From assembly GCA_007751475.1 (NCBI GenBank), contig CP036434.1:2480001-2544000 (forward strand): a stretch of 64,000 nt of DNA, given 5' to 3'. Both the position numbers and the translations under genes were made by a program. Below are positions 1 through 64,000 of this stretch, one piece after another. Under the pieces are notes generated by a model. It did not search any database and was not told where the DNA came from. It was given only the letters and a program-made list of their open reading frames with translations. Each line of letters begins with the position of its first letter. Position 1 is the first letter of the stretch. The stretch is from Saltatorellus ferox (GTDB taxonomy: Bacteria > Planctomycetota > UBA1135 > GCA-002686595).

Positions 1-1006
1 CGGCGAAGACGGCGATGGCTTCGCGGAGGGTCGCGTTCGCCTCGATGGCGTCGATCTCGGTGCGCGGCGTCATGACCTCCGCGGCATCCGCTGCGCCGAA
101 CTCGATGACGTTCGCGATGAGTTCCCGCGTGTCGGCACCGAGTTCGCCCTTCATCTCGGCGTCCTCGACCATGGCGCGGAAGCCCTCCACCAGGCGTCGG
201 GTTCCGTAGTTCGCGTCGGGGGTGCCGATCGCGCGCAGGAGCATGCGCCTGATGAGCGTCAGTCCCCGTACGACCCAGGCCATCGGGCCGAGGACGGCGC
301 CGAAGAGAGGCAGGCCCGTTCGAAGGATTCGCTCCGCGTGCGTTTGCGCGAGGGCGAGGGGAATCGACATCGTCGCGAGGTGAAGGCCGAGCCCGCCGAC
401 CGCTCCCGTGAAGGCGAGCGCCTGCGCGAAGCGGATGGGCGCCGTCGCGCTGGGCGGGAAGAGGCGCAGCGAGAGAGTGAAGACCAGGGCGGCCGCGACC
501 GCGCGTGCCACGAAGGCGAGGACGCCAGCGCTTGCCGCGAAGGTCTCGGCCTTGCCGGACGAGCGGGCTCCCAGCGCTGCTGCGGGAGCGTTTCCGCCGT
601 AGCCGTTCTGCTGCTGGGAGCTGTCCTCTGGCTCTTCGTGAGCGGGACCCAGGTGACCCGGAAGCGCGCGCAGAAGGCTCGTGCTGAGCGTCGCGAAGAT
701 GGCCGCGATGGCGACGGATCCGGTGAGGGCGAAGAGCAGCGTCGCGTTCGCAGGCGTGGCGAGGTGGACGGTGTGGTGGTGGAGACCTTCCTCCACCTGC
801 TTGACCTCACCCGGCCAGCTCTGAGGCGCCTGGGCCGCCGCCCCCGGTTGCGCTGACTGGCCGGCAGGGACTCCCGCCGACAGGTCGGCAGGGATGATAG
901 AGGGAGGCTCGTCCGCGTCCTGCGAAGGCTCGTCGGACGGGATCTGTAGGGAGGGGTGCGTCACTGGGGGCGGATAGCGCAGGGCGCTCGTTGGAGCCAA
1001 GAGCAT
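1..1006 (-). CDS. CNNM/CorC (HlyC-type) membrane transporter, partial
   Basis: The 3' end lies outside the window; 335 codons are visible from an ATG at 1006. The N-terminal ~75 residues are Pro/Ser/Asp-rich. Hydrophobic segments follow, with a hydrophilic Ser/Gln/Gly linker between the first two, as in the DUF21 (CNNM) membrane domain. After the last segment comes a cytosolic stretch ending in NVIEFGAADAAEVMTPRTEI, which is the classic entry into the CBS-pair region of CorC/HlyC proteins. These proteins are implicated in Mg2+/Co2+ efflux or homeostasis. The long N-terminal extension and the ~40-residue linker are unusual for the family. An upstream non-ATG start is possible because the frame stays open. 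Confidence 0.8.
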   Translation of the reverse strand, partial: MLLAPTSALRYPPPVTHPSLQIPSDEPSQDADEPPSIIPADLSAGVPAGQSAQPGAAAQAPQSWPGEVKQVEEGLHHHTVHLATPANATLLFALTGSVAIAAIFATLSTSLLRALPGHLGPAHEEPEDSSQQQNGYGGNAPAAALGARSSGKAETFAASAGVLAFVARAVAAALVFTLSLRLFPPSATAPIRFAQALAFTGAVGGLGLHLATMSIPLALAQTHAERILRTGLPLFGAVLGPMAWVVRGLTLIRRMLLRAIGTPDANYGTRRLVEGFRAMVEDAEMKGELGADTRELIANVIEFGAADAAEVMTPRTEIDAIEANATLREAIAVFA

Positions 1007-1130
1007 AGCCCATGGCGCGAGGCCTTCCGCCCTGGAAAGGTCATGTCCTCGGCGGGGACGAGGCGGGGACAGTTCGTTACGGAACCGGAACGCTAGCCGA
1101 AGGTTCGGGCTCCCCGTGTAAGGAGGTCGC

Positions 1131-2006
1131 GTGCGTAAGAGTTTATCGGGATTGGACTTACGGCGATTTATCGCGGGGCGCTGGATGGCTGGCACGCGGC
1201 TCGCCTCTGTCGGTTCCCAAGGCAAATCCTCCTCCCCGAGCCTTCCTCCGATCATGAGCATTGCAGTCCACGCCCCGGTCCTTACCGCGACCCATGCGCC
1301 CGCATCGACCTACTCGGTCCTCTCCAGAGACGATGAGACGTCGCTCATGGTCGCGTTCCAGGCGAGGCGCTCGACGGAGACCTTCGAGGCGCTCTACCGC
1401 GCCACGGCGCCTGGACTTTTGCACTGGATCGAGCAGCTCCATCTCCAAGGGCGCCTCAAGGGAGACCCGATGGACGCACTGCAGGACACCTTCGTGAATG
1501 TGTACCGCTACGCCGGCTCGTTCCGTGAGTCGGCGGCCGGCGGCTTCCGAGCCTGGGCTCGCACCATCGCTTCCAACGCTCTGCGTCGTGCTCGGCGGCG
1601 GCCCCGGTCCCTCGGCGTGCTCTTCAGCGAACTCGATGAGGCGGTCCTTCCCGACCCGGAGGACCGGGCCGCGGGGCCCGCGAGGATGGCTGAAAGCCGT
1701 GAGAACACGCTCGATCTGCGCAAGGCGTATGCGCTCATGCTCCTCCAGTACGCCCAGGCGTACCGGACGCTGAAGCCACGCGACCAGGAGGCTCTCGCCA
1801 TGGTGGAGGTGGAGGGACTGAACTACGCACAGGTGGGGGAACGTCTCGGGGTGGGACGGTCCAACACGAAGATGATCGTCTTCCGGGCGCGCCAGCGACT
1901 GCGGTCGCGCATCGCCGCGTTCAGCGCTGCCGCCTGTTCCGCCGATGATGCCGCCCATGGTGAGACCGTCGATGCGCCAGAACGGAACTCGCGCGCCGTG
2001 GCGTAG
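1131..2006 (+). CDS. ECF-type RNA polymerase sigma factor
   Basis: Sigma-70 family regulator of extracytoplasmic-function type. Region 2 is seen around LYRATAPGLLHWIEQL and DALQDTFVNVYRYAGSF. Region 4 is the C-terminal helix-turn-helix LKPRDQEALAMVEVEG...YAQVGERLGVGRSNTKM followed by RARQRLRSRI. The GTG at 1131 is chosen because AAGGAGGT lies directly upstream (1120-1127). An ATG at 1254 would give a 250-residue protein that starts nearer the conserved part and is a serious alternative. No anti-sigma factor is encoded next to it, so its signal is unknown. The C-terminal ~35 residues after region 4 are Ala/Asp-rich and not part of the sigma fold. Confidence 0.9.
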   Translation: MRKSLSGLDLRRFIAGRWMAGTRLASVGSQGKSSSPSLPPIMSIAVHAPVLTATHAPASTYSVLSRDDETSLMVAFQARRSTETFEALYRATAPGLLHWIEQLHLQGRLKGDPMDALQDTFVNVYRYAGSFRESAAGGFRAWARTIASNALRRARRRPRSLGVLFSELDEAVLPDPEDRAAGPARMAESRENTLDLRKAYALMLLQYAQAYRTLKPRDQEALAMVEVEGLNYAQVGERLGVGRSNTKMIVFRARQRLRSRIAAFSAAACSADDAAHGETVDAPERNSRAVA

Positions 2007-2044
2007 CGTCCCTCCGACCGGTTCATCCGTTACCATGCCGGGTC

Positions 2045-3331
2045 ATGCAGGCCCCCACAGACTCCCCCGAGACGGTCGATCTCCTGATCACCGGGATCGG
2101 TGAACTCGCGACGCCGCTCGGCGACGTGGCGGTGGCCGGAAGTGCGCTCGGGCGGATTTCGGTTCGGAGAGGCGTGGCGATCGCCTGCTCGAAAGGGCGC
2201 ATCGTGGCGGTGGGGCCCGAAAGCGAGCTGCGACGTTCGTACGCCGCCATGGAAGAGCTGAGTGCCGAAGGCGGACTCGTGATCCCGGGCCTCGTCGACT
2301 CGCACACTCACCCCGTTTTCGCGGATACGCGCGAGTCGGAGTTCGAGGCACGCGTGGCCGGCAAGTCGTACGTTCAGATCGCCGCCGAGGGCGGCGGAAT
2401 TCGTTCCAGCTTGCGCGGTGTTCGTGAGTCGAGCGTCGAGGACCTGACCCTGGGCCTCCTGGGACGCCTCGATCGTTTCCTGGCCCTTGGAACGACCACG
2501 CTCGAAGCGAAGACCGGCTACGGTTTGACCGTCGCGGACGAACTCAAGGGGCTCGACGCGATCCATGCGGCCGACCGCTCCCATGCGGTCGATCTCATCG
2601 CCACTTGCCTCGGTGGCCACGACGTGCCCCCGGAGTTCGAAGGCCGCAAGGAGGCGTGGATCGACGTCGTCGTGAACGAACTCTGGCCCGCGGCGCAAGG
2701 GCGAGCAGCGTTCGCGGATGTGTTCACGGAGAGCCACGTCTTCGGCCTCGCGGACTCGCGGCGGATGATGGAAGCGGCGCGCGAGCTGGGCTTCGGGATT
2801 CGCATGCACGTCGATCAGCTCACGTCGCTCGGAGGCGCGGAACTCGCCGCAGAACTCGGCGCCGCGAGCGCCGATCACCTCGAGCACGTTTCCGAACGCG
2901 GCATGCGAGCCCTCGCGGAAAGCGGCGTTCAACCCGTCCTTTGTCCCATGGTCCCGCTCTTCCTGAGGGAGACCCAGGAAGCGCCCGCGCGCGCCATGGT
3001 CGAAGCGGGCTGTGCGCCTGCGCTGTCCACCGACTTCAATCCGGGCTCTTGCTACTGCATGAGTCTCTTCGAGGTCATGAGCTGGGCCGCGCTGCGCTAC
3101 GGATTCTCCGCCGCCGAGGCGCTCACCGCGGCGACGTTGAATGCCGCTGCGACTCTGCGGCTCGCCGAGGATCGCGGAACCATCGAGCCCGGAAAGCGGG
3201 CCGACCTGGTCCTCACGGACCTCCCCAACTACCATCACCTTACCTATGAGCTGGGTCGTCCCCCCGTCCGCGCCGTCGTCAAGAACGGCGCGGTCGTGTT
3301 CCAGCCAAGCGCTCTTCCCAGGCACTTCTGA
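2045..3331 (+). CDS. hutI: Imidazolonepropionase (histidine degradation)
   Basis: Hydrolyses 4-imidazolone-5-propanoate to N-formimino-L-glutamate, the third step of histidine catabolism, in the cytosol. At 428 residues it is close to the usual family length of about 400-420. Amidohydrolase features are clear: the metal-binding LVDSHTHPVF near residue 85, EARVAGKSYVQIAAEGGGI, GGHDVPPEF, the HVDQLT metal histidine, and STDFNPGS with the metal aspartate. No hutH, hutU or hutG is present in the window, so the rest of the pathway must lie elsewhere. Its stop overlaps the start of the next gene by one base (TGATG), which implies co-translation with the FGE-like lipoprotein. Confidence 0.95.
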   Translation: MQAPTDSPETVDLLITGIGELATPLGDVAVAGSALGRISVRRGVAIACSKGRIVAVGPESELRRSYAAMEELSAEGGLVIPGLVDSHTHPVFADTRESEFEARVAGKSYVQIAAEGGGIRSSLRGVRESSVEDLTLGLLGRLDRFLALGTTTLEAKTGYGLTVADELKGLDAIHAADRSHAVDLIATCLGGHDVPPEFEGRKEAWIDVVVNELWPAAQGRAAFADVFTESHVFGLADSRRMMEAARELGFGIRMHVDQLTSLGGAELAAELGAASADHLEHVSERGMRALAESGVQPVLCPMVPLFLRETQEAPARAMVEAGCAPALSTDFNPGSCYCMSLFEVMSWAALRYGFSAAEALTAATLNAAATLRLAEDRGTIEPGKRADLVLTDLPNYHHLTYELGRPPVRAVVKNGAVVFQPSALPRHF

Positions 3332-4338
3332 TGACGGCACCCGGTCTTCTCGTACGTTCGTTTCGGTTCTTTCCTCTCCTGGCGCTGCTCGCCGTTTCGA
3401 GCTGTGGCGGTTCCGTGGAGGCTCGCCAGGTCGGCGAGGGTCAAGGTAGCCAAGGCGCGGGAAGCGGGCCCGGCTCAGTCTCAGTATCTGGCTCTGGCTC
3501 TGGCTTCGTATCCGAGAAGGAAGCGGCGCGGCTCCGGGCCGCCGCCCGCAGCACCGATAGGATGGCCGCAATCCCCGCAGGAACGGTGAAGGTCGAGGGG
3601 AAGACGGTGACGGTAGAGCCATTCCTGATGGACCGCTTCGAGGTCACGAATCGCGAGTTCGAGTCGTTCGTGAAGGCCACCGGCTTCGTGACCGAGTCGG
3701 AGAGGATCGGGAATTCGGTGGTGTTCTTCCACGAGAATGCGAGGCGGGGGCTGCATCCCTTCGAGGTCGTCAAGGGGGCCACTTGGCGCCATCCATCGGG
3801 CCCTGACTCCGACCTTCGGGGCAAGTCCGACCATCCCGTGACGCATGTCTCCTGGAACGACGCGGCGGCCTACGCCGAGTGGTGTGGCAAAAGGCTCGCG
3901 ACGCGAGCGGAGTGGATTCACGCGGCTTCCGGCGGAGAAGAGGGGCGTCTGTATCCCTGGGGCGACGAAGTCCTGCCCGGGCGGCGTCACATGATGAACT
4001 GCTGGCAGGGCACGTTCCCGCTGGAGGACGAGGGCCTCGACGGGTACCGGGGAACGGCTCCCGTCGGGACGTTCCCGCCGAACGGCTATGGGCTCCACGA
4101 CGTCGCGGGCAACGTCTGGGAATGGATGGGCGAGCGGGCCACGGTGGGGGACGGGCCCGACGACGAGCTGGCCATGACGCGCGGCGGCAGCTTCCTGTGC
4201 CGCGAGGAAGCCGCGCCAGGCTTCCACGCATGCCACGGCTACCAGCTCGACAGGTTCGAGTGGAACCCGATCAGCAACGGCAACGACAACATCGGCTTCC
4301 GCTGCGTGAAGTCGCTCCCCGTGGACGGGAAGAAGTAG
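3331..4338 (+). CDS. Formylglycine-generating-enzyme-like (SUMF1 fold) lipoprotein
   Basis: 335 residues. An N-terminal signal ends in a lipobox (AVSSCGG), followed by a Gly/Ser-rich linker. A full FGE-sulfatase (SUMF1/EgtB/PvdO) fold covers residues ~75-330: FLMDRFEVTNREFESF, HPVTHVSWNDAAAYAEWCG, RLATRAEWIHAASGG, YPWGDE, VGTFPPNGYGLHDVAGNVWEW, MTRGGSFLC and GFRC. The first catalytic-type Cys (GGSFLC) is present. Five residues on, where sulfatase-activating FGEs carry the partner Cys, there is Ala; the next Cys is eleven residues away. True formylglycine formation is therefore doubtful, and no sulfatase is in the window. Probably exported and membrane-anchored; substrate unknown. Overlaps hutI by one base. 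Confidence 0.85.
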   Translation: MTAPGLLVRSFRFFPLLALLAVSSCGGSVEARQVGEGQGSQGAGSGPGSVSVSGSGSGFVSEKEAARLRAAARSTDRMAAIPAGTVKVEGKTVTVEPFLMDRFEVTNREFESFVKATGFVTESERIGNSVVFFHENARRGLHPFEVVKGATWRHPSGPDSDLRGKSDHPVTHVSWNDAAAYAEWCGKRLATRAEWIHAASGGEEGRLYPWGDEVLPGRRHMMNCWQGTFPLEDEGLDGYRGTAPVGTFPPNGYGLHDVAGNVWEWMGERATVGDGPDDELAMTRGGSFLCREEAAPGFHACHGYQLDRFEWNPISNGNDNIGFRCVKSLPVDGKK

Positions 4339-4400
4339 CCGTCTGGGGGACAAGAAGGGAGGAACCCGGGGCTGGACACGGTTAGGCTCTACGCCGAACC

Positions 4401-5729
4401 ATGTCCAACAAGCCCACCTTGATCCAGCCGCGCACCCTGCGCGGGTTCCGAGACTTCACGCCGAACCTGATGATCCCGCGCGAGCGGCTCATCGACACGG
4501 CGAAGCGCGTCTACCGGTCTTTCGGATTCAGCCCGATCGATACGCCTGCCCTGGAATACACCGAGATCCTGCTCGGCAAGGGTGGCGATGAGACCGACAA
4601 GCAGATGTATCGCTTCGAGGATCAGGGCGGACGCGACGTCGGGATGCGCTTCGATCTCACGATTCCCTTCGCGCGGTTCGCGGCCCAGCACATCGGCCAG
4701 CTCGGAACACCGTTCAAGCGCTACCACGTCGGCAACGTCTGGCGCGGTGAGAAGGCCCAGCGCGGTCGCTACCGCGAGTTCATCCAGTGCGACTTCGACA
4801 CGATCGGAACCACGAGTCGCACCAGTGACGTCGAGACGGGGCTCGTGATCTACGAACTCTTCCGCGCGCTTGGCTTCGAGCGTTTCACGATCCGAATCAA
4901 CGATCGACGCCTCCTCTCCGGCGTGCTCGATCACCTCGGCCTGGTCGAGCGCCAGACGGACGTGCTCCGCGTGCTGGACAAGCTCGGCAAGGTCGGGCCG
5001 CAGAAGGTGACCGAGGAGCTTCGTGACGCCGTCGGGCTCAGCGAAGTGCAGGCCGCCGACGTCCTGCGCTTCGCAGGGCTCAGTGGCTCGCCGGCGGAGA
5101 TCCTCGGCGAAGCGCGCGAACTGGTGGGGGATTCGGAGATCGGAGCCGCGGGTCTCGAAGCGCTGGCCGCGCTATTCGAGAGCGTGGCGGCGGCCGGCGC
5201 CGACGTCTCCCGTTTCGCGCTCGATCCCTCGATCGCGCGCGGTCTCGACTACTACACCGGCGTGATCTTCGAGACGTTCCTCGACGATCTGCCCGAGATC
5301 GGCAGCTGCTGCAGCGGCGGACGCTACGACGACCTGGCGAGCCTCTACACGAAGGAGAAGCTCCCCGGTGTCGGCGCCTCGCTGGGCGTGGATCGCCTGC
5401 TGGCGGCCATGGAGGAGCTGAAGATGATCGAGGAAACCGCGGCGCCGTGCCCGGTGTTCCTGCCGCTCTTCGAGAAGGGGCGTGACGGCGACTACCTCGC
5501 GCTGGCCCAGGAGCTTCGCGCCGCCGGGATAGGGGTCGAAGTGTACCCCGAGCCGAAGAAGCTCGGGGCGCAGCTCAAGTACGCCGACCGCCGCGGCTTC
5601 CCGCTGGCGCTCGTCGTCGGAAGCTCGGAATTCAGCGCGGGGACGGTCCAGGTCAAGGACCTGAAGACCGGCGAAAAAGAAGACGTCGCCCGGGCTGACC
5701 TCGTCAGCCACTTGAGGCAGCGAATCTGA
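4401..5729 (+). CDS. hisS: Histidyl-tRNA synthetase
   Basis: Class II aminoacyl-tRNA synthetase charging tRNA-His. 442 residues, a little above the bacterial average of ~425. Visible signatures are GFRDFTP at the N terminus, motif 2 (KRYHVGNVWRGEKAQRGRYR followed by EFIQCDFD), the histidine-specific GLDYYTGVIFE, motif 3 (GVGASLGVDRL), and the C-terminal anticodon-binding domain from about residue 350 (VEVYPEPKKLGAQLKYADRR, LALVVGSSE). The ATG at 4401 starts the conserved N terminus immediately. It is separated from the preceding lipoprotein gene by 62 bp and ends just before a convergent secreted-protein gene. Confidence 0.97.
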   Translation: MSNKPTLIQPRTLRGFRDFTPNLMIPRERLIDTAKRVYRSFGFSPIDTPALEYTEILLGKGGDETDKQMYRFEDQGGRDVGMRFDLTIPFARFAAQHIGQLGTPFKRYHVGNVWRGEKAQRGRYREFIQCDFDTIGTTSRTSDVETGLVIYELFRALGFERFTIRINDRRLLSGVLDHLGLVERQTDVLRVLDKLGKVGPQKVTEELRDAVGLSEVQAADVLRFAGLSGSPAEILGEARELVGDSEIGAAGLEALAALFESVAAAGADVSRFALDPSIARGLDYYTGVIFETFLDDLPEIGSCCSGGRYDDLASLYTKEKLPGVGASLGVDRLLAAMEELKMIEETAAPCPVFLPLFEKGRDGDYLALAQELRAAGIGVEVYPEPKKLGAQLKYADRRGFPLALVVGSSEFSAGTVQVKDLKTGEKEDVARADLVSHLRQRI

Positions 5730-5750
5730 ACCCGGTCGTCGGTGGCGCGA

Positions 5751-7106
5751 TCAGTTGGTCAGCACCACGCGGATCGCGTTCGAGAAGTTCGAGGACGTGG
5801 CGCCCGCAGCAGTCACGTCGCGGTGCCAGGCCTGGAAGTGCCAGGTCTGCCCCGCCATCGCGTTGATGGAGCCGGTCGGTTGCGGCACGGCGCCGAGGTT
5901 CACGTTGATCGCGATGCGGCCCCCGCCTCCCGTGTTCAGGATCTGGTCGTTGAACCGTCCGATCGAACCGCCGAGGCACAGGTTGCCTTCGCTTCCGCCC
6001 GCGTTCGGGACGAATCCCTGGTCGAGGCTGGCGAGGAAGAAGCCGAAGGCGTTCTGGGGGAGCTGCTTGGCGGAGAGACGCAGGTTGTTCAAGCTGCGAG
6101 AGGTCGTGCCTGCGGCGCTGATCAGGCCGACGACGCCCGTCGAATTGACGTTGGTGAGGCAGTAGTTGCTGCCGATACCGCCGCCCGCGATATCGAGTTC
6201 CATGTCGTAGAAATTGCACGAGCTGTTCTCGAAGACGTTGACGTGCAGGATCAGCAGGCGCGCGGTCGTGCCGGTGTTCGACCAGATGATTCTCTCGTTG
6301 TCGGTCTGGGTGAATCCGCTCGCGAGTTCGCCGGTCTGGAACCCGTCACCGCACGGCCCGCTGGCGTCGTAGAGGAAGAGGTCCAGGTCGGAGAGAACGT
6401 CGCTGAAGAAGATCTGTGCGTCGATCGCTTCGCCCGGCTGAACGGTGAAGCTCCAGAAGTCCGGGTCGTCCCGCGACACCCAGAGATCTCGGGTCAAACC
6501 GAGGGGGGCGGGGTGCGCCGCCATGCAGACGTCGTTGTCCTCGAACGGGTCGTCGCTCGCGTTCGGATCGCACGGGTTGACCGGCGGAGCGATCGTGACC
6601 TGCATGTCGTAGTTGTTGCAGAGCGCGATCGAACCGGGGTAGACCAACACCTTGATCGCCACGTCGACGGGGGCGGTTCCGGTATTGAGCCAGGTGATCG
6701 CCTCGTCGTCGCTGCTCGAGATGCTGTTCGAAAGGTAATTCAAGAGGCCGCCGCAGGCGCCGCTCAGGTCGTAGACGAAGAGGTCGAGATCCGCGACCGC
6801 ATCGCTGAAGAAGATGTCGACCTGGAGCTCCTGGCCCGGCGGGACGGTGACCGAGTAGTAGTCGTTGTCCGTCTTGTAGACCGCGAGCCCCGACGCGGAG
6901 AACGGAGTGCTGATCCGTCTGGCCGTGGCACACGAATCGTTGTTCTCCAGGTTGTCTTCCCCGCATTGAACCGGCGAACGGAGGGGGGTCCAGGCCAGGG
7001 CGGTGCCGCCGAGGAGCTCGCCCGCGCCGAGGAGGAGAAGCGCGAGCGTTTGGAGGCGAGGTCCCGTGGACCGGAGCGCTACGGACTTGGATCGTGGAAA
7101 CGTCAT
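5751..7106 (-). CDS. Secreted protein with two PPC-like repeats and a planctomycete-type C-terminal module
   Basis: The start is placed at the ATG at 7106 because it gives a signal peptide (basic N terminus, then LQTLALLLLGAGELLGGTALA); the frame is open further upstream, but that part is not protein-like. Two tandem ~125-residue repeats follow, each opening with EDNxxxNDSC or FEDNDVC and containing DxDYYSVTVPPGQELQVDIF / DPDFWSFTVQPGEAIDAQIF and FFSDxxxDLDLFxYD. This is the pattern of bacterial pre-peptidase C-terminal (PPC) domains. The last ~150 residues start at GSNYC and contain GNLCLGG, WHFQAWHRD and SNFSNAIR. The same module ends the protein at 50346-51422. Likely exported; function unknown. 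No protease domain is present. Confidence 0.8.
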   Translation of the reverse strand: MTFPRSKSVALRSTGPRLQTLALLLLGAGELLGGTALAWTPLRSPVQCGEDNLENNDSCATARRISTPFSASGLAVYKTDNDYYSVTVPPGQELQVDIFFSDAVADLDLFVYDLSGACGGLLNYLSNSISSSDDEAITWLNTGTAPVDVAIKVLVYPGSIALCNNYDMQVTIAPPVNPCDPNASDDPFEDNDVCMAAHPAPLGLTRDLWVSRDDPDFWSFTVQPGEAIDAQIFFSDVLSDLDLFLYDASGPCGDGFQTGELASGFTQTDNERIIWSNTGTTARLLILHVNVFENSSCNFYDMELDIAGGGIGSNYCLTNVNSTGVVGLISAAGTTSRSLNNLRLSAKQLPQNAFGFFLASLDQGFVPNAGGSEGNLCLGGSIGRFNDQILNTGGGGRIAINVNLGAVPQPTGSINAMAGQTWHFQAWHRDVTAAGATSSNFSNAIRVVLTN

Positions 7107-7428
7107 GGGAAGTGGTTGCCTCGTGGGCGGTGGCCTCACCGGATCGTCGAGACGATTCCGGTCGAGGTAGAGTAGTGCAGCGGGCGGGCACGATGACATC
7201 GACGTTCGATGAGGATCGTGTGGCGACCTGTTCAATCGGCTCTCATCTCGCGTCGTGAGCAAGACTTCATTTTGCAGGCTCATCGATACCCCTTGCGCAT
7301 CCGCTGCCGCGGAGGCGCGTCGAGCCACGGCCATTCTTGCCCAGGGTCTCAGCGCGAGACACGACTCCTGTGATGAGGGCTCCGTGATGGCAGTGGATGG
7401 TCGGACACCAGCTGCCGACGCCGATGGG
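7107..7428. other. Intergenic region, no gene seen
   Basis: 322 bp between the start of the PPC-repeat protein and the 3' end of the transglutaminase gene, both on the minus strand. Short open frames here lack protein-like composition. It should contain the promoter of the PPC-repeat gene and the end of the upstream transcript. I could not pick out a convincing -35/-10 pair or an intrinsic terminator. Confidence 0.5.
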
Positions 7429-9513
7429 TCAGGGACGTTTCTCCGAACCGCTACGTTCCATCGAATCCGCACCGGTACGGAGGCGCTGCGTGAGTTCCTT
7501 GAGATCGGTCTTCTGTCCGGACGTCAGAGGCCTGTGGGTCGAGGCGTGCCCCAGCAGGGCGCGGAACGCGCGCAGGAGTCCCTTGGCCTCACCATGCCGC
7601 TGCTCAACGCCTCGAGCGAACGCGCTCGGCGTCTCGGTGCGCGCCTGGCGCAGGCCGCGGGCCTCGAGCGCCGCCAGCAAGGCCCTGGCCTCGGGCAACG
7701 GCGGCGGTCCGATCCCGAGGGCAGGCTCCCCTGACGCGTCGCTGGTGGGCGCCCTGGGGGCCGCAGCCGCTTCGTCCTTCCCGAGGCGTCGTCTCAGCCA
7801 CCGGACGACGGCGAGCAGGGCGCCCAGCGCCAGAACGACTATCAGCACGCCATCAGCGGCACGGCCGGTACGGCTCCTGGCCAGTTGTCCGAAGGCCAGC
7901 CGAAGCTCCTCCACGGCCCGCCCGGCGCTCCCCGCGACCCAATCGCCGAGGGTCGACGTACGGGCGCCTGCGCGTCCTCCTTGTTCGCCTGTCCAGATCG
8001 CCAGGTCCTTGTCGGAGTCGGTGACCGGTGCCCACCGGAAGTCGGCTCCCGCGGACGTGCTGTCCTCGGGCGTACCGTCGAAGGTCAGCCAGCCGAGGTC
8101 CTCGAAATGCACCTCGATCCAGGCGTGCCCGTCGTTCGATCGAACCAGGAAGCCGTTCTCGTCGGGAAGGGGCTCGCTCGCCAGGTATCCGATCGCAATA
8201 CGCGTCGGGATCCCCTGCAGTCGAAGGAGGATCGCAGCCAGGGACGCGAAGTGCGAGCATGACCCCGCGCCGCGTTCCAGGAGCGTGAGGCATCGCTCCG
8301 GCGAGAGGAGGCTGGTGTCGTAGAGTTCGTAGCCGAAAGCGTTTCGGAGCTGGCCGAGGACGTCGAGGACATCCTCGAGATCCGACGTGTTGCCGAACGT
8401 CAGCGACTCGGAATAGGCGCGAAGGGCGCGAAGGGCATGGTCGCGGTCGGAGCCTTCTTCGAAGGGCGGTAGCTCGGTGAAGGCGTCCCCTGGAAGCGAT
8501 CCGGCGGAGCGCTTCTTCTCGAGCACGCGTAGAGGCCACGCGGTGGATTCGGATCGCACGCCGTACCGGTGCTTGTCGTTCCCCGTGAGACTCCAGATCT
8601 CCGCGCCCGGCGCGAACTGGATCGACTCGGTTCGGATGGCCCGCAGGTGCGAGGGAGCAAAGACGAGCCCGTTCGAGGCATGGAGGAACTCCACGGTGAG
8701 CTCGGTGGGTGGCTCAGCCGGGGGCATCGTCGCACCCTTCGTTCCGCTCGAACCTGGATTCAGCTGGATCCAGCCATCTGCTCCTGCATCGGCCAGCACG
8801 GCGCGCGCGGACCTGCGCTCGCGCAGCGTCCCGTTCGCTCCGTACTCGTCCAGGACCAGGCCCCGGAGATAGTGTCCGGGCCCGTCCGCGGGGCCCGAGG
8901 TGGTGACCCGCAGGACCGGCTCGTCCGAGAGCAGGTCTCCGACGGGGGCGCGTACCCCCGACTCCCCAGTCTCCGACTCGGTCGCGTCCGCCCGACCGCT
9001 GCCGGGTCCCACGAGACCGCCGGTCCGTCTCGGCCAGCGCTCCGTCTCCGCATCGTCGCTCTCCGGAAGGGCCTCGCGACGTCTCTCGATGGCCTTCTCG
9101 ATGGCCTCGACCCGCGAGGCCTTCTTGCCGGGCTCCGGGTCCGAAACCACGGTCCTCGCGACCACTTCGAGCCCCGCCATCAGCACCAGCGTCAGCAGAA
9201 GGCACTGGAGAGCCACCACCCCGGCCGCTATCCACGCGGGAGTCCAGGCGCCGGCCAGGACCGCGCGCCCGCGGGTGGCCCGCTCCGTTTCCCGTCGCAG
9301 GGTCCGAGAGGTCACGAAGAGCGCGACAGCCAGGAAGAAGGCCGACTTCATGAACTTCGACAAGATCCGAGCGCTCTCAGGGGGCTGACCGCGCGCGGCC
9401 TCCGCGCCCACCGTGGCGAGAATCACGAGGGACGTGACCGTCGCCACGGCGACGAATGCGTAGGCAGCGAGATGGCGCTCTCTCCCCGAACTCTCCGGGC
9501 GCGACCCCCTCAA
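7429..9513 (-). CDS. Membrane-anchored transglutaminase-like protein
   Basis: A TgpA-like architecture of about 694 residues. N-terminal transmembrane segments lie near residues 14-34, 57-72 and 92-120. A large extracytoplasmic region follows, then a transglutaminase core and one C-terminal transmembrane helix (VLIVVLALGALLAVVRW) ahead of a short cytosolic tail. The catalytic triad is visible: Cys in GAGSCSHFA (~418), His in NDGHAWIEVHF (~465) and Asp in WLTFDGTPED (~479). The start is taken as TTG at 9513, overlapping the TGA of the upstream DUF58 gene (TTGA); the frame runs open to 9591, so a longer form is possible. Last gene of a moxR-DUF58-transglutaminase operon. Families of this kind act on cell-envelope proteins or peptides; the substrate is unknown. 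Confidence 0.85.
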   Translation of the reverse strand: MRGSRPESSGRERHLAAYAFVAVATVTSLVILATVGAEAARGQPPESARILSKFMKSAFFLAVALFVTSRTLRRETERATRGRAVLAGAWTPAWIAAGVVALQCLLLTLVLMAGLEVVARTVVSDPEPGKKASRVEAIEKAIERRREALPESDDAETERWPRRTGGLVGPGSGRADATESETGESGVRAPVGDLLSDEPVLRVTTSGPADGPGHYLRGLVLDEYGANGTLRERRSARAVLADAGADGWIQLNPGSSGTKGATMPPAEPPTELTVEFLHASNGLVFAPSHLRAIRTESIQFAPGAEIWSLTGNDKHRYGVRSESTAWPLRVLEKKRSAGSLPGDAFTELPPFEEGSDRDHALRALRAYSESLTFGNTSDLEDVLDVLGQLRNAFGYELYDTSLLSPERCLTLLERGAGSCSHFASLAAILLRLQGIPTRIAIGYLASEPLPDENGFLVRSNDGHAWIEVHFEDLGWLTFDGTPEDSTSAGADFRWAPVTDSDKDLAIWTGEQGGRAGARTSTLGDWVAGSAGRAVEELRLAFGQLARSRTGRAADGVLIVVLALGALLAVVRWLRRRLGKDEAAAAPRAPTSDASGEPALGIGPPPLPEARALLAALEARGLRQARTETPSAFARGVEQRHGEAKGLLRAFRALLGHASTHRPLTSGQKTDLKELTQRLRTGADSMERSGSEKRP

Positions 9514-10676
9514 GGCATCACCTCGGCCAGCGTGCGCCCATGGGCGTCTGCCCACACCGTGATCTGTACTTCGAAACCGAGTCGTCGGCACTCTGGCCGG
9601 TGGAGCAAAGATTGGACCGGGATGACGAGCGCGCCGAGGGGCGTGACCCCCAGCCCGGGGCCCATCGGCCGAGACTCCCTCCGCGGTCCAGGGTCGTGCG
9701 AGAGATCGGTCAGCGCGTTCAGGTGGTGCAGCGGATTCTGCGAGACGCAGAGGCTATTCGGGTCGTGGTCGAGGAGCCCCGACGCATGGGGGTGAGGCTC
9801 GCCGGTGAGCAGCTCGACCTCCAGGCCGCGACCGGTCCAGGCCTGGACGATCGACGCGGCGACCGAAACGGCGACTTCGAACGCTGCGGCGGCGCGCGAG
9901 GACATTCCGCCCGCTCCGCTCGGAAAGCAAAGGATGACGCTCGCGCTGTCGTTCGTGAGTCTCGGGCGTTCGACGGCAGTCCAGCGCGCTCGCCGAAGGC
10001 TGGAGCGCAGATGGAGGTCGCGCACGGAGTCGCCGTGCCTCGCGTCTCGCAGGGAAACCGGTAGACCTTGCCCGCGGGCGAGGTGTCTCTGCGTGGCTTC
10101 GTTCTCCCGGGCGAGCACCTGCCGCAGGACGCGGCGCGCGTCGATGTCGCGGTCCGGCATCAGCCGAGGGAGCGCGATCAAGAGCGCCTCGACCCCGAGC
10201 GAGCGGCTCGCGGTGACGAGACCGAAGGGGTACCCAGAGCTGATGAGGAGCCTGAGGCCCTCCGAGCGCCCGCGAACCGGAACGCGCAGCGGAAGCTCCA
10301 GCGGATAGCCCTCGCGACGGCGCCCGATGGCCGCGATGAGGAGTCGAGGGGCGCGCTCGCGTGATGCGCGGTCATCGCTCGCGCGAACGAGGGCGACCGT
10401 GACGAGTCTTGCCGCTCGCCTGGTGACGAGCCGCGTGCCGACGCCGACCGTCTTTCCAGCATGAACGGTGATCCTGGACGGAGTGTGCACGCGCTCGATG
10501 GCCAGGACCTGCCGGCGCGCGAGCCAGGGCGCCAGAATCAAAACGCTGAGGCCGAAGCTCACCACGAGCCAGGCGAGCTCCATGCCGGCGAGCGCCGCGG
10601 GTGTCGCGCCTATCACGGTGGCGAGGAGGATGCCCATCCCCGCACCGAACGACAGTCGAATGGGCCCCGCCTCCAT
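9510..10676 (-). CDS. DUF58 domain protein
   Basis: 388 residues. Two hydrophobic segments at the N terminus (LLATVIGATPAALAGMELAW and the following stretch to LILAPWL) are followed by an extracytoplasmic-like region. The DUF58 signature is near residue 225: GLPVSLRDARHGDSVRDLHL, then SSLRRARWTAVERP, matching the usual Y..GD..R.I.W..SAR.g pattern. The C-terminal part resembles the von Willebrand-type fold usual after DUF58. It lies directly downstream of the MoxR ATPase and overlaps the transglutaminase start by four bases. MoxR-DUF58-transglutaminase sets are a known conserved arrangement thought to act in envelope protein assembly; the exact role is unknown. Confidence 0.85.
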   Translation of the reverse strand: MEAGPIRLSFGAGMGILLATVIGATPAALAGMELAWLVVSFGLSVLILAPWLARRQVLAIERVHTPSRITVHAGKTVGVGTRLVTRRAARLVTVALVRASDDRASRERAPRLLIAAIGRRREGYPLELPLRVPVRGRSEGLRLLISSGYPFGLVTASRSLGVEALLIALPRLMPDRDIDARRVLRQVLARENEATQRHLARGQGLPVSLRDARHGDSVRDLHLRSSLRRARWTAVERPRLTNDSASVILCFPSGAGGMSSRAAAAFEVAVSVAASIVQAWTGRGLEVELLTGEPHPHASGLLDHDPNSLCVSQNPLHHLNALTDLSHDPGPRRESRPMGPGLGVTPLGALVIPVQSLLHRPECRRLGFEVQITVWADAHGRTLAEVMP

Positions 10677-10690
10677 GGAATCGTGCCGCG

Positions 10691-11821
10691 CTACCGCTCG
10701 ATCGCGCCGTCCCGGGAGAGCCGCGGAACCGGAATCGTTCGGATGATCTGCAGGAGGAGCGAGGCGCTGTCCGATCGGCCGTCGTAGCCTGCTTCGGCCG
10801 GGACGAGGCGGTGGGCCAGTACGGGAACGATCAGCTCGAAGACGTCTTCGGGAATCACGTGGTCGCGCCCTTCCAGAAGAGCGCGGGCCCGCGCTGCGCG
10901 GTCCAGATCGAGGGCTGCGCGGGGACTGACTCCGAGGAGGAAGGGGGACGTGCGGAGGCTTTCGACTTCCTGGTCCAGGTGCGGAGCGCCCGCCGTTCGC
11001 GTCGCCGCGACGAGGTCGAGGAGGTAGTCGAGGATCGGCTCGGCGACCGTGATGTGATCGACGGCGGCCATCGCGTCGCGGATCGCGTCACGGACGGAGG
11101 GCGCCGAGGCGCTGCCGATGAGTGCGTCCAGGGGATCCCGGGAGCGGCGGTCGCGCATCAGCTGGCGCTCCGCGTCGCGATGGGGGTAGCCGGGCGAGAG
11201 GCGCATCATGAAGCGGTCGAGCTGCGACTCCGGCAACGGGAAGGTACCCGCGAACTCGATCGGATTCTGCGTGGCGATCACGAAGAACGGCCATGGGAGA
11301 GGGTGACGCTCCCCTTCGATCGTGACGGCGCGCTCGGCCATGGCTTCCAGCAGCGCCGATTGCGTTCTCGGTGGAGTGCGATTGAGCTCGTCCGCGAGCA
11401 ACAGCTCGCTGAAGACGGGGCCGGGGAGGAAGCGGAAATGCGCCCTTCCACGGCTCGCGTCCGGCGCGGAATCCAGCGCAGGATAGGACGCCCCCGTGAG
11501 GTCCTGTGGCAGGAGGTCCGAGGTCATCTGGATACGCTGGAGGCCGAGCCCGCTCGCGACCGCCAGGGCCTTGGCCAGCGTGGTCTTGCCCGTGCCCGGC
11601 ACGTCCTCCAGGAGCAGGTGCCCGCCTGCGATCAGGCATGTGACGGCGTTGCGGAGAACCTCCTCCTTGCCCTGGATGACCCGGCCCAGGGAGGCCAGCA
11701 ACGGGGCGAGGCGGGCGGGTAGATCGGCCGAGACCTCAGCCGGGAATTTCTTTCCGGGGACCGGACTGTGCTCGGCCACCGGGTGGGTGGGGCTTCCGTC
11801 TGGGGACTCATCAGGCTCCAT
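10691..11821 (-). CDS. MoxR-family AAA+ ATPase
   Basis: 376 residues, with a ~45-residue Pro/Ser-rich N-terminal extension before the AAA core. Walker A is DVPGTGKTTLAKAL (~75). Walker B is LLLADELNRTPPRTQSALLE (~142), the MoxR version. Sensor 1 is VIATQNPIEFAGTFPLPESQ, and the arginine-finger region is LDRFMMRL. The C-terminal lid follows (LGVSPRAALDLDRAARARAL). Acts as a cytosolic chaperone-like ATPase, usually on the VWA or DUF58 proteins encoded beside it. First gene of the three-gene operon; 14 bp separate it from DUF58. The opposite-strand gene at 11959 is divergent, so promoters for both probably lie in 11822-11958. Confidence 0.92.
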   Translation of the reverse strand: MEPDESPDGSPTHPVAEHSPVPGKKFPAEVSADLPARLAPLLASLGRVIQGKEEVLRNAVTCLIAGGHLLLEDVPGTGKTTLAKALAVASGLGLQRIQMTSDLLPQDLTGASYPALDSAPDASRGRAHFRFLPGPVFSELLLADELNRTPPRTQSALLEAMAERAVTIEGERHPLPWPFFVIATQNPIEFAGTFPLPESQLDRFMMRLSPGYPHRDAERQLMRDRRSRDPLDALIGSASAPSVRDAIRDAMAAVDHITVAEPILDYLLDLVAATRTAGAPHLDQEVESLRTSPFLLGVSPRAALDLDRAARARALLEGRDHVIPEDVFELIVPVLAHRLVPAEAGYDGRSDSASLLLQIIRTIPVPRLSRDGAIER

Positions 11822-11958
11822 TGCCGCACTCTACCCGTGCTCTGTCCCAGGTCACTCAAGTTTGGGGCTGATGTGGTCGAAGGCCGTATCGAAAGTGCGT
11901 CTCCGCAGCTGGTCCCTGTTCTCGAATTCACTGCGCTGAAGCCGCTTTCTTCCCCGCG

Positions 11959-12279
11959 ATGTCGCAGCCTCCTCCTCCCATGAGTTTTCACGATCCAGAA
12001 GCGGACGTTGCCGCTGCCGAGCGGCGTTCCCAGACACGCAATGATTCGGAGCAGCGAGGTCGGATCAGCTTGCAGGCCGGGGATGTGGACGTCCGGGTCG
12101 AGAATGAATCTCCTGCGGGGCTCTTCGTGGTCCTCGATGAGGCGCTGGAGGTGGACGTACGCTGGCAGACCGACGAAGGGGAGCGCCGTTCGCGGGCGCG
12201 ACTGAAGCGTGTGACGACGCTGCCCGGGCAGCAGAGCGGCTGGGGCCTCGAGCTGATTGGCCAGGAGCGGTGCGCGTGA
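11959..12279 (+). CDS. Small PilZ-like protein
   Basis: 106 residues (86 if translation starts at the second ATG, 11980). Polar N terminus, then alternating beta-type segments: RGRISLQAGDVDVRVENES, GLFVVLDEALEVDVRWQTD, RSRARLKRVTTLPGQQSGWG and LELIGQ. The spacing and the WGLELIG ending resemble a PilZ-type beta barrel, but the RxxxR and DxSxxG c-di-GMP motifs are not convincing, so this is a structural resemblance only. Its stop overlaps the GTG of the sensor kinase (GTGA at 12276-12279), which implies translational coupling and a possible role as a partner of that kinase. Confidence 0.7.
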   Translation: MSQPPPPMSFHDPEADVAAAERRSQTRNDSEQRGRISLQAGDVDVRVENESPAGLFVVLDEALEVDVRWQTDEGERRSRARLKRVTTLPGQQSGWGLELIGQERCA

Positions 12280-14474
12280 GCCCGTTCAGATCCGGTGCGG
12301 GGGCAGGCCGCACTCTCAGGCAGCGCATGGTCGTCAGCGTGGTGCTGGGGTCGGCCCTGTTCCTTGGGGTCACCGTGCTGCTGCGCGCCTCCATCCAGGG
12401 GAAGTCGGACTCGCTGGAGGGGGCGGTCCAGGCCAAGCTCGGAGCCGAGGATGGGCTCTTCGAGGTCGAGCGTCAGGTCAGTTCGCTGCATCGTCGTCTG
12501 GCGAAGTGGCGCTCCGAAGCGTACTCGGTCAGCGGGGTCGCGCAGGGGCTCGAGCCTTTCTGGCAGACGCTCCAGGCGAATACGGACCTTCGGCCTGACG
12601 AAACGCTTGCGCTCGTCTCTCCGACGGGCGAGATGTTGGCCGCCGTGGGGCCGCTCGCGAGCGATCCACGCGAACTCAATTCCCTGCTGCGCATCCGCGC
12701 TCTCGTCGGACGAACGGGCTCCGCCGGCCTTCGGTCTGGCATGGTCCTGCCCGGTCCAGAGCCGACGATCGGCGTCTCCGTACCCGTCCACGAGGTCAGC
12801 GCAGGGGAAGGCAACCCCGTGGGCAGTCTCCCCGGCGCCAGCCCGCGCGTCGTGCTCATCAGCTCGTTCGAGTCGCGCGGCGGTAGGATGCGCGACGACG
12901 ACATCGCGCTGACTTTCTACCCGCTCCACGGCGACGGTCTTCCGCCGGAGCTGGCCCACGTTCCGGCCAAGCTCTGGCGTCAGAACGGCATGTTCGAGGA
13001 GCCGTCCGATGACGGCGCCCGATCGTTCCGTGCCGTCGAGGATGCCTCCGAGCGCCCGACGTTCCTCCTGGTCGCCCAGGCACGCCAGCCAGTCTCCGGC
13101 GTCTTCGGACCCGCCATGGGGGACAGCCTCATCTGGGAAGTCCTCGCGATTCTCGTCACGCTTCTCCTGAGCGTCCGGTTCGTGAACCGCGATATCCTCA
13201 AGCCGCTGCTCGGCATGGAGCGCCATGCTTCGAGGCTCGCGCGCACCGAGCATGGCCGCCTCGAGTTTCACTCGCGCGAGGACGGCGAGATCGGTGCGCT
13301 CGCGAGATCTCTCGACGAGATGCTGCACAAGATCCAGGCAGATCGCTCGGAGTTCGTTCGCAGCGCCCGGATCGCCGGCATGTCGGACGTCTCGATGGGC
13401 GTGGTGCATAGCGCTGGCAACATTCTCAATAGCGTCAACGTTTCCACCAAGCTCCTCGCGAAGGAGCTCGGCGAGATCGGGATCAGCGACCTGAGGGCCA
13501 TGATTGCCGAGCTCAAGGATCATCAGGACGACCTCGCCACCTACGTGACCGAAGACCCGAACGGCAAGTTCCTGCTGCCGTTCCTCTTCGCGACCACGGA
13601 AGCGCTCGACGATCTGCGGACGCGCTGTCTCGTGGAGCTCGAGTCCGTCGAGCATGGCGTCGGTCACGTGATCGATCTGATCCGTAGCCAGGAGAAGTAC
13701 GCCATCGGCGCGGCGGTCGTGGAGTCGACCAGCATCGAGGCGGTGATCGATCAGGCGCTGAACATCGCGACGCTTGCGGGTGAAGACGCCAGCGAGATTC
13801 ACATCGAGCGTTCCTACTCCCGTATCGGCGAGGTCTTCATCGACCGCCACAAGCTGACGAGCATCCTGATCAACATCATCTCCAACGCCGTGGAGGCTCT
13901 GAATAGCGCGGACGTCAAGGAGAAGCGGCTAGAGCTCGCGCTCTACCCCATGACCGATGACCGCTTCGTGATCGAAGTGATGGACACCGGCGTGGGGATC
14001 GCGCCGGAGAACCTCGACCTGATCTTCACGGCGGCGTTCTCGACCAAGAAGAACTCCTCCGGTCAGGGACTCCACACGACCGCCAACCTCTGCAAGGAGC
14101 TCGGCATCGCCATCGGGACCGTGAGCGAAGGCGAGGGCTTCGGAAGCGTCTTCAAGCTGCGGGTTCCATATTCGCCCCCGGACGGGATTCAGGAGGCCGG
14201 GCGGGCCGTCGAACCTGGGAGCGGCGCGCACGGCCAAACCGTCGCCGGTGGCGCGGAAGGCAGCGGCCAGGCGCTGGCCGGGCAGGGTCCGTCTTCGGCT
14301 GGCACGCCCGGATCCGCCACCGACGGAACTGCGCTCGAGGATCCGGCCCCGGCGCTGCCCTCGGATTCAGAGGGGGGGTCGGGCCAGATCAGCGAGGAGC
14401 GATCCTGGAGCAGCCACTCGGAGCGAGGGGATCTGTACCGGGACAACAGCTACCGAGATCGGAAGCCGTTCTGA
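12276..14474 (+). CDS. Membrane sensor histidine kinase (HAMP + HATPase)
   Basis: About 732 residues. GTG at 12276 is preferred over GTG 12270 because AGGAG lies eight bases upstream and it forms a GTGA overlap with the previous gene. Transmembrane helix 1 lies at ~15-36. A ~250-residue extracytoplasmic sensor follows, then helix 2 near 285 (LAILVTLLLSVRFV) and HAMP (ILKPLLGMERHASRLA...DGEIGALARSLDEML). The phospho-acceptor region is VSMGVVHSAGNILNSVNVST (His ~376). The ATPase domain has NIISNAVEALNS, DTGVGIAPENLDLIFTAAFS and SGQGLHTTANL. The last ~100 residues are Gly/Ser/Glu-rich and disordered. No response regulator is adjacent. Confidence 0.9.
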   Translation: MSPFRSGAGAGRTLRQRMVVSVVLGSALFLGVTVLLRASIQGKSDSLEGAVQAKLGAEDGLFEVERQVSSLHRRLAKWRSEAYSVSGVAQGLEPFWQTLQANTDLRPDETLALVSPTGEMLAAVGPLASDPRELNSLLRIRALVGRTGSAGLRSGMVLPGPEPTIGVSVPVHEVSAGEGNPVGSLPGASPRVVLISSFESRGGRMRDDDIALTFYPLHGDGLPPELAHVPAKLWRQNGMFEEPSDDGARSFRAVEDASERPTFLLVAQARQPVSGVFGPAMGDSLIWEVLAILVTLLLSVRFVNRDILKPLLGMERHASRLARTEHGRLEFHSREDGEIGALARSLDEMLHKIQADRSEFVRSARIAGMSDVSMGVVHSAGNILNSVNVSTKLLAKELGEIGISDLRAMIAELKDHQDDLATYVTEDPNGKFLLPFLFATTEALDDLRTRCLVELESVEHGVGHVIDLIRSQEKYAIGAAVVESTSIEAVIDQALNIATLAGEDASEIHIERSYSRIGEVFIDRHKLTSILINIISNAVEALNSADVKEKRLELALYPMTDDRFVIEVMDTGVGIAPENLDLIFTAAFSTKKNSSGQGLHTTANLCKELGIAIGTVSEGEGFGSVFKLRVPYSPPDGIQEAGRAVEPGSGAHGQTVAGGAEGSGQALAGQGPSSAGTPGSATDGTALEDPAPALPSDSEGGSGQISEERSWSSHSERGDLYRDNSYRDRKPF

Positions 14475-14547
14475 CCCGGAGCGCTTCCGGTGATGGCACT
14501 CCTTTATCGGCACCCTGTGGCCGCGGACTCCCGGGCGGCGGAATGGA

Positions 14548-14784
14548 CTACTTGTCGAAGACGTTCGTCTCGCTCGGGCTGATCCGTTCCTCCACGGTCT
14601 CCACCGTCAGGTCCAGCCCCTCCAGGTCGAGGTCCCCCTGGTGATGGTCTCCCGCGGCAAGGCGTTCGCCGGCGGCGTCCTGTCCACTGGCACTCTGCCC
14701 GGCGGCACCCGAGGTCACGTCAGCGGCGCCTGCAGCACGGCCAGCGCCAGAGGCATTCGATTTCTGTTCACGATTCACGGCCAT
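14548..14784 (-). CDS. Small peptide, candidate radical SAM-modified RiPP precursor
   Basis: 78 residues, third gene of the radical SAM operon; its ATG lies 26 bases after the stop of the upstream radical SAM gene, with GGACGAG as a likely ribosome site. The N-terminal two thirds is low-complexity Ala/Gly/Ser/Gln. The C-terminal third is acidic and ordered (DLDLEGLDLTVETVEERISP) and ends SETNVFDK. A small acidic peptide coupled to two cobalamin-type radical SAM enzymes with PqqD-like tails is what a RiPP precursor looks like, with the last ~12 residues as a possible core. I recognise no known precursor family, so the role is inference; it could instead be an unrelated small protein. Confidence 0.55.
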   Translation of the reverse strand: MAVNREQKSNASGAGRAAGAADVTSGAAGQSASGQDAAGERLAAGDHHQGDLDLEGLDLTVETVEERISPSETNVFDK

Positions 14785-14810
14785 GGGATCTCGTCCTGGT
14801 GTTCTGGCGT

Positions 14811-17144
14811 TCAGCGAACGGCGGCGTAGTCCGTCTCGTTCTCGACGCGTAGTGCGCCGAGTCTATGGAGTTCCGCGGCGAACGTCCGGACCTTCTCCAG
14901 CGCTTCCTCGGAGGCGCCGCGGTCGCGGCTCCGCTCCAGCAGCGCGCCGAGGCTTCCTGCGGCCTCCAGCGCCTTCAGCACCTTGAGCCCATCCGGACGC
15001 ACTTCGATGAACTCTCCGTTCTCGGGGTCGTAGAGAAGCACGCGGTCGGTCGGCGGGAGAGGCTTCAGCCTCTCCGCGGCCACGGCCTCGGCGTCCTTCA
15101 CGAAGCGCCCGGTGAGGAAGTCGGGACGAGCCGCGCGCGCCAGCGGATCACCCATCGTCCGGACCGCGTCCGAGTGGCTGAAGGCCAGGGGGACGGAGGC
15201 GAGACCAGGGCTCACGCTGAGTCCGTCCTCCGCGCCGCGCGCCGTCCGTGAGTTCGTTCGATCGATGCAGCGCTCGACGAACTGGTCCGGCGTCGTGCCG
15301 TTCGCCAGGTGGAGGAAGTAGTGGCTCTTCTGCATGAAGTAGAAGATGTTGTCGCCGGAGAAGATCGGGAGGTTGCGCCGGAACGACGCCATCATCTCCT
15401 CGAACATCTCCGCCGCCTCTTCCTGGGTCATGCCGGACTCGCAGACGTAGTCGTGGTAGAGCGCCAGGTCCCCGTCGGCCTCCAGCACGCGGATGCCGAA
15501 CTCGTCCGGCTGCTTGTAGGTCTTCGCGACCTCGTCGATGTGAAAGGTCTGAAGCGAAACCTCGCGCACGATGTCCCGATGCTCCTCCAGGAACCGCAGG
15601 GTTTCGCGCGCCTCTTCGCGGGTCTCCGTCGGGAAGCCGACCATCGCGTAGAACGTCACCGAGATATCCGCTTGCGTGCAGCTCCGTGCGACCTCGACGA
15701 CGGACTTGAGGCTCTGCCCCTTCATCATCAGCTTCAGGAGCCTCTTGACCGACGTCTCGAAGCCGAAGAGCAGCTTCCGGCAGCCCGACTCGTAGAGCCG
15801 CTTCGCGCCCTCGTCGTTGTACGCCTTCGGCTCGATCCGCGCGTCGGCCCACCAGGTGATCCCGGCCTTCGTCTCGATCAGCCTCTCGGGGAGGTCCTGG
15901 ATCATCCCCGGCGGCATGCAGTCGGTGATGAAGTTGAAGTGGGTCGAGCCGTACCGGTCCCGCAGGATCGCGACGTGCTCCGCGATGGTCTCGGCCTTGC
16001 GCGTGCGGTAGCCGGGACCGATGACGGTCGGCAGGGTGCAGAACGTGCACTCGCCGTAGTAGCAGCCGCGGTTCACGTCGTAGGGGATGACGAGATCCGG
16101 CGAGAAGTACTTGTCGAGGGGCAGCCCGTCGAGGTCCGGGGGGGGCGCGGCGTCGAGCTTGATCGGGTGGGCAGGCGTGTTCCGCCTCGACTTCGGGGTA
16201 CCGCTTTCTCTGCGGTCCCACCACGCGAGGCTACCGATCTCACCGAGGTCCGACTCGCCGCGAAGAAGAGCATCGCAAAGCATCGTGAGCGGCCGCTCGC
16301 CCTCGTGAAAGATCATGGAGTCCATGCACTCCGCCATGCCCGGGACCGACATGACCTTCTCGCCGATGTAGGCGAGGAAGCCGCCGCCCATGGTCATGTG
16401 GCACTCCGGCAGCGCCGCCTTCACCATGCGACCCAGCGTGAGCGCGGGGATGAGCTGGCTGCCGTAGAGGACCGAGAGCCCGAGCACGCGTGGTCGCTGC
16501 TCCATGATCCGGGGCAGAATCACGTCGCGATAGAACGCGATGAAGGGGTTTTGCTCCTCGTCCAGCGTCGCCGCGAGCACCTCTTCGGAGCGCTCGTTCG
16601 AGTACGCCATCGTGAAGTTGTGGGGCGTCAGCTCGCTCGGATAGTGCGCCGCGGAGATCAGCCGCAGCCCGTGGTACAGCGTGCGCGTCGCCGGGATGTA
16701 GCGGTCTGGATTCCAGAAGCCGCGCTCGGCCTTGATGGGCGTGTCCTGCCCGCGAAGGACCCGCTTGGCCTCATCGATCCCTGCGATGAGGGCCTCCGCC
16801 GAAACGGTGCTCTCTGCCGCAGCCCGCCACGCACGCATCGACTCGAAGTCGAGTTCGTCGGCCTCGAAGCTCGCGAGCGGGATGCGCTCCTGCACGCGAT
16901 CGCGGGCCGCCTTCAGGGAGGCGGGGGAGAGGAAATGGTCGAACGCCTCGACGGAGAGGTCCATCTGCTCGACGGCTCCGTACCCCGACTGGTGCAACCA
17001 GGCCTTCAGGCAAGGGAGCGCCAGGTGAGGCTGCGTCCAGTGCCCCTGCGGCGGAAACGCGAGCAGGACCGGGAACTCGGCGGCTCCCTCGGGGATCTGG
17101 CGCGGCTCGCCGGCCTGGGTCTTGTCGTCGCTGCGCTGAATCAT
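14811..17144 (-). CDS. B12-binding-type radical SAM protein with PqqD-like C-terminal domain
   Basis: 777 residues. The N-terminal half resembles a cobalamin-binding Rossmann domain (LLAFPPQGHWTQPHLALPCL, RVLGLSVLYGSQLIPALTLG, MTMGGGFLAYIGEKVM). The radical SAM domain starts near residue 355. Its cluster motif reads NRGCYYGECTFC, giving CX4CX2C rather than the usual CX3CX2C; later elements are FNFITDCMPP, WWADARIEPKAY and LLFGFETSVKRLLKLMMKG. The last ~85 residues (VLLYDPENGEFIEVRPDGLK then VLKALEAAGSLGALLE...ELHRLGALRVEN) look like a PqqD/RRE winged helix, which binds RiPP leader peptides. Overlaps the upstream radical SAM gene by ATGA. Likely a peptide-modifying enzyme; the reaction is unknown. 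Confidence 0.85.
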   Translation of the reverse strand: MIQRSDDKTQAGEPRQIPEGAAEFPVLLAFPPQGHWTQPHLALPCLKAWLHQSGYGAVEQMDLSVEAFDHFLSPASLKAARDRVQERIPLASFEADELDFESMRAWRAAAESTVSAEALIAGIDEAKRVLRGQDTPIKAERGFWNPDRYIPATRTLYHGLRLISAAHYPSELTPHNFTMAYSNERSEEVLAATLDEEQNPFIAFYRDVILPRIMEQRPRVLGLSVLYGSQLIPALTLGRMVKAALPECHMTMGGGFLAYIGEKVMSVPGMAECMDSMIFHEGERPLTMLCDALLRGESDLGEIGSLAWWDRRESGTPKSRRNTPAHPIKLDAAPPPDLDGLPLDKYFSPDLVIPYDVNRGCYYGECTFCTLPTVIGPGYRTRKAETIAEHVAILRDRYGSTHFNFITDCMPPGMIQDLPERLIETKAGITWWADARIEPKAYNDEGAKRLYESGCRKLLFGFETSVKRLLKLMMKGQSLKSVVEVARSCTQADISVTFYAMVGFPTETREEARETLRFLEEHRDIVREVSLQTFHIDEVAKTYKQPDEFGIRVLEADGDLALYHDYVCESGMTQEEAAEMFEEMMASFRRNLPIFSGDNIFYFMQKSHYFLHLANGTTPDQFVERCIDRTNSRTARGAEDGLSVSPGLASVPLAFSHSDAVRTMGDPLARAARPDFLTGRFVKDAEAVAAERLKPLPPTDRVLLYDPENGEFIEVRPDGLKVLKALEAAGSLGALLERSRDRGASEEALEKVRTFAAELHRLGALRVENETDYAAVR

Positions 17145-19144
17145 CGGGAAATCGTGTCGCCTGGAACGGTGTAGGAGAGGACGCCGGACTGTACGAGATT
17201 CCGCACGGCATGTTGAGCTTTGTCGGAGGAGAGCATGGCCTCGAGCGCGTCCTGGCTGGCCTCCGGCGCGACGACCGCGTCGATCAGTCGCGTGACGCCG
17301 GAGCCGAGGCGAAGCGTGCGCACCCCGCCGAGCCTTCCGGGTGCGCTCACCGGCGCCGCCACGGCGTAGGTCTGTGGCGCATCGGGCGCAGCGATGGGGG
17401 ATGGCGCGGACGCCGCTTCCACGCGGCGGCCGGCCCGTTCATCGAGGCACCGAGAAAGATGGGCGGTCCACTCGGTCAGCGGGAGCTTCGAAGTGAACAG
17501 CTCGGCGTTGAGCCGGTAGCGACCGGGAACCGCGCGGCGCGCGCCCCTGGCCCCGACGCGAACGAGTGCCGTCTCCCACGCGAGCAGTTCGTCGATGATG
17601 GCCGGCGTCTCCACCGAGCAGGAACGATCGGCGGCGGCGCGCTCCCGGGCAAACGTCTCGAACGTGCGCCCGTCCCGGCGCCAGGCTCTCGCCAGCTCCA
17701 GTGCGCCGCATGAACCATCGGCCATGAGCTGGGCAAAGGTCCGCGGGAAGCGCATGAGGACCTTCGGGAAGTCGAGGCTCAGGAACGTCAGTTCCCGGAG
17801 ACGGTCTTCCTCGTAGGGGAGCAGCGACCAGGTCGAGAACAGGTCGGGATGAGCTTCGATCAGGGCGCGCTCCCGCGCGGAAAGACCCGCTCCCAGCGCC
17901 ATGTCTGGCGGGATGCCTTCGACGGGTCGCGATACGGCGGCGAACTCCTCGCCGAGCGCGCAGCCGGGCTGGGGATTCACGAGATGCAGCGACAGGTTGA
18001 CCCCGGCTCGCAGCGCTGCCGCGGCGCAGAAGGTCAACGATTCGTCGAGCTCTGCGTCGGTCTCGCCGGGGAGCCCGAGGATCAAGGAGAGGATCGGAGT
18101 GATACCCGCCGCGGCGCAGTCGTCCACGACGCCGAGGAGGTCGATCGTCTCGGCCATGCCCTTCTGATTGCGTGCCCGCACGCTCGGCGAGGCGGACTCG
18201 ATCCCCAGCAGCACGCGGTCGCAGCCCGCTCGGCCCATGGCCAGAAGGAGCTCTGCGTCGAGATGGTCCGCGCGCGCGCGGACTTCCCACGGGATCTGGA
18301 TTTGCTCCGCGATCATACGTTCCGTGAACGCCATCGCGTGCTTGCGGTCCGCGCCGAAGATGTCGTGGCACAGGTAGGCGCGCCGGGCGCCGGGGATCCC
18401 GCGGAGTTCGGCGATCTCCTGGACGAGGCGCTCCGGAGGCAGCGGCCGAGAGCGCCGGCTCCACGTTCGGCCGATCGAGCAGAACGAGCAGTCGTAGACG
18501 CAGCCTCGGCCCGAGTCCAGGGGAACGAGCCCGTCTTCCTCGCCGGTGACCGCCTTGTACTCGGTGATCGTGGGAAGCAGGTCCCAGGCGTAGCGCGGGA
18601 GCGTGCCGAGGTCCTGGATCATCGCTCGATCCGGCGTGCGCTTCGGCGTGCCGTCGGGGCCCCTGTAGGTCACGCCGTCCACTTCGAAGGGCGTGTCACG
18701 GCGGCGCAGCGCATCGGCCATCTGGACCACGGTGACCTCGCCTTCACCACGGACGATCCCGTCGATCCACGGGAACCGCTCGAGGATCCAGTGGTCGGTG
18801 CCGTTGACGCCCGGGCCGCCGAGAACGAAGGGCACTCCGGGCCAGAGGGGTCGCAGCTCCCGCGCGATCTCCAGCGCAATGGGGAGGGTGGCGCCCATCA
18901 CGGACAGGCCGAAGAGGTCGGGCTGCCCTCTCGGGAGAAGGTACTTCGCCGCCGACACGGCGAGCTCCTCTCCGCCCGCGATGGCGCCCGTCGCCAGGCG
19001 ATGGGCGAGGTCCTCCAGCGCTGGCTGATGACCGGCGTCGCGCAGAGCGCCGCCAAGTCGCAGGAGCCCGGGGGGCGGCATCGAATAGCCGAACGTATCA
19101 GCGTGGGGTGCGGAGACGAGGAGGATCTTCAAGTGGGGCGGCAA
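17141..19144 (-). CDS. B12-binding-type radical SAM protein (second enzyme of the operon)
   Basis: 667 residues from a TTG at 19144 (a second TTG at 19132 is equally plausible). Cobalamin-binding-like N terminus: ILLVSAPHADTFGYSMPPPG, DLFGLSVMGATLPIALEIAR, FVLGGPGVNG, VRGEGE. The radical SAM motif is canonical: SGRGCVYDCSFCSIGR near residue 215, with later VRARADHLD, CDRVLLGIESASPSVRARNQ and LILGLPGETDAE. The C-terminal ~75 residues (LRLGSGVTRLIDAVV...RNLVQSGVLSYTV) again resemble a small winged-helix, PqqD-like domain. The family covers methyltransferases and other B12-radical chemistry. First gene of the operon, with an ATGA overlap to the next. Confidence 0.85.
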   Translation of the reverse strand: MPPHLKILLVSAPHADTFGYSMPPPGLLRLGGALRDAGHQPALEDLAHRLATGAIAGGEELAVSAAKYLLPRGQPDLFGLSVMGATLPIALEIARELRPLWPGVPFVLGGPGVNGTDHWILERFPWIDGIVRGEGEVTVVQMADALRRRDTPFEVDGVTYRGPDGTPKRTPDRAMIQDLGTLPRYAWDLLPTITEYKAVTGEEDGLVPLDSGRGCVYDCSFCSIGRTWSRRSRPLPPERLVQEIAELRGIPGARRAYLCHDIFGADRKHAMAFTERMIAEQIQIPWEVRARADHLDAELLLAMGRAGCDRVLLGIESASPSVRARNQKGMAETIDLLGVVDDCAAAGITPILSLILGLPGETDAELDESLTFCAAAALRAGVNLSLHLVNPQPGCALGEEFAAVSRPVEGIPPDMALGAGLSARERALIEAHPDLFSTWSLLPYEEDRLRELTFLSLDFPKVLMRFPRTFAQLMADGSCGALELARAWRRDGRTFETFARERAAADRSCSVETPAIIDELLAWETALVRVGARGARRAVPGRYRLNAELFTSKLPLTEWTAHLSRCLDERAGRRVEAASAPSPIAAPDAPQTYAVAAPVSAPGRLGGVRTLRLGSGVTRLIDAVVAPEASQDALEAMLSSDKAQHAVRNLVQSGVLSYTVPGDTISR

Positions 19145-19240
19145 GCAGCAGGAAAGGGGGACCTGGTCCGGGAGGGACCTTCAAGTTCTGCAGGAGCGAA
19201 CGCAGTGGGTGCAGGCGCACCGCGGTTACGATTCCCGTGG

Positions 19241-20863
19241 ATGCTTCAGAAGAGCGCACTTACTCCCGGGGTGGAATACGGCGGCCGGCCCGAAGTGCCT
19301 ACGAAATCGCCAGGTTTTCTCCTGGGCCTTTCGTTCCTTGCCGTGATCGCAGCGCTCCACGTCGTCTGGCTCGTCCTGGAGGGTGTCGGGCCGGTGGACG
19401 ACGACTACATCGTTTACCGCTACGCCCGCCAGTGGCTGGGGACCGGCACGCTCGCTTTCAATGATACGGGGCCGGGAAGCGCCGCCTGGTCGTCCGAGGG
19501 ATTCACGTCGCCGCTCTGGCTTCTCCTCTGCACGCTCGCCGAGGCGCTCGGCGTTCGACCCGGCCTCTGGACGCCCGCGGTCGGGGCCTTCTCGTCGGCG
19601 CTCACCGCAGCTTTCGTCGGACTCGCCGCGCGGCGCGCCTGCCGCCGTGCGGTCGCGGGGGCCCCTGCTCAGGCCAGCGAAACGTGGGGGCTGGCGGCAG
19701 CGGCTCTGATGACGGTTTCCCCGTCGCTTTCCTGGCACGCGGTTTCCGGACTCGGGACGGTGCCGATGGCGGCTGCCGTGGCCGTCGGACTCTGGGCGGC
19801 TAGCGCGCGCCGACCCGCCGCTTTCGGAGCCGCCATGGTGATCGCCGTCTGGTTTCGCATGGAAGCGCTGCTCGTCGCGCTGCCGGTCGGACTCCTCGTG
19901 GCGCAGGGTGGCTCTTGCGACATCGCGTCTGCCCGTGCGAAGCGCTACCTGACGTGGCTCGCGCCGGTGGCCCTCTCCGCGGCCGTTCTCATGCTGCTTC
20001 GGTGGCAGCTCTTCCATCGCTGGCTGCCGGCCACCTACTTCGCCAAGCGGCTCCCGCTCGCCGAGGAGCTCGGCTACGGCGCCCGCTATCTCGTGCGCTC
20101 GACGCTGGAAGGTGGGCTTCCGCTGCTGGGGCTGATCGCCATCGCCGGGATGGGGGATCGGAGGCTCACCCTCTTCGTCCGTGGACTCGGCGTCGTCTCG
20201 CTGCTGGCGCTTTCCTACGTCGTTTCCTGCGGCGGCGACTGGATGGTGTACGGTCGCTTCCTGGTGCCGTTCGCTCCGGCGTTCGTTCTGGGTGCCACCG
20301 GCGTCGTCGCTGGCGCCCACCACCGGGCCGTCCGCTTCGCCGGTGCGACGGCGATGCTGGTGCTCGTGCTCGCGGGTCTGCGGCCCGAGGTTCGCTCGCA
20401 GGCGATCTTCGAGCACCGCTTCTTCGAGGCGTGGTGGCTGCGCGTGGGCGACGAGCTTCGAGCGCGAGCCCCCGAGGACGCGAGCGTGGCGGTCTCGCCG
20501 ATCGGCGCCATCGGCTGGCGCTCGAAGCTCTCGATCATCGACATCCTAGGACTGACGCACGATGCGTTCCTGGACCTCGCGCCGGACCTCGAGGGGGTCG
20601 AGGTCAAGGGGCATCATCGGCACAGCGGGGCGTGGGTGCTGGATCAGGAGCCGACCTACCTGCTCCTCGGCAACGCCGTGGTGCAGCCGGGCGCCGGATC
20701 GCTCGACGTGAATCCCTGGGAGCGCGACATCGTGGCAGACCCGCGATTTCGGCGCGACTACGTGCGGGAGTCCGCCTGGGTCGATGAGCCGGATGGTTCC
20801 CGTCGGCCGTTGCCGTACTTCCGCCGATCGAGCGCGCCGCCCCTCACCAGGGCGTCGAAGTAG
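19241..20863 (+). CDS. GT-C-type membrane glycosyltransferase-like protein
   Basis: 540 residues from the ATG at 19241; the open frame upstream is antisense to the radical SAM gene and not coding. About ten hydrophobic segments. The first extracytoplasmic loop carries VDDDYIVYRYARQWLGTGTL followed by EGFTSPLWLL, the acidic DD motif and downstream pattern of polyprenyl-phosphate-dependent GT-C transferases (AftB/PMT-like arabinosyl or mannosyl transferases). A soluble C-terminal domain of ~140 residues follows the last helix (VAVSPIGAIGWRSKLSIIDI, LGLTHDAFLD). Probably transfers a sugar from a lipid carrier on the outer face of the inner membrane; donor and acceptor cannot be told from the sequence. 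Confidence 0.8.
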   Translation: MLQKSALTPGVEYGGRPEVPTKSPGFLLGLSFLAVIAALHVVWLVLEGVGPVDDDYIVYRYARQWLGTGTLAFNDTGPGSAAWSSEGFTSPLWLLLCTLAEALGVRPGLWTPAVGAFSSALTAAFVGLAARRACRRAVAGAPAQASETWGLAAAALMTVSPSLSWHAVSGLGTVPMAAAVAVGLWAASARRPAAFGAAMVIAVWFRMEALLVALPVGLLVAQGGSCDIASARAKRYLTWLAPVALSAAVLMLLRWQLFHRWLPATYFAKRLPLAEELGYGARYLVRSTLEGGLPLLGLIAIAGMGDRRLTLFVRGLGVVSLLALSYVVSCGGDWMVYGRFLVPFAPAFVLGATGVVAGAHHRAVRFAGATAMLVLVLAGLRPEVRSQAIFEHRFFEAWWLRVGDELRARAPEDASVAVSPIGAIGWRSKLSIIDILGLTHDAFLDLAPDLEGVEVKGHHRHSGAWVLDQEPTYLLLGNAVVQPGAGSLDVNPWERDIVADPRFRRDYVRESAWVDEPDGSRRPLPYFRRSSAPPLTRASK

Positions 20864-20892
20864 GCGAGCGATTCACGGACTCCGGTCTTGGC

Positions 20893-20923
20893 GTAGGGTT
20901 CTGTTAGGGTTACAAAGCCCTAC
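20893..20923 (+). promoter_or_regulatory. Candidate operator upstream of the DNA-repair radical SAM gene
   Basis: Two direct copies of TAGGGTT (20894-20900 and 20905-20911) lie 11 bp apart, about one helical turn, and are bracketed by an inverted pair GTAGGG (20893-20898) and CCCTAC (20918-20923). The element ends one base before the ATG at 20925. The layout suits a repressor site or a 5'-leader hairpin. No known binding motif is recognised. Confidence 0.3.
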
Positions 20924-20924
20924 C

Positions 20925-22256
20925 ATGGCGCAGGACGTTCAGGACAAGCTCAAGATTCTCGCCGATGCGGCGAAGTACGACGCCTCCTGCGCGAGCAGCG
21001 GCGTCAAGCGCTCCAACGGCGGCAAGGGTGTGGGCAACGCGACGGGCTCGGGGATCTGCCACAGCTACACCCCCGACGGTCGCTGCGTTTCGCTCCTGAA
21101 GATCCTGCTCACCAACCGCTGCATCTACGACTGCCGCTACTGCGTGAACCGCGTGTCCAACGACGTGCCGCGGGCCGCCTTCACGGTCGAGGAGGTCGTC
21201 AGGCTCACGATCGAGTTCTACCGGCGGAACTACATCGAGGGGCTCTTCCTGAGTTCCGGCGTGACGATGAGCTCCGATCGCACCATGGATCTGCTCGCCG
21301 AGGTCGCGCGGAAGCTGCGGGAGGAAGAGGACTTCCACGGCTACATCCACCTGAAGGGAGTGGTGGGGGCCTCGACCGAAGCGCTGGAGAAGGCGGGGCG
21401 CTATGCGGATCGCGTCAGTGCGAACATCGAGCTGCCTCTGCAGTCGGACCTCGACCGCCTCGCGCCTGAGAAGTCGATCGACGAGGCGGAGGGAGCGATG
21501 CGATTCCTGAAAGAGGGGATCGACGAGAGTCGCGCTCGCGCGAGCCGTCCGAGCATCCAGTCGACGAACTCGGGGCCGCGTCGACAGAGTCGGCCGCCGC
21601 GCCGTTTCGCGCCCGCCGGGCAGAGCACGCAGATGATCGTCGGGGCGACTCCGTCCAGCGACTCCAGCGTGCTCTCGACGGCGGATCGACTCTACCGCAG
21701 CCATGGCCTTCGGCGGGTCTATTACACCGCCTACAGCCCCATCCCGAATGCGCACCAGGACCTGCCGCTGGAGCCCCGCGTGACGGACTTCGTGGGTGGC
21801 AGTCCCCCTGCACTCGTTCGCGAGCACAGGCTCTACCAGGCCGACTGGCTCCTGCGCTTCTACGGCTTCACGATCGACGAGGTCGTGACCCGAGGCGACG
21901 GCAATCTCGAACTCGAGATCGACCCGAAGATGGCGTGGGCGCTCGCTCACCGGGAGTTCTTTCCGGTCGACGTGAATCGTGCGCCCAGGGAAGCGCTGCT
22001 GCGGGTGCCAGGTCTTGGAACCCGATCGGTCGAGAAGATCCTGAAGGCTCGGGCGAGGCGTAGGCTGCGCGAGGTGGACCTGCGCCAGCTGAGGGCGCCG
22101 ATTCGACGGGTGATGCCCTTCATCGTCGCGGCGGACACCTGGGAGGTCGCGGCCCGGTCGCTGGATGGGGAGGGGCTCGCAGGCGACGTGCGGAAGGACG
22201 GACAGCAGCTGCTTCTGTTCGAAGCAGCGGCCTCTGCGCGTTCGGGGCAGGTCTGA
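20925..22256 (+). CDS. Putative DNA modification/repair radical SAM protein (UDG-linked)
   Basis: 443 residues from the ATG at 20925. The cluster motif is TNRCIYDCRYCVNRVSND (CX3CX2C). Other features are AKYDASCASSG near the N terminus, SGVTMSSDRTMDLL, HLKGVVGASTEALEKAGRYA, SANIELPLQSDLDRLAPEKS and FAPAGQSTQMIVGA. A C-terminal helix-hairpin-helix-like part follows (VDVNRAPREALLRVPGLG TRSVEKIL). This matches the radical SAM family nearly always encoded next to a uracil-DNA glycosylase-type gene (TIGR03916-type), as here with a 2-bp gap. An Arg/Ser-rich insertion sits at ~200-222, just before FAPAGQ. Its exact DNA chemistry is not established. Confidence 0.9.
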   Translation: MAQDVQDKLKILADAAKYDASCASSGVKRSNGGKGVGNATGSGICHSYTPDGRCVSLLKILLTNRCIYDCRYCVNRVSNDVPRAAFTVEEVVRLTIEFYRRNYIEGLFLSSGVTMSSDRTMDLLAEVARKLREEEDFHGYIHLKGVVGASTEALEKAGRYADRVSANIELPLQSDLDRLAPEKSIDEAEGAMRFLKEGIDESRARASRPSIQSTNSGPRRQSRPPRRFAPAGQSTQMIVGATPSSDSSVLSTADRLYRSHGLRRVYYTAYSPIPNAHQDLPLEPRVTDFVGGSPPALVREHRLYQADWLLRFYGFTIDEVVTRGDGNLELEIDPKMAWALAHREFFPVDVNRAPREALLRVPGLGTRSVEKILKARARRRLREVDLRQLRAPIRRVMPFIVAADTWEVAARSLDGEGLAGDVRKDGQQLLLFEAAASARSGQV

Positions 22257-22258
22257 GG

Positions 22259-23773
22259 ATGAGGGGCGCAAGGTCGATTCGGATTGTCCTCGACGGGACC
22301 CTGGATCACTGGCGATCGGTGGTTCGAGGGCTCGTCGCCGAGCACGTGGAGCCGGAGCGAGTGACCTGGTGCGACGGGACGCGGGAGCAGATCGAGCCTA
22401 CCACCGCGGAGGGCGGGCTTTTCGATGGAGCTCCCGGCGTCGGGTCGCTCGTTCCCACCGCCCCCCTCGAAGCTCCCGCGCTTCGACTTCCGCGCGCGTT
22501 CGTCGATAGGCTTCGAGTGGTCCACTGTTTTCGCTCGCCGGAGATGTGGGCTGTCGCCTATCGGCTGCTCTTTCGGATCGTGGACGGCGAGCGTGATCTC
22601 CTCGACGATCCGCTCGACCCCGACGTGGTGTCCTTTCACCGGATGGAGAAGGCGATCCGGAGGGACGCCCACAAGATGCATGCGTTCGTGCGCTTTCGAC
22701 GCGTCGAGTCGGCCGGGGATCGCGGAGGCGAACGCTTCGTGGCGTGGTACGAGCCGTCCCACTTGATCGTTCACCGGGAGGCAGACTTCTTTCGCCGCCG
22801 TTTTCCGTCGATGGACTGGTCGATCCTGACGCCCGATGGGTGCGCGCACTGGGACGGAGCGGAGGTCTCTTTCACGTCGGGCGTTCCGCGTTCGGACGCT
22901 CCGCTGACGGACGAGCTGGAACCTTACTGGTGCACCTACTACGCGTCGATCTTCAATCCGGCGCGGGTGAAGCTGAAGGCCATGACGGCGGAGATGCCGA
23001 AGAAGTTCTGGCACACGCTGCCCGAGACCGCGCAGATCCCCGAGCTGCTCAGCGCCGTTCCGGCGCGGCTCGAGGAGATGCGGCAAACGTCGCGGCGCAC
23101 GGCGGATTCCGCGCTTCCGTTCGTGCCCCAGGGAGTGCCCCAGGGAGTATCCGTCGAAGCGCTTCGCGAGGCCGTCTCTGACTGCGAGGGCTGCGAGCTC
23201 TTCCGCGATCACACGCGGCCGGTGCTCAGCGAGGGGCCCGAGGGCGCAAAGCTGGTCTTGCTGGGTGAGCAGCCTGGTGACATGGAGGAGCGAGCGGGGC
23301 GACCGTTCGTGGGACCGGCGGGGGAGGTCCTGAACGCCGCCCTCGAGGTCGCTCTGGCGGGTTCCGGTCTGTCGCGCGCGGATCTTTACCTGACGAACAC
23401 CGTGAAGCACTTTCGGCACGAGATCGACGTGCGGCCCGGCGAACGAGGCAAGCGGCGCCTGCACAAGCGGCCCACCATCGAGCACGTGTCGCGCTGCCAG
23501 CCCTGGCTGGACGCCGAGATGCTGCGGGTTCGTCCCGAGGTCCTCGTTTGCCTCGGGGTGACGGCGGCGCGAGCGGTCTTCGGGCCTACGTTTCGCTCGC
23601 CTCTCGCGGGCGAGCCGCCCGTCGAACGCAGCTCACGCTACGCGCTCAAGACGGTGGTGACGTTTCACCCGGCCGCGATTCTGCGCGCGACGGCGAGGGC
23701 CGAGGCGGACCGCATGCGCGACCATCTGATCGCTGCGCTCGCTCTGGCGCGCGCGGGGATGGAAGGAGCATGA
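22259..23773 (+). CDS. DUF4130 + UdgX-type uracil-DNA glycosylase fusion
   Basis: 504 residues in two parts. Residues ~1-250 are the TIGR03915/DUF4130-type domain found beside the partner radical SAM protein (IRIVLDGTLDHWRSVVRGL, RRDAHKMHAFVRFRRVES, FVAWYEPSHLIVHRE, WSILTPDG). Residues ~290-504 are a family-4/5-like UDG: GEQPGDMEERAGRPFVGPAG, YLTNTVKHFRHE, GKRRLHKRPT (~397) and VCLGVTAARAVFG. The RRLH loop is the UdgX hallmark; in characterised UdgX this His bonds covalently to the abasic site. A short duplication (PQGVPQGV) lies in the linker. It acts in uracil repair with the upstream gene. Confidence 0.92.
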   Translation: MRGARSIRIVLDGTLDHWRSVVRGLVAEHVEPERVTWCDGTREQIEPTTAEGGLFDGAPGVGSLVPTAPLEAPALRLPRAFVDRLRVVHCFRSPEMWAVAYRLLFRIVDGERDLLDDPLDPDVVSFHRMEKAIRRDAHKMHAFVRFRRVESAGDRGGERFVAWYEPSHLIVHREADFFRRRFPSMDWSILTPDGCAHWDGAEVSFTSGVPRSDAPLTDELEPYWCTYYASIFNPARVKLKAMTAEMPKKFWHTLPETAQIPELLSAVPARLEEMRQTSRRTADSALPFVPQGVPQGVSVEALREAVSDCEGCELFRDHTRPVLSEGPEGAKLVLLGEQPGDMEERAGRPFVGPAGEVLNAALEVALAGSGLSRADLYLTNTVKHFRHEIDVRPGERGKRRLHKRPTIEHVSRCQPWLDAEMLRVRPEVLVCLGVTAARAVFGPTFRSPLAGEPPVERSSRYALKTVVTFHPAAILRATARAEADRMRDHLIAALALARAGMEGA

Positions 23774-23775
23774 GA

Positions 23776-23812
23776 GCGGCCCGCGATCACCCGTCGGGTG
23801 ATCGCGGGCCGC
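23776..23812. terminator. Perfect 17-bp hairpin between convergent genes
   Basis: A 17-bp arm at 23776-23792 is exactly complementary to 23796-23812 with a three-base loop. It starts two bases after the stop of the UDG gene, which converges on the gene ending at 23874. No T-run follows on either strand, so it is either a factor-assisted bidirectional terminator or an mRNA-stabilising hairpin. Confidence 0.7.
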
Positions 23813-23873
23813 TTGATTCGGGGCTTGCCTCGGCCCCACGGGCGTCGGCCAAGGCCTCGACTCGCCAGGAAGG

Positions 23874-26399
23874 CTACTGGCGCATACGCGGCGCGCTCAG
23901 GCGACGGGTGATCACGAGACCGCTATCCGCGGTGATCGAGAGGGCGCGTGCTCCTCGGCCGTCGTAGTTGACCTGGGTACCCATGGGAGCCAGGAGTCCG
24001 ACGTCCGCGGCGACGATGCCGCCGTTGACGTGCAGCTTGCCGTTCGTGAGGTTGGTGTCGCTACCTGGCGTCATGCCGATGATGGCGTTGGCGCTGTAGA
24101 GCGTCGCGTTGACCTCGAAGGTCTTGTCGCCGCCGGGCTTCCCGTTGAGGGCGTGATGGATCACGTCCGCCATGACCTCTTCGGAGATCCAGCCGTCCTT
24201 CGGGCCGATCGACGAGATCACGGCTTTCGGAGTCCGGTCCGGGTTGTAGAGGATCGAATCCCTCGTGTTGTCGGGGTTCGCGATCGTGAGCTTGCTCGTG
24301 TCCCAGGTTCCGTCGTCGTTGCCTGCGCGCTCGTCGCTGACCCAGTGCTCGGTGGCAGGATCGAAGTAGCCCTTCTTGTTGAAGATTGGCACCTTGGTAT
24401 CCTCCGAGAAGCTGTAGTAGCGCGGAGTGTGCAGGGAGTTGTACTTCGGGTTGTCCACCTGGGGAGTGACCCAGGCCATGATCGGGTCGATGCGGGTGAG
24501 CATTCTGCCCGTGTTGACCGTCCGAGTCTTCCAGACCTTCCTGGTGCCGCTCTGGACCTTGACCTTCTTGTCGACCCAGACGAAGTAGTCCTTCACCCTC
24601 GTGGTGGTGGTCTTCGTGTACGGAGCAGGAAGACCGTTCGACGTGGTGACGTTCTTGTAGTACCACTTCTTCGTCTTCTCGCCGTTCGGGACCCACTTGT
24701 AAGTGGGCACTTCCTGCTGGTACCGCTCGGTCGTCGTTTCCGGGTACTCGACGGTCTTCTCGCCCGTCTGGATGTACTCGCTCTTCCCGGGCAGGGTCGG
24801 CTGGGTCTTGATCCACTCCATGCGGTTGAAGATCGCCAGCTCGTCCATCGTGAAGTTGAAGCTGCCGCTCGTCGTTCCGTCGGCCGGATCGCCCTTGCCC
24901 CAGGCGCGGTGGAAGTAATCGCCCATGACGATGTTTCCGCCGGCCGCGATGGCCAGACTGTTCTCCGTGCCGTCGCTCGCCATGCCGTAGGTACGGCTCG
25001 TGCCGCTGCCGCCGTCCGCGTAGAGAACGTCTCCAGGGATGTATACGTTGCCGCGCGCCTTGATCGAGCCGCTGCCCTTCACGTAGCCGGAGATGATGAC
25101 GTCTCCGTCGATGGCCACCTGGCCGTCCAGGATGATCGGATCGTTCTTCGTGCCGTGCAGGTAGACGTTGCCCTGGGTGATGCCGCTGATGCTCGGGTCG
25201 GACCCGTTCTTCATGGCGGCCCACTCGTTGGACCTGTCGATCTTGTCCCCGTACGGGATGACCGAGATGTCGCCGCCAGCCAGCTTGCCGTTCGAGCCGA
25301 GGACGGTGGAGTAGAACTCCGTGTCGTCGATCACGCCGTTGTCGGCAAGATCCGTCCGGGGCTGACCCGTGGCAGGATCGTAGCCCCCGTCGTCAGGGAA
25401 CGGAGACGGGAACGAGGTGGGCAGGTTGTAATCCGTGAGGTCGATGTTCTCGTAGAAGTCGAGGAACATGTTGGCGCTCGACGACGGCGAGTTTGGATCG
25501 AAAATATCCAGGCCGCCGTAGAGGGCGTTGCCGAAGATGTCTTCCATGATCTTCTCGACGCTACCACCAGCCGAGGGTGCGGCACCCTCGAGGTTGAACG
25601 CGGACCAGTCGCTGATCTCGTGTCCGTCCCCGAGCAGCGCGTCCGCTCCGATCAGCATGACGCCCGCGACCTTGCTGTCCGGGTCGGCGCGGAAGTGAAT
25701 GCTCTCGATCGTGCCGACCTTGACGCTGTCGAAGCTCCCCGCCAGCATGCCGTTGGTGTTGTAGAATCGCTCCGCGCTGTCGATGTTCGTATGGCAGAGG
25801 AGGCAGTTGATGTTGTTCGCGAGGAGCGCGTAGTCCAGTCCGTCCCACTCGGGGGCCGCGATCTGGAAGACTTCCTGGATCGAGCTGCGCCGCTCGCGCG
25901 TCGAGCCGTCCTTGCCGCGGCGCGTCACGGCGTCCACTTCGATCACGATGTCGGTGGAATCCCAGTTGTCGACGCGATAGACGTCGAGGCGCTCGATCTC
26001 GACGCCGTCGATCTCGAACCGACCTTCCTTGTTGGCGGCCAGCCCCACGCTATCGATGTACTTCGAACCCTTGGGGTTCACGGCCTCCGACTGGTTGGAC
26101 ATTCCCTGGGATTCCAGGTGGGTGCGAAGCCTCCAGAGCTGCTCCTGGCCCTGGGCGATGGCCTCGAAATCGCCCCAGATGTCCGCGATGGCGATCGAGG
26201 CGGCGTTCTGTGCCGCCGCGCGGACCCTGAATGCATCGCTGTCCGCGACGTTCGCGCGACTCGTTTCCACGCTCGTTCCGACGAATGCCACCATCAGTGA
26301 CATCATGAGGATCGCAATGGGGACAACCGCAAAGAGTGCGGTGCCGCGCTGGTCCCCTCGCGGCTGATACTCATGTCTTCGAAATCTCTGGCGGCTCAT
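23874..26399 (-). CDS. Pilin-like exported protein with CXXCH motif and beta-helix-like region
   Basis: 841 residues from the ATG at 26399. The N terminus is prepilin-like: a basic, Gln/Arg-rich leader, then RGTALFAVVPIAILMMSLMV and polar helix continuation (RVRAAAQNAASIAIADIW), as in PilX/minor-pilin proteins. Near residue 197 is INCLLCHTN, a single CXXCH, the c-type haem attachment motif. Residues ~430-520 have short Gly/Val/Ile repeats (QVAIDGDVIISGYVKGSGS, IKARGNVYIPGDVLYADGG), like a bactofilin-style beta-helix. A Lys/Thr/Trp/Tyr-rich segment follows. Possibly a large surface appendage or fibre component. No pilus machinery is adjacent, and no full function is recognised. Confidence 0.75.
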   Translation of the reverse strand: MSRQRFRRHEYQPRGDQRGTALFAVVPIAILMMSLMVAFVGTSVETSRANVADSDAFRVRAAAQNAASIAIADIWGDFEAIAQGQEQLWRLRTHLESQGMSNQSEAVNPKGSKYIDSVGLAANKEGRFEIDGVEIERLDVYRVDNWDSTDIVIEVDAVTRRGKDGSTRERRSSIQEVFQIAAPEWDGLDYALLANNINCLLCHTNIDSAERFYNTNGMLAGSFDSVKVGTIESIHFRADPDSKVAGVMLIGADALLGDGHEISDWSAFNLEGAAPSAGGSVEKIMEDIFGNALYGGLDIFDPNSPSSSANMFLDFYENIDLTDYNLPTSFPSPFPDDGGYDPATGQPRTDLADNGVIDDTEFYSTVLGSNGKLAGGDISVIPYGDKIDRSNEWAAMKNGSDPSISGITQGNVYLHGTKNDPIILDGQVAIDGDVIISGYVKGSGSIKARGNVYIPGDVLYADGGSGTSRTYGMASDGTENSLAIAAGGNIVMGDYFHRAWGKGDPADGTTSGSFNFTMDELAIFNRMEWIKTQPTLPGKSEYIQTGEKTVEYPETTTERYQQEVPTYKWVPNGEKTKKWYYKNVTTSNGLPAPYTKTTTTRVKDYFVWVDKKVKVQSGTRKVWKTRTVNTGRMLTRIDPIMAWVTPQVDNPKYNSLHTPRYYSFSEDTKVPIFNKKGYFDPATEHWVSDERAGNDDGTWDTSKLTIANPDNTRDSILYNPDRTPKAVISSIGPKDGWISEEVMADVIHHALNGKPGGDKTFEVNATLYSANAIIGMTPGSDTNLTNGKLHVNGGIVAADVGLLAPMGTQVNYDGRGARALSITADSGLVITRRLSAPRMRQ

Positions 26400-26554
26400 C
26401 TTGGTCTCCCTTCGGCTCCTCTGGATCGGATGGGACGCTGCACACCGGCGCCCCGCATCCGATTCGGCGGAAGCGAGAGTCCAACTTGCATCGATCTTGA
26501 CCCGGCGACTCATCGGGCGCGCCGTTCCGGGACTTTGGACCGATTCGTCCCGAA

Positions 26555-27736
26555 TCAGCGCTCTTTCTGTTCCAGAGCGCGACGCAGTAGGTCGCCCAGC
26601 TTCGTACTCGCGCCCGGCGGTGGAGCCTCGGACGCGCCCATCACCCGCGCCACCTCGGGCGACTGGCGGATGATCTCGAAGGCGCGCGAGGTCTCCGCCT
26701 CGTCTCGCTCGATGGCGCGGCCATGGTCGTGGGTCAGGGAGAACGCGATGCGCTCGATGTCGACGTCGAGCTCCATGATGCGGGCGGATCGTTGATCTCC
26801 GCGCAGGAGGCCGCGCCCCGGCGCGAGGCCCGCGCACTCGGAGATCGGGACGATGCCTTCGATGCCCGGCAAGAGCCTCGCCACCGCGCCGAAGGTGCCG
26901 ACCCGCACGAGTTCGACGGGGACGATCTGCCCTTCCCAGTGCTCTCGCTCGACGCGTATCCAGGGGCTCTCCTGGGTTTGCTTCAGGCCGAGGCCGATCC
27001 GCTTGCCGCCCTGGCGAACGTAGAGCACGCGCGCCTCCACGACCTCGCCCTTCGACACCACGTCCGAGGGATGGTCGACACGGTCGACCGAGAGGTTCGA
27101 TATATGGCAGAGTCCCTCGCGGCCGTTGCCGAAGCGAATGAAAACGCCGTAGGCTTCGATGCGGCTGACTCGGCCCTGGATCGTCTGGCCGGGTACGACC
27201 GAGTTCGGTGCACCGCCGTCCCGCTGCATCTGCAAGACCGCCTTGCGTGAGACGATGGCGCGCTGCTTGTCGTCATCCACATCCATCACGAGGACGACCA
27301 CGGCGCGCCCGAGGAGCGCCTTGCGATCGCGCGACCGGCGAACGCCGCTCGCCGAGAAGGGCATGTAGGCGTGGAGCTGGCCGATCTTCAGCTGGAAGCC
27401 GTCGTGGGTGAGCCCGGTGACCCGTCCCGTGATCAGGCTGCCTTCCTCCAGATCCTCCCAGACCTCGAGCGTCTCTTCCTCGGCGAGGTTCAGGATCCAG
27501 AGCGCGTCTTCACGGCCGCGCAGGGTGAAGCGACGGACCTCACCGACCTTCGGGGTGCGCTGGAACGCGCGCACGTCGATGACACCCTGCTTGCGGACGC
27601 CGAGTTCGACGAAGACATCGTTCCCGCTGAGGCCGACGACGGTTCCCTCCACGACCTCCAGGGTGTGGGCGCCGCGCTCCTTGAGCTCGCCGCGGGCCTC
27701 GGCCTCGCGCAGGGACTTCGGGCGAAAGCGTGACAT
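26555..27736 (-). CDS. S1 RNA-binding domain protein (ribosomal S1-like)
   Basis: 393 residues with four S1-type OB folds at roughly 25-90, 98-165, 185-255 and 268-335. The third is the best match (GQTIQGRVSRIEAYGVFIRF, GREGLCHISNLSVDRVDHPS, VVEARVLYV, RIGLGLKQT). The first two are more divergent (GTVVGLSGNDVFVELGVRKQ, GVIDVRAF). It binds RNA or single-stranded nucleic acid in the cytosol. It is shorter than the usual six-domain RpsA, so it may be an accessory S1 protein rather than the main ribosomal one. Ends ~155 bp upstream of the pilin-like gene and starts 9 bp after the stop of the preceding minus-strand gene. Confidence 0.85.
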   Translation of the reverse strand: MSRFRPKSLREAEARGELKERGAHTLEVVEGTVVGLSGNDVFVELGVRKQGVIDVRAFQRTPKVGEVRRFTLRGREDALWILNLAEEETLEVWEDLEEGSLITGRVTGLTHDGFQLKIGQLHAYMPFSASGVRRSRDRKALLGRAVVVLVMDVDDDKQRAIVSRKAVLQMQRDGGAPNSVVPGQTIQGRVSRIEAYGVFIRFGNGREGLCHISNLSVDRVDHPSDVVSKGEVVEARVLYVRQGGKRIGLGLKQTQESPWIRVEREHWEGQIVPVELVRVGTFGAVARLLPGIEGIVPISECAGLAPGRGLLRGDQRSARIMELDVDIERIAFSLTHDHGRAIERDEAETSRAFEIIRQSPEVARVMGASEAPPPGASTKLGDLLRRALEQKER

Positions 27737-27745
27737 TCAGGTAGG

Positions 27746-28537
27746 TCAGAATCGGGGCTGGTCTCGGCGGGATTCGGGGACCCAGCGCTCGCTCTCGTAG
27801 ACCCCGACTCGACGGAGTTCGTCGGCCAAAACCACGCGGTTGATGGTCATGTAGTGGAATCCGCTGCGCACGAGGCCCTCGGCCGCCTCGTGGCCGTCCA
27901 TGGAGCGGTATCGGCTGGCAAGTCGACGCATCCCGAAGAAGCCGAGCACAGCGAGTACGGGATCCAGGAGCCGGCGCGCCCAGGTCTCCAGCGGGCGGGA
28001 CTCCGGGCGGTCCGGGCCGGTGATGAGTGGCGCCCGGCAGAGGGTGAAGGGGAGTCCGCTCTTGCGCAGGTACTGCTCGGCGCGGCCGCGGGCGGCGAGG
28101 TAGTCGCCGCGGGCCTCTGGATCGGCGCCCATGGAGGACAGGTAGACCATTCGCGGGCCGAGACCGGGGTCGCCCTCGAGGCGAGCGGCAGCGTCGGCGA
28201 ATTTGCGGGTGATCCCGAGGTCCACGGTTTCGTACGGATCCCGGATCCCCTCGGACCTGGCGCGCCGGGCCGTCGTGCCGTGGCAGAGGAAGACATGGGT
28301 GGGTCCATGGCGCTCCAGGAGCGCCGCGATCGGCTCCGGCTCCAGCGCGCATTCCTCGATGCGGACGCGGTCGTCGCCGGAGAAGGCGGTCTCGAGGCGA
28401 AAGCGTCCCGATGATCCAGGGCGGACATGGGCGATCACCTTCTGCACACGCTCCATGGCGGCGGCGGCCCTGACGGTCTCCAGCCCCACGTAGCCCGTGG
28501 CTCCGATGACGAGTACGACAGGATCGGCGGGAAGCAT
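27746..28537 (-). CDS. NAD(P)-binding atypical SDR family protein
   Basis: 263 residues if started at the ATG at 28537 (an earlier start at 28576 adds 13 residues). The N-terminal Rossmann motif is VVLVIGATGYVGLETVRAAA (GxxGxxG). Next are FLCHGTT, MVYLSSMGADPEARGDYLAA and RAEQYLRKSGLPFTLCRAPL, typical of NAD(P)H-binding proteins of the HTATIP2/NmrA-like atypical SDR group; Tyr-Lys catalysis is not evident. Substrate unknown. Transcribed with the S1-domain gene (9-bp gap), and divergent from the DUF445 gene. Confidence 0.8.
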   Translation of the reverse strand: MLPADPVVLVIGATGYVGLETVRAAAAMERVQKVIAHVRPGSSGRFRLETAFSGDDRVRIEECALEPEPIAALLERHGPTHVFLCHGTTARRARSEGIRDPYETVDLGITRKFADAAARLEGDPGLGPRMVYLSSMGADPEARGDYLAARGRAEQYLRKSGLPFTLCRAPLITGPDRPESRPLETWARRLLDPVLAVLGFFGMRRLASRYRSMDGHEAAEGLVRSGFHYMTINRVVLADELRRVGVYESERWVPESRRDQPRF

Positions 28538-28593
28538 GACAGAAGCGTAGCAGGCGGCTTCGCTAAGTCGGCTCACCGACCTATTCTTCCTTC

Positions 28594-29199
28594 ATGCCTC
28601 AAGGACTCATCCCCTGGATCATGCTGCCGCTCGTCGGCGCCCTCATCGGATACGTGACCAATCGCCTCGCCGTTCACATGATCTTCCGGCCCGTCGAGCC
28701 GAAGCGCTTCCTGGGGATGACCTTCCAGGGGCTCGTGCCGCGGCGCCAGGCGGACCTGGCGAAGAGCATCGGGGGCGTCGTGGGGGACCACCTCGTGCGG
28801 CCCGAGGACCTGCGGGGCGCTCTGGATCAAGTGGACCTCGAGGGCGTGGTGGATCGCGCGCTGGACAAGGGGCTCGGCGCCAAGCTCGCGGAACTCCGGA
28901 AGCTCCCCCTCGTCGGGAGCTTCCTCACGGACGAGCGCGTGAATGAGCTGCGCCGACACGCCGTCCAGGGGATCGTGAAGAACAAGGACGACATCGCCGA
29001 CGCCCTCCAGCAGGGCCTGGAGAAAGGCGTGAACGTACACGCGCTCGTCGAGGCCAAGGTCAAGGCCTTCCCGGTGACCCGCATGGAGGAGCTGATTCTC
29101 CAGGTGGCCTCGCGGGAGCTGAAGTCGATCGAGATCCTGGGCGGCGTGCTGGGCGGGATCGTCGGCCTCGTTCAGGCGGGCCTCCTGGCGCTTCTTTGA
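28594..29199 (+). CDS. DUF445 family membrane protein
   Basis: 201 residues. An N-terminal membrane segment carries the family signature MLPLVGALIGYVTNRLAVHM followed by IFRPVEPKRFLGMTFQGLVP. A helical soluble middle follows, then a C-terminal hydrophobic segment (ILGGVLGGIVGLVQAGLLAL). This is the short, ~200-residue form of DUF445 with both ends in the membrane. Function unknown. It stands alone: divergent from the SDR gene and 143 bp before the lipoprotein gene that follows. Confidence 0.85.
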   Translation: MPQGLIPWIMLPLVGALIGYVTNRLAVHMIFRPVEPKRFLGMTFQGLVPRRQADLAKSIGGVVGDHLVRPEDLRGALDQVDLEGVVDRALDKGLGAKLAELRKLPLVGSFLTDERVNELRRHAVQGIVKNKDDIADALQQGLEKGVNVHALVEAKVKAFPVTRMEELILQVASRELKSIEILGGVLGGIVGLVQAGLLALL

Positions 29200-29342
29200 T
29201 TCTCCTGCCTGGTTCCTCCCTGCGCTGATTCGAGACCGGCCGTACCATCATGGATTCGGACCCTATCCGGGGCTTTTTCGCGGCTTTTCCGGAGCCGGCG
29301 AAACTCCTTCCGCCCGGTTGGTCGACGTCAGGGGAGGACTTC

Positions 29343-31355
29343 ATGTCCCGCTCCAACGAATCGCAGGAGGCCTCGTCCCCGGAGACCTCCGCACACCACG
29401 CTTTGCCGTTCATGTACCTCTTCTCGCAGAGTCCAGCCTGCCGCTGGCGAGATCCCCTGGGGGCCACCCTCGTGGCCCTGCTGTTGGCTGGATGCTCCGA
29501 CCCGGCTCCCTCCTCGGCTCCCTCCTCGGGTCGCGACGGGGCCAGCGTGGCCGCCAGGGCGGAATTCACCGCGTCGGAAGCCGCCGGGAGTGGGCGGGTG
29601 GAGCTTCCCGAGATCGAGCGCCTCTATCGCGGCCCCACCGACAACGAAAATTTGGCGGACACGCTGGATGGTTGGCTGGGGACGATCGCGAACAAGGTGC
29701 GCATTCGTGACTTCGACGGCATCACGACGGCGTTCACGGAAGAGTTCCAGGGGGAGCGCCTCTTCCCCGAATCGGGGGCCACGGTCGAGGGCGACGCGAC
29801 GGGAGAGGAAGCCCTGCCGATGGGAGTCCGCAGCCTCCTGGCCGATCCCCCGGTAGAGGTGCTGACGCGCGACGCCTTCATGGCGGACCTCGAGGAGAAT
29901 CTCAGCGCATGGTCCCGGGTGTCGCAGTCGAGCTGGCGCCTCGCGGACGTTCAGTTCCAGCACTTCAAGCTCGGCGAGACGGTCGAGTGGGGCATCGGCA
30001 AGCTGCGCATTCACATCGTCGGTCATCCCGAGAATCCATCGGGGACGGCGGAGAGCGGAGGCACGGTCGTGCTGAACGCCCTCGCCACGGCGCTGGTGGA
30101 GAACAGGGAAGGGCGCTGGGTCATCAGTCGATTCCGGGTCGACGAGCGTGAACTGCTGGTCCACTCTGGCTCGATCTACTCGGAGGTCAGCCGTGCCGTC
30201 GGCGTCGCCTACGACGGGCTTCGGTTCGGCGAACCCGGCAACGACGATGTCGCCTGGAATGGGATGGCGTCGGCCGATGTCGACGGCGACGGGTTGCTGG
30301 ATGTCTATCTCCCCGGGGAAGCACAGGGGTTTCTCTATCGAGCCACGGGGAAAGGGACCTTCCAGGAGGAAGCGGCGGCGCGGGGTCTCGCGGCCACGCG
30401 GGGCGGGACGGGCGCGGTGTTCTTCGACTACGACCGGGATGGCGATCAGGATCTGGCGGTGGCCTTCGTCGGGTGGCGCGAACTCGACGATTCGCTCGCC
30501 GGGCGGCCAATCTCGATCTTCGAGAACGATGGCACCGGGCACTTCACCGATGTGACGAAGGCGATGGGTCTTTGGCCGATCCGCATCCCCGCGTACTCCC
30601 TCACCGCCTTTGACGCCGATGGTGACGGCTGGACCGATCTCTTCGCCTGCGGGTACGGCCGCATGGAAGACAAGACGAACAACAGCTGGAACGAGGCTTC
30701 GAACGGAGCGAGCGACCTGATGCTGCGCAACGATGGGGGCGAGCGCTTTCGGGACGTCACCGAGGCCTCTGGCCTGTCGGACCGCCGGTGGAGCTACGCC
30801 AGCGCCGCCGCCGACTACGACGAGGACGGCGACATCGACCTCTACGTCGGCAACAACTTCGGTACGAGCCGCCTCTGGCGAAACCGCGGTGATGGCACCT
30901 TCGAAGACGTCGCCGAAGAGCTGGGCGTGAACGTTCAGGGCAACGTGATGGGGGTGCTCTGGACCGATGTCGACGGCGACGGGCGGCTCGATCTGTACCT
31001 CTCCAGCCCGACGTCGACCTCGGGCAAGCGTATCCTCCACGGGGTCGAGCGCGACTTTGGCCAGGGAGCGGCACGCGGGATGATGCAGATGGCGAACGGG
31101 AACAAGCTGTTCCTCGGGCGTCTCGTGGATCCGCTCGCAGCGGGAGGAGAGGGCGCAACCGAAGAGCAAGGCGCCGCGGACGGTGGATCCGCCGAGCCGC
31201 CGGCGAAGATCGCGTCGTTCGTGAAGGGCGACATGGGAGGAACGAGCGCGGGCTGGTCCTGGTCGGCTGCGTCCCCGGACGTGGACCTCGACGGGCACCT
31301 CGATATCGTCTGCGTGAACGGCTTCGTGACCGGTGAGATCACCGGAGACACATGA
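29343..31355 (+). CDS. FG-GAP/VCBS-repeat lipoprotein, portion before an in-frame TGA
   Basis: Start chosen at ATG 29343, preceded by GGGGAGGA at ideal spacing. Signal and lipobox: LGATLVALLLAGCSDP. Residues ~85-275 form an unrecognised alpha/beta domain. From ~290, FG-GAP/VCBS repeats carry Ca2+-type loops (DVDGDGLLDVY, DYDRDGDQDLAVAF, DADGDGWTDLFACG, DYDEDGDIDLYVG, DVDGDGRLDLYLS, DVDLDGHLDIVCVN). The frame stops at TGA 31353-31355 right after NGFVTGEITGDT, but the same reading frame continues with SAFWRRVVATTLLEGAEF, a further FG-GAP, ASPIC/UnbV and a thioredoxin domain. Either the TGA is read through (possibly as selenocysteine) or the gene is broken. Probably an outer-membrane or periplasmic lipoprotein. 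Confidence 0.8.
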   Translation: MSRSNESQEASSPETSAHHALPFMYLFSQSPACRWRDPLGATLVALLLAGCSDPAPSSAPSSGRDGASVAARAEFTASEAAGSGRVELPEIERLYRGPTDNENLADTLDGWLGTIANKVRIRDFDGITTAFTEEFQGERLFPESGATVEGDATGEEALPMGVRSLLADPPVEVLTRDAFMADLEENLSAWSRVSQSSWRLADVQFQHFKLGETVEWGIGKLRIHIVGHPENPSGTAESGGTVVLNALATALVENREGRWVISRFRVDERELLVHSGSIYSEVSRAVGVAYDGLRFGEPGNDDVAWNGMASADVDGDGLLDVYLPGEAQGFLYRATGKGTFQEEAAARGLAATRGGTGAVFFDYDRDGDQDLAVAFVGWRELDDSLAGRPISIFENDGTGHFTDVTKAMGLWPIRIPAYSLTAFDADGDGWTDLFACGYGRMEDKTNNSWNEASNGASDLMLRNDGGERFRDVTEASGLSDRRWSYASAAADYDEDGDIDLYVGNNFGTSRLWRNRGDGTFEDVAEELGVNVQGNVMGVLWTDVDGDGRLDLYLSSPTSTSGKRILHGVERDFGQGAARGMMQMANGNKLFLGRLVDPLAAGGEGATEEQGAADGGSAEPPAKIASFVKGDMGGTSAGWSWSAASPDVDLDGHLDIVCVNGFVTGEITGDT

Positions 31356-31364
31356 AGTGCCTTC

Positions 31365-31385
31365 TGGCGCCGCGTGGTGGCGACA
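31365..31385 (+). promoter_or_regulatory. SECIS-like hairpin after the in-frame TGA
   Basis: A four-pair stem CGCC (31368-31371) / GGCG (31379-31382) encloses a seven-base loop GCGTGGT. After one G-A mismatch two more pairs extend it (31365-31366 with 31384-31385). The loop begins 17 bases after the TGA and its first base is G. This agrees with the known bacterial SECIS layout of a short stem and a G near the loop start some 16-37 bases from UGA. In GC-rich DNA such a stem can arise by chance. Confidence 0.35.
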
Positions 31386-32453
31386 ACACTTTTGGAGGGC
31401 GCCGAGTTTGCGCCGGGAATCGACGAGCACCCTGGGCACGATCAGGCACCGGACAGGGACCTGCACCCGTGGGCGCGCGAGATGTATCGCCGCGGGTTCA
31501 ACTTCAACGGCGGTGAGCGCAACAAGCTGTTCCTCGGCACCGGGTCCGAGCTGGTGGACGTGTCGGACTTCTCGGAGGCGAATTCGCCGCTCGACGGGCG
31601 CGGACTCGTGGCTGCGGACTTCGATGACGACGGCGATGTGGATCTCTTCGTTCACAACATCCAGCGCGAGCGACATCACCTGTTCCGCAACGAGGTCAAC
31701 CCGGGTGCCGGCGGCTTCGTCAGCCTGAGCCTGTTCAGCGAGGCGAGGGAGCCGATCGGCGCGACCGTTTACGTGACGCCCGAGGGGGCCGGTGCTCCGA
31801 CCGCGCAGGTCCTGTCCAGGGGATCCGGCTATGCGTCTTGCCAGCCCAATTCGCTGGTGTTCGGCCTCGGGGAGGCGAAGTCGGCGCGAGTCAGCGTCCG
31901 CTGGCCCTACGGCGCCGTCGAGGACTTCGGCGTCCTCGCGGGAGGATCGCGCGCGCGATTGATGGAGGGCTCAGGGAAGGCAGAGCTTCGGCCGCGCGCT
32001 CGCTGCGCCTCGCTGGCGGATCCTCTGCCGCCCGGCCTCAAGCTGGCGCTCGGTGCCCGGGTTCCGGTTCTCCTCTTCGAAGGCTCGGACGGCGGGCGGC
32101 ATCGCCTCGATCCCGAGGCGATCACGAAAGATGGGCCGGTGACGATCGAGGTCTGGGCGTCTTACTGCAGGCCCTGCGTCGAGAAATTCCCCGAGCTGAT
32201 CAGGCGCCACGGGGAGGGGGAGCGGATCATCGCGCTCAGCGTGGACATGCCTTCGGAGCGGGCCAGAGCGGAAAGGCTCTTGCTCGGGGCCGGCGTGTCG
32301 TTTCCGAATTTTTTCCTCGTGATGGACGACGAGGGGAACGAGACCGGCTTCGACACCATGATCGACCTCATGCGGCTTCCGATTCCGACCGAGCTGACCC
32401 TGCACCCTGGGGGCATCCTCGGAGGGGTCAGGACCGGTCGGGCGGAGCGGTAA
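31374..32453 (+). CDS. Continuation of the FG-GAP protein: ASPIC/UnbV and thioredoxin-like domains
   Basis: In the same frame as the preceding lipoprotein portion; codons resume at 31356 directly after the TGA. If translated alone, it could start at GTG 31374. It contains one FG-GAP loop (ADFDDDGDVDLFVHNIQ), then the ASPIC/UnbV domain (VLSRGSGYASCQPNSLVFGL, GEAKSARVSVRWPYGAVEDF). A TlpA-like thioredoxin domain follows, with TIEVWASYCRPCVEKFPELI (CRPC active site) and a cis-Pro region near PIPTELTLHPGG. It has no signal peptide of its own, so the periplasmic-type CRPC domain makes sense only as part of the longer lipoprotein. A thiol redox role is inferred. Confidence 0.7.
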   Translation: MVATTLLEGAEFAPGIDEHPGHDQAPDRDLHPWAREMYRRGFNFNGGERNKLFLGTGSELVDVSDFSEANSPLDGRGLVAADFDDDGDVDLFVHNIQRERHHLFRNEVNPGAGGFVSLSLFSEAREPIGATVYVTPEGAGAPTAQVLSRGSGYASCQPNSLVFGLGEAKSARVSVRWPYGAVEDFGVLAGGSRARLMEGSGKAELRPRARCASLADPLPPGLKLALGARVPVLLFEGSDGGRHRLDPEAITKDGPVTIEVWASYCRPCVEKFPELIRRHGEGERIIALSVDMPSERARAERLLLGAGVSFPNFFLVMDDEGNETGFDTMIDLMRLPIPTELTLHPGGILGGVRTGRAER

Positions 32454-32561
32454 CCCGGGCTTCTGTCTCATGCTGGATCGCCGCTTCGGTCGAAGGAAGC
32501 CCTGGGTGTGCCCCCGCCCTCGTTTGCCCTTTCCTACCCCTGTCCCTGGCCGCGCGCTCCC

Positions 32562-33299
32562 ATGATCCGCAGCACCGTATTCGCACTCACGCTTCTTCTC
32601 CTCGCCTCCAGCTGCTCGACGGCCCAGGGCCCGAGGCTGGCCAGCATCGCTCCCGTGATCAACGCGACGCTCCGCCAGGGCGAGAACGTCATCGAGCCGG
32701 GCGACCTCATCCAGATCCGTCTGATCTCCGAGGATTCACCCGGTGTCGGAGCGGTGTCCACGGACCCGGCGTTCCAGCTCAACCAGGACATTCGCGTCCA
32801 GGCGGATGGACGTGCGTCGTTCATCGGACTGGATGACATGCCGGTGGCGGGTCTCTTGCCCGCGGTTCTGGACGAGATCCTCACGGGGCGCTACACGGGG
32901 CTCCTGGACGAGGAGCCGATTCTCAGCGTCGTGGTCGCCGAACAGGCGGCCCGGACGGTGACGGTGTTCGGTGAGGTGCTCAGGCCCGGCCTCGTCGTCG
33001 TCCCGCCGGACGGGCATCTGACGCTGGTGGACGCGCTGGGTCGCGCTGGCGGTCCGTCGACGCGGACCGCGTGGCTGTCGAGTACGCTGCTGGTGCGCTG
33101 GGATCCGGAGACGGAGACCCAGATGGCGTGGAAGATCGACGCCCGGAGGAAGTTCTGGGATTCTGAAGAAACCGTCATTCTTCAGCCGCGCGACATCCTT
33201 TGGGTGCCTAACACGAACATCGATCACATCGCAATCGCCATCGACAACTTCGTGCGTCGTATGATCCCGCTTCCGAACATCGTCGCTCCGATCAACTGA
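32562..33299 (+). CDS. Polysaccharide export lipoprotein (Wza/GumB-like)
   Basis: 245 residues from the ATG at 32562; an earlier start at 32508 would add a Pro-rich stretch ahead of the signal. Signal peptide and lipobox: ALTLLLLASSCSTAQ. The poly_export domain is VIEPGDLIQIRLISED ... DIRVQADGRASFIGLDDMPV and an LDEILTGRYTGLL helix. One SLBB-like domain follows (VTVFGEVLRPGLVVVPPDGH LTLVDALGRAGG). It ends with QPRDILWVPNTNIDHIAIAI. It should form the outer-membrane export channel of the exopolysaccharide system and is the first gene of that locus, followed by the Wzz-like gene. Confidence 0.9.
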   Translation: MIRSTVFALTLLLLASSCSTAQGPRLASIAPVINATLRQGENVIEPGDLIQIRLISEDSPGVGAVSTDPAFQLNQDIRVQADGRASFIGLDDMPVAGLLPAVLDEILTGRYTGLLDEEPILSVVVAEQAARTVTVFGEVLRPGLVVVPPDGHLTLVDALGRAGGPSTRTAWLSSTLLVRWDPETETQMAWKIDARRKFWDSEETVILQPRDILWVPNTNIDHIAIAIDNFVRRMIPLPNIVAPIN

Positions 33300-33370
33300 T
33301 CCGCACGTCTCCGGATCAGGCTGGCCACTTTCGCCGAAAGGGCAGGTCGATCCGGTCCGACTATCCGGGA

Positions 33371-35128
33371 ATGGCGAGCGGAACCCCCTACAAGAAATCG
33401 AACGTGGACGACTTCGCACATGCACAGCTGGACCTCGACGAGGCCAAGAATCCTTTTGATCTGAAGGTTCTGGTTCTCTACGCGGTGGCGCGCTTCCGTG
33501 GCCTGATCCTGGCCCTCGGGATCCTTGGCGCCATCCTGGGACTCTTTGCCGGTGCCGCGCAGCCGAACGTGTACTCGTCCCTGACGAAGCTGCACTTCGA
33601 GCCGAGCGTTCGTCAGCTGATCCGAGAGGAGCAGGCGTGGGGCGTCGAGACGGGTGAGGTTCGGATCAACGCGAACACCGCGATTCTGGAGGAGCTGGAG
33701 CTCCTCAAGGATCCGAGCATCCTCGAGGCGGTAGTCGACAAGATCGGGGCGCGTGAGATCCTTCGCGTTGCGGATCCGAGCTCCGCCGACGGACCAGGTA
33801 CGTCGATGCCGGTCCGGCTCATGCACTCGCTTCAGGCGGGGTTGATTCGTCTGAAGGGGCTCGACGATCCGTTTCCGGAGGGGCCGGAGTCGGAAGCCAA
33901 GGTGGCTGCCTACGATCGGCTGAAGGCCAACGTGATGATCGCCAACCAGCGCAGCACGCAGATCATCGACGTCAAGTACTCGGATTCGTCGCCGGCCAAA
34001 GCGAAGCAGATCCTCGACGAGATCATCACGCAGATGCGCGCCCGTCACCTGACGGCGTTCTCGGCGCGAGGCAGCCTCGATATCGTTCGCGAGAACCAGA
34101 ACCTCGCGTTCCAGGAACTCAGCAAGGCGAAGAACGATCTCAACGAGTTCAAGGCGCAGTGCGGCTTCCACGACCTGGAGAACGAGTGGGCGCAGTGCAA
34201 CGAGGAGATCCTCATGCGCGAGCGCGAACTCTCGGACATGCACGCCGAGCGCGGGGCGCTCCTCGGCAAGGTGAAGAGCCTCTCGAAGGACCTCGGCATC
34301 GGAGTCTCGGCCGAGGATGAGGTCGTGGCGGACGGCGTGAACGCCCAGGGGGAAGAGGTGCGTGGGGGCAGGGTGCTCAACCCGGCGTACACCCGGCTGA
34401 GGCGTCAGCTGGAGGACGCGCAAGGGGACCTTCGCGACCTTCAGAACCTGAACTCGGATCCGACTCCAGGGAGTCTTCCCTGGCGCGCCCAGGGCAAGCT
34501 CACCAACCTGATCGCGCAGCTGGAGAACGACCTGCAGGGCACAGACCCCTACGGCAAGGTGGACGGCATCCTCGGCGATGGTCTGGATGATTCGCGCTCG
34601 GAGACGCTCACGCTCCTCTCGGTGGCGCGCGGCGAGCTCGAGGGCTTGATCAACAAGATCGAGACGACCGAGGAACGTATCGCCGAGCTGGAGGAACGAA
34701 GGCTCGCGATGGAGGAGTGCGAGGTCGAGTACAACCAGAGCCTCCAGGCCGCCGAGATGATCAAGCTCAAGGTGGACACGCTGGCGGCCCAGGAGCGCCA
34801 GCTCACCGGTCTCGCCTACATGGACGACGACCGGCGCTCGGAGCTCAAGGTGTTCCTTCCGGCGCGCCTCGCCAAGGACAAGGAAGGGCCCCAGCGCAGC
34901 AAGCCGCTCCTGATCGGGCTCATCGGCGGCATGGTGCTCGGCATCGGCATCGCCATTCTCAGGCAGCTCCTCGAGCGCAACGTGCGCTACCAGGAAACCG
35001 TCGAGAACTCGCTCGGACTGCGCGTGCTTTGCGTGGTGCCGGATCTCTCGTCGAATCCTGGCTTCGGCCGCAAGGGCGCCTCCGGGAAGCCAGCCGCCAA
35101 GGACCCGTCCACGAAGGGAGCGGCCTGA
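33371..35128 (+). CDS. Wzz/GumC-like chain-length determinant protein
   Basis: 585 residues. First transmembrane helix at ~45-66 (GLILALGILGAILGLFAG), then the Wzz-type segment VYSSLTKLHFEPSVRQ. A long periplasmic coiled-coil region covers ~190-480 (Glu/Lys/Leu-rich, with LNEFKAQCGFHDLENEW and RRQLEDAQGDLRDLQNL). The second helix is near 511-530 (LLIGLIGGMVLGIGIAIL). The C-terminal cytosolic tail has NSLGLRVLCVVPDLS, which in fused BY-kinases precedes the ATPase; here the ATPase is the next gene. It controls chain length and export in the Wzy pathway. Confidence 0.88.
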   Translation: MASGTPYKKSNVDDFAHAQLDLDEAKNPFDLKVLVLYAVARFRGLILALGILGAILGLFAGAAQPNVYSSLTKLHFEPSVRQLIREEQAWGVETGEVRINANTAILEELELLKDPSILEAVVDKIGAREILRVADPSSADGPGTSMPVRLMHSLQAGLIRLKGLDDPFPEGPESEAKVAAYDRLKANVMIANQRSTQIIDVKYSDSSPAKAKQILDEIITQMRARHLTAFSARGSLDIVRENQNLAFQELSKAKNDLNEFKAQCGFHDLENEWAQCNEEILMRERELSDMHAERGALLGKVKSLSKDLGIGVSAEDEVVADGVNAQGEEVRGGRVLNPAYTRLRRQLEDAQGDLRDLQNLNSDPTPGSLPWRAQGKLTNLIAQLENDLQGTDPYGKVDGILGDGLDDSRSETLTLLSVARGELEGLINKIETTEERIAELEERRLAMEECEVEYNQSLQAAEMIKLKVDTLAAQERQLTGLAYMDDDRRSELKVFLPARLAKDKEGPQRSKPLLIGLIGGMVLGIGIAILRQLLERNVRYQETVENSLGLRVLCVVPDLSSNPGFGRKGASGKPAAKDPSTKGAA

Positions 35129-35145
35129 CGGCCCGCTGGATCCCC

Positions 35146-35898
35146 ATGAGCCGTTCATCGACGACCTACACTGCCGTTCCCATGACTCACCCAGACTCCG
35201 ATTCGGAGCGCGACCCGGGACTCGCCATGTTTGGCGGACATGCCATGCAAGATCAACTCGAGGTCGTCGCGCCGCTGGTCGACGCCGTCTGGACGCAGAT
35301 CGCGGCGCTGAAGGAAGGGAAGTCCCACGTGCGCATCGCTTTCACGAGCCCGGAGAACCAGTCGGGGACGACGCTGCTTTGCGCGGCCACCGCCGTCTCG
35401 CTCGCTCGAAACATGCGTTCGGACGTTCTGATGGTGGAGACGCACATGCGTCACCCGGCGGCGGCCGGCTACCTCGGCGCGGAGTCCACGCCTGGCTTCT
35501 CGGACCTGCTGCTCGGACACACGGATCTGGAGACGGCGATCAAGACCGTTCCGGGTGTGCCGGGCCTGCGTCTTCTGCCCGGCGGGACGGCCCGTCCGGC
35601 GATCGCGGGAGAGCTGGCGGCGCGCAACGCCCAGGAGATCCTTCGCACGCTGATGACCAGCGCGAGCTTCGTGCTCTTCGACGCGCCACCCCTGGTGACC
35701 TATCAGGAGGCGCGCGGGCTGCTGTCGTTCGTCGATTCTTCCGTGCTGGTGCTTCGCTCACGTTCGTCCAGCAAGAAGGGCACGATCCAGCTCGCGGAGC
35801 TGATCGAGACCGCACGCGTGCCGATCCTCGGGACCGTCCTGAACCGGCACGAGTCAGACTTCGGTTTCCTCGAAGGCAAGCTCGGCATCAACGGGTGA
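35146..35898 (+). CDS. CpsD/CapB-like ATPase, degenerate tyrosine autokinase
   Basis: 250 residues (238 from the second ATG at 35182). The fold of a bacterial tyrosine kinase cytosolic domain is recognisable: HVRIAFTSPENQSGTTLLCA at the P-loop, RSDVLMVETHMRHPAAAGYL at Walker A', TPGFSDLLLGHTDLETAI, RLLPGGTARP and FVLFDAPPLVTYQEARGLL at Walker B. The P-loop lacks the invariant Lys (SGTT instead of GKTT), and Walker A' has E-T-H where D-x-D is usual. The C terminus has no Tyr cluster. It therefore probably does not work as an autokinase but may still regulate the Wzz-like partner upstream, in the style of CpsC-CpsD. Confidence 0.8.
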   Translation: MSRSSTTYTAVPMTHPDSDSERDPGLAMFGGHAMQDQLEVVAPLVDAVWTQIAALKEGKSHVRIAFTSPENQSGTTLLCAATAVSLARNMRSDVLMVETHMRHPAAAGYLGAESTPGFSDLLLGHTDLETAIKTVPGVPGLRLLPGGTARPAIAGELAARNAQEILRTLMTSASFVLFDAPPLVTYQEARGLLSFVDSSVLVLRSRSSSKKGTIQLAELIETARVPILGTVLNRHESDFGFLEGKLGING

Positions 35899-35980
35899 TT
35901 CAGGGCGGTCTTCCCTCCCGCCCGCGTGTCTCGCGGCGGGCGGTGGTGGACCGACGTTTTGGCCACGATCCCTTCGACCG

Positions 35981-37528
35981 ATGACGCCCTCGCACCGCGA
36001 TCCACGAGCAGGCTCTCCCGAGGGCGGAGACGGCGTGGATCCCGGCATCCACGCGGACTCTGACGCGGGAAAAGTCCAGTTCGGTTTGAAGTGGACGGCG
36101 CTCTCGATGGTCCTGTTCCGGTTCGCCCGGCTCGGTACGACGATCGTGCTCGCGCGGATCCTGACGAAGCCGGACTTCGGCCTCGTCACCATGGCGATGG
36201 CGTTCATCATGGCGTTCCAGGCGCTGCGCGACATCGGCTTCGGGCCGGCGTTCGTCCAGCGCAAGGATCTCGACGCCGAGGAAGAGCAGACGTTCACGAG
36301 CACGATGTTCTGGGTCGTCGGCGCGATCAACGTGGTGATGTTCTTGGTCGGCTACGCGATGGCCCCGTATGCCGCCACGTACTTCGACAAGCTGGACGGG
36401 CTGGCGCCGATCCTGCAGGGCGTCTTCTGCCTGCTTCTGATCGAGGCGCTGTCCACCGTGCCGACGGCGATCCTCCAGAAGCGCCTCGAGTTCGGCATGA
36501 TCGCGACGGGGGAGATGGTGGGGATCGTGCTGCACACGGTGCTGTCGATCGCGCTTGCGCTCCTCGGCTTCGGCGCGTGGTCGATCGTCCTGGGGACACT
36601 TGGTTCCCGTTTGGCCCAGACCCTGCTCGTCGTGAGGATGAGCGGGTGGCGACCGACGAGGACCTTCAGCGCCCACGCCGCGAAGGAACTCTTCGGTTTC
36701 GGCCGCTATCTGTGGGGCAACTCCTTGCTGGGCGCCTCCTCCAAGGTGGTCGATAAGATGGTGGTGGGCAAGATCCTGGGTGACACCGCGCTCGGCTACT
36801 ACGGCAACGCCTACAACCTCTGTACGACGGCGTCGAAGCCGATCTTCTCGATCATCCTGCGTGTGACCTTCCCGGCGCTCTCGCGGATCCAGGACGACGC
36901 GCCGGCGATCCGAAGGGCGATTCTGACCGCTATCACCAGCGTCTCCCTGGTAACGGTTCCGCTCTCCTTCGGACTTTCGGCCGTCGCGACGGATTTCGTC
37001 ACGGTGGTTTATGGCCCGAGTTGGGCGCCGATGGGCCCGATCGTCCAGATCCTGGCCGCCTACGGCATCGTGGCCTCGGTCGGCTCCATCACGTCCCCGA
37101 TCTTGATGGCGACGGGTCGAGTCCGGAACCTCTTCTACTATTCGCTGCTGGGGCAGGCCCTGATGGTGGCTCTCTTCCTCTGGTTCGGCCGCTACGACGC
37201 CGTGGGCATCGCCTGTGGCCTCCTGGGCGCGACCTTCAGCGCCGAACTCTTTGCCTTCTGTTTCGCGATGCGAAGCATCGGCCTCCCCTTGCGCCAGGGA
37301 GCCGCTCCGATCGCGAGATCCCTGGCCGCCGCCACGATCATGTACGCCGCGGTCCTGGTCACCGAGCGAACCCTCGCCACCCTGACGCCCCTCCAGCGTC
37401 TCCCCATCTCCGTCCTGGTAGGAATCCTGACCTACGCCGCCGCCACTTTCCTCCTCAACCGAAGGGCCGCCCAAACCTCCCTGAAAGGCGTCAAAGGCGT
37501 CCTTCTCTCCAAAGGCCGCCTGGCCTGA
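35981..37528 (+). CDS. Oligosaccharide flippase (Wzx-like, MOP superfamily)
   Basis: 515 residues with about 12-14 hydrophobic segments. The N-terminal ~35 residues are polar. The first helix pair LSMVLFRFARLGTTIVLARI followed by LTKPDFGLVTMAMAFI is the signature of PST-type flippases, with later FVQRKDLDAEEEQTFTSTMF and WGNSLLGASSKVVDKMVVGK. It should flip lipid-linked repeat units across the inner membrane for Wzy-dependent polymerisation. It is the last plus-strand gene before a 29-bp palindromic repeat array and a convergent pyruvyltransferase gene. Confidence 0.9.
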   Translation: MTPSHRDPRAGSPEGGDGVDPGIHADSDAGKVQFGLKWTALSMVLFRFARLGTTIVLARILTKPDFGLVTMAMAFIMAFQALRDIGFGPAFVQRKDLDAEEEQTFTSTMFWVVGAINVVMFLVGYAMAPYAATYFDKLDGLAPILQGVFCLLLIEALSTVPTAILQKRLEFGMIATGEMVGIVLHTVLSIALALLGFGAWSIVLGTLGSRLAQTLLVVRMSGWRPTRTFSAHAAKELFGFGRYLWGNSLLGASSKVVDKMVVGKILGDTALGYYGNAYNLCTTASKPIFSIILRVTFPALSRIQDDAPAIRRAILTAITSVSLVTVPLSFGLSAVATDFVTVVYGPSWAPMGPIVQILAAYGIVASVGSITSPILMATGRVRNLFYYSLLGQALMVALFLWFGRYDAVGIACGLLGATFSAELFAFCFAMRSIGLPLRQGAAPIARSLAAATIMYAAVLVTERTLATLTPLQRLPISVLVGILTYAAATFLLNRRAAQTSLKGVKGVLLSKGRLA

Positions 37529-37537
37529 CCCCCCCCT

Positions 37538-37721
37538 CCATTCCGACACAAACGGACCAGGTCCGTCCATTCCGGAACAAACGGACCAGGTCCGTCCATT
37601 CCGGAACAAACGGACCAGGTCCGTCCATTCCGGAACAAACGGACCTGGTCCGTTTGTTCCGGAATGGACGGACCTGGTCCGTTTGTATCGGAATGGACGG
37701 ACCTGGTCCGTTTGTGTCGGG
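37538..37721. repeat. Array of six 29-bp units forming a large palindrome
   Basis: Units begin at 37538, 37567, 37596, 37625, 37654 and 37683, with a 10-base partial unit to 37721. Each unit contains the 15-bp palindrome ACGGACCWGGTCCGT. The first three units are on one strand and the last ones are the reverse complement, so the array folds back on itself around ~37630. Units differ at only a few bases. It fills the whole gap between the convergent flippase and pyruvyltransferase genes and would form very stable hairpins in both transcripts. Confidence 0.95.
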
Positions 37722-39095
37722 TCAGGACGCGCTCAGGATGGCCTCGAACTGGGCGTTCAGGGTGGATTCGATTTTTGGGAGGGCCGCGGCGAGGGGCGTT
37801 CGGGAACTGGCGCGCGCTTCGTAGGAAGACCTCAGGGTTTGGAGGGCCTCTTCTTCCGACAGGGTCGTGGGGTCGGCCACGCCGGGGGATTGGTTCGCGA
37901 TTTCGAAGACTCCCAGGAATTTGGGGCTGTAGGCGATCGCCGAAGCGGGCACTCCCGTGGAGAGGGCCGCGATCGTGGCGTGCATTCGCGTTCCGTTGAA
38001 CCAGTCCAGGCGGCCGATCTCGTGCTTGATCTCCGCTGGCTCGAACGGAGGAGAGAGGATCGTCACTCGATCTCGGTGCTCCTTGGGTAGGGTCTCCAGA
38101 AGTTCGCGGGACGCCTGCGGGTCCGACTCGTAGTGGCCCTCCGGTTCGATCACGTGTGGGACCAGCGCCACGCGGGCATCCGTGGAGGTGGTCAACCACG
38201 TCAGGAAGCGGGTGACCAGGGAGCGGTAGTCGAGGATGAAGCCGTAGCTCTTCGCGCGTTCGGGGCTGCCCCAGACGAGCCCGCTCACGTTCAAGCCCAC
38301 GACGGGAGGGCCGTTCGAGCCGTCGCGCTCTTCGATCCAGCGGTCGAGGATCGGGCTGATCCCGCCGGGCCGCCGGCGAGGGCGCATGCCGAACGCCACG
38401 TCTACGCCGAGACGGTGGCGCGATGCATCGAACGTGTCTCCGAGGAGGGACTTCAGGACCTCGAAGCTGCGCGCATCACGGGCCCACGCGGAAGAAGCAC
38501 CGCGGCAGAGGTCCGCCGCCTCGGCTCGCATCCCCGCGTCCACGAACGGCCCGTAGGTCTGTGGGAGGAGGACCAGCGGCACGCCCAGGTCGAGGCTCAG
38601 TCGCTTCGGGAGCGAGACCGTTTCGAACCGATGTCGACCGTAGAGATCCGTGAACGAATCGCCGCCCGACAGGTCGAGGACCGCCGTCGCCCTCTTCATC
38701 GCCTCGACGCCCGCGTTCGGCAGTCTCAGGCGGCCTGCGATCTGCATCACCTTCAGCGTATCCCCACGCCACATGCGCCTGGAGTGGTTGGCGCCGAGCA
38801 GGTCGTAGCTGACGGACCGTTCAGAAGCATCAGGGGTCGTCATCACGAAGGACCCCGAGCGCTGCCCGCGGCGGTAGTCGAACACCGTGAAGGTCGCGCC
38901 AGGACAGCGCGCGGCGATCCCCCCGAGAACTCCCTGGGAAAGAGCGTCCACGCCAAGGTTGTTCGTTCCAGGCGCCGCGCCGAAGAGGCAGAAATGGGGT
39001 GTCGATGACGTATTCACGATGGGGGAGACTATCCTCTTCAGCACCCGGAAATCCCTTCCCGTCGTCCGAAACAGTGAGCCGAGGAAAGCCTCCAA
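37722..39095 (-). CDS. Polysaccharide pyruvyl transferase family protein
   Basis: 457 residues from TTG 39095, or 431 from GTG 39017, which starts just before the conserved STPHFCLFGAAPGTNNLGVD. Family features (WcaK/AmsJ/CsaB type) are LFGAAPGTNNLGVDALSQGV at the N terminus, AVLDLSGGDSFTDLYG, LPLVLLPQ-like PLVLLPQTYGPF, SSAWARDARSFEVL, GLNVSGLV, ALVPHVIEPEG, and RLDWFNGTRMHATIAALSTG near the C terminus. It adds ketal-linked pyruvate to sugars or is a related transferase of exopolysaccharide loci. Divergent from the FrhB-like gene that starts 84 bp away, a frequent pairing in such loci. Confidence 0.88.
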   Translation of the reverse strand: MEAFLGSLFRTTGRDFRVLKRIVSPIVNTSSTPHFCLFGAAPGTNNLGVDALSQGVLGGIAARCPGATFTVFDYRRGQRSGSFVMTTPDASERSVSYDLLGANHSRRMWRGDTLKVMQIAGRLRLPNAGVEAMKRATAVLDLSGGDSFTDLYGRHRFETVSLPKRLSLDLGVPLVLLPQTYGPFVDAGMRAEAADLCRGASSAWARDARSFEVLKSLLGDTFDASRHRLGVDVAFGMRPRRRPGGISPILDRWIEERDGSNGPPVVGLNVSGLVWGSPERAKSYGFILDYRSLVTRFLTWLTTSTDARVALVPHVIEPEGHYESDPQASRELLETLPKEHRDRVTILSPPFEPAEIKHEIGRLDWFNGTRMHATIAALSTGVPASAIAYSPKFLGVFEIANQSPGVADPTTLSEEEALQTLRSSYEARASSRTPLAAALPKIESTLNAQFEAILSAS

Positions 39096-39179
39096 TCGGT
39101 GCCTGAGCCCCGCGCAGATTCTGCCGATGATGCAGGAGACCAGGGCTCTCCATCACCTCGCCCTGGAGCTTCCACCCCG

Positions 39180-40490
39180 ATGAATTCCGCGATCCAGAGC
39201 ATCCGAGACGTCGCCGAGCGCCAGCTCTGTAGCGGCTGCGGCGCCTGCGCCTACATGCAGCCCGACGCGGTTCGCATGGTGGACGATCTCGGCCAGGGCC
39301 GTCGCCCGATCATGCTGGGGGATGCTGACACCACGGAAGCCCTCGCCGCCTGCCCGGGGGCGGAGCTCGTCCACGACTATGACCGGACCGAAGTCATGGC
39401 CGAGCTGCACCGCGGCTGGGGACCCGTTCGCGAGATCTGGGAGGGCTGGGCCAGCGACCAGGAGATCCGCTTCGAAGCCAGCTCCGGCGGAGCCGCGACC
39501 GCGCTCGCGCTCTTCGGTCTCGAGCACGACGGGGCCGGTGGCGTCCTCCACATCGCCGCCCGGGAGGACGTCCCGACGCTCAACGAAACGCGCCTCTCTC
39601 GGACGCGCGCCGAAGTGACCGCCGCGACAGGCTCGCGCTACGCCCCGGCGAGTCCCTGCGACTCGCTGGCCCTCGCCGAGTCCGCCGACGCTCCCGTCGT
39701 CTTCATCGGCAAACCCTGCGACGCTGCCGCCGTCAAGAAGGCCCGCGCTCTCCGCCCCGCCCTCGACGCGAAAATCTCGGTCACGATCGCGATCTTCTGC
39801 GCTGGCGCTCCGTCGACCGAAGGCACCCACGAGATGCTCAAGCTGATGGGCTTCGAGGATCCCCTCGCGGTCGACTCCGTTCGCTACCGCGGGCGAGGCT
39901 GGCCCGGCCGCGCCCGAGGCGTGCAAGCCGATCGCGAGGAGAGCCTTAGCTACCACGAGTCCTGGGGACAGGTTCTCCAGCGCTTCGTTCCGTGGCGCTG
40001 CCGCATCTGCCCGGACCACACCGGCGAGTTCGCCGACATCTCCGTCGGCGATCCCTGGTACCACGGGACCATCCCCGAGGGCGAGTCCGGCCGAAGCCTC
40101 GTGATCGCGCGAACGCAGCGAGGCGTCGACTTCCTTCGCCGCGCCCGCGAGGCTGGCGCCCTCGAGCTGGTGCCCCGCGGAGCGGAAGCGCTCACCCGGT
40201 CCCAGCCGAATCTGCTGCACGTGCGCGGCGCCGTCTTCGGCCGCGTCCTGACGAGCCGCCTTCTCGGCGCCGCCACCCCGCGCTACCGCGGCTTCCACGT
40301 CTTCGACGCATGGCTCAAGCACCTTTCCGTCAAGCAGCGCGCGCAGGCCTTCTACGGGACGGTGAAGCGCGTGTTCACCAAGGGGCTGCGCAAGCGCTTG
40401 CCCGTCGTTCCCTACGAGCCTGCCGTACGGAACGCAGCGATTGAGGCCACGGGCCAGCGGGAGCCGATGCCGGGGAGCGACGTCGCATGA
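39180..40490 (+). CDS. Coenzyme F420 hydrogenase beta-subunit-like (FrhB) protein
   Basis: 436 residues from the ATG at 39180. FrhB/FdhB features: N-terminal LCSGCGACAYMQPDAV (CxxCxxC, iron-sulfur type), FEASSGGAATALALFGLEH, AATGSRYAPASPCDSL, FIGKPCDAAAVKKAR, TIAIFCAGAPSTEGTHEML, and WRCRICPDHTGEFADISVGD with further cysteines. In polysaccharide loci this family sits beside pyruvyltransferases, as here, and its redox role there is not settled. F420 use is not implied. It overlaps the next gene by ATGA (40487-40490). Confidence 0.85.
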   Translation: MNSAIQSIRDVAERQLCSGCGACAYMQPDAVRMVDDLGQGRRPIMLGDADTTEALAACPGAELVHDYDRTEVMAELHRGWGPVREIWEGWASDQEIRFEASSGGAATALALFGLEHDGAGGVLHIAAREDVPTLNETRLSRTRAEVTAATGSRYAPASPCDSLALAESADAPVVFIGKPCDAAAVKKARALRPALDAKISVTIAIFCAGAPSTEGTHEMLKLMGFEDPLAVDSVRYRGRGWPGRARGVQADREESLSYHESWGQVLQRFVPWRCRICPDHTGEFADISVGDPWYHGTIPEGESGRSLVIARTQRGVDFLRRAREAGALELVPRGAEALTRSQPNLLHVRGAVFGRVLTSRLLGAATPRYRGFHVFDAWLKHLSVKQRAQAFYGTVKRVFTKGLRKRLPVVPYEPAVRNAAIEATGQREPMPGSDVA

Positions 40491-41929
40491 TCTCCGCCAC
40501 CCTGGCGCTCGCCGACGCCTACGTCCGCGAGGGATTCGGCACGCGCGAGTTCTTCAATCAGACGACCGTGCACCCGCTCGGGCTCGCCGTCCTCGGCGTC
40601 CTCGGACTCGCAACGTGTCTCGTCCACCGTCGCTACCTCCTGCTGCCGCTGCTCGCACTCGCCTGCGTCGTACCCCAGGGCCAGCGCATCGTGATCGCAG
40701 GTCTCGACTTCAACTTCGTCCGCCTGCTGCTCCTCGTGGGCATCGCGCGCGTCGTGGCCTTCAGTGAATGGACGCACATCCGCCCCAAGGCGCTCGACAG
40801 AATCGTCGTGGCGTGGACGCTGATCGGCGCGATCGGATACGTCCTTCAGGTAGGGGAGTTCAGCGCCGTGATCTACCGCCTCGGACTTGGCTTCGACATC
40901 CTCGGCATGTACTTCATGTGCCGGGTCGCATTCCGTGACTGGCGAGACGTCGACATCGCGGTAACAGGTTTCGCGGTGATGGCCTGCTTCTCGTTCTTCT
41001 TCTTCATGGTCGAGAAGCTCACGGGCCGCAACCCCTTCTCGATCATGGGCGGCGTGCCGGAGTTCACGGGTATGCGCGAGGGGAAGCTCCGGACCCAGGG
41101 CCCGTTCGTTCACGCCATCCTCGCGGGTTGCTTCTGGGCGTTGCTGCTTCCGATAGTCGCCGCCAAGGTGCTCAGCAAGCGCCGGTCCCAGCGCATGCTC
41201 GGTTTGTTCGGGTCCCTGGCGATCCTCAGCATCGTGCTGTTCTGTGCCTCCAGCACGCCCCTTATCGTGCTGGGCTGCAACGGACTGGGAGCCATCATCT
41301 ACCGCTACCGCCGACACATGCGCCTGATCCGCTGGACGACGGGTCTCGGACTCCTGGCGCTTCATCTCTACATGAAGCAGCCGGTTTGGCACCTGATCGC
41401 CCGCATCGACGTCGTGGGGGGCTCCACGGGCTGGCACCGCTACAAGCTGATCCAAAGCGCGATCGACAACTTCCACGAGTGGTGGCTCTGCGGGATTCCC
41501 TCGACCGCTCACTGGGGCTACTTCATGTTCGATGTGACGAACCAGTACGTGCTGGAAGGCGTCCGCGCCGGGATCGTGGCCGTGATAGCCTTCGTCTGGG
41601 TGCTCGTCTACGCCTTCAAGCATGTGGGAGAAACGTGGCCGACCGTGCGGCGAAACGACTATCTCTGCCTCCTTTCCTGGGCATTCGGCGTATCGATCTT
41701 CGCCCACGTCAACGTCTTCCTGGCGGTCTCGATCTCGCACTCCGCCCAGAGCCTGCTCGCGCTGCTCTTCGTCCTCGCAGCCATCGCATCCATGGCGCCA
41801 GATCCGGTGGCGCAGCCGCTCGGGGAGTGGCTGCGACCGCGTCGCATGAGGCTTCTACGGGCGCGGGTGGCCGCCGCGCGTGCCTCGATGGAACGTGCTT
41901 CGTCCAGAGATCCGCTTGGCACGGCGTGA
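40487..41929 (+). CDS. O-antigen polymerase/ligase-like membrane protein
   Basis: 480 residues with about ten hydrophobic segments, starting in an ATGA overlap with the FrhB-like gene. The pattern is that of Wzy/WaaL proteins: several N-terminal helices, LKALDRIVVAWTLIGAIGY-type middle segments, then a large periplasmic loop around WHLIARIDVVGGSTGWHRYK and STAHWGYFMFDVTNQYVLEG, followed by helices. It probably polymerises repeat units on the periplasmic face. Ligase versus polymerase cannot be settled from sequence alone. The C-terminal tail is Arg/Ala-rich and cytosolic. Confidence 0.8.
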   Translation: MISATLALADAYVREGFGTREFFNQTTVHPLGLAVLGVLGLATCLVHRRYLLLPLLALACVVPQGQRIVIAGLDFNFVRLLLLVGIARVVAFSEWTHIRPKALDRIVVAWTLIGAIGYVLQVGEFSAVIYRLGLGFDILGMYFMCRVAFRDWRDVDIAVTGFAVMACFSFFFFMVEKLTGRNPFSIMGGVPEFTGMREGKLRTQGPFVHAILAGCFWALLLPIVAAKVLSKRRSQRMLGLFGSLAILSIVLFCASSTPLIVLGCNGLGAIIYRYRRHMRLIRWTTGLGLLALHLYMKQPVWHLIARIDVVGGSTGWHRYKLIQSAIDNFHEWWLCGIPSTAHWGYFMFDVTNQYVLEGVRAGIVAVIAFVWVLVYAFKHVGETWPTVRRNDYLCLLSWAFGVSIFAHVNVFLAVSISHSAQSLLALLFVLAAIASMAPDPVAQPLGEWLRPRRMRLLRARVAAARASMERASSRDPLGTA

Positions 41930-41930
41930 C

Positions 41931-43496
41931 ATGCAATCCATGACGTCGCCGAAGGTCAGAGCTGTTGCCCACACATCCGCCGATCGGTCTGATCGACAGG
42001 CCGCCGTGGACGTGACGGTCGTCGTGGTCAGTTACCGCACCCGAGAGATCACGCTGGAGTGCCTGCGCTCTTTCGTGGCGGAGCTCGGATCCCTGACCGC
42101 AGACCTGATCGTCGTCGACAACGCCTCGCCCGATGGATCGGCGGCGGCGATCGCAGAGCTCTTCGCGGGAGTCTCCAGTCCAGGTATCACCACGACGCTC
42201 CATGCGCTCCACGAGAACGTCGGCTTCGGTGCTGCCTGCAACTTCGGTGCAGAGAGCGCGCGCGGGCGCTACGTCCTGATGCTGAATCCGGACACCGTCA
42301 CCCTGCGCGGCGGCGTCGAGCGGCTCGTCCGGTTCGCGGATGCGCACCCGGGCGCGCGCATGTGGGGCGGGCGCACCCTGCACGAGGACGGCGCGCTGAA
42401 CCCCGCCTCCGCATGGGCCCAGCCCACGCCCTGGAGTTCGCTCTCCTGCGCGCTCGGGCTCGCCTCGCTCTTTCCGAACAGCCCGCTGTTCAACCCCGAG
42501 GGGTACGGCGGCTGGGATCGCGACTCCGTCCGCGAGGTGGATATCGTCTCTGGTTGCTTCATGCTCGTCGAAGCCGATCTCTGGCGGGACCTGGGCGGAT
42601 TCCATCCTGACTTCTGGATGTACGGCGAGGACGCGGATATCTCGCTCCGCGCGCGCGCCTCCCACGGCGCGCGGCCCACGATCGACCCGTCCTCGGAGAT
42701 CGTGCATATCGGTGGTGCGTCCGAGTCCGTGCGCGAGGATCAGATGGTGCGCCTCTTCAGCGGCAAGGCCCAGCTCTACGCGAAGTTCAGCGGGCCGTTC
42801 GCTGGCCGCTTCGAGCTCTACTGCCTCGACCTGTGGGCGCTCGTTCGCGCCGCCCTCCTCACGCCGGCCTCGCTGATCGTGCGAGGCAAGAGACCCTCCG
42901 CGCGCGCGTGGCGCGGCATCCTCGCCCGCCGCCGCGAGTGGCACGCGGCCTTCGAGCGTACGGGGCGCTACGACTCCTCGGTCCGCGAAGCCTCGCGCGC
43001 CCGGTCGGGACGGCCCTCTCGTCCGACCGGGGACTCCGGGCCCAGGGGGCGCCGCCGCCTTCTCGCGGTTGCCTCTGCGGGCGGACACTGGGCAGAGCTC
43101 ATCCGACTGCGTCCGCTCTTCGACGAGTACGACGTCACCTACGTGACCACCCACGCGGGCTACGCCTCCGAGGTCCAGGGACGGCCATTTCGAACCGTCA
43201 CGGAAGCCAGTCGCTGGGACAAGCTTCGCCTCATGCGCTCGGCTCTCAAGATCGCATGGCTCCTGGTACGCCTGCGCCCAGGCGCCGTGGTGACGACGGG
43301 AGCAGCGCCCGGCTGGTTCGCCCTCTACTTCGGCAAGAAGCTCGGCGCCAAGACGGTCTGGATCGACAGCCTCGCGAACGGGGAGGAGCTGTCCATGAGC
43401 GGCCAGCGTGCCGCGAAGCACGCGGACCTCTGGCTGACCCAGTGGCCCGAACTCGCCCAGGAAGGAGGACCGGAGTACGCCGGGAGCGTCCTTTGA
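41931..43496 (+). CDS. GT2 glycosyltransferase fused to an Alg14/PssD-like domain
   Basis: 521 residues from ATG 41931 (ATG 41940 also possible). The N-terminal ~290 residues are a GT2, rhamnosyltransferase-like domain: VTVVVVSYRTREITLECLRS, LIVVDNASPDGSA, NVGFGAACNFGAESARGRYV, LMLNPDTVTLRGG, VSGCFMLVEADLWRDLGGF and MYGEDADISLR. After a Pro/Arg-rich linker, residues ~375-521 are an Alg14/PssD-type module (LLAVASAGGHWAELIRLRPL, YVTTHAGYASEVQ, AVVTTGAAPGWFALYFGKKL, KTVWIDSLANGEELSMSGQR). The catalytic half of such two-part transferases is the next gene (Alg13/PssE-like), started by TTG inside this stop codon. Confidence 0.88.
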   Translation: MQSMTSPKVRAVAHTSADRSDRQAAVDVTVVVVSYRTREITLECLRSFVAELGSLTADLIVVDNASPDGSAAAIAELFAGVSSPGITTTLHALHENVGFGAACNFGAESARGRYVLMLNPDTVTLRGGVERLVRFADAHPGARMWGGRTLHEDGALNPASAWAQPTPWSSLSCALGLASLFPNSPLFNPEGYGGWDRDSVREVDIVSGCFMLVEADLWRDLGGFHPDFWMYGEDADISLRARASHGARPTIDPSSEIVHIGGASESVREDQMVRLFSGKAQLYAKFSGPFAGRFELYCLDLWALVRAALLTPASLIVRGKRPSARAWRGILARRREWHAAFERTGRYDSSVREASRARSGRPSRPTGDSGPRGRRRLLAVASAGGHWAELIRLRPLFDEYDVTYVTTHAGYASEVQGRPFRTVTEASRWDKLRLMRSALKIAWLLVRLRPGAVVTTGAAPGWFALYFGKKLGAKTVWIDSLANGEELSMSGQRAAKHADLWLTQWPELAQEGGPEYAGSVL

Positions 43497-43999
43497 AGAT
43501 CTTCGTCACCGTGGGAAGCCAGCTGCCCTTCGATCGCCTCGTTCGCGCCGTGGACACCTGGGCCGCCAAGTCCGGCCGCGGCTCGGAGATCGTGGCGCAG
43601 GTAGGGGCAACGGCCACGACGTTCCAGCACTTCGGCGCCACCGCCGAGCTGGATCCAGCGGCGTTCCGCGCGGCCGCCGAGTCTGCGGACATCCTCGTGG
43701 GCCATGCGGGTACGGGGACGATCATGGCCGCGCTGTGTGCGGGGAAGCCCGTCGTCGTTCTCGCGCGGCGCGAGTCGCTGCACGAGACGCGGAACGATCA
43801 CCAGGTCGCCACCATCGAACGTTTCCGACACCTTCCCGGATTCCACGGGACCATCCGCGAGGAGGAGATCCCCGCCCTGATCGATGCCGCTCTCACCGAG
43901 GCCAGGTCTCTCCCGCCCGAGGCCCAGCCCCTGCGTTCCCACGCGTCCGGCGCGATCGTCGACCGCCTGCGCTCGTTCCTCGACGAGGCCCTGTCATGA
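43493..43999 (+). CDS. Alg13/PssE-like glycosyltransferase subunit (GT28 C-terminal)
   Basis: 168 residues from a TTG at 43493 that overlaps the previous stop (TTGA). KIFVTVGSQLPFDRLVRAVD at the N terminus, then IVAQVGATATTFQHF, SADILVGHAGTGTIMAALCA and PVVVLARRESLHETRNDHQV: the donor-binding half of family 28, as in Alg13 and PssE. It needs an Alg14/PssD partner, which is fused to the GT2 protein encoded upstream. Likely adds a sugar to the lipid-linked repeat unit on the cytosolic membrane face. The stop overlaps the next start (ATGA at 43996-43999). Confidence 0.88.
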   Translation: MKIFVTVGSQLPFDRLVRAVDTWAAKSGRGSEIVAQVGATATTFQHFGATAELDPAAFRAAAESADILVGHAGTGTIMAALCAGKPVVVLARRESLHETRNDHQVATIERFRHLPGFHGTIREEEIPALIDAALTEARSLPPEAQPLRSHASGAIVDRLRSFLDEALS

Positions 44000-45243
44000 G
44001 CGAGCCATCTCCCGCCGGTGTCGCTGAGTTCGACGGGGTCATCTGCTTCGGCGGAGAGGACTGGTGGTACCACAACCGCGCGCACTACGACATGCAGATG
44101 ATGCGTGAGATGTCGCGCCATATGCCCGTGCTCTACGTCAATTCGATCGGCATGCGCGTGCCGACGATGACCGAGGGCGGCATGTTCTTCAAGCGGGTCC
44201 AGCGCAAGCTGAAGAGCTTTTCCCGTGGCCTCGTTCGAGTGCGGGAGGACTTCTCCGTGCAGAGCCCCGTCGTGGTCCCGGGGCGGCGCGGCATGAAGCT
44301 CTCGGGCTGGCTGCTGCCGCGCCAGGTCGCGCGCGCTGCTCGCAAGGTCGGTATCCACCATCCGTTGATCTGGGTGGCCTGTCCCCCCGGGATCGCCGCG
44401 GCCCGCCAGATGAAGCACGCGGGCCTCGTCTACCAGCGAACCGATCGATTCGAGTGCTACGAGGGCGTCGATGCGGATCTGATCCGCGGGTTCGACGCCG
44501 AACTCAAGCGTGACGCTGACCTCGTGCTCTACTGTTCACGGCATCTCTTCGACTCGGAGTCCTCGGCGGGGCACGCTGCGGCCTTTATCGACCACGGGGT
44601 CGACTTTGGCGACTTCGTGACGGCAGGAGATCATCCCGACGCCAGGGGCTCCGCTGCACCCGCCGTGGTTCGCGCCGCACTCCAGGGCCGCAGTGGACCA
44701 CGCTGCGGTTTCATCGGAGACCTCGATTCCGCGGTGTTCGACGCGGACCTTCTCCTGAAGACGGCCGCTCTGATGCCTGACGTCGAGTTCGTGCTCGTGG
44801 GCGCCTGTACCCTGCCCGAAGGATGGGCGGATGGCGCGCCCAACGTGCATCTCACGGGCCGCGTACCCTACGAGGACGTCGCAGCCACGATGGCGTCGAT
44901 GGACGTGCTGATGATGCCGTGGCATCGTTCGGAATGGATCGATGCCTGCAATCCGATCAAGCTCAAGGAGTACCTCGCGACCGGTCGGCCGATCGTATCG
45001 ACGGACTTCCCTGAGCTTCGGCATTACGAGGGGCTCGTCGCCGTGGGCAATGAGCCGGAGACGTTCTCCGCCGCGGTTCGCGCAGCGATCGACGCGCCCG
45101 ACCCCGAGGTGCGCGACCGCGGGCGCGAGCGCATCGCCGAGGCGACGTGGACCTCGCGGGCAGAGTCGGCCCTTCAGGAGCTGGAGGCCCGCGCCGGGCT
45201 CATCGGCAGACGTGGGCCGAGCAGGAGCGGCCGATCCATCTGA
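43996..45243 (+). CDS. Glycosyltransferase (GT-B, family 1/4-like)
   Basis: 415 residues. N-terminal half: FDGVICFGGEDWWYHNRAHY (as in glycosyltransferases related to TuaH/GumK-like sets), RHMPVLYVNSIG, PLIWVACPPG, VYQRTDRFECYEGVD, LVLYCSRHLF. C-terminal half: CGFIGDLDSAVFDADLL, VEFVLVGACTLP, VHLTGRVPYEDVAATMASMD, VLMMPWHRSEWIDACNPIKL and EYLATGRPIVSTDFPELRHY. This is a typical GT-B donor site with the NPIKLKEYLA motif. Cytosolic; extends the exopolysaccharide repeat unit. Translationally coupled to the Alg13-like gene. Confidence 0.88.
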   Translation: MSEPSPAGVAEFDGVICFGGEDWWYHNRAHYDMQMMREMSRHMPVLYVNSIGMRVPTMTEGGMFFKRVQRKLKSFSRGLVRVREDFSVQSPVVVPGRRGMKLSGWLLPRQVARAARKVGIHHPLIWVACPPGIAAARQMKHAGLVYQRTDRFECYEGVDADLIRGFDAELKRDADLVLYCSRHLFDSESSAGHAAAFIDHGVDFGDFVTAGDHPDARGSAAPAVVRAALQGRSGPRCGFIGDLDSAVFDADLLLKTAALMPDVEFVLVGACTLPEGWADGAPNVHLTGRVPYEDVAATMASMDVLMMPWHRSEWIDACNPIKLKEYLATGRPIVSTDFPELRHYEGLVAVGNEPETFSAAVRAAIDAPDPEVRDRGRERIAEATWTSRAESALQELEARAGLIGRRGPSRSGRSI

Positions 45244-45255
45244 TCGGCGACCGGA

Positions 45256-46890
45256 TCAGTAAGCGCCCTTGCCCGAGAAGACGGCGCCGAACGTCTTCCA
45301 GACGAGCTTCAGGTCGAGCCCGAGCGTACGCTTCTTGCGATAGCGTACGTCCATTCTCATCCATTCACGGAAGGTCACCTCACTTCGGCCGCTGACTTGC
45401 CAGATGCAAGTGATGCCGCCGGTGATGTCGAGTCGCTGTCGCTGCCACGTTTCGTACTCCCTGATCTCGTCCATGACGGGGGGGCGCGGGCCCACCAGCG
45501 TCATGTCGCCTTTCAAGACGTTGAAGAGCTGAGGCAGTTCATCGATGCTGAACTTACGGAGCATCTTGCCGACGGGCGTGATGCGAGGATCGTTCTTGAT
45601 CTTGAAGATCGGGCCGTCCTTCTCGTTCACGAGCCGGAGCGCATTCTTCCGGTCCTCTGCGTCCCGGTACATGGAGCGAAGCTTGTAGAACTGAAACGGT
45701 CGCCCGCCGCGGCCCGCGCGGGCCTGCGCGAAGATAATCGGACCTGGCGACGTGAGCTTCACGAGCAAGGCCGCCGTCAACAGCACGGGGGAGACGAGCG
45801 CGAGCGCGGAACCTGCGACCACCACGTCTATGGCGCGGCGGTAGGTCGGCAGGCGCTCTTCGAAGTACGGCGCCAGATCGCGGATGGGACGCGTTTCGGT
45901 GTGTACCGCTTCAGCAGGGACGGCCTCGACGGCATCGGCCTCGACCTTGGCCGTCCCGGGCCATCGCAGCGCAGGCGAAATGGAGGGCGACTTCGGCAGT
46001 TGAATTGCCACCGAGGCGAGCGCGGAGGATCCCGAGGAGAGGCCGAAGGCCGTGGCTCTCGTGGCTCTCGCCTCACGCCCTTGGCCGCGAACGCTCTCGA
46101 CGCGGGCGAGCGAATGAATGTGGCGCTCGGGCTGGGGCTGCCGCTGTTCGGGCCGTTCGATCACGGACGTGGCCGCGAGCGTGGCCTTCAGCGACAGCCG
46201 CGTGGGCGCCTCGAGGCTGGCTATCCGTCCGTCACCCGAAGCGCCCTCTGACGTGGGATGCTCCACCCGCCCGTAGTCGTGGAACGGGTGACCGTGGTCG
46301 TCTTGGCCCTCGTCACTGGTGGCCCGCGGCCCGCTCTGCGTCGAGTGGTTCTGTGTCGAGAAGTTCTGTGTCGATATGTGAGGTCTGTGGCCAGGCCTGT
46401 GATCGTTCGACGTTCCGGACTGGTCTGTCCCGCTGGAGATGCCAGTGCCCGTGCCATGGTCTGGGTGCGGGTACGTGTAGACCTCGCAGCTGGCCGTCAG
46501 ACCATACTCACCGAGGTCCGCGAGCGCGTAGTCGGCGAAGGTCCACGTATCGACGCCGGTCGTCTCAGGGAGCAGGACCGCCAGGCTGCCTTCTTCCACG
46601 ATCCCGACGTCGTCGTACGTGCGGATTCGGTTCAAGAGGATCGCTGCGGTCTTCTCCATCGCCTCGCGCATCGTTCCCACCGTCTTCGCTTCCGGAAGCC
46701 GGAACACGGCCAGTGAGAAGCACTGATGATTCCGTTCCACCCGCGCGCGCTCGCGCTGGAATGCCCGCTCCAGCTGCACCGCATCAAGAATGCCGTGCGC
46801 TGTCAGCGTGTCGACGAGCGCTGGCTCAGAGGCGCTGTTCGAGCGACTCCGTCGGGTCTTCCGCAGGGACCATTTCGGTCGAGACTTCAT
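45256..46890 (-). CDS. Initiating sugar-phosphate transferase with degenerate GGDEF-like N terminus
   Basis: 544 residues. The C-terminal ~210 residues are a bacterial sugar transferase (WbaP/PssY/WcaJ class): membrane segment AIDVVVAGSALALVSPVLLT, PIIFAQARAGRGGRPFQFYK, LRSMYRDAE, RKFSIDELPQLFNVLKGDMT, LVGPRPP and WQVSGRSEVTFREW. These load the first sugar phosphate on undecaprenyl phosphate. Residues ~30-130 (FQRERARVERNHQCFSLAVF, DDVGIVEEGSLAVLLPETTG) resemble a GGDEF domain without the GGDEF signature. A ~200-residue His/Ser/Thr-rich, disordered linker joins the two. Convergent with the preceding glycosyltransferase gene. Confidence 0.88.
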   Translation of the reverse strand: MKSRPKWSLRKTRRSRSNSASEPALVDTLTAHGILDAVQLERAFQRERARVERNHQCFSLAVFRLPEAKTVGTMREAMEKTAAILLNRIRTYDDVGIVEEGSLAVLLPETTGVDTWTFADYALADLGEYGLTASCEVYTYPHPDHGTGTGISSGTDQSGTSNDHRPGHRPHISTQNFSTQNHSTQSGPRATSDEGQDDHGHPFHDYGRVEHPTSEGASGDGRIASLEAPTRLSLKATLAATSVIERPEQRQPQPERHIHSLARVESVRGQGREARATRATAFGLSSGSSALASVAIQLPKSPSISPALRWPGTAKVEADAVEAVPAEAVHTETRPIRDLAPYFEERLPTYRRAIDVVVAGSALALVSPVLLTAALLVKLTSPGPIIFAQARAGRGGRPFQFYKLRSMYRDAEDRKNALRLVNEKDGPIFKIKNDPRITPVGKMLRKFSIDELPQLFNVLKGDMTLVGPRPPVMDEIREYETWQRQRLDITGGITCIWQVSGRSEVTFREWMRMDVRYRKKRTLGLDLKLVWKTFGAVFSGKGAY

Positions 46891-47046
46891 TCGAGCGGCG
46901 GGCTGGTCAGGTGACGAGACGGCAGGGAGTTCCTGGAGCCAGCCCGCGGGGACGGCTGAACTTCCAGCAACGAAAGATATCCGGCTGGCGGGCGAAAAGG
47001 GTCTTTCAGGAGCGGCTCCTCACCGATTCTTCATCCACCTCTGCTT

Positions 47047-48111
47047 CTATCGGAGCCACGACTGCCTCATCTGGAAGGAGACTTGCGCGGGGCTGGTGGC
47101 CGCCATGGGGCAGCGAACCCTCGGTGGTAGGCATGAAAGGCTCGCGGGAAGGGCGACGGGCTCTCCGCCCTGCAGGATCACGTGTCCGCGTCCGAAGGGG
47201 CCTGTCCGTAGCGGGTCACTGGGTCCGAAAATCGCCACGGTGGGCACGCTGAGGGCCGCTGCCATGTGCATGGCGCCGGTATCGCCGGTCACCATCCCTC
47301 TGGACAGAGAAAGGAGTGCCGTGAGCTGGCGGAGACTCGTCTCGCCCGTCAGTACGTGCCACTTCGAGACAGCCTGGCCAAGCGCTCGACCCATCTGGAC
47401 GTCTTGGGGTCCTCCCGTCACCACGACAGGGACGTCGGGAAAGTCCCGTTCCAGGTCGGGAGCCAGGGCTCGGAATGAGGCTTCGGGCCAGAGCTTCTCC
47501 GGCTTGGAGGCGCCGATGTTGAGCAGGATCGGGGCGGCGCCGCCGCACGCCTCTGCGACGAAGCGTACGGCCCACGCCTCGCTCTCGCTGTCGGTCGCCA
47601 GCGTGCGAAGGAGTGGGGCACGGGGCAGTCCCAAGAGGTCGAGGAAGCGCTGGTACTGAAGCACCATGTGTTCACGCGGATGACCGGAGAGGATCCTCTC
47701 CTTCGTCCAGAGCCAGCTCTGCTCCTTGGCCCTCCCGCGATCGAATCCCAGGACTCGCGGCGCTCCGGAGAACCGGGCGAGGAGGGCGCTCTTCTGCAGT
47801 CGCTGAAGATCCAGCGCCACGTCGTAGGAAGAGTCTCGGACCTCGCGGACGACGCCGCGGAAGCCCCGCAGTCCGTCCCCTTTCTTCCAGACATGGATCC
47901 GGTCGACGGCCGGATGGCCCTCGAGGAGCGGCTTCGAAAGTGGATGCACTGCCCAGCCGATCGTCGCCGCCGGGAGGTGGTGCCGAATGCCGTTGGCGAC
48001 GATCAGCGCGTTGACGACATCGCCTATGGCGCCCAGTCGAACGAGGAGGATTCGGGGCGCAACGAAAGGCTCGAGGTCGCTCGCTGCGCTGCTTCGATGC
48101 TGCCCGCTCAA
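47047..48111 (-). CDS. Family 9 glycosyltransferase (heptosyltransferase-like)
   Basis: 354 residues from TTG 48111, which overlaps the stop of the channel gene (TTGA); the frame also stays open to 48177 inside that gene. GT9 features: RILLVRLGAIGDVVNALIVA, GWAVHPLSKPLLEGHPAVDR, YDVALDLQRLQKSALLARFS, LGFDRGRAKEQ, ILLNIGASKPEKLWPEASFR, VVVTGGPQDV, GMVTGDTGAMHMAAALSVPT and VAIFGPSDPLRTGP. It transfers heptose or a related sugar from an ADP or nucleotide donor in lipopolysaccharide-like synthesis. The end of the polysaccharide locus; its link to the channel gene by overlap is unexplained. Confidence 0.88.
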   Translation of the reverse strand: MSGQHRSSAASDLEPFVAPRILLVRLGAIGDVVNALIVANGIRHHLPAATIGWAVHPLSKPLLEGHPAVDRIHVWKKGDGLRGFRGVVREVRDSSYDVALDLQRLQKSALLARFSGAPRVLGFDRGRAKEQSWLWTKERILSGHPREHMVLQYQRFLDLLGLPRAPLLRTLATDSESEAWAVRFVAEACGGAAPILLNIGASKPEKLWPEASFRALAPDLERDFPDVPVVVTGGPQDVQMGRALGQAVSKWHVLTGETSLRQLTALLSLSRGMVTGDTGAMHMAAALSVPTVAIFGPSDPLRTGPFGRGHVILQGGEPVALPASLSCLPPRVRCPMAATSPAQVSFQMRQSWLR

Positions 48112-49001
48112 TGGTGAAGGTGCGTCCCGCAGCGCTTGCAGAACATCGCGTCGCTCTGGTGCCCTTCCAATCCGCATCCGGTGCAGACCTGGCCGCTCAC
48201 CCGCTCCCGCGGCGAGCTGCGCGCGATCTCTGCGCTCACGATGCCCGTGGGCACGGCGATGACGCCATAGCCCATGATCATCAGCAGCGAGGAAACGAAC
48301 TGCCCCAGCGGCGTCTCCGGGGAGATGTCACCGTAGCCCACGGTCGTCAACGTGACGATCGCCCAGTAGACGCTCTTGGGGATGTTGTCGTAGCCATGCT
48401 CCGCTCCTTCGATCAGGTACATCACGGAGCCGGAAATCGTCGTCAGGATCACCACCGAGATCATGAACACGATGATCTTCGGCAGGCTCGCCCGGAGCGC
48501 GAGCGTCAGCTCATCCGCCTGCCGCACGAAGTGAGCGAGCTTCAGGACGCGGAAGACGCGCAGGAGCCGCAGCATCCGGACGACCACCAGCGCTTGCGCC
48601 CCCGGGACGATGGCCGCGATGAAGGTCGGGGCGATCGACAGGACATCGACGAGGCCGAAGAAGCTACGCGCGTAGACGGCCGGCTTCGGATGACACGCGA
48701 GACGCGTCACGTACTCCAGCGTGAAGATCCAGGTCAGAACCCACTCGGTGACGCGTAGTTCGTCGCCATACTGCGCGTGGAAGCTCTGGACCGTCTCCAG
48801 CATGACCACGACGATACTGAGGACGATGACGATGAGGAGAGCGACATCGAAATGGAGGCCGGGTCGGGTGTCGTGCTCGAAGATCGTCTCGTAGAGCCAC
48901 TTTCGCACGCCCCTGCCCGAGGATGGAGGCAGCGGCGAGGGGGGAGGCTGCGACGGAGGCGGTGTACTGGCGGGGGGCGGGACTTCAGGTGGCGTGGCCA
49001 T
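48108..49001 (-). CDS. Voltage-gated-type potassium channel with C-terminal zinc ribbon
   Basis: 297 residues. Pro-rich N terminus, then six transmembrane helices. S4 is VVVRMLRLLRVFRVLKLAHF with regularly spaced Arg. The pore helix and filter are SVYWAIVTLTTVGYGDISPE (TVGYGD, K+ selective), and S6 is LLMIMGYGVIAVPTGIVSAE. The 40-residue cytosolic tail ends in a zinc-ribbon-like CTGCGLEGHQSDAMFCKRCG (CxxC...CxxC). It conducts K+ across the inner membrane. The zinc ribbon may serve assembly or regulation. The stop overlaps the TTG of the GT9 gene. Confidence 0.93.
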   Translation of the reverse strand: MATPPEVPPPASTPPPSQPPPSPLPPSSGRGVRKWLYETIFEHDTRPGLHFDVALLIVIVLSIVVVMLETVQSFHAQYGDELRVTEWVLTWIFTLEYVTRLACHPKPAVYARSFFGLVDVLSIAPTFIAAIVPGAQALVVVRMLRLLRVFRVLKLAHFVRQADELTLALRASLPKIIVFMISVVILTTISGSVMYLIEGAEHGYDNIPKSVYWAIVTLTTVGYGDISPETPLGQFVSSLLMIMGYGVIAVPTGIVSAEIARSSPRERVSGQVCTGCGLEGHQSDAMFCKRCGTHLHH

Positions 49002-49500
49002 GACCCGCGATGATGGGGTATGGCCACGTCACTTCACAAGGATATGGTTCCGTGGTCAGAATCCGGCAGCCTGGCTCCGCTGCGCTCGACGAGGTCACCC
49101 GAGGCGCGTGGCCCGATCAGCTCGCCGAGGCCGAGGTTCCTGAAGTACCGGGGGACGGCGACGTCTGCCCCTGCAGAATGCTTGGGTCTTTGGGTCTTTG
49201 GGTCTTTGGATCTTCAGCAGAATCTGTGGGCCTGAAGCGCTCCAGTCCTGCTGCGAACTGGGACCGCCGGGCCTTGGCTTGAGTCCGCTGGACTCCGGAA
49301 CTCCTGCCAATGCAACCAAGGAAGCGGAGGAGGCGGGATTGTCGAGGGGGCGCGGCGCCCCTGTGGGGGATGGAGGATTGGGAGTACGCGAGCCCGGGCC
49401 TGGCCTCCGCCTTGAGAGACAAAAGCAAGAAGTAGAGTCGCGGAGGCGAAGAGTGGAAGTCGCGAAGCCGGTCCGCAACGGGTCGCCACAGAGCCGCGAG
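49002..49500. other. Non-coding stretch before the RAYT remnant
   Basis: About 500 bp with no convincing gene. It contains an 8-bp tandem repeat (49182-49213) and one arm (49308-49339) of an imperfect 32-bp inverted pair whose other arm is at 50123-50154. Several short open frames on both strands have no protein-like pattern. It belongs to the same degraded patch as the transposase remnant that follows. Confidence 0.5.
49182..49213. repeat. 8-bp tandem repeat, four copies
   Basis: TTGGGTCT occurs three times in a row (49182, 49190, 49198), followed by a fourth copy with one change (TTGGATCT, 49206-49213). Non-coding. Such repeats mutate easily in copy number. Confidence 0.9.
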
Positions 49501-49902
49501 CTACGCCCGAAGAGCCCCGGTGACACGCGGGAGGTCATGGATCGTGAGCAGCCCCTTGGCCCCGCCCTTCGTCCAGCCCGTTCGCAGGAGCCATGTCTGC
49601 GCCTCCACGCTTACGCAATCGACCTTGTCCAGACCCTGACGCTCTGCAAAGCCGCCAAAGGACATAGCGCTCGAGCAAGGATCCAGAATCCCCAAACCGA
49701 GCCCGCGGTGCACATCATTTCGCAACACGTACTTCAAAACGTTCCGCATCTGCGTCGGCGACTTGATCACCTCCAGATGGAAGCGCTCTGCAAAAACGCT
49801 CCCTTGTCTCACCCGCCCCCAACGCCCTCCCCCAACGCCCTCCCCATGCGCGCTTTTGCCATGCATTACCATAGCCCAAACGAGCCAATCCATCAACTCC
49901 AA
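49501..49902 (-). pseudogene. RAYT (REP-associated tyrosine transposase) C-terminal remnant
   Basis: The conserved part starts at GSVFAERFHLEVIKSPTQMR and continues NVLKYVLRNDVHRGLG, matching the segment of IS200-like RAYT proteins with the Tyr-containing helix; DPCSSAMSFGGF and TWLLRTGWTKGGAKG match the usual RAYT C terminus. The HUH-containing N-terminal half is missing. Upstream DNA in this frame gives low-complexity Gly/Trp/Arg sequence, and the expected continuation seems split between frames. It is therefore a decayed copy, unlikely to be active, flanked by long inverted repeats. Confidence 0.65.
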
Positions 49903-49993
49903 ATAGCCTCCAAATCACGCTTTAAAGCTCAAACTCGCCACTTTAGCCAAATCCCCCATCCACCCTCGAACAATATACTCGGCAGACCATTCC

Positions 49994-50308
49994 CACCGGC
50001 CAACTCGCACTCCGCGCCCCCGAACCTCCCAGTCTTGCCTCCCCGTCACAAGGCGTGGGCCAGGGCCAAGCTCGCACCCTGACAACTCCCCATCCCTCCC
50101 AAGGCCGCCGCGCCTGCCAAGCTCCCGCTCCTCCCGCTTCCTTGGTTGTATTGGTAGCAGCCCAGCAGCCCAGCAGACTGCCTCCCCCCCCGAGCCCCAA
50201 GCCCTTGGCAGTCACATGAACAGGGTGCGAGCTTGGCCCTGGCCCACGCCTTGTGACGGGGAGGCAAGAGTGGGAGGTTCGGGGGCGCGGAGTGCGAGTT
50301 GGCCGGTG
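49994..50308. repeat. 88-bp near-perfect inverted repeat
   Basis: The left arm is 49994-50081 and the right arm 50221-50308. They are complementary at all but one position, around a 139-bp spacer. The left arm borders the 5' end of the RAYT remnant; the right arm ends ~40 bp before the next gene. The spacer also holds one arm (50123-50154) of the imperfect inverted pair shared with 49308-49339. The arms are GC-rich and do not encode protein. They could be remnants of a palindromic (REP/BIME- or MITE-like) element once mobilised by the RAYT. Confidence 0.9.
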
Positions 50309-50345
50309 AACCAGGCTCCCAAGATACGCTCGGGGCAGCTAGCTT

Positions 50346-51422
50346 ATGGGGATGAAGCTCTCACTCCGGCACCTTTCAGTCCTCGCCCTCGCGTCCTCGC
50401 TCCTGCCGTCCGCAGGAATTGCTCAGATCACCTGGACCGGCGCCGTCGGGCCGGGGATCTTCGTCGAAGGCAACTGGGACCTCACCGCCTCGACGGTCAC
50501 CATGCTCGATCCTGGCGTGCCGATCCTCGATAACGTGCGCTTCATCGGCCCTGCCCCCGACGCGCGAATTCCCGATCTTGCGGGACAGGGCTCCTTCCAG
50601 GTCGGAGATGGCTTCGGCGTGGTGATCGACGGCATGCGCGTGTTCGCAGCGGCCGACGACGGACTCGGATCCGAACCGGGCGCCTCCGTTGGAATCACGG
50701 TCGAGGTCGTGAACGGCGCGAGCTTCGAGCCGTACTTCGTCGTGAACGATACCTGGATCGATATCGATTCGAGCAGCCAGGTGATCCTCGGCGGACCCGG
50801 GGACCCGTTGAATCAGTCGTATGTCAACATGACGCTCGGTGCCCGGCTCGAGTTCCGCCTGGAAGACCCGACGGAGTTCCGGAACGAGCATCTCACCAGT
50901 CTGACGGTGGACGGGCAGCCCGCCGTCGAGGGCACCAACATTCGGGTCGATGCGGTTGGGAACCAGGGGTCCCTCGTGACGGTTCTCGCCGCGCCGCTCG
51001 GGACCAACTACTGCGCGGCCAACGTGAACAGCTCCGGCGTGGCCGCACGGATGGCCGCTTCCGGCTCCGCTGCGGTCGGAGCGAACCAGCTGAGCCTCGA
51101 GTGCCTCTCGATGCCCCAGCTCGTCTTCGGATTCTTCATCGTGTCCGAGACGGCCGGCTTTGCCGCGAATCCGGGTGGCTCCGCCGGCAACCTCTGCTTG
51201 AGCGGCGCCGTCGGGCGCTACATCGGTGCCGGGCAGATCCAGAATTCGGGCCCGGGCGGGACCATCGGGCTCTCCGTGGATCTGACGGCCATTCCGCAGC
51301 CCAACGGATTCGTCTCGGTGAATGCGGGCGAGACCTGGCGCTTCCAGTGCTGGTTCCGCGACTCATCAGGGGGTGCACCGACGTCCAACTTCTCCGACGG
51401 GATCGAGATCCCGTTTTCCTGA
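50346..51422 (+). CDS. Secreted protein with planctomycete-type C-terminal module
   Basis: 358 residues (356 from the ATG at 50352). A signal peptide at the N terminus (LSVLALASSLLPSAGIAQ) is followed by a ~190-residue beta-rich region with TWTGAVGPGIFVEGNWDLTA and EVVNGASFEPYFVVNDTW, reminiscent of autotransporter-like or passenger beta repeats. The C-terminal ~140 residues start at LGTNYCAANVNSSG and contain GNLCLSGAVGRYIG, AGETWRFQCWFRD and SNFSDGIEI. They are clearly paralogous to the C terminus of the protein at 5751-7106. The module may be a sorting or surface-attachment domain; this is inference. The molecular role of the N-terminal part is unknown. Confidence 0.8.
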   Translation: MGMKLSLRHLSVLALASSLLPSAGIAQITWTGAVGPGIFVEGNWDLTASTVTMLDPGVPILDNVRFIGPAPDARIPDLAGQGSFQVGDGFGVVIDGMRVFAAADDGLGSEPGASVGITVEVVNGASFEPYFVVNDTWIDIDSSSQVILGGPGDPLNQSYVNMTLGARLEFRLEDPTEFRNEHLTSLTVDGQPAVEGTNIRVDAVGNQGSLVTVLAAPLGTNYCAANVNSSGVAARMAASGSAAVGANQLSLECLSMPQLVFGFFIVSETAGFAANPGGSAGNLCLSGAVGRYIGAGQIQNSGPGGTIGLSVDLTAIPQPNGFVSVNAGETWRFQCWFRDSSGGAPTSNFSDGIEIPFS

Positions 51423-51451
51423 GAGAGCACTCCGTCGCCGTGCCGAAGCCG

Positions 51452-52228
51452 TCAGCTGGTGAGGCGCAGCTGCCACGCCTCGATCGCTTCCCGGCGCGCT
51501 TCCACGTAGCGCAGGAATTCGGCGCGACGCTTCTTCATCGGGGAATCTGCGAGGAGGTCGAACTCGATGCCGAGCACGACGTCCGGGCCGCTGCGATAGC
51601 CGTGCTTGATGACCGCGGGGCCTTCGAACGGCTCCTTGATGCCCGGGACGTCCACGAAAATGGTAACGCGTTCCCCGCTGCGGAAAATGGCCGCCTGGAC
51701 GAGCGGCAGGGAAACGCCGAGTCCCGTGCGAGAGAGATCCTGGGCCTCGCCGCGGACGCGGTGGGGGCCGTAAGCGATCTTGACGCGGACGACGGAGTCG
51801 ATGTCAGGCTTCACGCGCATCGCCGAGCGACGGTTGAAGTAGCGGCCGAGCGCGTCGTCCAGCTGGGCGTACAGGTCGCCGAGCTGCGAGAACTGGATCT
51901 CGATCAGGACCATGGCATCGTCCCATTGGTCGAGGCGCCGAACTCGTCCGATCGCTCGGACGCGCCAGCCGTCCTTTGGGTGGTAGATGTCGAGTTCCAC
52001 GACCTCCCCTTCGCCCCCGAGCGGCGCCAGATGGAACGGGAGCACGATCTCGGCGCCCTGGATGTTCATGTCGTACAGCTCCACGCGGAACGGCTGATGG
52101 CCGTCGAGCAGCAGCTGGACGTGCAGGTCCTCCGCTTCCGGAAGAGCCGCGTGCTGCGGCCGCGTCGACTCTCTGGGAGCGGGAGCCGACGAATGGCGCT
52201 TGGCTCTTTTGAAGAGGCTGAACTTCAT
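51452..52228 (-). CDS. PilZ domain protein (candidate c-di-GMP effector)
   Basis: 258 residues. After a basic N terminus, residues ~35-125 form a PilZN/YcgR-N-like beta domain (HVQLLLDGHQPFRVELYDMN, VELDIYHPKDGWRVRAIGRV). Residues ~130-235 form a PilZ domain with the c-di-GMP-binding signatures RRSAMRVKPD (RxxxR) and DLSRTGLGVSL (DxSxxG, ~30 residues later). The C terminus is helical (FLRYVEARREAIEAW). It is probably a cytosolic c-di-GMP receptor affecting motility or polysaccharide output; no target is adjacent. Convergent with the secreted-module gene. Confidence 0.85.
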   Translation of the reverse strand: MKFSLFKRAKRHSSAPAPRESTRPQHAALPEAEDLHVQLLLDGHQPFRVELYDMNIQGAEIVLPFHLAPLGGEGEVVELDIYHPKDGWRVRAIGRVRRLDQWDDAMVLIEIQFSQLGDLYAQLDDALGRYFNRRSAMRVKPDIDSVVRVKIAYGPHRVRGEAQDLSRTGLGVSLPLVQAAIFRSGERVTIFVDVPGIKEPFEGPAVIKHGYRSGPDVVLGIEFDLLADSPMKKRRAEFLRYVEARREAIEAWQLRLTS

Positions 52229-52476
52229 GGGATGACTCGGAGTGGGGGGGCTCCGACGGGCGATTCTTCGGCCAGCTCTGGCGTGCTGATGAAGCCCACC
52301 GCCGAAACTGGACCCTGCCGGAAGAATCTTCGTCCCAGGTCGAGACGGCGGTCGGCCTGCGGCTCATGGGCGTGGGTCAGCCCGTCGCGGTACGATCCCC
52401 TCGTGGAAACTTATTGCCGCGCATTTCGAGCCCCCCGCGTCAGCCGCGTGCTGGTGGGGTAGCGTTGGACAACGCC

Positions 52477-53130
52477 ATGAAGCCACATCTGCCGAAATCT
52501 GCCCTTTCTCCCTCCGAGACGGCCTCATCCACAGCCCCTGATGGGGCAACCGATGAGGCGGTACGCCCCGGTGTTGCCACCCCTGACATGGCCGCCGATT
52601 TCTCACACCGCATCGCCGTCGCGGAGAACCTCAATCTTCGTGAGCGTATCGGGCGACTCGAAGCTTCGATCGCGTCCTGGGCGGCCGATGTGGACGAAGC
52701 CAACGAGGAGAGCCAGAGGCTTCGCACGGAGATCGAATCGCTCCGCGCTCAGGCGCGTGCCTCCGAGGACGCCCGCCTCGCGGCCGAAGCAGAGCGCTCG
52801 CGGCTCTACGAAGCGGTGAGCCTGCGTGACGCGCACATCGCGGAGCTCGAGGCTCGCATCGTGACCCACGATATGGACGATGTGAATACCCGTCGCACCC
52901 GCTCGCGCCTCGTCGCCCTTCGCAAGCGTGCACGCGCTCGATTCACCGCGCAAGCGGAAGAGATCGAGAGCCTCCGACGTATGCTGGCGCTCGGGCACGC
53001 CGCTCGTCGGCAGATCGAGGATGAACTCGCCGAGATGCGAATGGACGCAGAGCGCAACGCGCGCTACCTGGACAAGCTGGAGCGCAGGCTCGAGGAGACC
53101 GAAAGCGAGCTCGCGGATCGCAGGAATTAA
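52477..53130 (+). CDS. Coiled-coil protein of unknown function
   Basis: 217 residues from ATG 52477. The N-terminal ~40 residues are Ser/Thr/Ala-rich. From ~45 to the end the protein is an almost continuous coiled coil rich in Glu, Arg, Ala and Leu (NLRERIGRLEASIASWAADV, SQRLRTEIESLRAQARASED, QIEDELAEMRMDAERNAR). A short basic break lies near NTRRTRSRLVALRKRARARF. No signal peptide or membrane segment. I recognise no family; a structural or scaffolding role is the most that can be said. The open frame extends upstream to 52366 but is less protein-like there. Confidence 0.65.
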   Translation: MKPHLPKSALSPSETASSTAPDGATDEAVRPGVATPDMAADFSHRIAVAENLNLRERIGRLEASIASWAADVDEANEESQRLRTEIESLRAQARASEDARLAAEAERSRLYEAVSLRDAHIAELEARIVTHDMDDVNTRRTRSRLVALRKRARARFTAQAEEIESLRRMLALGHAARRQIEDELAEMRMDAERNARYLDKLERRLEETESELADRRN

Positions 53131-53214
53131 TGCCATTGGGGTCCGGCGCGCCTTGCGAGCGCGAATCCTGACGGCACTCGCGAAACCGCATTCTGTGGCG
53201 CAGACTCCTAGCCC

Positions 53215-54228
53215 ATGACCGTTCCGGTGACACTGATTGCGGGCTTCCTCGGCTCGGGCAAAACGACCCTCGTTCGACGGATTCTGGCGGGGTCGCACGG
53301 CGTCCGCTGCGCCGTCATCGTCAACGAGTTCGGTGAGGTCGGCATCGATGGGGATCTCCTGCAGCGCGCCAACGTGAAGCGCGCCGACTCGCAGGGAGGT
53401 GGGGCCGTCGTCGAGCTGGCGAATGGCTGCATTTGCTGCGAGATCCAGGATGATCTTCGGACCACTCTTCTCGGGCTCGTCCCCGAGGACCCCGCTCGGG
53501 CTCCTTTCGATCGCGTCCTCGTGGAGGCATCGGGGGCTGCGTCACCGGGTCCGGCCGCGCAGACTTTCCTGATCGACGGCGTTCTCCAGGCGCGCGTGCA
53601 TCTGGACGGCATCGTGGCTCTCGTTCACGCGGGGCTGATCGATCATCTGCTGCGCGAAACGGCCGAAGCCGAGGCCCAGATCGCCTACGCGGATCGGATC
53701 GTGCTGAACCACGCGGATCGAGTCGAAGCCGAGGAGGCGGAGCGCGTGGCCGGGCTCATGCGGTCGCTCAACCCGCTGGCGGACGTTCGGACCGCCGTGC
53801 GCGCGGAGGTACCGCTCGATTGGGTCCTGGGCCAAAAGGGCGCGGTCGAGCGCGAGCCACCGGGGCCACGGGTGACGCGCGCCGCGGACCGCGAAGTGGC
53901 CAGGCATACGAAGGGGCTCGGATCTGTCTCGCTCGTGGCGAAGGGGGCCGTCGATGTGGACGCACTCGTGATCTGGCTCGAGTTCCTTGCCAAACGGCGG
54001 TCGCACGAGCTGATGCGCGCCAAGGGCGTCGTCGCTGCCCGCTCCCGGCAAGGTGGCCAGCAGGGAGTCCCGCCGAGATGCCTGGAGATCCAGGGCGTCT
54101 ATCGCTGGCTCGAGGTCACCGATGGTGAAGGTGAGGCCCCGGAGCGATCACAGCTCGTCCTGATCGGTCGAGACCTGGACGAGGCCGAGATTCGCAGGGG
54201 CTGGGCGGCGATCACCGGAGCCGGCTGA
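53215..54228 (+). CDS. CobW/COG0523-family GTPase (metal chaperone)
   Basis: 337 residues. The G3E GTPase core has Walker A at VTLIAGFLGSGKTTLVRRIL, then VIVNEFGEVGIDGDLL, the metal-binding ELANGCICCEIQDDLRTTLL (CxCC), VLVEASGAASPG, and the base-recognition LNHADRV (family NKxD variant). The C-terminal CobW_C domain begins near GSVSLVAKGAVDVDALVIWL and carries LEIQGVYRWLEVTDG. These proteins use GTP to insert or deliver Zn2+, Co2+ or another metal. No Zur-type site or metalloenzyme neighbour points to the metal. The guanine-specificity motif LNHAD replaces the common LNKxD, so nucleotide specificity is worth checking. Confidence 0.92.
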   Translation: MTVPVTLIAGFLGSGKTTLVRRILAGSHGVRCAVIVNEFGEVGIDGDLLQRANVKRADSQGGGAVVELANGCICCEIQDDLRTTLLGLVPEDPARAPFDRVLVEASGAASPGPAAQTFLIDGVLQARVHLDGIVALVHAGLIDHLLRETAEAEAQIAYADRIVLNHADRVEAEEAERVAGLMRSLNPLADVRTAVRAEVPLDWVLGQKGAVEREPPGPRVTRAADREVARHTKGLGSVSLVAKGAVDVDALVIWLEFLAKRRSHELMRAKGVVAARSRQGGQQGVPPRCLEIQGVYRWLEVTDGEGEAPERSQLVLIGRDLDEAEIRRGWAAITGAG

Positions 54229-54329
54229 TCGCGACGAGAGCCCGCAGAGGCTACGATGCCCGTGCGATGGCGCGAGCGCGGCATCGCCCCGTTTCACCTC
54301 GTCTCCACGTCAGGCCTCCACGTCACGCC

Positions 54330-55328
54330 ATGACCCTCCCTGCATCCGCCCTCTCCCGCCGCCACTTCGTCACCGGAACGGCGGGCCTTCTGGCCGCCGG
54401 TATCGGAGGGGAGATAGGGGCAGCAGCCAATTCCCTCCTGGACACCGGGGAACGACTCCGCCACGCACCCAGCATGAACTCCAAGGACGACCCCTGGTTC
54501 AAGATCTCCCTCGCCGAGTGGTCCCTGCATCGCACCCTCCGCAAGCCCACGAACGAGGGTGGAATCCGCAATCTGGACTTCCCTTCGGTGGCGAAGGCGC
54601 AGTTCGGATGCGACGGGATCGAGTACGTCAACGCGTTCTTCCGTTCGCCGAACGCCAGCGGTGAGGACGTCGCTCGCGGGACGGACTTCGGCTACCTCGA
54701 AGAGCTCCGTGCTGCCTGCACCGATGCGGGCGTGCAAAGCCTTCTGATCATGGTCGATGGGGAAGGACAGCTCGCGGACGCCGACGATGCGCATCGTCGA
54801 GACGCGGTCGAGAATCACTTCAAGTGGGTCGCCGCTGCGGCGTATCTCGGCTGCCACTCCATTCGCGTCAACGCGGGGGGGCAGGGCGAGCGGGACGAGA
54901 TGGCTGCGCGCGCCGCCGACTCTCTTCGTCGCATCGCCCGCGTCAGCGACGCGTACGACATCAACGTCATCGTCGAGAACCATGGCGGCCTGTCCTCGGA
55001 CGGCGCATGGCTCGCCGACGTGATGAAGCGCGCGGATCATCCGCGGGTCGGAACGCTGCCGGACTTCGGCAACTTCTACGACTACGACCGTTATCAGGGC
55101 GTCGCGGACCTCATGCCGTATGCGAAGGCCGTGAGCGCGAAGACCCACGACTTCGACGCGTCTGGAAACGAGACGAAGACCGACTACAAACGAATGCTCC
55201 AGATCGTCCAGGACGCTGGCTACAGGGGCTGGGTCGGCATTGAGTACGAGGGAGGCAACGGCGACGAGGCGGCTGGAATCCTCGCGACGAAAGCTCTTCT
55301 GGAGCGCGTCCGGGCCGAGCTGGGCTGA
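54330..55328 (+). CDS. TIM-barrel sugar phosphate isomerase/epimerase-like protein, Tat-exported
   Basis: 332 residues from ATG 54330. Tat-type signal: ALSRRHFVTGTAGLLAAGIG. The mature part is a xylose-isomerase-like (AP-endonuclease family 2) barrel: WFKISLAEWSLHRTL, FGCDGIEYVNAFF, YLGCHSIRVNAGGQGERDEM, INVIVENHGGLSSDGAWLAD (metal-binding Glu), RVGTLPDFGNFYDYDRYQGV, AVSAKTHDFDASGNET and GWVGIEYEGG (second metal Glu). Probably acts on a sugar or cyclitol in the periplasm; substrate unknown. Such Tat-exported barrels are common in Planctomycetes. It is followed 26 bp later by the thioredoxin-like gene. Confidence 0.88.
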   Translation: MTLPASALSRRHFVTGTAGLLAAGIGGEIGAAANSLLDTGERLRHAPSMNSKDDPWFKISLAEWSLHRTLRKPTNEGGIRNLDFPSVAKAQFGCDGIEYVNAFFRSPNASGEDVARGTDFGYLEELRAACTDAGVQSLLIMVDGEGQLADADDAHRRDAVENHFKWVAAAAYLGCHSIRVNAGGQGERDEMAARAADSLRRIARVSDAYDINVIVENHGGLSSDGAWLADVMKRADHPRVGTLPDFGNFYDYDRYQGVADLMPYAKAVSAKTHDFDASGNETKTDYKRMLQIVQDAGYRGWVGIEYEGGNGDEAAGILATKALLERVRAELG

Positions 55329-55354
55329 GCCGGATACCCTTGAGCCTGATCGCC

Positions 55355-56440
55355 ATGAACCTCGCTGCGCTCGTTCTCCTCGCCGCTTCGGCCCCTTCGA
55401 TTTCCGGCCCGCCGCAGACCGGTCGTGGGGTCGAGGTCCCGGCGATGGAGGCTGTAAAGGAAGCGGTGCAGCAAGCCGCGCAGGAGGCGCGCTGGTACGC
55501 CGACATCGACGAGGCGCGCCGGATCGCCGGGGCCGAGGGCAAGCACGTGCTGGTGGACTTCACCGGCACGGGGTGGTGTTCGTGGTGCAAGAAGCTCGAC
55601 GCCCAGGTGCTCGGGACACCGCTCTTCGCGGAGGCAGCCGCTTCGAACTTCGTTCTCGTGAAGGCGGACTTCGACGCCCAGGGGAACGCGCGCCGCGATC
55701 TACCCTGCGCCGACAAGAACGATGCGCTGAAGAAATCGCTGGGCGTGTCCGGCTTCCCGAGCATCATCCTGATGACGGCGGATGGCACGGCGTACGCCGC
55801 CATGGGCTACGAGCGCGGCGGCGCAGGACCCTACGTGGACAAGCTCGTCGAACAGCAGCGTCGGGCCCGTGAACTGGAGGCTGCGGTGGCGGCCGTGAAG
55901 TCGGCGGTGGCGTCGGCGAGTTCGAAGGAGGAGGCCCTGGCCGCCGCCTTGGCCGCGGTCGATGGGCTCCAATCCGCCGGCCCACATCAGCTGGGTCGAC
56001 CGCTGGTGCCGATCGTGCGGGCCTTCCTCTCGGGTATCCCCGTCTCCGGCGCGACGCCGGCGGAGTCCGACGCTGAGGCGCAGGCCATTCTGGCGCTGTC
56101 CGGCGCCAACGTGGTCGATGACGCACTCGTCGACCGTGCGTTCCGCGCGGACCCGAAGAACGCAGCGGGCCTCCCCGAGGCGGCGCTCGCTGCGGCCATG
56201 CGGACCGTCGGGGACCCGTCCGAAGTGGCGCCGCTGATCCTACGGGCGGAGGCCATGCTCGCCACGGTTCCCGTTCACGATCGCCAGGTGGCGGCGCAGC
56301 TCTACGGAGACTGCGCCTACTGGATCAAGAACTGGCAGCAGGACGCTGAGCGCGCGCGGATCATGGCCACCTTTGCCCTGCGCCTGGATCCGGTCGACGA
56401 GAACCTGCGGCGCATGCTCAAGGATCTGGCCGGGAAGTAG
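55355..56440 (+). CDS. Exported thioredoxin-family protein
   Basis: 361 residues from ATG 55355 (a TTG at 55340 adds five). Signal-like N terminus (NLAALVLLAASAPSIS). Residues ~45-165 form a thioredoxin_7/DUF255-like domain: EARRIAGAEGKHVLVDFTGT, active site GWCSWCKKLD, and the cis-Pro region GVSGFPSIILMTADG. The remaining ~200 residues are helical, Ala-rich and repeat-like (TPR-like), with no clear family. A periplasmic disulfide or redox role is likely. Converges on the M28 peptidase gene, whose stop lies just 3 bp away. Confidence 0.85.
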   Translation: MNLAALVLLAASAPSISGPPQTGRGVEVPAMEAVKEAVQQAAQEARWYADIDEARRIAGAEGKHVLVDFTGTGWCSWCKKLDAQVLGTPLFAEAAASNFVLVKADFDAQGNARRDLPCADKNDALKKSLGVSGFPSIILMTADGTAYAAMGYERGGAGPYVDKLVEQQRRARELEAAVAAVKSAVASASSKEEALAAALAAVDGLQSAGPHQLGRPLVPIVRAFLSGIPVSGATPAESDAEAQAILALSGANVVDDALVDRAFRADPKNAAGLPEAALAAAMRTVGDPSEVAPLILRAEAMLATVPVHDRQVAAQLYGDCAYWIKNWQQDAERARIMATFALRLDPVDENLRRMLKDLAGK

Positions 56441-56442
56441 GC

Positions 56443-58221
56443 CTACTTCGCGAAGGGTGCGAACCACTCGTTCACGCCGTCGCACCACCTGTCCCACGCG
56501 GCGGCTGCCGCCGTGTTCTTGTCCGTCGCTGCGGCCTCCTTGCGCAGCTTCCTTTCCAGCTCGTTCGACGCCAGGTGCCTCGGAACGTCCGCGGGCCTGA
56601 GGTCCGCCAGGGCGAGCCCTGCGCTGACGATGGCCGTACAGGTGTTATGAAGCTCGCGCGCATCGATCATCCCCATCCGGTCCAGGCTGGTGTGATAGGT
56701 GAAGTCCGTGAAGTGCCACATGAGCGCCGCTGGAATCGTGGCATCGTTGAAAACGTCGTGATCGCTGCCGCCCTCCCAGGGGTTTTCCGAGGTATGCCAG
56801 CCGCCGACGTGCGCGGCGACGTCGATCAACGCCTCGCGGCAGATCACGTTGACTCCGTTGGGTCTCATGTCCTCCTCGGACACGCGGCCGGCTCCCCACG
56901 GGGTGTGCTCGTCCGGCAGGATCGTATAGAGAGCGCCGGGGTCCGGCGTTCGCTCGAGGAGAGCCACCGCCCCCGTTCGTTCCGGCGACTGACCGAGCAT
57001 GTCGGCCGAAAGGGCCGCGATCGTCTTTCGATCGGTCGCTTCCAGCCAGATGCGCGACTGCTCCATCTCGTTTCCGAAGACGAAGGCGAGGGTTCGACTC
57101 GGCGGCGCGATCTTGCGCTCGTCCATCAGCGTCGCGATGGCGACCGCGGCCGAGCAGAGCCCCGCGGCTCCAGCGGCGTTGTCCCCGGCTCCGGGCTCCT
57201 GAAGGTGGGATGCGATGGCGACCGCCTCGCCCGGCGTTTCCTCACCCAGAATCTCAGCGATGAGCGTACGGAGGGGCCGCTGGGCCGTCTTCGTCTTGGC
57301 GATGAACCGTAGCGTCGACGCGTCGTCGGCGGCCTTCGCGGCTTCGATGCGGTCGAGGATCCGAGGCGAGATCTTGCCGACGGCGATCGTGGCGCCGCGC
57401 GGCGCGGTTTCGAAGCGGATCGCGTCGAGGTGACGATCGGCGCCAGTGGGGTCGATCGTGAAGGGGAAGAGCGCGCTCGAGAGGACGCAGACCGCGCCGC
57501 GCGAGGCAGCTTTCCCGACGAGCTGGCCGCTCAGCGGGGCTCTTGTCGCGAGCACGGAGCCCGGGGTCACGTCCTTCAGCGACAGGGCCACGGGCCCCTC
57601 CACGTCGGCCTCGGGGGCACCCACGGGGAGCATCGTCCGATGCGCGTCGCCGGGCGACCCGAACGCCAGGAGAAGCTCTGACCCCGCCGCGCTGTCGAGG
57701 GTGAGGGAGCCGCCGAGCGGCCACCAGGCGGGGCGGCCCATGTCCGTTTCCACGATCTTCAGGGTGAGACGGTCCGAGATCCCGAAGCCCGCGGCCTCGA
57801 GGCGCGCATGCAGGCGATCGATCACGGCGTCGTAGAGGGGGCTCCCGGGGGTCCGGTAGAACCCATCGATGAAGAGCGTGTCCTCGAGCGCCGTCCCGAC
57901 GTCGAAAGCGTCGTAGACGAGGCCTGTGAATCGGGCCGGACCTGCCACTTCACCTGCCGGGGCGCCTGCCGAAGGGTCCTCCAGCTCGTCCGGCAGGGGA
58001 CGGCCTGCCACGGTGATGGGGGGGGCCACCGCCGGTCCGCTGTGGTCCCGGCCGCCGATCGAGGCCCCCGGGAAGGGTCCGATCGTGGTCCTGCTGGATT
58101 TAGGTAGCAGGCTCAGCTCCGAGCTGGAGCCGGGCGCCTGGGCGGCGCCGCCGGGGCAAAAGAGTGCGATCGGAAGCGCGAGGAAGGCGATTCTGACGAT
58201 TTTTTGGGTCGGATAGATCAT
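56443..58221 (-). CDS. Secreted M28-family zinc metallopeptidase
   Basis: 592 residues from ATG 58221, with signal [21 protein letters not shown] ~280-residue N-terminal region without recognised family precedes the peptidase. The M28 metal ligands are visible in order: His in [10 protein letters not shown], Asp in [12 protein letters not shown], the Glu pair in [16 protein letters not shown], Asp in ALSADMLGQ, and the distal His in [14 protein letters not shown], with [11 protein letters not shown] ahead of it. It should be an exported aminopeptidase or carboxypeptidase-type enzyme. The frame is open to 58386, but that part lies upstream of the signal peptide and is not protein-like. Confidence 0.9.
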
Positions 58222-58428
58222 CTGGGCGGATGCTGGATTGCCAGTGGAGCCGCGCCACCGTATCTTTTTCGGCTCGATCGACGGCGGACGGGTTACCCGG
58301 AACGTTCGTCTGCCCCCCCGGATTCCCATCGGATTCCAGGCGCCCGCGCGATGCGTCCGCCTTCCAGGAGTCCTCCACCGAACCAACCGTCAGCGTCCCG
58401 ACCCCCGGGCCGTCCGAAGCACCAGAAC

Positions 58429-58734
58429 ATGGCCAAGACCTCAGCCGTCCAGAAGAACGAGCGCCGCCGCGCTCTCGCCGCAAAGTACGCCGACCGTCGT
58501 GCCGAGTACAAGGCGACCATTCGCTCCACGAAGTCGAGCGAAGAGGACAAGGACGCGGCCCGCGAGGCCCTCGCGAAGATCCCGCGCAACGCCAACCCGA
58601 ACCGGGTCCGCCTCCGCTGCTCCTTCACGGGGCGCCCCCGCGCGGTGTACCGCCGCTTCGGCGTCTGCCGTATCGTGCTGCGCGACCTCGCCCACGAGGG
58701 CAAGGTCCCCGGCATGCGCAAGGCCAGCTGGTAA
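58429..58734 (+). CDS. rpsN: 30S ribosomal protein S14
   Basis: 101 residues from ATG 58429; the open frame upstream to 58204 is not part of the protein. S14 features: [20 protein letters not shown] at the N terminus, [17 protein letters not shown], and the C-terminal [20 protein letters not shown] then [17 protein letters not shown]. This is the long form of ~100 residues without the CxxC...CxxC zinc site of the short form, so it is the zinc-independent type. It sits alone, not in an spc-type ribosomal operon, with a strong terminator right behind. Confidence 0.97.
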
Positions 58735-58755
58735 GCAGCCGGTCGACCGCCACGG

Positions 58756-58796
58756 AAAGAGGCCGGGACGCATGAGCGTCCCGGCCTCTTTTTTTT
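58756..58796 (+). terminator. Strong intrinsic terminator of rpsN
   Basis: A 16-bp perfect stem (58756-58771 with 58776-58791) and a four-base loop ATGA, GC-rich in the middle, run into eight T residues (58789-58796). It lies 22 bp after the rpsN stop. The A-rich 5' side of the stem gives a T-tract on the other strand too, so it may also stop transcription of the convergent lipase gene. Confidence 0.95.
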
Positions 58797-58864
58797 GGGG
58801 GGGGTCCTGGCTTCGGGCCTGCACGAGCTCCGCGAGGGGAGCCCGAGCAGGCCCGTCGTGCGGA

Positions 58865-61102
58865 TCACTCGATCAGCGTACCGTCGGTCACGGTCACGTC
58901 CTGCCCGTTCGACGCGTGGAAGCTCCGGATCTGGCCCTGGATCTCCGCATAGGCGGCGTTCTCGCTGGCGCTTGCGCCAGGAGTCACCAGGGACCCGTGC
59001 GACCCCTCGTTGAAGCGAACGGCTCCGTAGATGCCGCCGGTCGCGGTCGCCGAGATCGAGTTCAGTCCGAGAGCCGAGATCAGCGGCTCGGTCCCGGCGA
59101 AGGGGGCGCCCGCGACCGCGTTCGGCACCACGATGTCGCTTACCCCGCCGAGGGCTCCACCGCCCACGATCTCCAGAAGGAGAAGCTGGACGCCGCTCGC
59201 CTGGACCCCTGCCGCGTGGTTGATCGGGTCGACCGTGTCCACGACCGTTTGCGCGGCCGCGAGGAACTGGGCGTACTCCGAGGTGCCGGGGGTCACGCCC
59301 GCGGCGGCCAGGCCGCCCTGGATGACGGGCCCGAAGGCGACCGAGCCGTCCAGAAGGTAGGGGATCGAGGCGCCTGGCATGCCCAGGGTCGCGGCGGTGA
59401 TGCCCGACTGGAGCGCGAGGAACGGCGTGCCGACGATGCCGCCGAGCGAGTGCCCCATGAAGTGCACGTTCGTCTCGTCGAACATGTCCACGCCCATCAC
59501 CGTGAGGCTACCGAGGGACTCCTTCAGGTTCATCAGGTCCGCGACGGCCTGCTGGAGGTTGTCCCGGGAGACGGCGAGGTTCTGGAGGTTGATGAAGTGC
59601 GTGCCAGAGCTGTCCGGCTCTCCGTCAGGTCCGGGGGTGGTCACGCCCAGGGCCTGGGTAGCGAGGTCCATCCCGAACGTGCGCTCCCAGGCGTCCGCGG
59701 GGGAGCCCATGGTGACCTGGCGGTAGCCCGAGAAGATCGAGACGCCGCCCGCCAGCATGCCGGTCGTCTCATCGACACCGTGGAGCGGCAGGTCGATGGC
59801 GACCGCGGCGAAGCCCTCGGCGGCCAGCGACTCGGCGACTCCCAGCAGAGCGGTCCGGTTGGACGTGATGCCGTGCTGGAAAATGACGATGGGGTAGCCG
59901 TTCACGGGCATGGCCACCGTCGGAACCGAAAGAAGGAGCGGCATGCGCTGGGCGCTCGTCGCATTCGGGAGCGGATTGAAGCGAGAGAGGTTGTTGTCCG
60001 TTGCGACGGGGTTGGCTGCGTAGCGGGACGACCAGGGCGTGTTCAGCGGGGCCGTATCGTTCGTGAGCCCGTTGAACATCAGGGAGAGGTTCTCGGCCTG
60101 CGTGAGGTAGTACGGCGACTCGAAGACGCCGACGTAGATCTCGGCCTGGCCCGGAGGGCCGCCCACCAGCTCACTGGCGGTGCCGATCGTCATCGCGTTC
60201 ATGTTGACGCGGATCATCGCGTCCGAGAACGGATTGTCGGCGGTGTCGCCGCCACAGGTGCCGAGCTGGCCGCAGAGACCGCTGATCACGGCAGACTCGT
60301 TCCCCTGGGCGATCTGGGAGATCGTCTCGAGCGCGGTGCCGACCGACTGGATGGTGAAGGTGTAGGAGACCACGACCTCATCGCGATCTGCGTTGGGCTG
60401 CGCGTCGTAGTTCGCCAGATGCGAATTGATGAGGCCTTGGAGCTGAACGAGCTGCGGGGGCGTGGTGACCGGGTCGAAGGGCGTCTCCTCGGACGCGAAA
60501 AGGTATTCCGTGTCCTTCGAGACGGCCACGCCAGCGGAGTCCGTCACGCCGTTCGTCACGACGACCAGGTAGACGCTGTTGCTCACGGCGGTGCTGGGCG
60601 TCAGCGGAGCCAGGGGCAGGACCGCGATGCTGTTGCCGCCCGAAACCACCGCGGCGAACTCGACGCCCGCGACGAGCTCGCGATCGATCGAGGCGACCGG
60701 GCCTCCGACTGGGCTGGACGCGGTGCTGACCGTGACCTCGAACATCCGCACGGTATCCCCGGGGATGACGGTTGCGGGGTCGAGGGGCCGGGTGAAAGTG
60801 ACGCTTCCGGGGGCCACCGGCGAGAATCCATCGAGCGTGTTGAGCGCGATGAACGGATCCGTGGGATCCGTCGGGTCGGCGACCGGAAGGTTGAGCGTTC
60901 CGTCGAGCGAACCCGAGTAGAGCAGATCGTTCGGAAAGGGGATCTCGCCAGCGGAAGGCGCGAAGCGCGCCACGGTGGGGACGCGAATCTGGGAGGTGGG
61001 GTTGTCGTCGTCCGCGCAGCTCGCCGCGAGGAGGCCGAAGCCGATAAGGAGTCCGCGGCCGATCGTTCCGGCGTGGGCTCGTGTCCAGTGCAGTTGGGTC
61101 AT
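58865..61102 (-). CDS. VolA/Pla-1-like extracellular lipase, lipoprotein
   Basis: 745 residues from ATG 61102. Lipobox: LLIGFGLLAASCADD. The N-terminal domain matches the bacterial virulence-factor lipase N terminus (EIPFPNDLLYSGSLDGTLNL, LDGFSPVAPGSVTFTRPLD). The alpha/beta hydrolase core from ~350 has the oxyanion VIFQHGITSNRTALLG, AIDLPLHGVDETTG, the nucleophile elbow HFMGHSLGGIVGTPF, and the catalytic His in RFNEGSHGSLVTPG near the C terminus. Probably a surface-exposed or outer-membrane-attached lipase or phospholipase. The upstream frame to 61642 is open but lies before the signal peptide. Confidence 0.9.
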   Translation of the reverse strand: MTQLHWTRAHAGTIGRGLLIGFGLLAASCADDDNPTSQIRVPTVARFAPSAGEIPFPNDLLYSGSLDGTLNLPVADPTDPTDPFIALNTLDGFSPVAPGSVTFTRPLDPATVIPGDTVRMFEVTVSTASSPVGGPVASIDRELVAGVEFAAVVSGGNSIAVLPLAPLTPSTAVSNSVYLVVVTNGVTDSAGVAVSKDTEYLFASEETPFDPVTTPPQLVQLQGLINSHLANYDAQPNADRDEVVVSYTFTIQSVGTALETISQIAQGNESAVISGLCGQLGTCGGDTADNPFSDAMIRVNMNAMTIGTASELVGGPPGQAEIYVGVFESPYYLTQAENLSLMFNGLTNDTAPLNTPWSSRYAANPVATDNNLSRFNPLPNATSAQRMPLLLSVPTVAMPVNGYPIVIFQHGITSNRTALLGVAESLAAEGFAAVAIDLPLHGVDETTGMLAGGVSIFSGYRQVTMGSPADAWERTFGMDLATQALGVTTPGPDGEPDSSGTHFINLQNLAVSRDNLQQAVADLMNLKESLGSLTVMGVDMFDETNVHFMGHSLGGIVGTPFLALQSGITAATLGMPGASIPYLLDGSVAFGPVIQGGLAAAGVTPGTSEYAQFLAAAQTVVDTVDPINHAAGVQASGVQLLLLEIVGGGALGGVSDIVVPNAVAGAPFAGTEPLISALGLNSISATATGGIYGAVRFNEGSHGSLVTPGASASENAAYAEIQGQIRSFHASNGQDVTVTDGTLIE

Positions 61103-61381
61103 GGCGCTTCGGTGGGGCCCGGATCGGCCAGGCTCCTGGGGTGAAACTGGGGATAGGAATCGATGAAGGGACCGCTGGGGCGTTCGGCTCCGAGGCTGCC
61201 AGGCGTCATCAGGGCGCCTGGCCTCCGTCCACGAGCTTAGCAGGCGACTCCACGGATTGCCCTCGTCGGATGCCCTGCCGCCAGCGTTTTGGACTGCCGT
61301 AGGCGTCCGTACCGTCCGCAGCTCCGCTACGATCCTGTGACTGGACGCTCGCTGCGACCCTCCGGAACTGCCCAGGCTCCC

Positions 61382-62302
61382 ATGAACATGAACTCGCCAC
61401 ATCTTGGCTCTCAAGAACCCTCCGCTCTTACCGCGACCGCGTGGCTGCTGGTGGCGGGCCTCGCAGCCTGCGCGGATGGTGAGCGAATGGACCCCGCAGT
61501 GGTCGAACCGAGCGCCCCGGGGAAGGAAGCCGCGGCCTCTGATAGCCAAGAAGCTGCCGAGGAGGCTTCCGAAGACGTTCCACCCGCGAAGCCGGCCGAA
61601 CCCAGGCTCTATACGTACGACGTCGTGGCCCGCTATCCGCACGATCGCGGCGCCTACACCCAGGGCCTTCTCTGGCTGGACGGCAAGCTCTACGAGAGCA
61701 CGGGTCAGCGTGGCGAGTCGTCGCTTCGTATCGTCGATCTGGAGACCGGCGAGGTCCAGAAGAAGCGAGACATCGATCGGCGGCTCTTCGGCGAGGGCCT
61801 CGCGGCCGTCAACGGCCTCTTCTACATGCTGACCTGGAAGGCCGGTCAGGCGCTCCTCTTCGATATCAACACGCTGCGGCCTCTCTCCTACGGCTACAGC
61901 TATCCGGGCGAGGGGTGGGGGCTGACGACCTGTGACGAGGGCCTCGTGATGAGCGACGGAACGAGTCAGATCCGGTTCCTGGATCCCAAGGGCATGAAGC
62001 CCATCCGCTCGATCCAGGTGAGCGATCGTGGCCGTCCCATCGATCAGCTCAACGAACTGGAGTGGATCCGGGGCGAGATCTGGGCCAATCTCTGGAAGTC
62101 CAACCTGATCGCGCGCATCGACCCGGCGACCGGAAAGGTCAATGCCTGGGTCGACATGACGGGCTTGCTCGGGACCGAGCGGGTCAACTACCCCGAAGAG
62201 GATGTGCTCAACGGAATCGCCTGGGACGAGGAGGGAGAGCGACTCTTCCTGACGGGCAAGCGCTGGCCCTACCTCTACCAGGTCGAGCTTCGGGAGAAGT
62301 AG
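61382..62302 (+). CDS. Glutaminyl-peptide cyclotransferase (glutamine cyclotransferase family), lipoprotein
   Basis: 306 residues from ATG 61382. Signal and lipobox: AWLLVAGLAACADG, followed by an acidic Glu/Ala-rich linker to ~75. The remaining ~230 residues are a beta-propeller of the plant/bacterial QC type: GAYTQGLLWLDGKLYESTGQ, RGESSLRIVDLETGEVQKK, FYMLTWKAGQALLFDI, GWGLTTCDEGLVMSDGTSQI, DQLNELEWIRGEIWANLWKS and LNGIAWDEEGERLFLTGKRW. It converts N-terminal Gln of peptides to pyroglutamate in the periplasm or at the surface. Ends before a short repeat cluster shared with the convergent hydrolase gene. Confidence 0.92.
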   Translation: MNMNSPHLGSQEPSALTATAWLLVAGLAACADGERMDPAVVEPSAPGKEAAASDSQEAAEEASEDVPPAKPAEPRLYTYDVVARYPHDRGAYTQGLLWLDGKLYESTGQRGESSLRIVDLETGEVQKKRDIDRRLFGEGLAAVNGLFYMLTWKAGQALLFDINTLRPLSYGYSYPGEGWGLTTCDEGLVMSDGTSQIRFLDPKGMKPIRSIQVSDRGRPIDQLNELEWIRGEIWANLWKSNLIARIDPATGKVNAWVDMTGLLGTERVNYPEEDVLNGIAWDEEGERLFLTGKRWPYLYQVELREK

Positions 62303-62304
62303 AC

Positions 62305-62370
62305 GGCGCCCGGGTTAGCAGGGCGCCCGGATTGGCAGGGCGCTCAGTCGGCGGGGCACCCGGTCAGCAG
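62305..62370. repeat. Four imperfect ~17-bp tandem repeats between convergent genes
   Basis: Units begin at 62305, 62322, 62339 and 62355. The first two (GGCGCCCGGGTTAGCAG, GGCGCCCGGATTGGCAG) are nearly identical; the last two are more divergent but keep the GGC(G/A)C...CAG/CGG frame. Their partly palindromic GGCGCC/GGGCGCCC cores could form hairpins that end transcription from both sides. Confidence 0.7.
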
Positions 62371-62374
62371 AGCG

Positions 62375-63451
62375 TCAGTTGAGCAGCGATCGCGTGTCGT
62401 GCCGCTTGAGCCAGGCCATCACGCGGCTCCGCCAATCGTCCTGTTGCTCCAGGAGGTCGTGGTTGGCGTAGCCGTAGATCAGCGCTTCGATCGGCGTGCC
62501 GCTCTTCCGAACGCGCGTCGTCACGCAGAGGGCCTGGGCGACCGGCACCGTCTCGTCGAGACGTCCGTGGATCACGAGCAACGGCGTCGTGCAGTCGTCC
62601 GCGCGGATACGCGGATTGCGTCGTTCCAGCTGGCGGCGCTTTTCCGGGCCACCCCAGCCGCCATGGATCTCGGCGAGGCCCGGCCACCCGCCGGAGTCCT
62701 CGAAGCCGTTCGAGATCTCCGGGTCGAAGCTCTCGATCTCTTCGATGTCGGCGGCGCCGGAGATCACGGCTGCAGCGCGGACCGGTGCGCCCATCTCCAG
62801 AGCGCGATAGGTCATGAGACCGCCGCGTCCGAACCCCACCATGAAGATACGCGCGGGGTCCACGTAGTCGAGTCGCTGCAGCAGCGCGACCATCGAGAGT
62901 ACATCGTGGACGTCGTCGCCGCCGAGTTCGTCGACGCCCTGGCTCAGGCGGTTGCCGCGGTACGCGCTGGCGGCCGCGACGAAGCCCTCCCTCGCGTAGC
63001 GCGCGAGGTCCGCGAGGAGCAGGTCCTCGTCGAGTCCGCGGCCCGCGAGCCCATCGCGGTTCACGACGACCGCCCCGAGACGGCGGCCCTCCGTCGACGC
63101 GGGTCGGACGATGAGACCGCCGATCCGAAGCCCGTCGCTCGAATAGGTGAGAAGCTCGGCGTGCCCGTCGACGGAGTCCGTCGCGGCCTCCCACTCGTCT
63201 TCGGTGAACAGCGTGCGGCCCTTGGGAGTGAGCTCCTCGTAGTTCTTCGTGATTCCCGTCTCGAGCGCGGAGATGATCGTGCCGTCCTCGGGCGCGAGTC
63301 TCTCCAGCAGGGGGATCTCACGCTGCTCCGGAGCGAGCACATCCGCCGAGGCCGCCCCCCCCCCGGATGCGCACCCCGCGGACATGACGAGCGTGACGGA
63401 GAGACACGCCGTGGCAAGAAGAGAGGGGGAGGAGAGCAATGGGTAGCGCAT
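62375..63451 (-). CDS. Alpha/beta hydrolase-fold lipoprotein lacking the nucleophile Ser
   Basis: 359 residues from ATG 63451; lipobox VTLVMSAGCASG. A ~100-residue N-terminal region precedes a dienelactone-hydrolase/prolyl-oligopeptidase-like core: GGLIVRPASTEGRRLGAVVV, YAREGFVAAASAYRGNRLS, DDVHDVLSMVALLQRLDYVD, FMVGFGRGGLMTYRALEMG (~205), PLLVIHGRLDETVPVAQAL and YGYANHDLLEQ. The acid (GRLDE) and His (ANHD) of the triad are present. The nucleophile elbow reads G-F-G-R-G-G where G-x-S-x-G-G is expected, so the Ser is replaced by Gly. It may be non-catalytic or use another residue. Confidence 0.85.
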   Translation of the reverse strand: MRYPLLSSPSLLATACLSVTLVMSAGCASGGGAASADVLAPEQREIPLLERLAPEDGTIISALETGITKNYEELTPKGRTLFTEDEWEAATDSVDGHAELLTYSSDGLRIGGLIVRPASTEGRRLGAVVVNRDGLAGRGLDEDLLLADLARYAREGFVAAASAYRGNRLSQGVDELGGDDVHDVLSMVALLQRLDYVDPARIFMVGFGRGGLMTYRALEMGAPVRAAAVISGAADIEEIESFDPEISNGFEDSGGWPGLAEIHGGWGGPEKRRQLERRNPRIRADDCTTPLLVIHGRLDETVPVAQALCVTTRVRKSGTPIEALIYGYANHDLLEQQDDWRSRVMAWLKRHDTRSLLN

Positions 63452-63860
63452 GGAAAATCGTGGCCGCGTGTTCAGACTGTGTGTTCTTCGGCGACGACGC
63501 CGAGGCTCTGGCGGCGGCGAAGCGAGACGGACCGCTGCAGGCGTTGGGGCGAATCGTAGGGGGTCTCGGGGCCCAGAGCGCCACTTTGGTCGTGGGATCG
63601 GCCCATCGACAGAGCGCTCGTCTCTCTTCTGTATCGTCATGGGGCGGCGATTTCCTCAAGGCATCCGTGGTCGCCTCGGGACCGGGACCTCTTGAAGCGA
63701 CGGACCGCGTCTCCCACAAGCCTTCGCCACAGGTGGAGACGCCGGAAGAGCTCGGCTCGCCTTCTGAGGCGCAGACTCCTCGCCCGATTTTTTTTGCCTG
63801 TCCGCTACTCTGACTCCGGACCCAAGTTCGTAGGCAGGGAACCCACCCAACGACAACCGC
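63452..63860. other. Intergenic region between divergent secreted-protein genes
   Basis: About 410 bp between the hydrolase start (minus) and the last partial gene (plus). The short open frames on both strands do not read like protein. Promoters for both genes must lie here. A run of eight T residues at 63789-63796 lacks a clear GC stem before it. No repeat or RNA gene was recognised. Confidence 0.5.
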
Positions 63861-64000
63861 ATGAAGAACCAATTTCGCACTCTCCGCTCGACGGCGTCCC
63901 TGAGCCTGCTCGGCTCCGCGATCGGATTCGGACTGGCCGTCGGTAGCGCGATCGTTCCTGACGCCAAGGGCCCGGACCCCGACGACATTGGCCTCACGAC
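63861..64000 (+). CDS. Secreted protein of unknown function, partial
   Basis: Only the first 46 codons lie in the window. The ATG at 63861 begins MKNQFRTLRSTASLSLLGSA, a basic start followed by a hydrophobic stretch to about residue 33 (AIGFGLAVGSAIVPDAKG), as in a Sec signal peptide. The first mature residues are Pro/Asp-rich. Nothing more can be said of its role. 63452-63860 upstream is non-coding and should contain its promoter and that of the divergent hydrolase. Confidence 0.6.
   Translation, partial: MKNQFRTLRSTASLSLLGSAIGFGLAVGSAIVPDAKGPDPDDIGLT

What the first reader, a model, noticed from the sequence alone, without database searches (positions are those of the whole stretch)
14548..19144. 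Three-gene operon of two cobalamin-type radical SAM enzymes and a 78-residue acidic peptide: a candidate new RiPP pathway
The two large enzymes overlap by ATGA and the peptide gene follows with its own ribosome site 26 bases later, so all three should be made together. Both enzymes end in a small winged-helix-like domain; in the second gene it resembles the PqqD/RRE fold that grips precursor leaders. The peptide has a featureless N-terminal part, an amphipathic acidic segment (LDLEGLDLTVETVEERI) fit for leader binding, and a short polar tail (SPSETNVFDK) as a possible core. I know no described precursor family with this ending. No transporter or protease is adjacent.
Basis: partly seen in the sequence, partly recalled or inferred. 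Interest (0 to 1): 0.82.

Follow-up and report, generated by a model that had tools for sequence, protein, structure and literature searches.

The report
Invariant-tail peptide cofactor of planctomycetes
In a family of planctomycete bacteria, two predicted vitamin-B12-type radical enzymes are encoded beside a tiny protein whose last 13 residues stay almost identical while the rest of it varies freely; the enzymes likely rework that tail into an undescribed small molecule, which would act as a built-in cofactor rather than an antibiotic.

Summary
The three-gene operon is real and the RiPP reading is strengthened. Both enzymes are predicted cobalamin radical SAM proteins. Both models end in the strand-strand-helix-helix-helix order of RiPP recognition elements; profile support is clear for the second enzyme, moderate for the first. 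The peptide is a genuine family with a nearly fixed C-terminus, ERISPSETNVFDK, held at protein level while codons vary. Of 44 genome loci encoding both enzymes, 38 carry the peptide downstream; 5 others stop at or shortly after the second enzyme, and one keeps the peptide on another contig. New here: relatives of the second enzyme carry a second peptide family ending in [FY]ED[V/M/A/T]ADK (14 of 14 loci), once fused to the enzyme. In 81 genomes of the family, 52 carry the first enzyme and/or its peptide and 24 the second peptide; none carries both. Mostly single copy, inheritance with the genus, a nearly fixed core and no recognised transporter or peptidase beside it resemble mycofactocin or PQQ more than a bacteriocin. 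No Pfam or NCBIfam model matched the peptide, and no held paper contains either tail. The modification (most likely C-methylation) and the product's role are inferred.

The parts
17141..19144 (-). E1: predicted cobalamin-dependent radical SAM enzyme, 667 aa, TTG start
18722..19099 (-). E1 B12-binding domain (residues 16-141)
   Evidence: PF02310, E=3.2e-14
18029..18511 (-). E1 radical SAM domain (residues 212-372), CX3CX2C at C215/C219/C222, invariant in the 32 aligned sequences
17168..17374 (-). E1 C-terminal RRE-like domain (residues ~591-659), order strand-strand-helix-helix-helix
   Evidence: model; 70.4% to PqqD, 94.3% to the E2' end, 36.2% to the E2 end
14811..17144 (-). E2: predicted cobalamin-dependent radical SAM enzyme, 777 aa; ATGA overlap with E1
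16287..16526 (-). E2 B12-binding domain (residues 207-286)
15588..16073 (-). E2 radical SAM domain (residues 358-519), CX4CX2C at C361/C366/C369, invariant in the 50 aligned sequences
14844..15047 (-). E2 C-terminal PqqD-like RRE domain (residues ~700-767)
14794..14797 (-). AGGA, possible ribosome site of the peptide gene, 9 bases before its ATG
   Evidence: sequence
14548..14784 (-). precursor-like peptide, 78 aa
14590..14631 (-). conserved segment LDLEGLDLTVETVE, predicted RRE-binding strand (binding inferred)
14551..14589 (-). nearly fixed C-terminal core ERISPSETNVFDK
19145..19240 (.). intergenic gap to a divergent gene; likely holds the operon's promoter (none matched the sigma-70 consensus)

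Best explanation
The operon encodes a short peptide with a nearly fixed C-terminus and two predicted cobalamin radical SAM enzymes that likely bind it through their C-terminal RRE-like domains and modify its last residues, probably by C-methylation, to make a small molecule that would serve the cell itself as a cofactor or carrier. Shown: the operon, the enzyme families, the PqqD-like end of E2, the RRE-like order of elements in both models, the co-occurrence of enzymes and peptide, protein-level conservation of the tail, mostly single copy, inheritance with the genus, and a mutually exclusive sister system with an enzyme-then-peptide layout. Inferred: the segment LDLxxLDL[TS]VETVEE pairs with the RRE as an added strand; E1 and E2 act in turn on R-I-x-P-x-E-T-N-V-F-D-K; the chemistry is methyl transfer to unactivated carbon; a general peptidase encoded elsewhere releases the product; the product stays in the cell. 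Confidence by step (my judgement): precursor-enzyme relation about 0.85, C-methylation about 0.5, cofactor-like role about 0.45.
For: Peptide family: among 162 distinct listed proteins (74, the window's own included, plus 88 further ones of the 120 listed of 571) each of the last 13 positions is the same in at least 158, while the N-terminal part varies in sequence and length. In the sample found through E1 rather than through the peptide, 38 loci carry 35 different DNA versions and 9 protein versions of the 13-residue tail, 22 of 38 being exactly ERISPSETNVFDK. Co-occurrence: 38 of 44 loci with E1 and E2 have the peptide downstream. In 81 genomes of the family, E1 is in 49 and the peptide in 48; the 7 genomes with only one of them are drafts of 71-88% estimated completeness. 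RRE: E2 end to PqqD 96.2%, E2' end to PqqD 98.3%, shuffled controls at or below 5.1%; models of both enzymes show strand-strand-helix-helix-helix at the C-terminus, close to the RRE make-up described in PMC10635010 (passages). Chemistry: the top solved folds are cobalamin radical SAM enzymes, including TsrM, MgmA, TokK and CysS, named or known to me as methylases; the best NCBIfam subject of E1 is ApyD, whose product is beta-methyltyrosine (PMC10635010). Sister system: 14 of 14 E2' loci carry a peptide ending [FY]ED[VMA]ADK, and in one draft genome that tail is fused to E2'. Cofactor-like: systems 1 and 2 together occur in 76 of 81 genomes with no overlap; the four genera with several members are each monophyletic in both enzyme trees.
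Against: No modification has been observed and none can be observed here. Methylation is not the only possibility: OxsB and AprD4, which do other chemistry (recalled), rank about equally by fold. Pfam PqqD matched only 7 of 50 E2 members at E<=1 and 0 of 32 E1 members; for the window E2 it is below the curated cut-off (16.0 against 23.4 bits). The E1 and E2 ends score only 36.2% against each other, and the E1 end 70.4% against PqqD. In the sample found through E1 the tail is not strictly fixed: 16 of 38 loci differ at one to three of five positions, and in L064/L109 the strand before it departs from the consensus. No dedicated peptidase and no enzyme that uses the product was found. The multihaem cytochrome often next door has no match in the window's own genus, so it gives no firm functional link. 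Two of 48 genomes show two peptide matches. An unmodified peptide that only docks to the enzymes is not excluded.
Confidence: 0.62

Rival explanations
1. A secreted RiPP: the modified tail is an antibiotic or signal peptide exported by a general system encoded elsewhere.
For: RRE plus radical SAM plus small peptide is a known RiPP layout (PMC10635010 passages); gene order and overlap fit co-production.
Against: The core is nearly fixed, no transporter or peptidase was recognised among seven scanned neighbours, two of which had no Pfam match, it is mostly single copy and follows the genera, and one of two alternative systems is in 76 of 81 genomes. Secreted antibiotics usually diversify (general knowledge).
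Confidence: 0.15
2. The peptide is a carrier or scaffold, as in pearlin pathways: the tail holds or is extended by other chemistry, and the product is cut from it.
For: A fixed C-terminus is also expected of a carrier peptide; a carrier-peptide pathway is in print (PMC9303977, title and start of abstract in the listing only).
Against: No peptide ligase or other extending enzyme was seen in the operon or among the conserved neighbours that were identified.
Confidence: 0.12
3. The peptide is not a substrate but a small docking or regulatory subunit of the two enzymes, whose true substrate is another molecule.
For: In one draft genome the sister tail is fused to the enzyme, which a permanent subunit would tolerate; near-invariance also fits a binding surface.
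Against: Both enzymes carry RRE-like ends, whose known use is to bind peptide substrates; conservation runs to the very last residue; fused precursors exist in borosins (recalled).
Confidence: 0.13

Closest known systems
Mycofactocin system (MftA/MftB/MftC), Haft 2011, PMC3023750 (passages read)
   Same: [quoted passage not shown] PqqD-like binding function of MftB (recalled)
   Different: Here two cobalamin-type radical SAM enzymes with built-in RREs; the core has no Tyr or Cys; no glycosyltransferase, peptidase or nicotinoprotein partner was seen in the operon; no mycofactocin NCBIfam model matched
PQQ pathway (PqqA/PqqD/PqqE)
   Same: PqqD-like domain and radical SAM enzyme acting on a small peptide (recalled)
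   Different: No Tyr in the tail (2 of 162 peptides contain any Tyr), so the Glu-Tyr crosslink (recalled) cannot form; the enzymes are B12 type
Aminopyruvatide enzyme ApyD (NF050148; PMC10635010, passages read)
   Same: RRE-containing cobalamin radical SAM enzyme acting on a RiPP precursor; best NCBIfam subject of E1 (191.2 bits) and second for E2 (97.5 bits)
   Different: Far below the family cut-off of 750 bits; no P450, MNIO or second methyltransferase in this operon; the substrate Tyr is absent
rSAM_ocin_1 (TIGR03975) RiPP C-methyltransferases
   Same: Best NCBIfam subject of E2 (114.7 bits) and of two E2' proteins (121.6 and 125.3 bits)
   Different: Below the cut-off of 281.85 bits; cysteine spacing CX4CX2C here (family spacing recalled as longer)

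Membership tests
RiPP (general kind) | ribosomal precursor peptide encoded with its modifying enzymes | tested here: met
   38 of 44 loci with both enzymes carry the peptide; 5 others end at or within 221 bases of the E2 match, 1 has it on another contig
RiPP (general kind) | RRE domain with three helices and a three-stranded sheet | tested here: met
   E2: PqqD 96.2%, model with two strands, three helices, one strand. E1: 70.4% to PqqD, 94.3% to the E2' end; model has two strands and three helices, the last strand only two residues, so E1 alone is likely rather than settled
RiPP (general kind) | covalent modification of the core and release from the leader | not testable with these tools
   needs co-expression and mass spectrometry
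PqqD, PF05402 | whole-protein score over the curated cut-off of 23.4 bits | tested here: not met
   E2 16.0 bits, E1 no match; it resembles PqqD by profile-profile comparison
ApyD, NF050148 | score over 750 bits | tested here: not met
   E1 191.2, E2 97.5 bits
rSAM_ocin_1, TIGR03975 | score over 281.85 bits | tested here: not met
   E2 114.7, E1 86.8 bits
Mycofactocin precursor and maturase | match to the NCBIfam mycofactocin models | tested here: not met
   no such model among the matches at E<=0.1 of the peptide (0 families), E1 (23) or E2 (25); that the models are in the library is assumed
PQQ precursor PqqA | conserved Glu and Tyr in the core (recalled) | tested here: not met
   no Tyr in the core; 2 of 162 peptides hold any Tyr
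Cobalamin-dependent radical SAM enzymes | B12-binding domain plus radical SAM domain with three cluster Cys | tested here: met
   folds. Actual cobalamin binding not tested

The most novel reading that the evidence does not exclude
A new ribosomally made cofactor: two alternative, mutually exclusive precursor families (tails ...ETNVFDK and ...[FY]EDVADK) are matured by sister RRE-tailed B12 radical SAM enzymes, and one or the other is a near-universal trait of a planctomycete family, as PQQ and mycofactocin are in other bacteria.
Probability: 0.35. Interest if true: 0.88.

Novelty: new variant of a known kind. Interest (0 to 1): 0.75.

Why it matters
Peptide-derived cofactors are very few (PQQ and mycofactocin are the ones I know). 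A core this constant, carried in one of two forms by 76 of 81 genomes of one planctomycete family, points to a basic cellular need that I found nowhere described, and to two cobalamin radical enzymes with a defined likely peptide substrate. Pla86 (the database names its protein Engelhardtia mirabilis) and Pla163 carry it and have complete genomes; they are isolates as far as I recall, so it could be tested directly.

Tried and rejected
The multihaem cytochrome c554-like gene just after the peptide (17-722 bases, same strand, in 16 of 38 peptide-bearing named loci; a 17th lies at 2805 bases), in several loci with a VWA gene and the nuo operon beyond it, looked like a functional partner. It has no match at E<=1e-20 in the 9 genomes of the window's own genus, and is present in many genomes without the peptide (50 of 81 overall), so I keep it only as a neighbourhood. 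One genome (G101) separates the peptide, still beside that cytochrome, from E1-E2.

I tested whether the two peptide families are themselves homologous: the profile comparison found nothing (0.6%). The shared V-x-D-K end is an observation, not proof of common origin.

In the phylum sample 15 of 294 genomes matched the peptide profile at E<=0.05; 9 are strong matches that include the tail, all in the window's own family; the other 6 (E 0.004-0.04) I dropped as chance by E-value and partial coverage, without checking their surroundings. In one search I dropped G035 (E=0.005, match lacks the tail, inside a 773-aa frame), which leaves 48 of 49.

Of the 30 PqqD loci fetched, 25 went into the PqqD alignment; five were left out. 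Of 14 E2' loci, 13 gave the E2' end used there (L049 left out). A first script misread the E2' start of L049; the ORF (222-2423) and the peptide match (52-225) put its peptide directly after E2' as in the others.

Foldseek and VIA-align hits for E2 rest on residues about 22-635, so they say nothing about the RRE end. A viral-contig scan with E2' found no relative. PADLOC gave only a generic radical SAM resemblance (PDC-M51A: E1 1.6e-10, E2 0.006). The tail strings found no paper; three other literature searches returned 1, 2 and 0 papers, none on such a pathway as far as listing and passages show. The papers in the listings, other than PMC10635010 and PMC3023750, were not opened.

The exclusivity figure (P = 5e-16) ignores relatedness of the genomes and must not be read as a true probability.

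Full report
On the minus strand of the window lie E1 (17141-19144), E2 (14811-17144, overlapping E1 by ATGA) and a 78-residue peptide gene (14548-14784) that starts 26 bases after the E2 stop behind an AGGA. Upstream is a divergent ORF, downstream a convergent histidine kinase gene (12270-14474), so in this genome the operon appears to have exactly three genes. Of seven neighbouring genes scanned with Pfam, five matched and none is a transporter or peptidase; two (9510-10676 and 19241-20863) had no match.

The enzymes. Both are radical SAM proteins with a B12-binding domain. E1 has the common CX3CX2C motif and E2 a CX4CX2C, invariant in alignments of 32 and 50 sequences. Neither reaches any NCBIfam cut-off; the nearest models are ApyD for E1 (191 of 750 bits) and rSAM_ocin_1 for E2 (115 of 282 bits). 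Predicted models are good (mean pLDDT 90.6 and 89.3), and the nearest solved folds are cobalamin radical SAM enzymes such as TsrM, OxsB, MgmA, TokK and CysS, with AprD4 among them.

The RRE-like ends. E2 residues 700-767 and E1 residues 591-656 both run strand-strand-helix-helix-helix in the models. Against an alignment of PqqD domains from planctomycete genomes (25 of the 30 loci fetched), the E2 end scores 96.2%, the E2' end 98.3% and the E1 end 70.4%; the E1 end scores 94.3% against the E2' end but only 36.2% against the E2 end. Column-shuffled PqqD gives at most 5.1% and other parts of the enzymes at most 0.6%. Against this, the Pfam PqqD model finds only 7 of 50 E2 members at E<=1 and 0 of 32 E1 members. 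I take E2 as settled and E1 as likely.

The peptide. A search of 5.8 billion proteins found 74 at E<=1 among 97 candidates, the window's own included; a profile found 571 at E<=10, of which 120 were listed. In the 162 distinct sequences seen, the last 13 residues read ERISPSETNVFDK with at least 158 of 162 identical at each position, preceded by a conserved L-D-x-x-x-[LM]-D-L-x-[VI]-E-x-V-[ED], while the N-terminal part varies freely. That sample was gathered by similarity to the peptide, so I also took the one gathered through E1: 38 loci carry 35 DNA versions and 9 protein versions of the tail, 22 of them exact; the variation, [ED]R[ILV][SANR]P[SRG]ETN[VI]FDK, sits at five positions, and R, P, E, T, N, F, D and K do not change (the pattern used to find the tails required R, P, E, T and N but allowed other residues at F, D and K). 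Among 26 other fetched loci, chosen by peptide or enzyme matches and partly from the same genomes, 26 DNA versions give 7 protein versions. Serine positions even switch between AGY and TCN codons. Selection is on the protein.

Enzymes and peptide belong together. A scan of the genome collection with an E1 profile returned 74 loci; 44 hold E1 (45% identity or more) and E2, and 38 of these have the peptide downstream. Of the other six, L096, L112 and L128 end inside E2, L099 and L127 end 172 and 221 bases after the E2 match, and in L122 (the genome called G101) the peptide sits on another contig. In 37 of the 38 the tail ends 199-368 bases after the E2 match; in L102 it lies 2.1 kb downstream. 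In the 81 genomes of the window's family, E1 was found in 49 and the peptide in 48; the seven genomes with only one of them have estimated completeness of 71-88%. 46 of the 48 have one peptide match, G010 and G086 two. In trees of 27 E1 and 27 E2 sequences the four genera with several members are each monophyletic, as expected for inheritance with the species.

A sister system, not in the finding. Other genomes of the same family and order hold E2', a relative of E2 (34-40% identity, alignable over nearly its whole length), without E1. In all 14 such loci examined a peptide follows; its tail ends 164-222 bases after the E2' stop in 13 (for L049 taken), and reads FEDVADK or YEDVADK, or FEDMADK in one. 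In the fourteenth, L048, the tail (FEDAADK) is fused in frame to the end of E2' and the N-terminal part is missing. The pattern used for this count was derived from the first blast-linked pairs. Two more cases, G067 and G324, the latter from a different family of the phylum and ending FEDTADK, have the same layout. In 13 of these 16 loci a relative of the FG-GAP/UnbV protein of L050 is encoded directly before E2' on the same strand; in L056, L057 and L059 the nearest one lies after the peptide and another gene precedes E2' (TPR/FG-GAP in L057 by Pfam). A profile of the sister peptide occurs in 24 of 81 family genomes; none of these has E1 or the first peptide. Together the two systems cover 76 of 81; G029, G035, G075, G084 and G097 showed neither. 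The two peptide families do not align with each other as profiles.

How it most likely works. The conserved acidic strand before the core is predicted to bind the RRE-like ends, as precursor leaders do (PMC10635010, passages). E2 and E1 would then act on the tail. C-methylation is, to my knowledge, the commonest known use of such enzymes and is what ApyD does (PMC10635010), but ring, crosslink or dehydration chemistry is not excluded. The near-fixation, the mostly single copy, the lack of recognised export genes and the near-universal yet mutually exclusive distribution resemble the argument by which Haft predicted mycofactocin to be an electron carrier (PMC3023750, passages). I therefore favour an intracellular cofactor or carrier over a secreted antibiotic, with moderate confidence.

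Neighbourhood. In 16 of 38 peptide-bearing named loci a multihaem cytochrome c554-like gene follows within 722 bases on the same strand, in several with a VWA gene and the complex I (nuo) operon beyond. The nine genomes of the window's genus show no match to this cytochrome and many genomes without the peptide have it, so the link is not tight.

Novelty. Neither tail occurs in the text of the 5.39 million open papers searched, and searches joining planctomycetes, RiPPs and radical SAM gave three papers in all, of which PMC9902471 was read in passages and the other two seen as listings. The peptide matches no Pfam, NCBIfam or PADLOC model. RRE-guided radical SAM RiPPs are a known kind; this precursor pair, the double RRE-tailed B12 enzymes and the exclusive distribution are, as far as I could check, new.

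Noticed in passing
L046-L059, L198, L199: Sister operon: E2' radical SAM gene followed by a short peptide gene ending [FY]ED[V/M/A/T]ADK; an FG-GAP/UnbV gene lies directly before E2' in 13 of 16 loci. What the UnbV protein has to do with the peptide is unexplained.
   Followed up: partly
L048 (G028), C-terminus of E2': Natural in-frame fusion of the sister peptide's last ~24 residues to the enzyme, with the peptide's N-terminal part missing; one draft genome only.
   Followed up: partly
L075, L076, L079, L081, L083, L094, L103-L106, L115, L119, L130: Cassette followed on the same strand by a multihaem cytochrome c554-like gene and then nuo genes (complex I).
   Followed up: yes
window 20784-23773: Radical SAM/HHH gene directly followed by a DUF4130 plus uracil-DNA glycosylase fusion, probably a DNA repair pair.
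   Followed up: no
window 7429-11821: Transglutaminase/TgpA-like gene, a gene without a Pfam match, and a MoxR-like ATPase in one run on the minus strand.
   Followed up: no
G000:C1 at 694805/695914, 1538250/1539938, 3421555/3422405 and 5749840/5750991: Other closely spaced pairs of radical SAM genes in the same genome.
   Followed up: no
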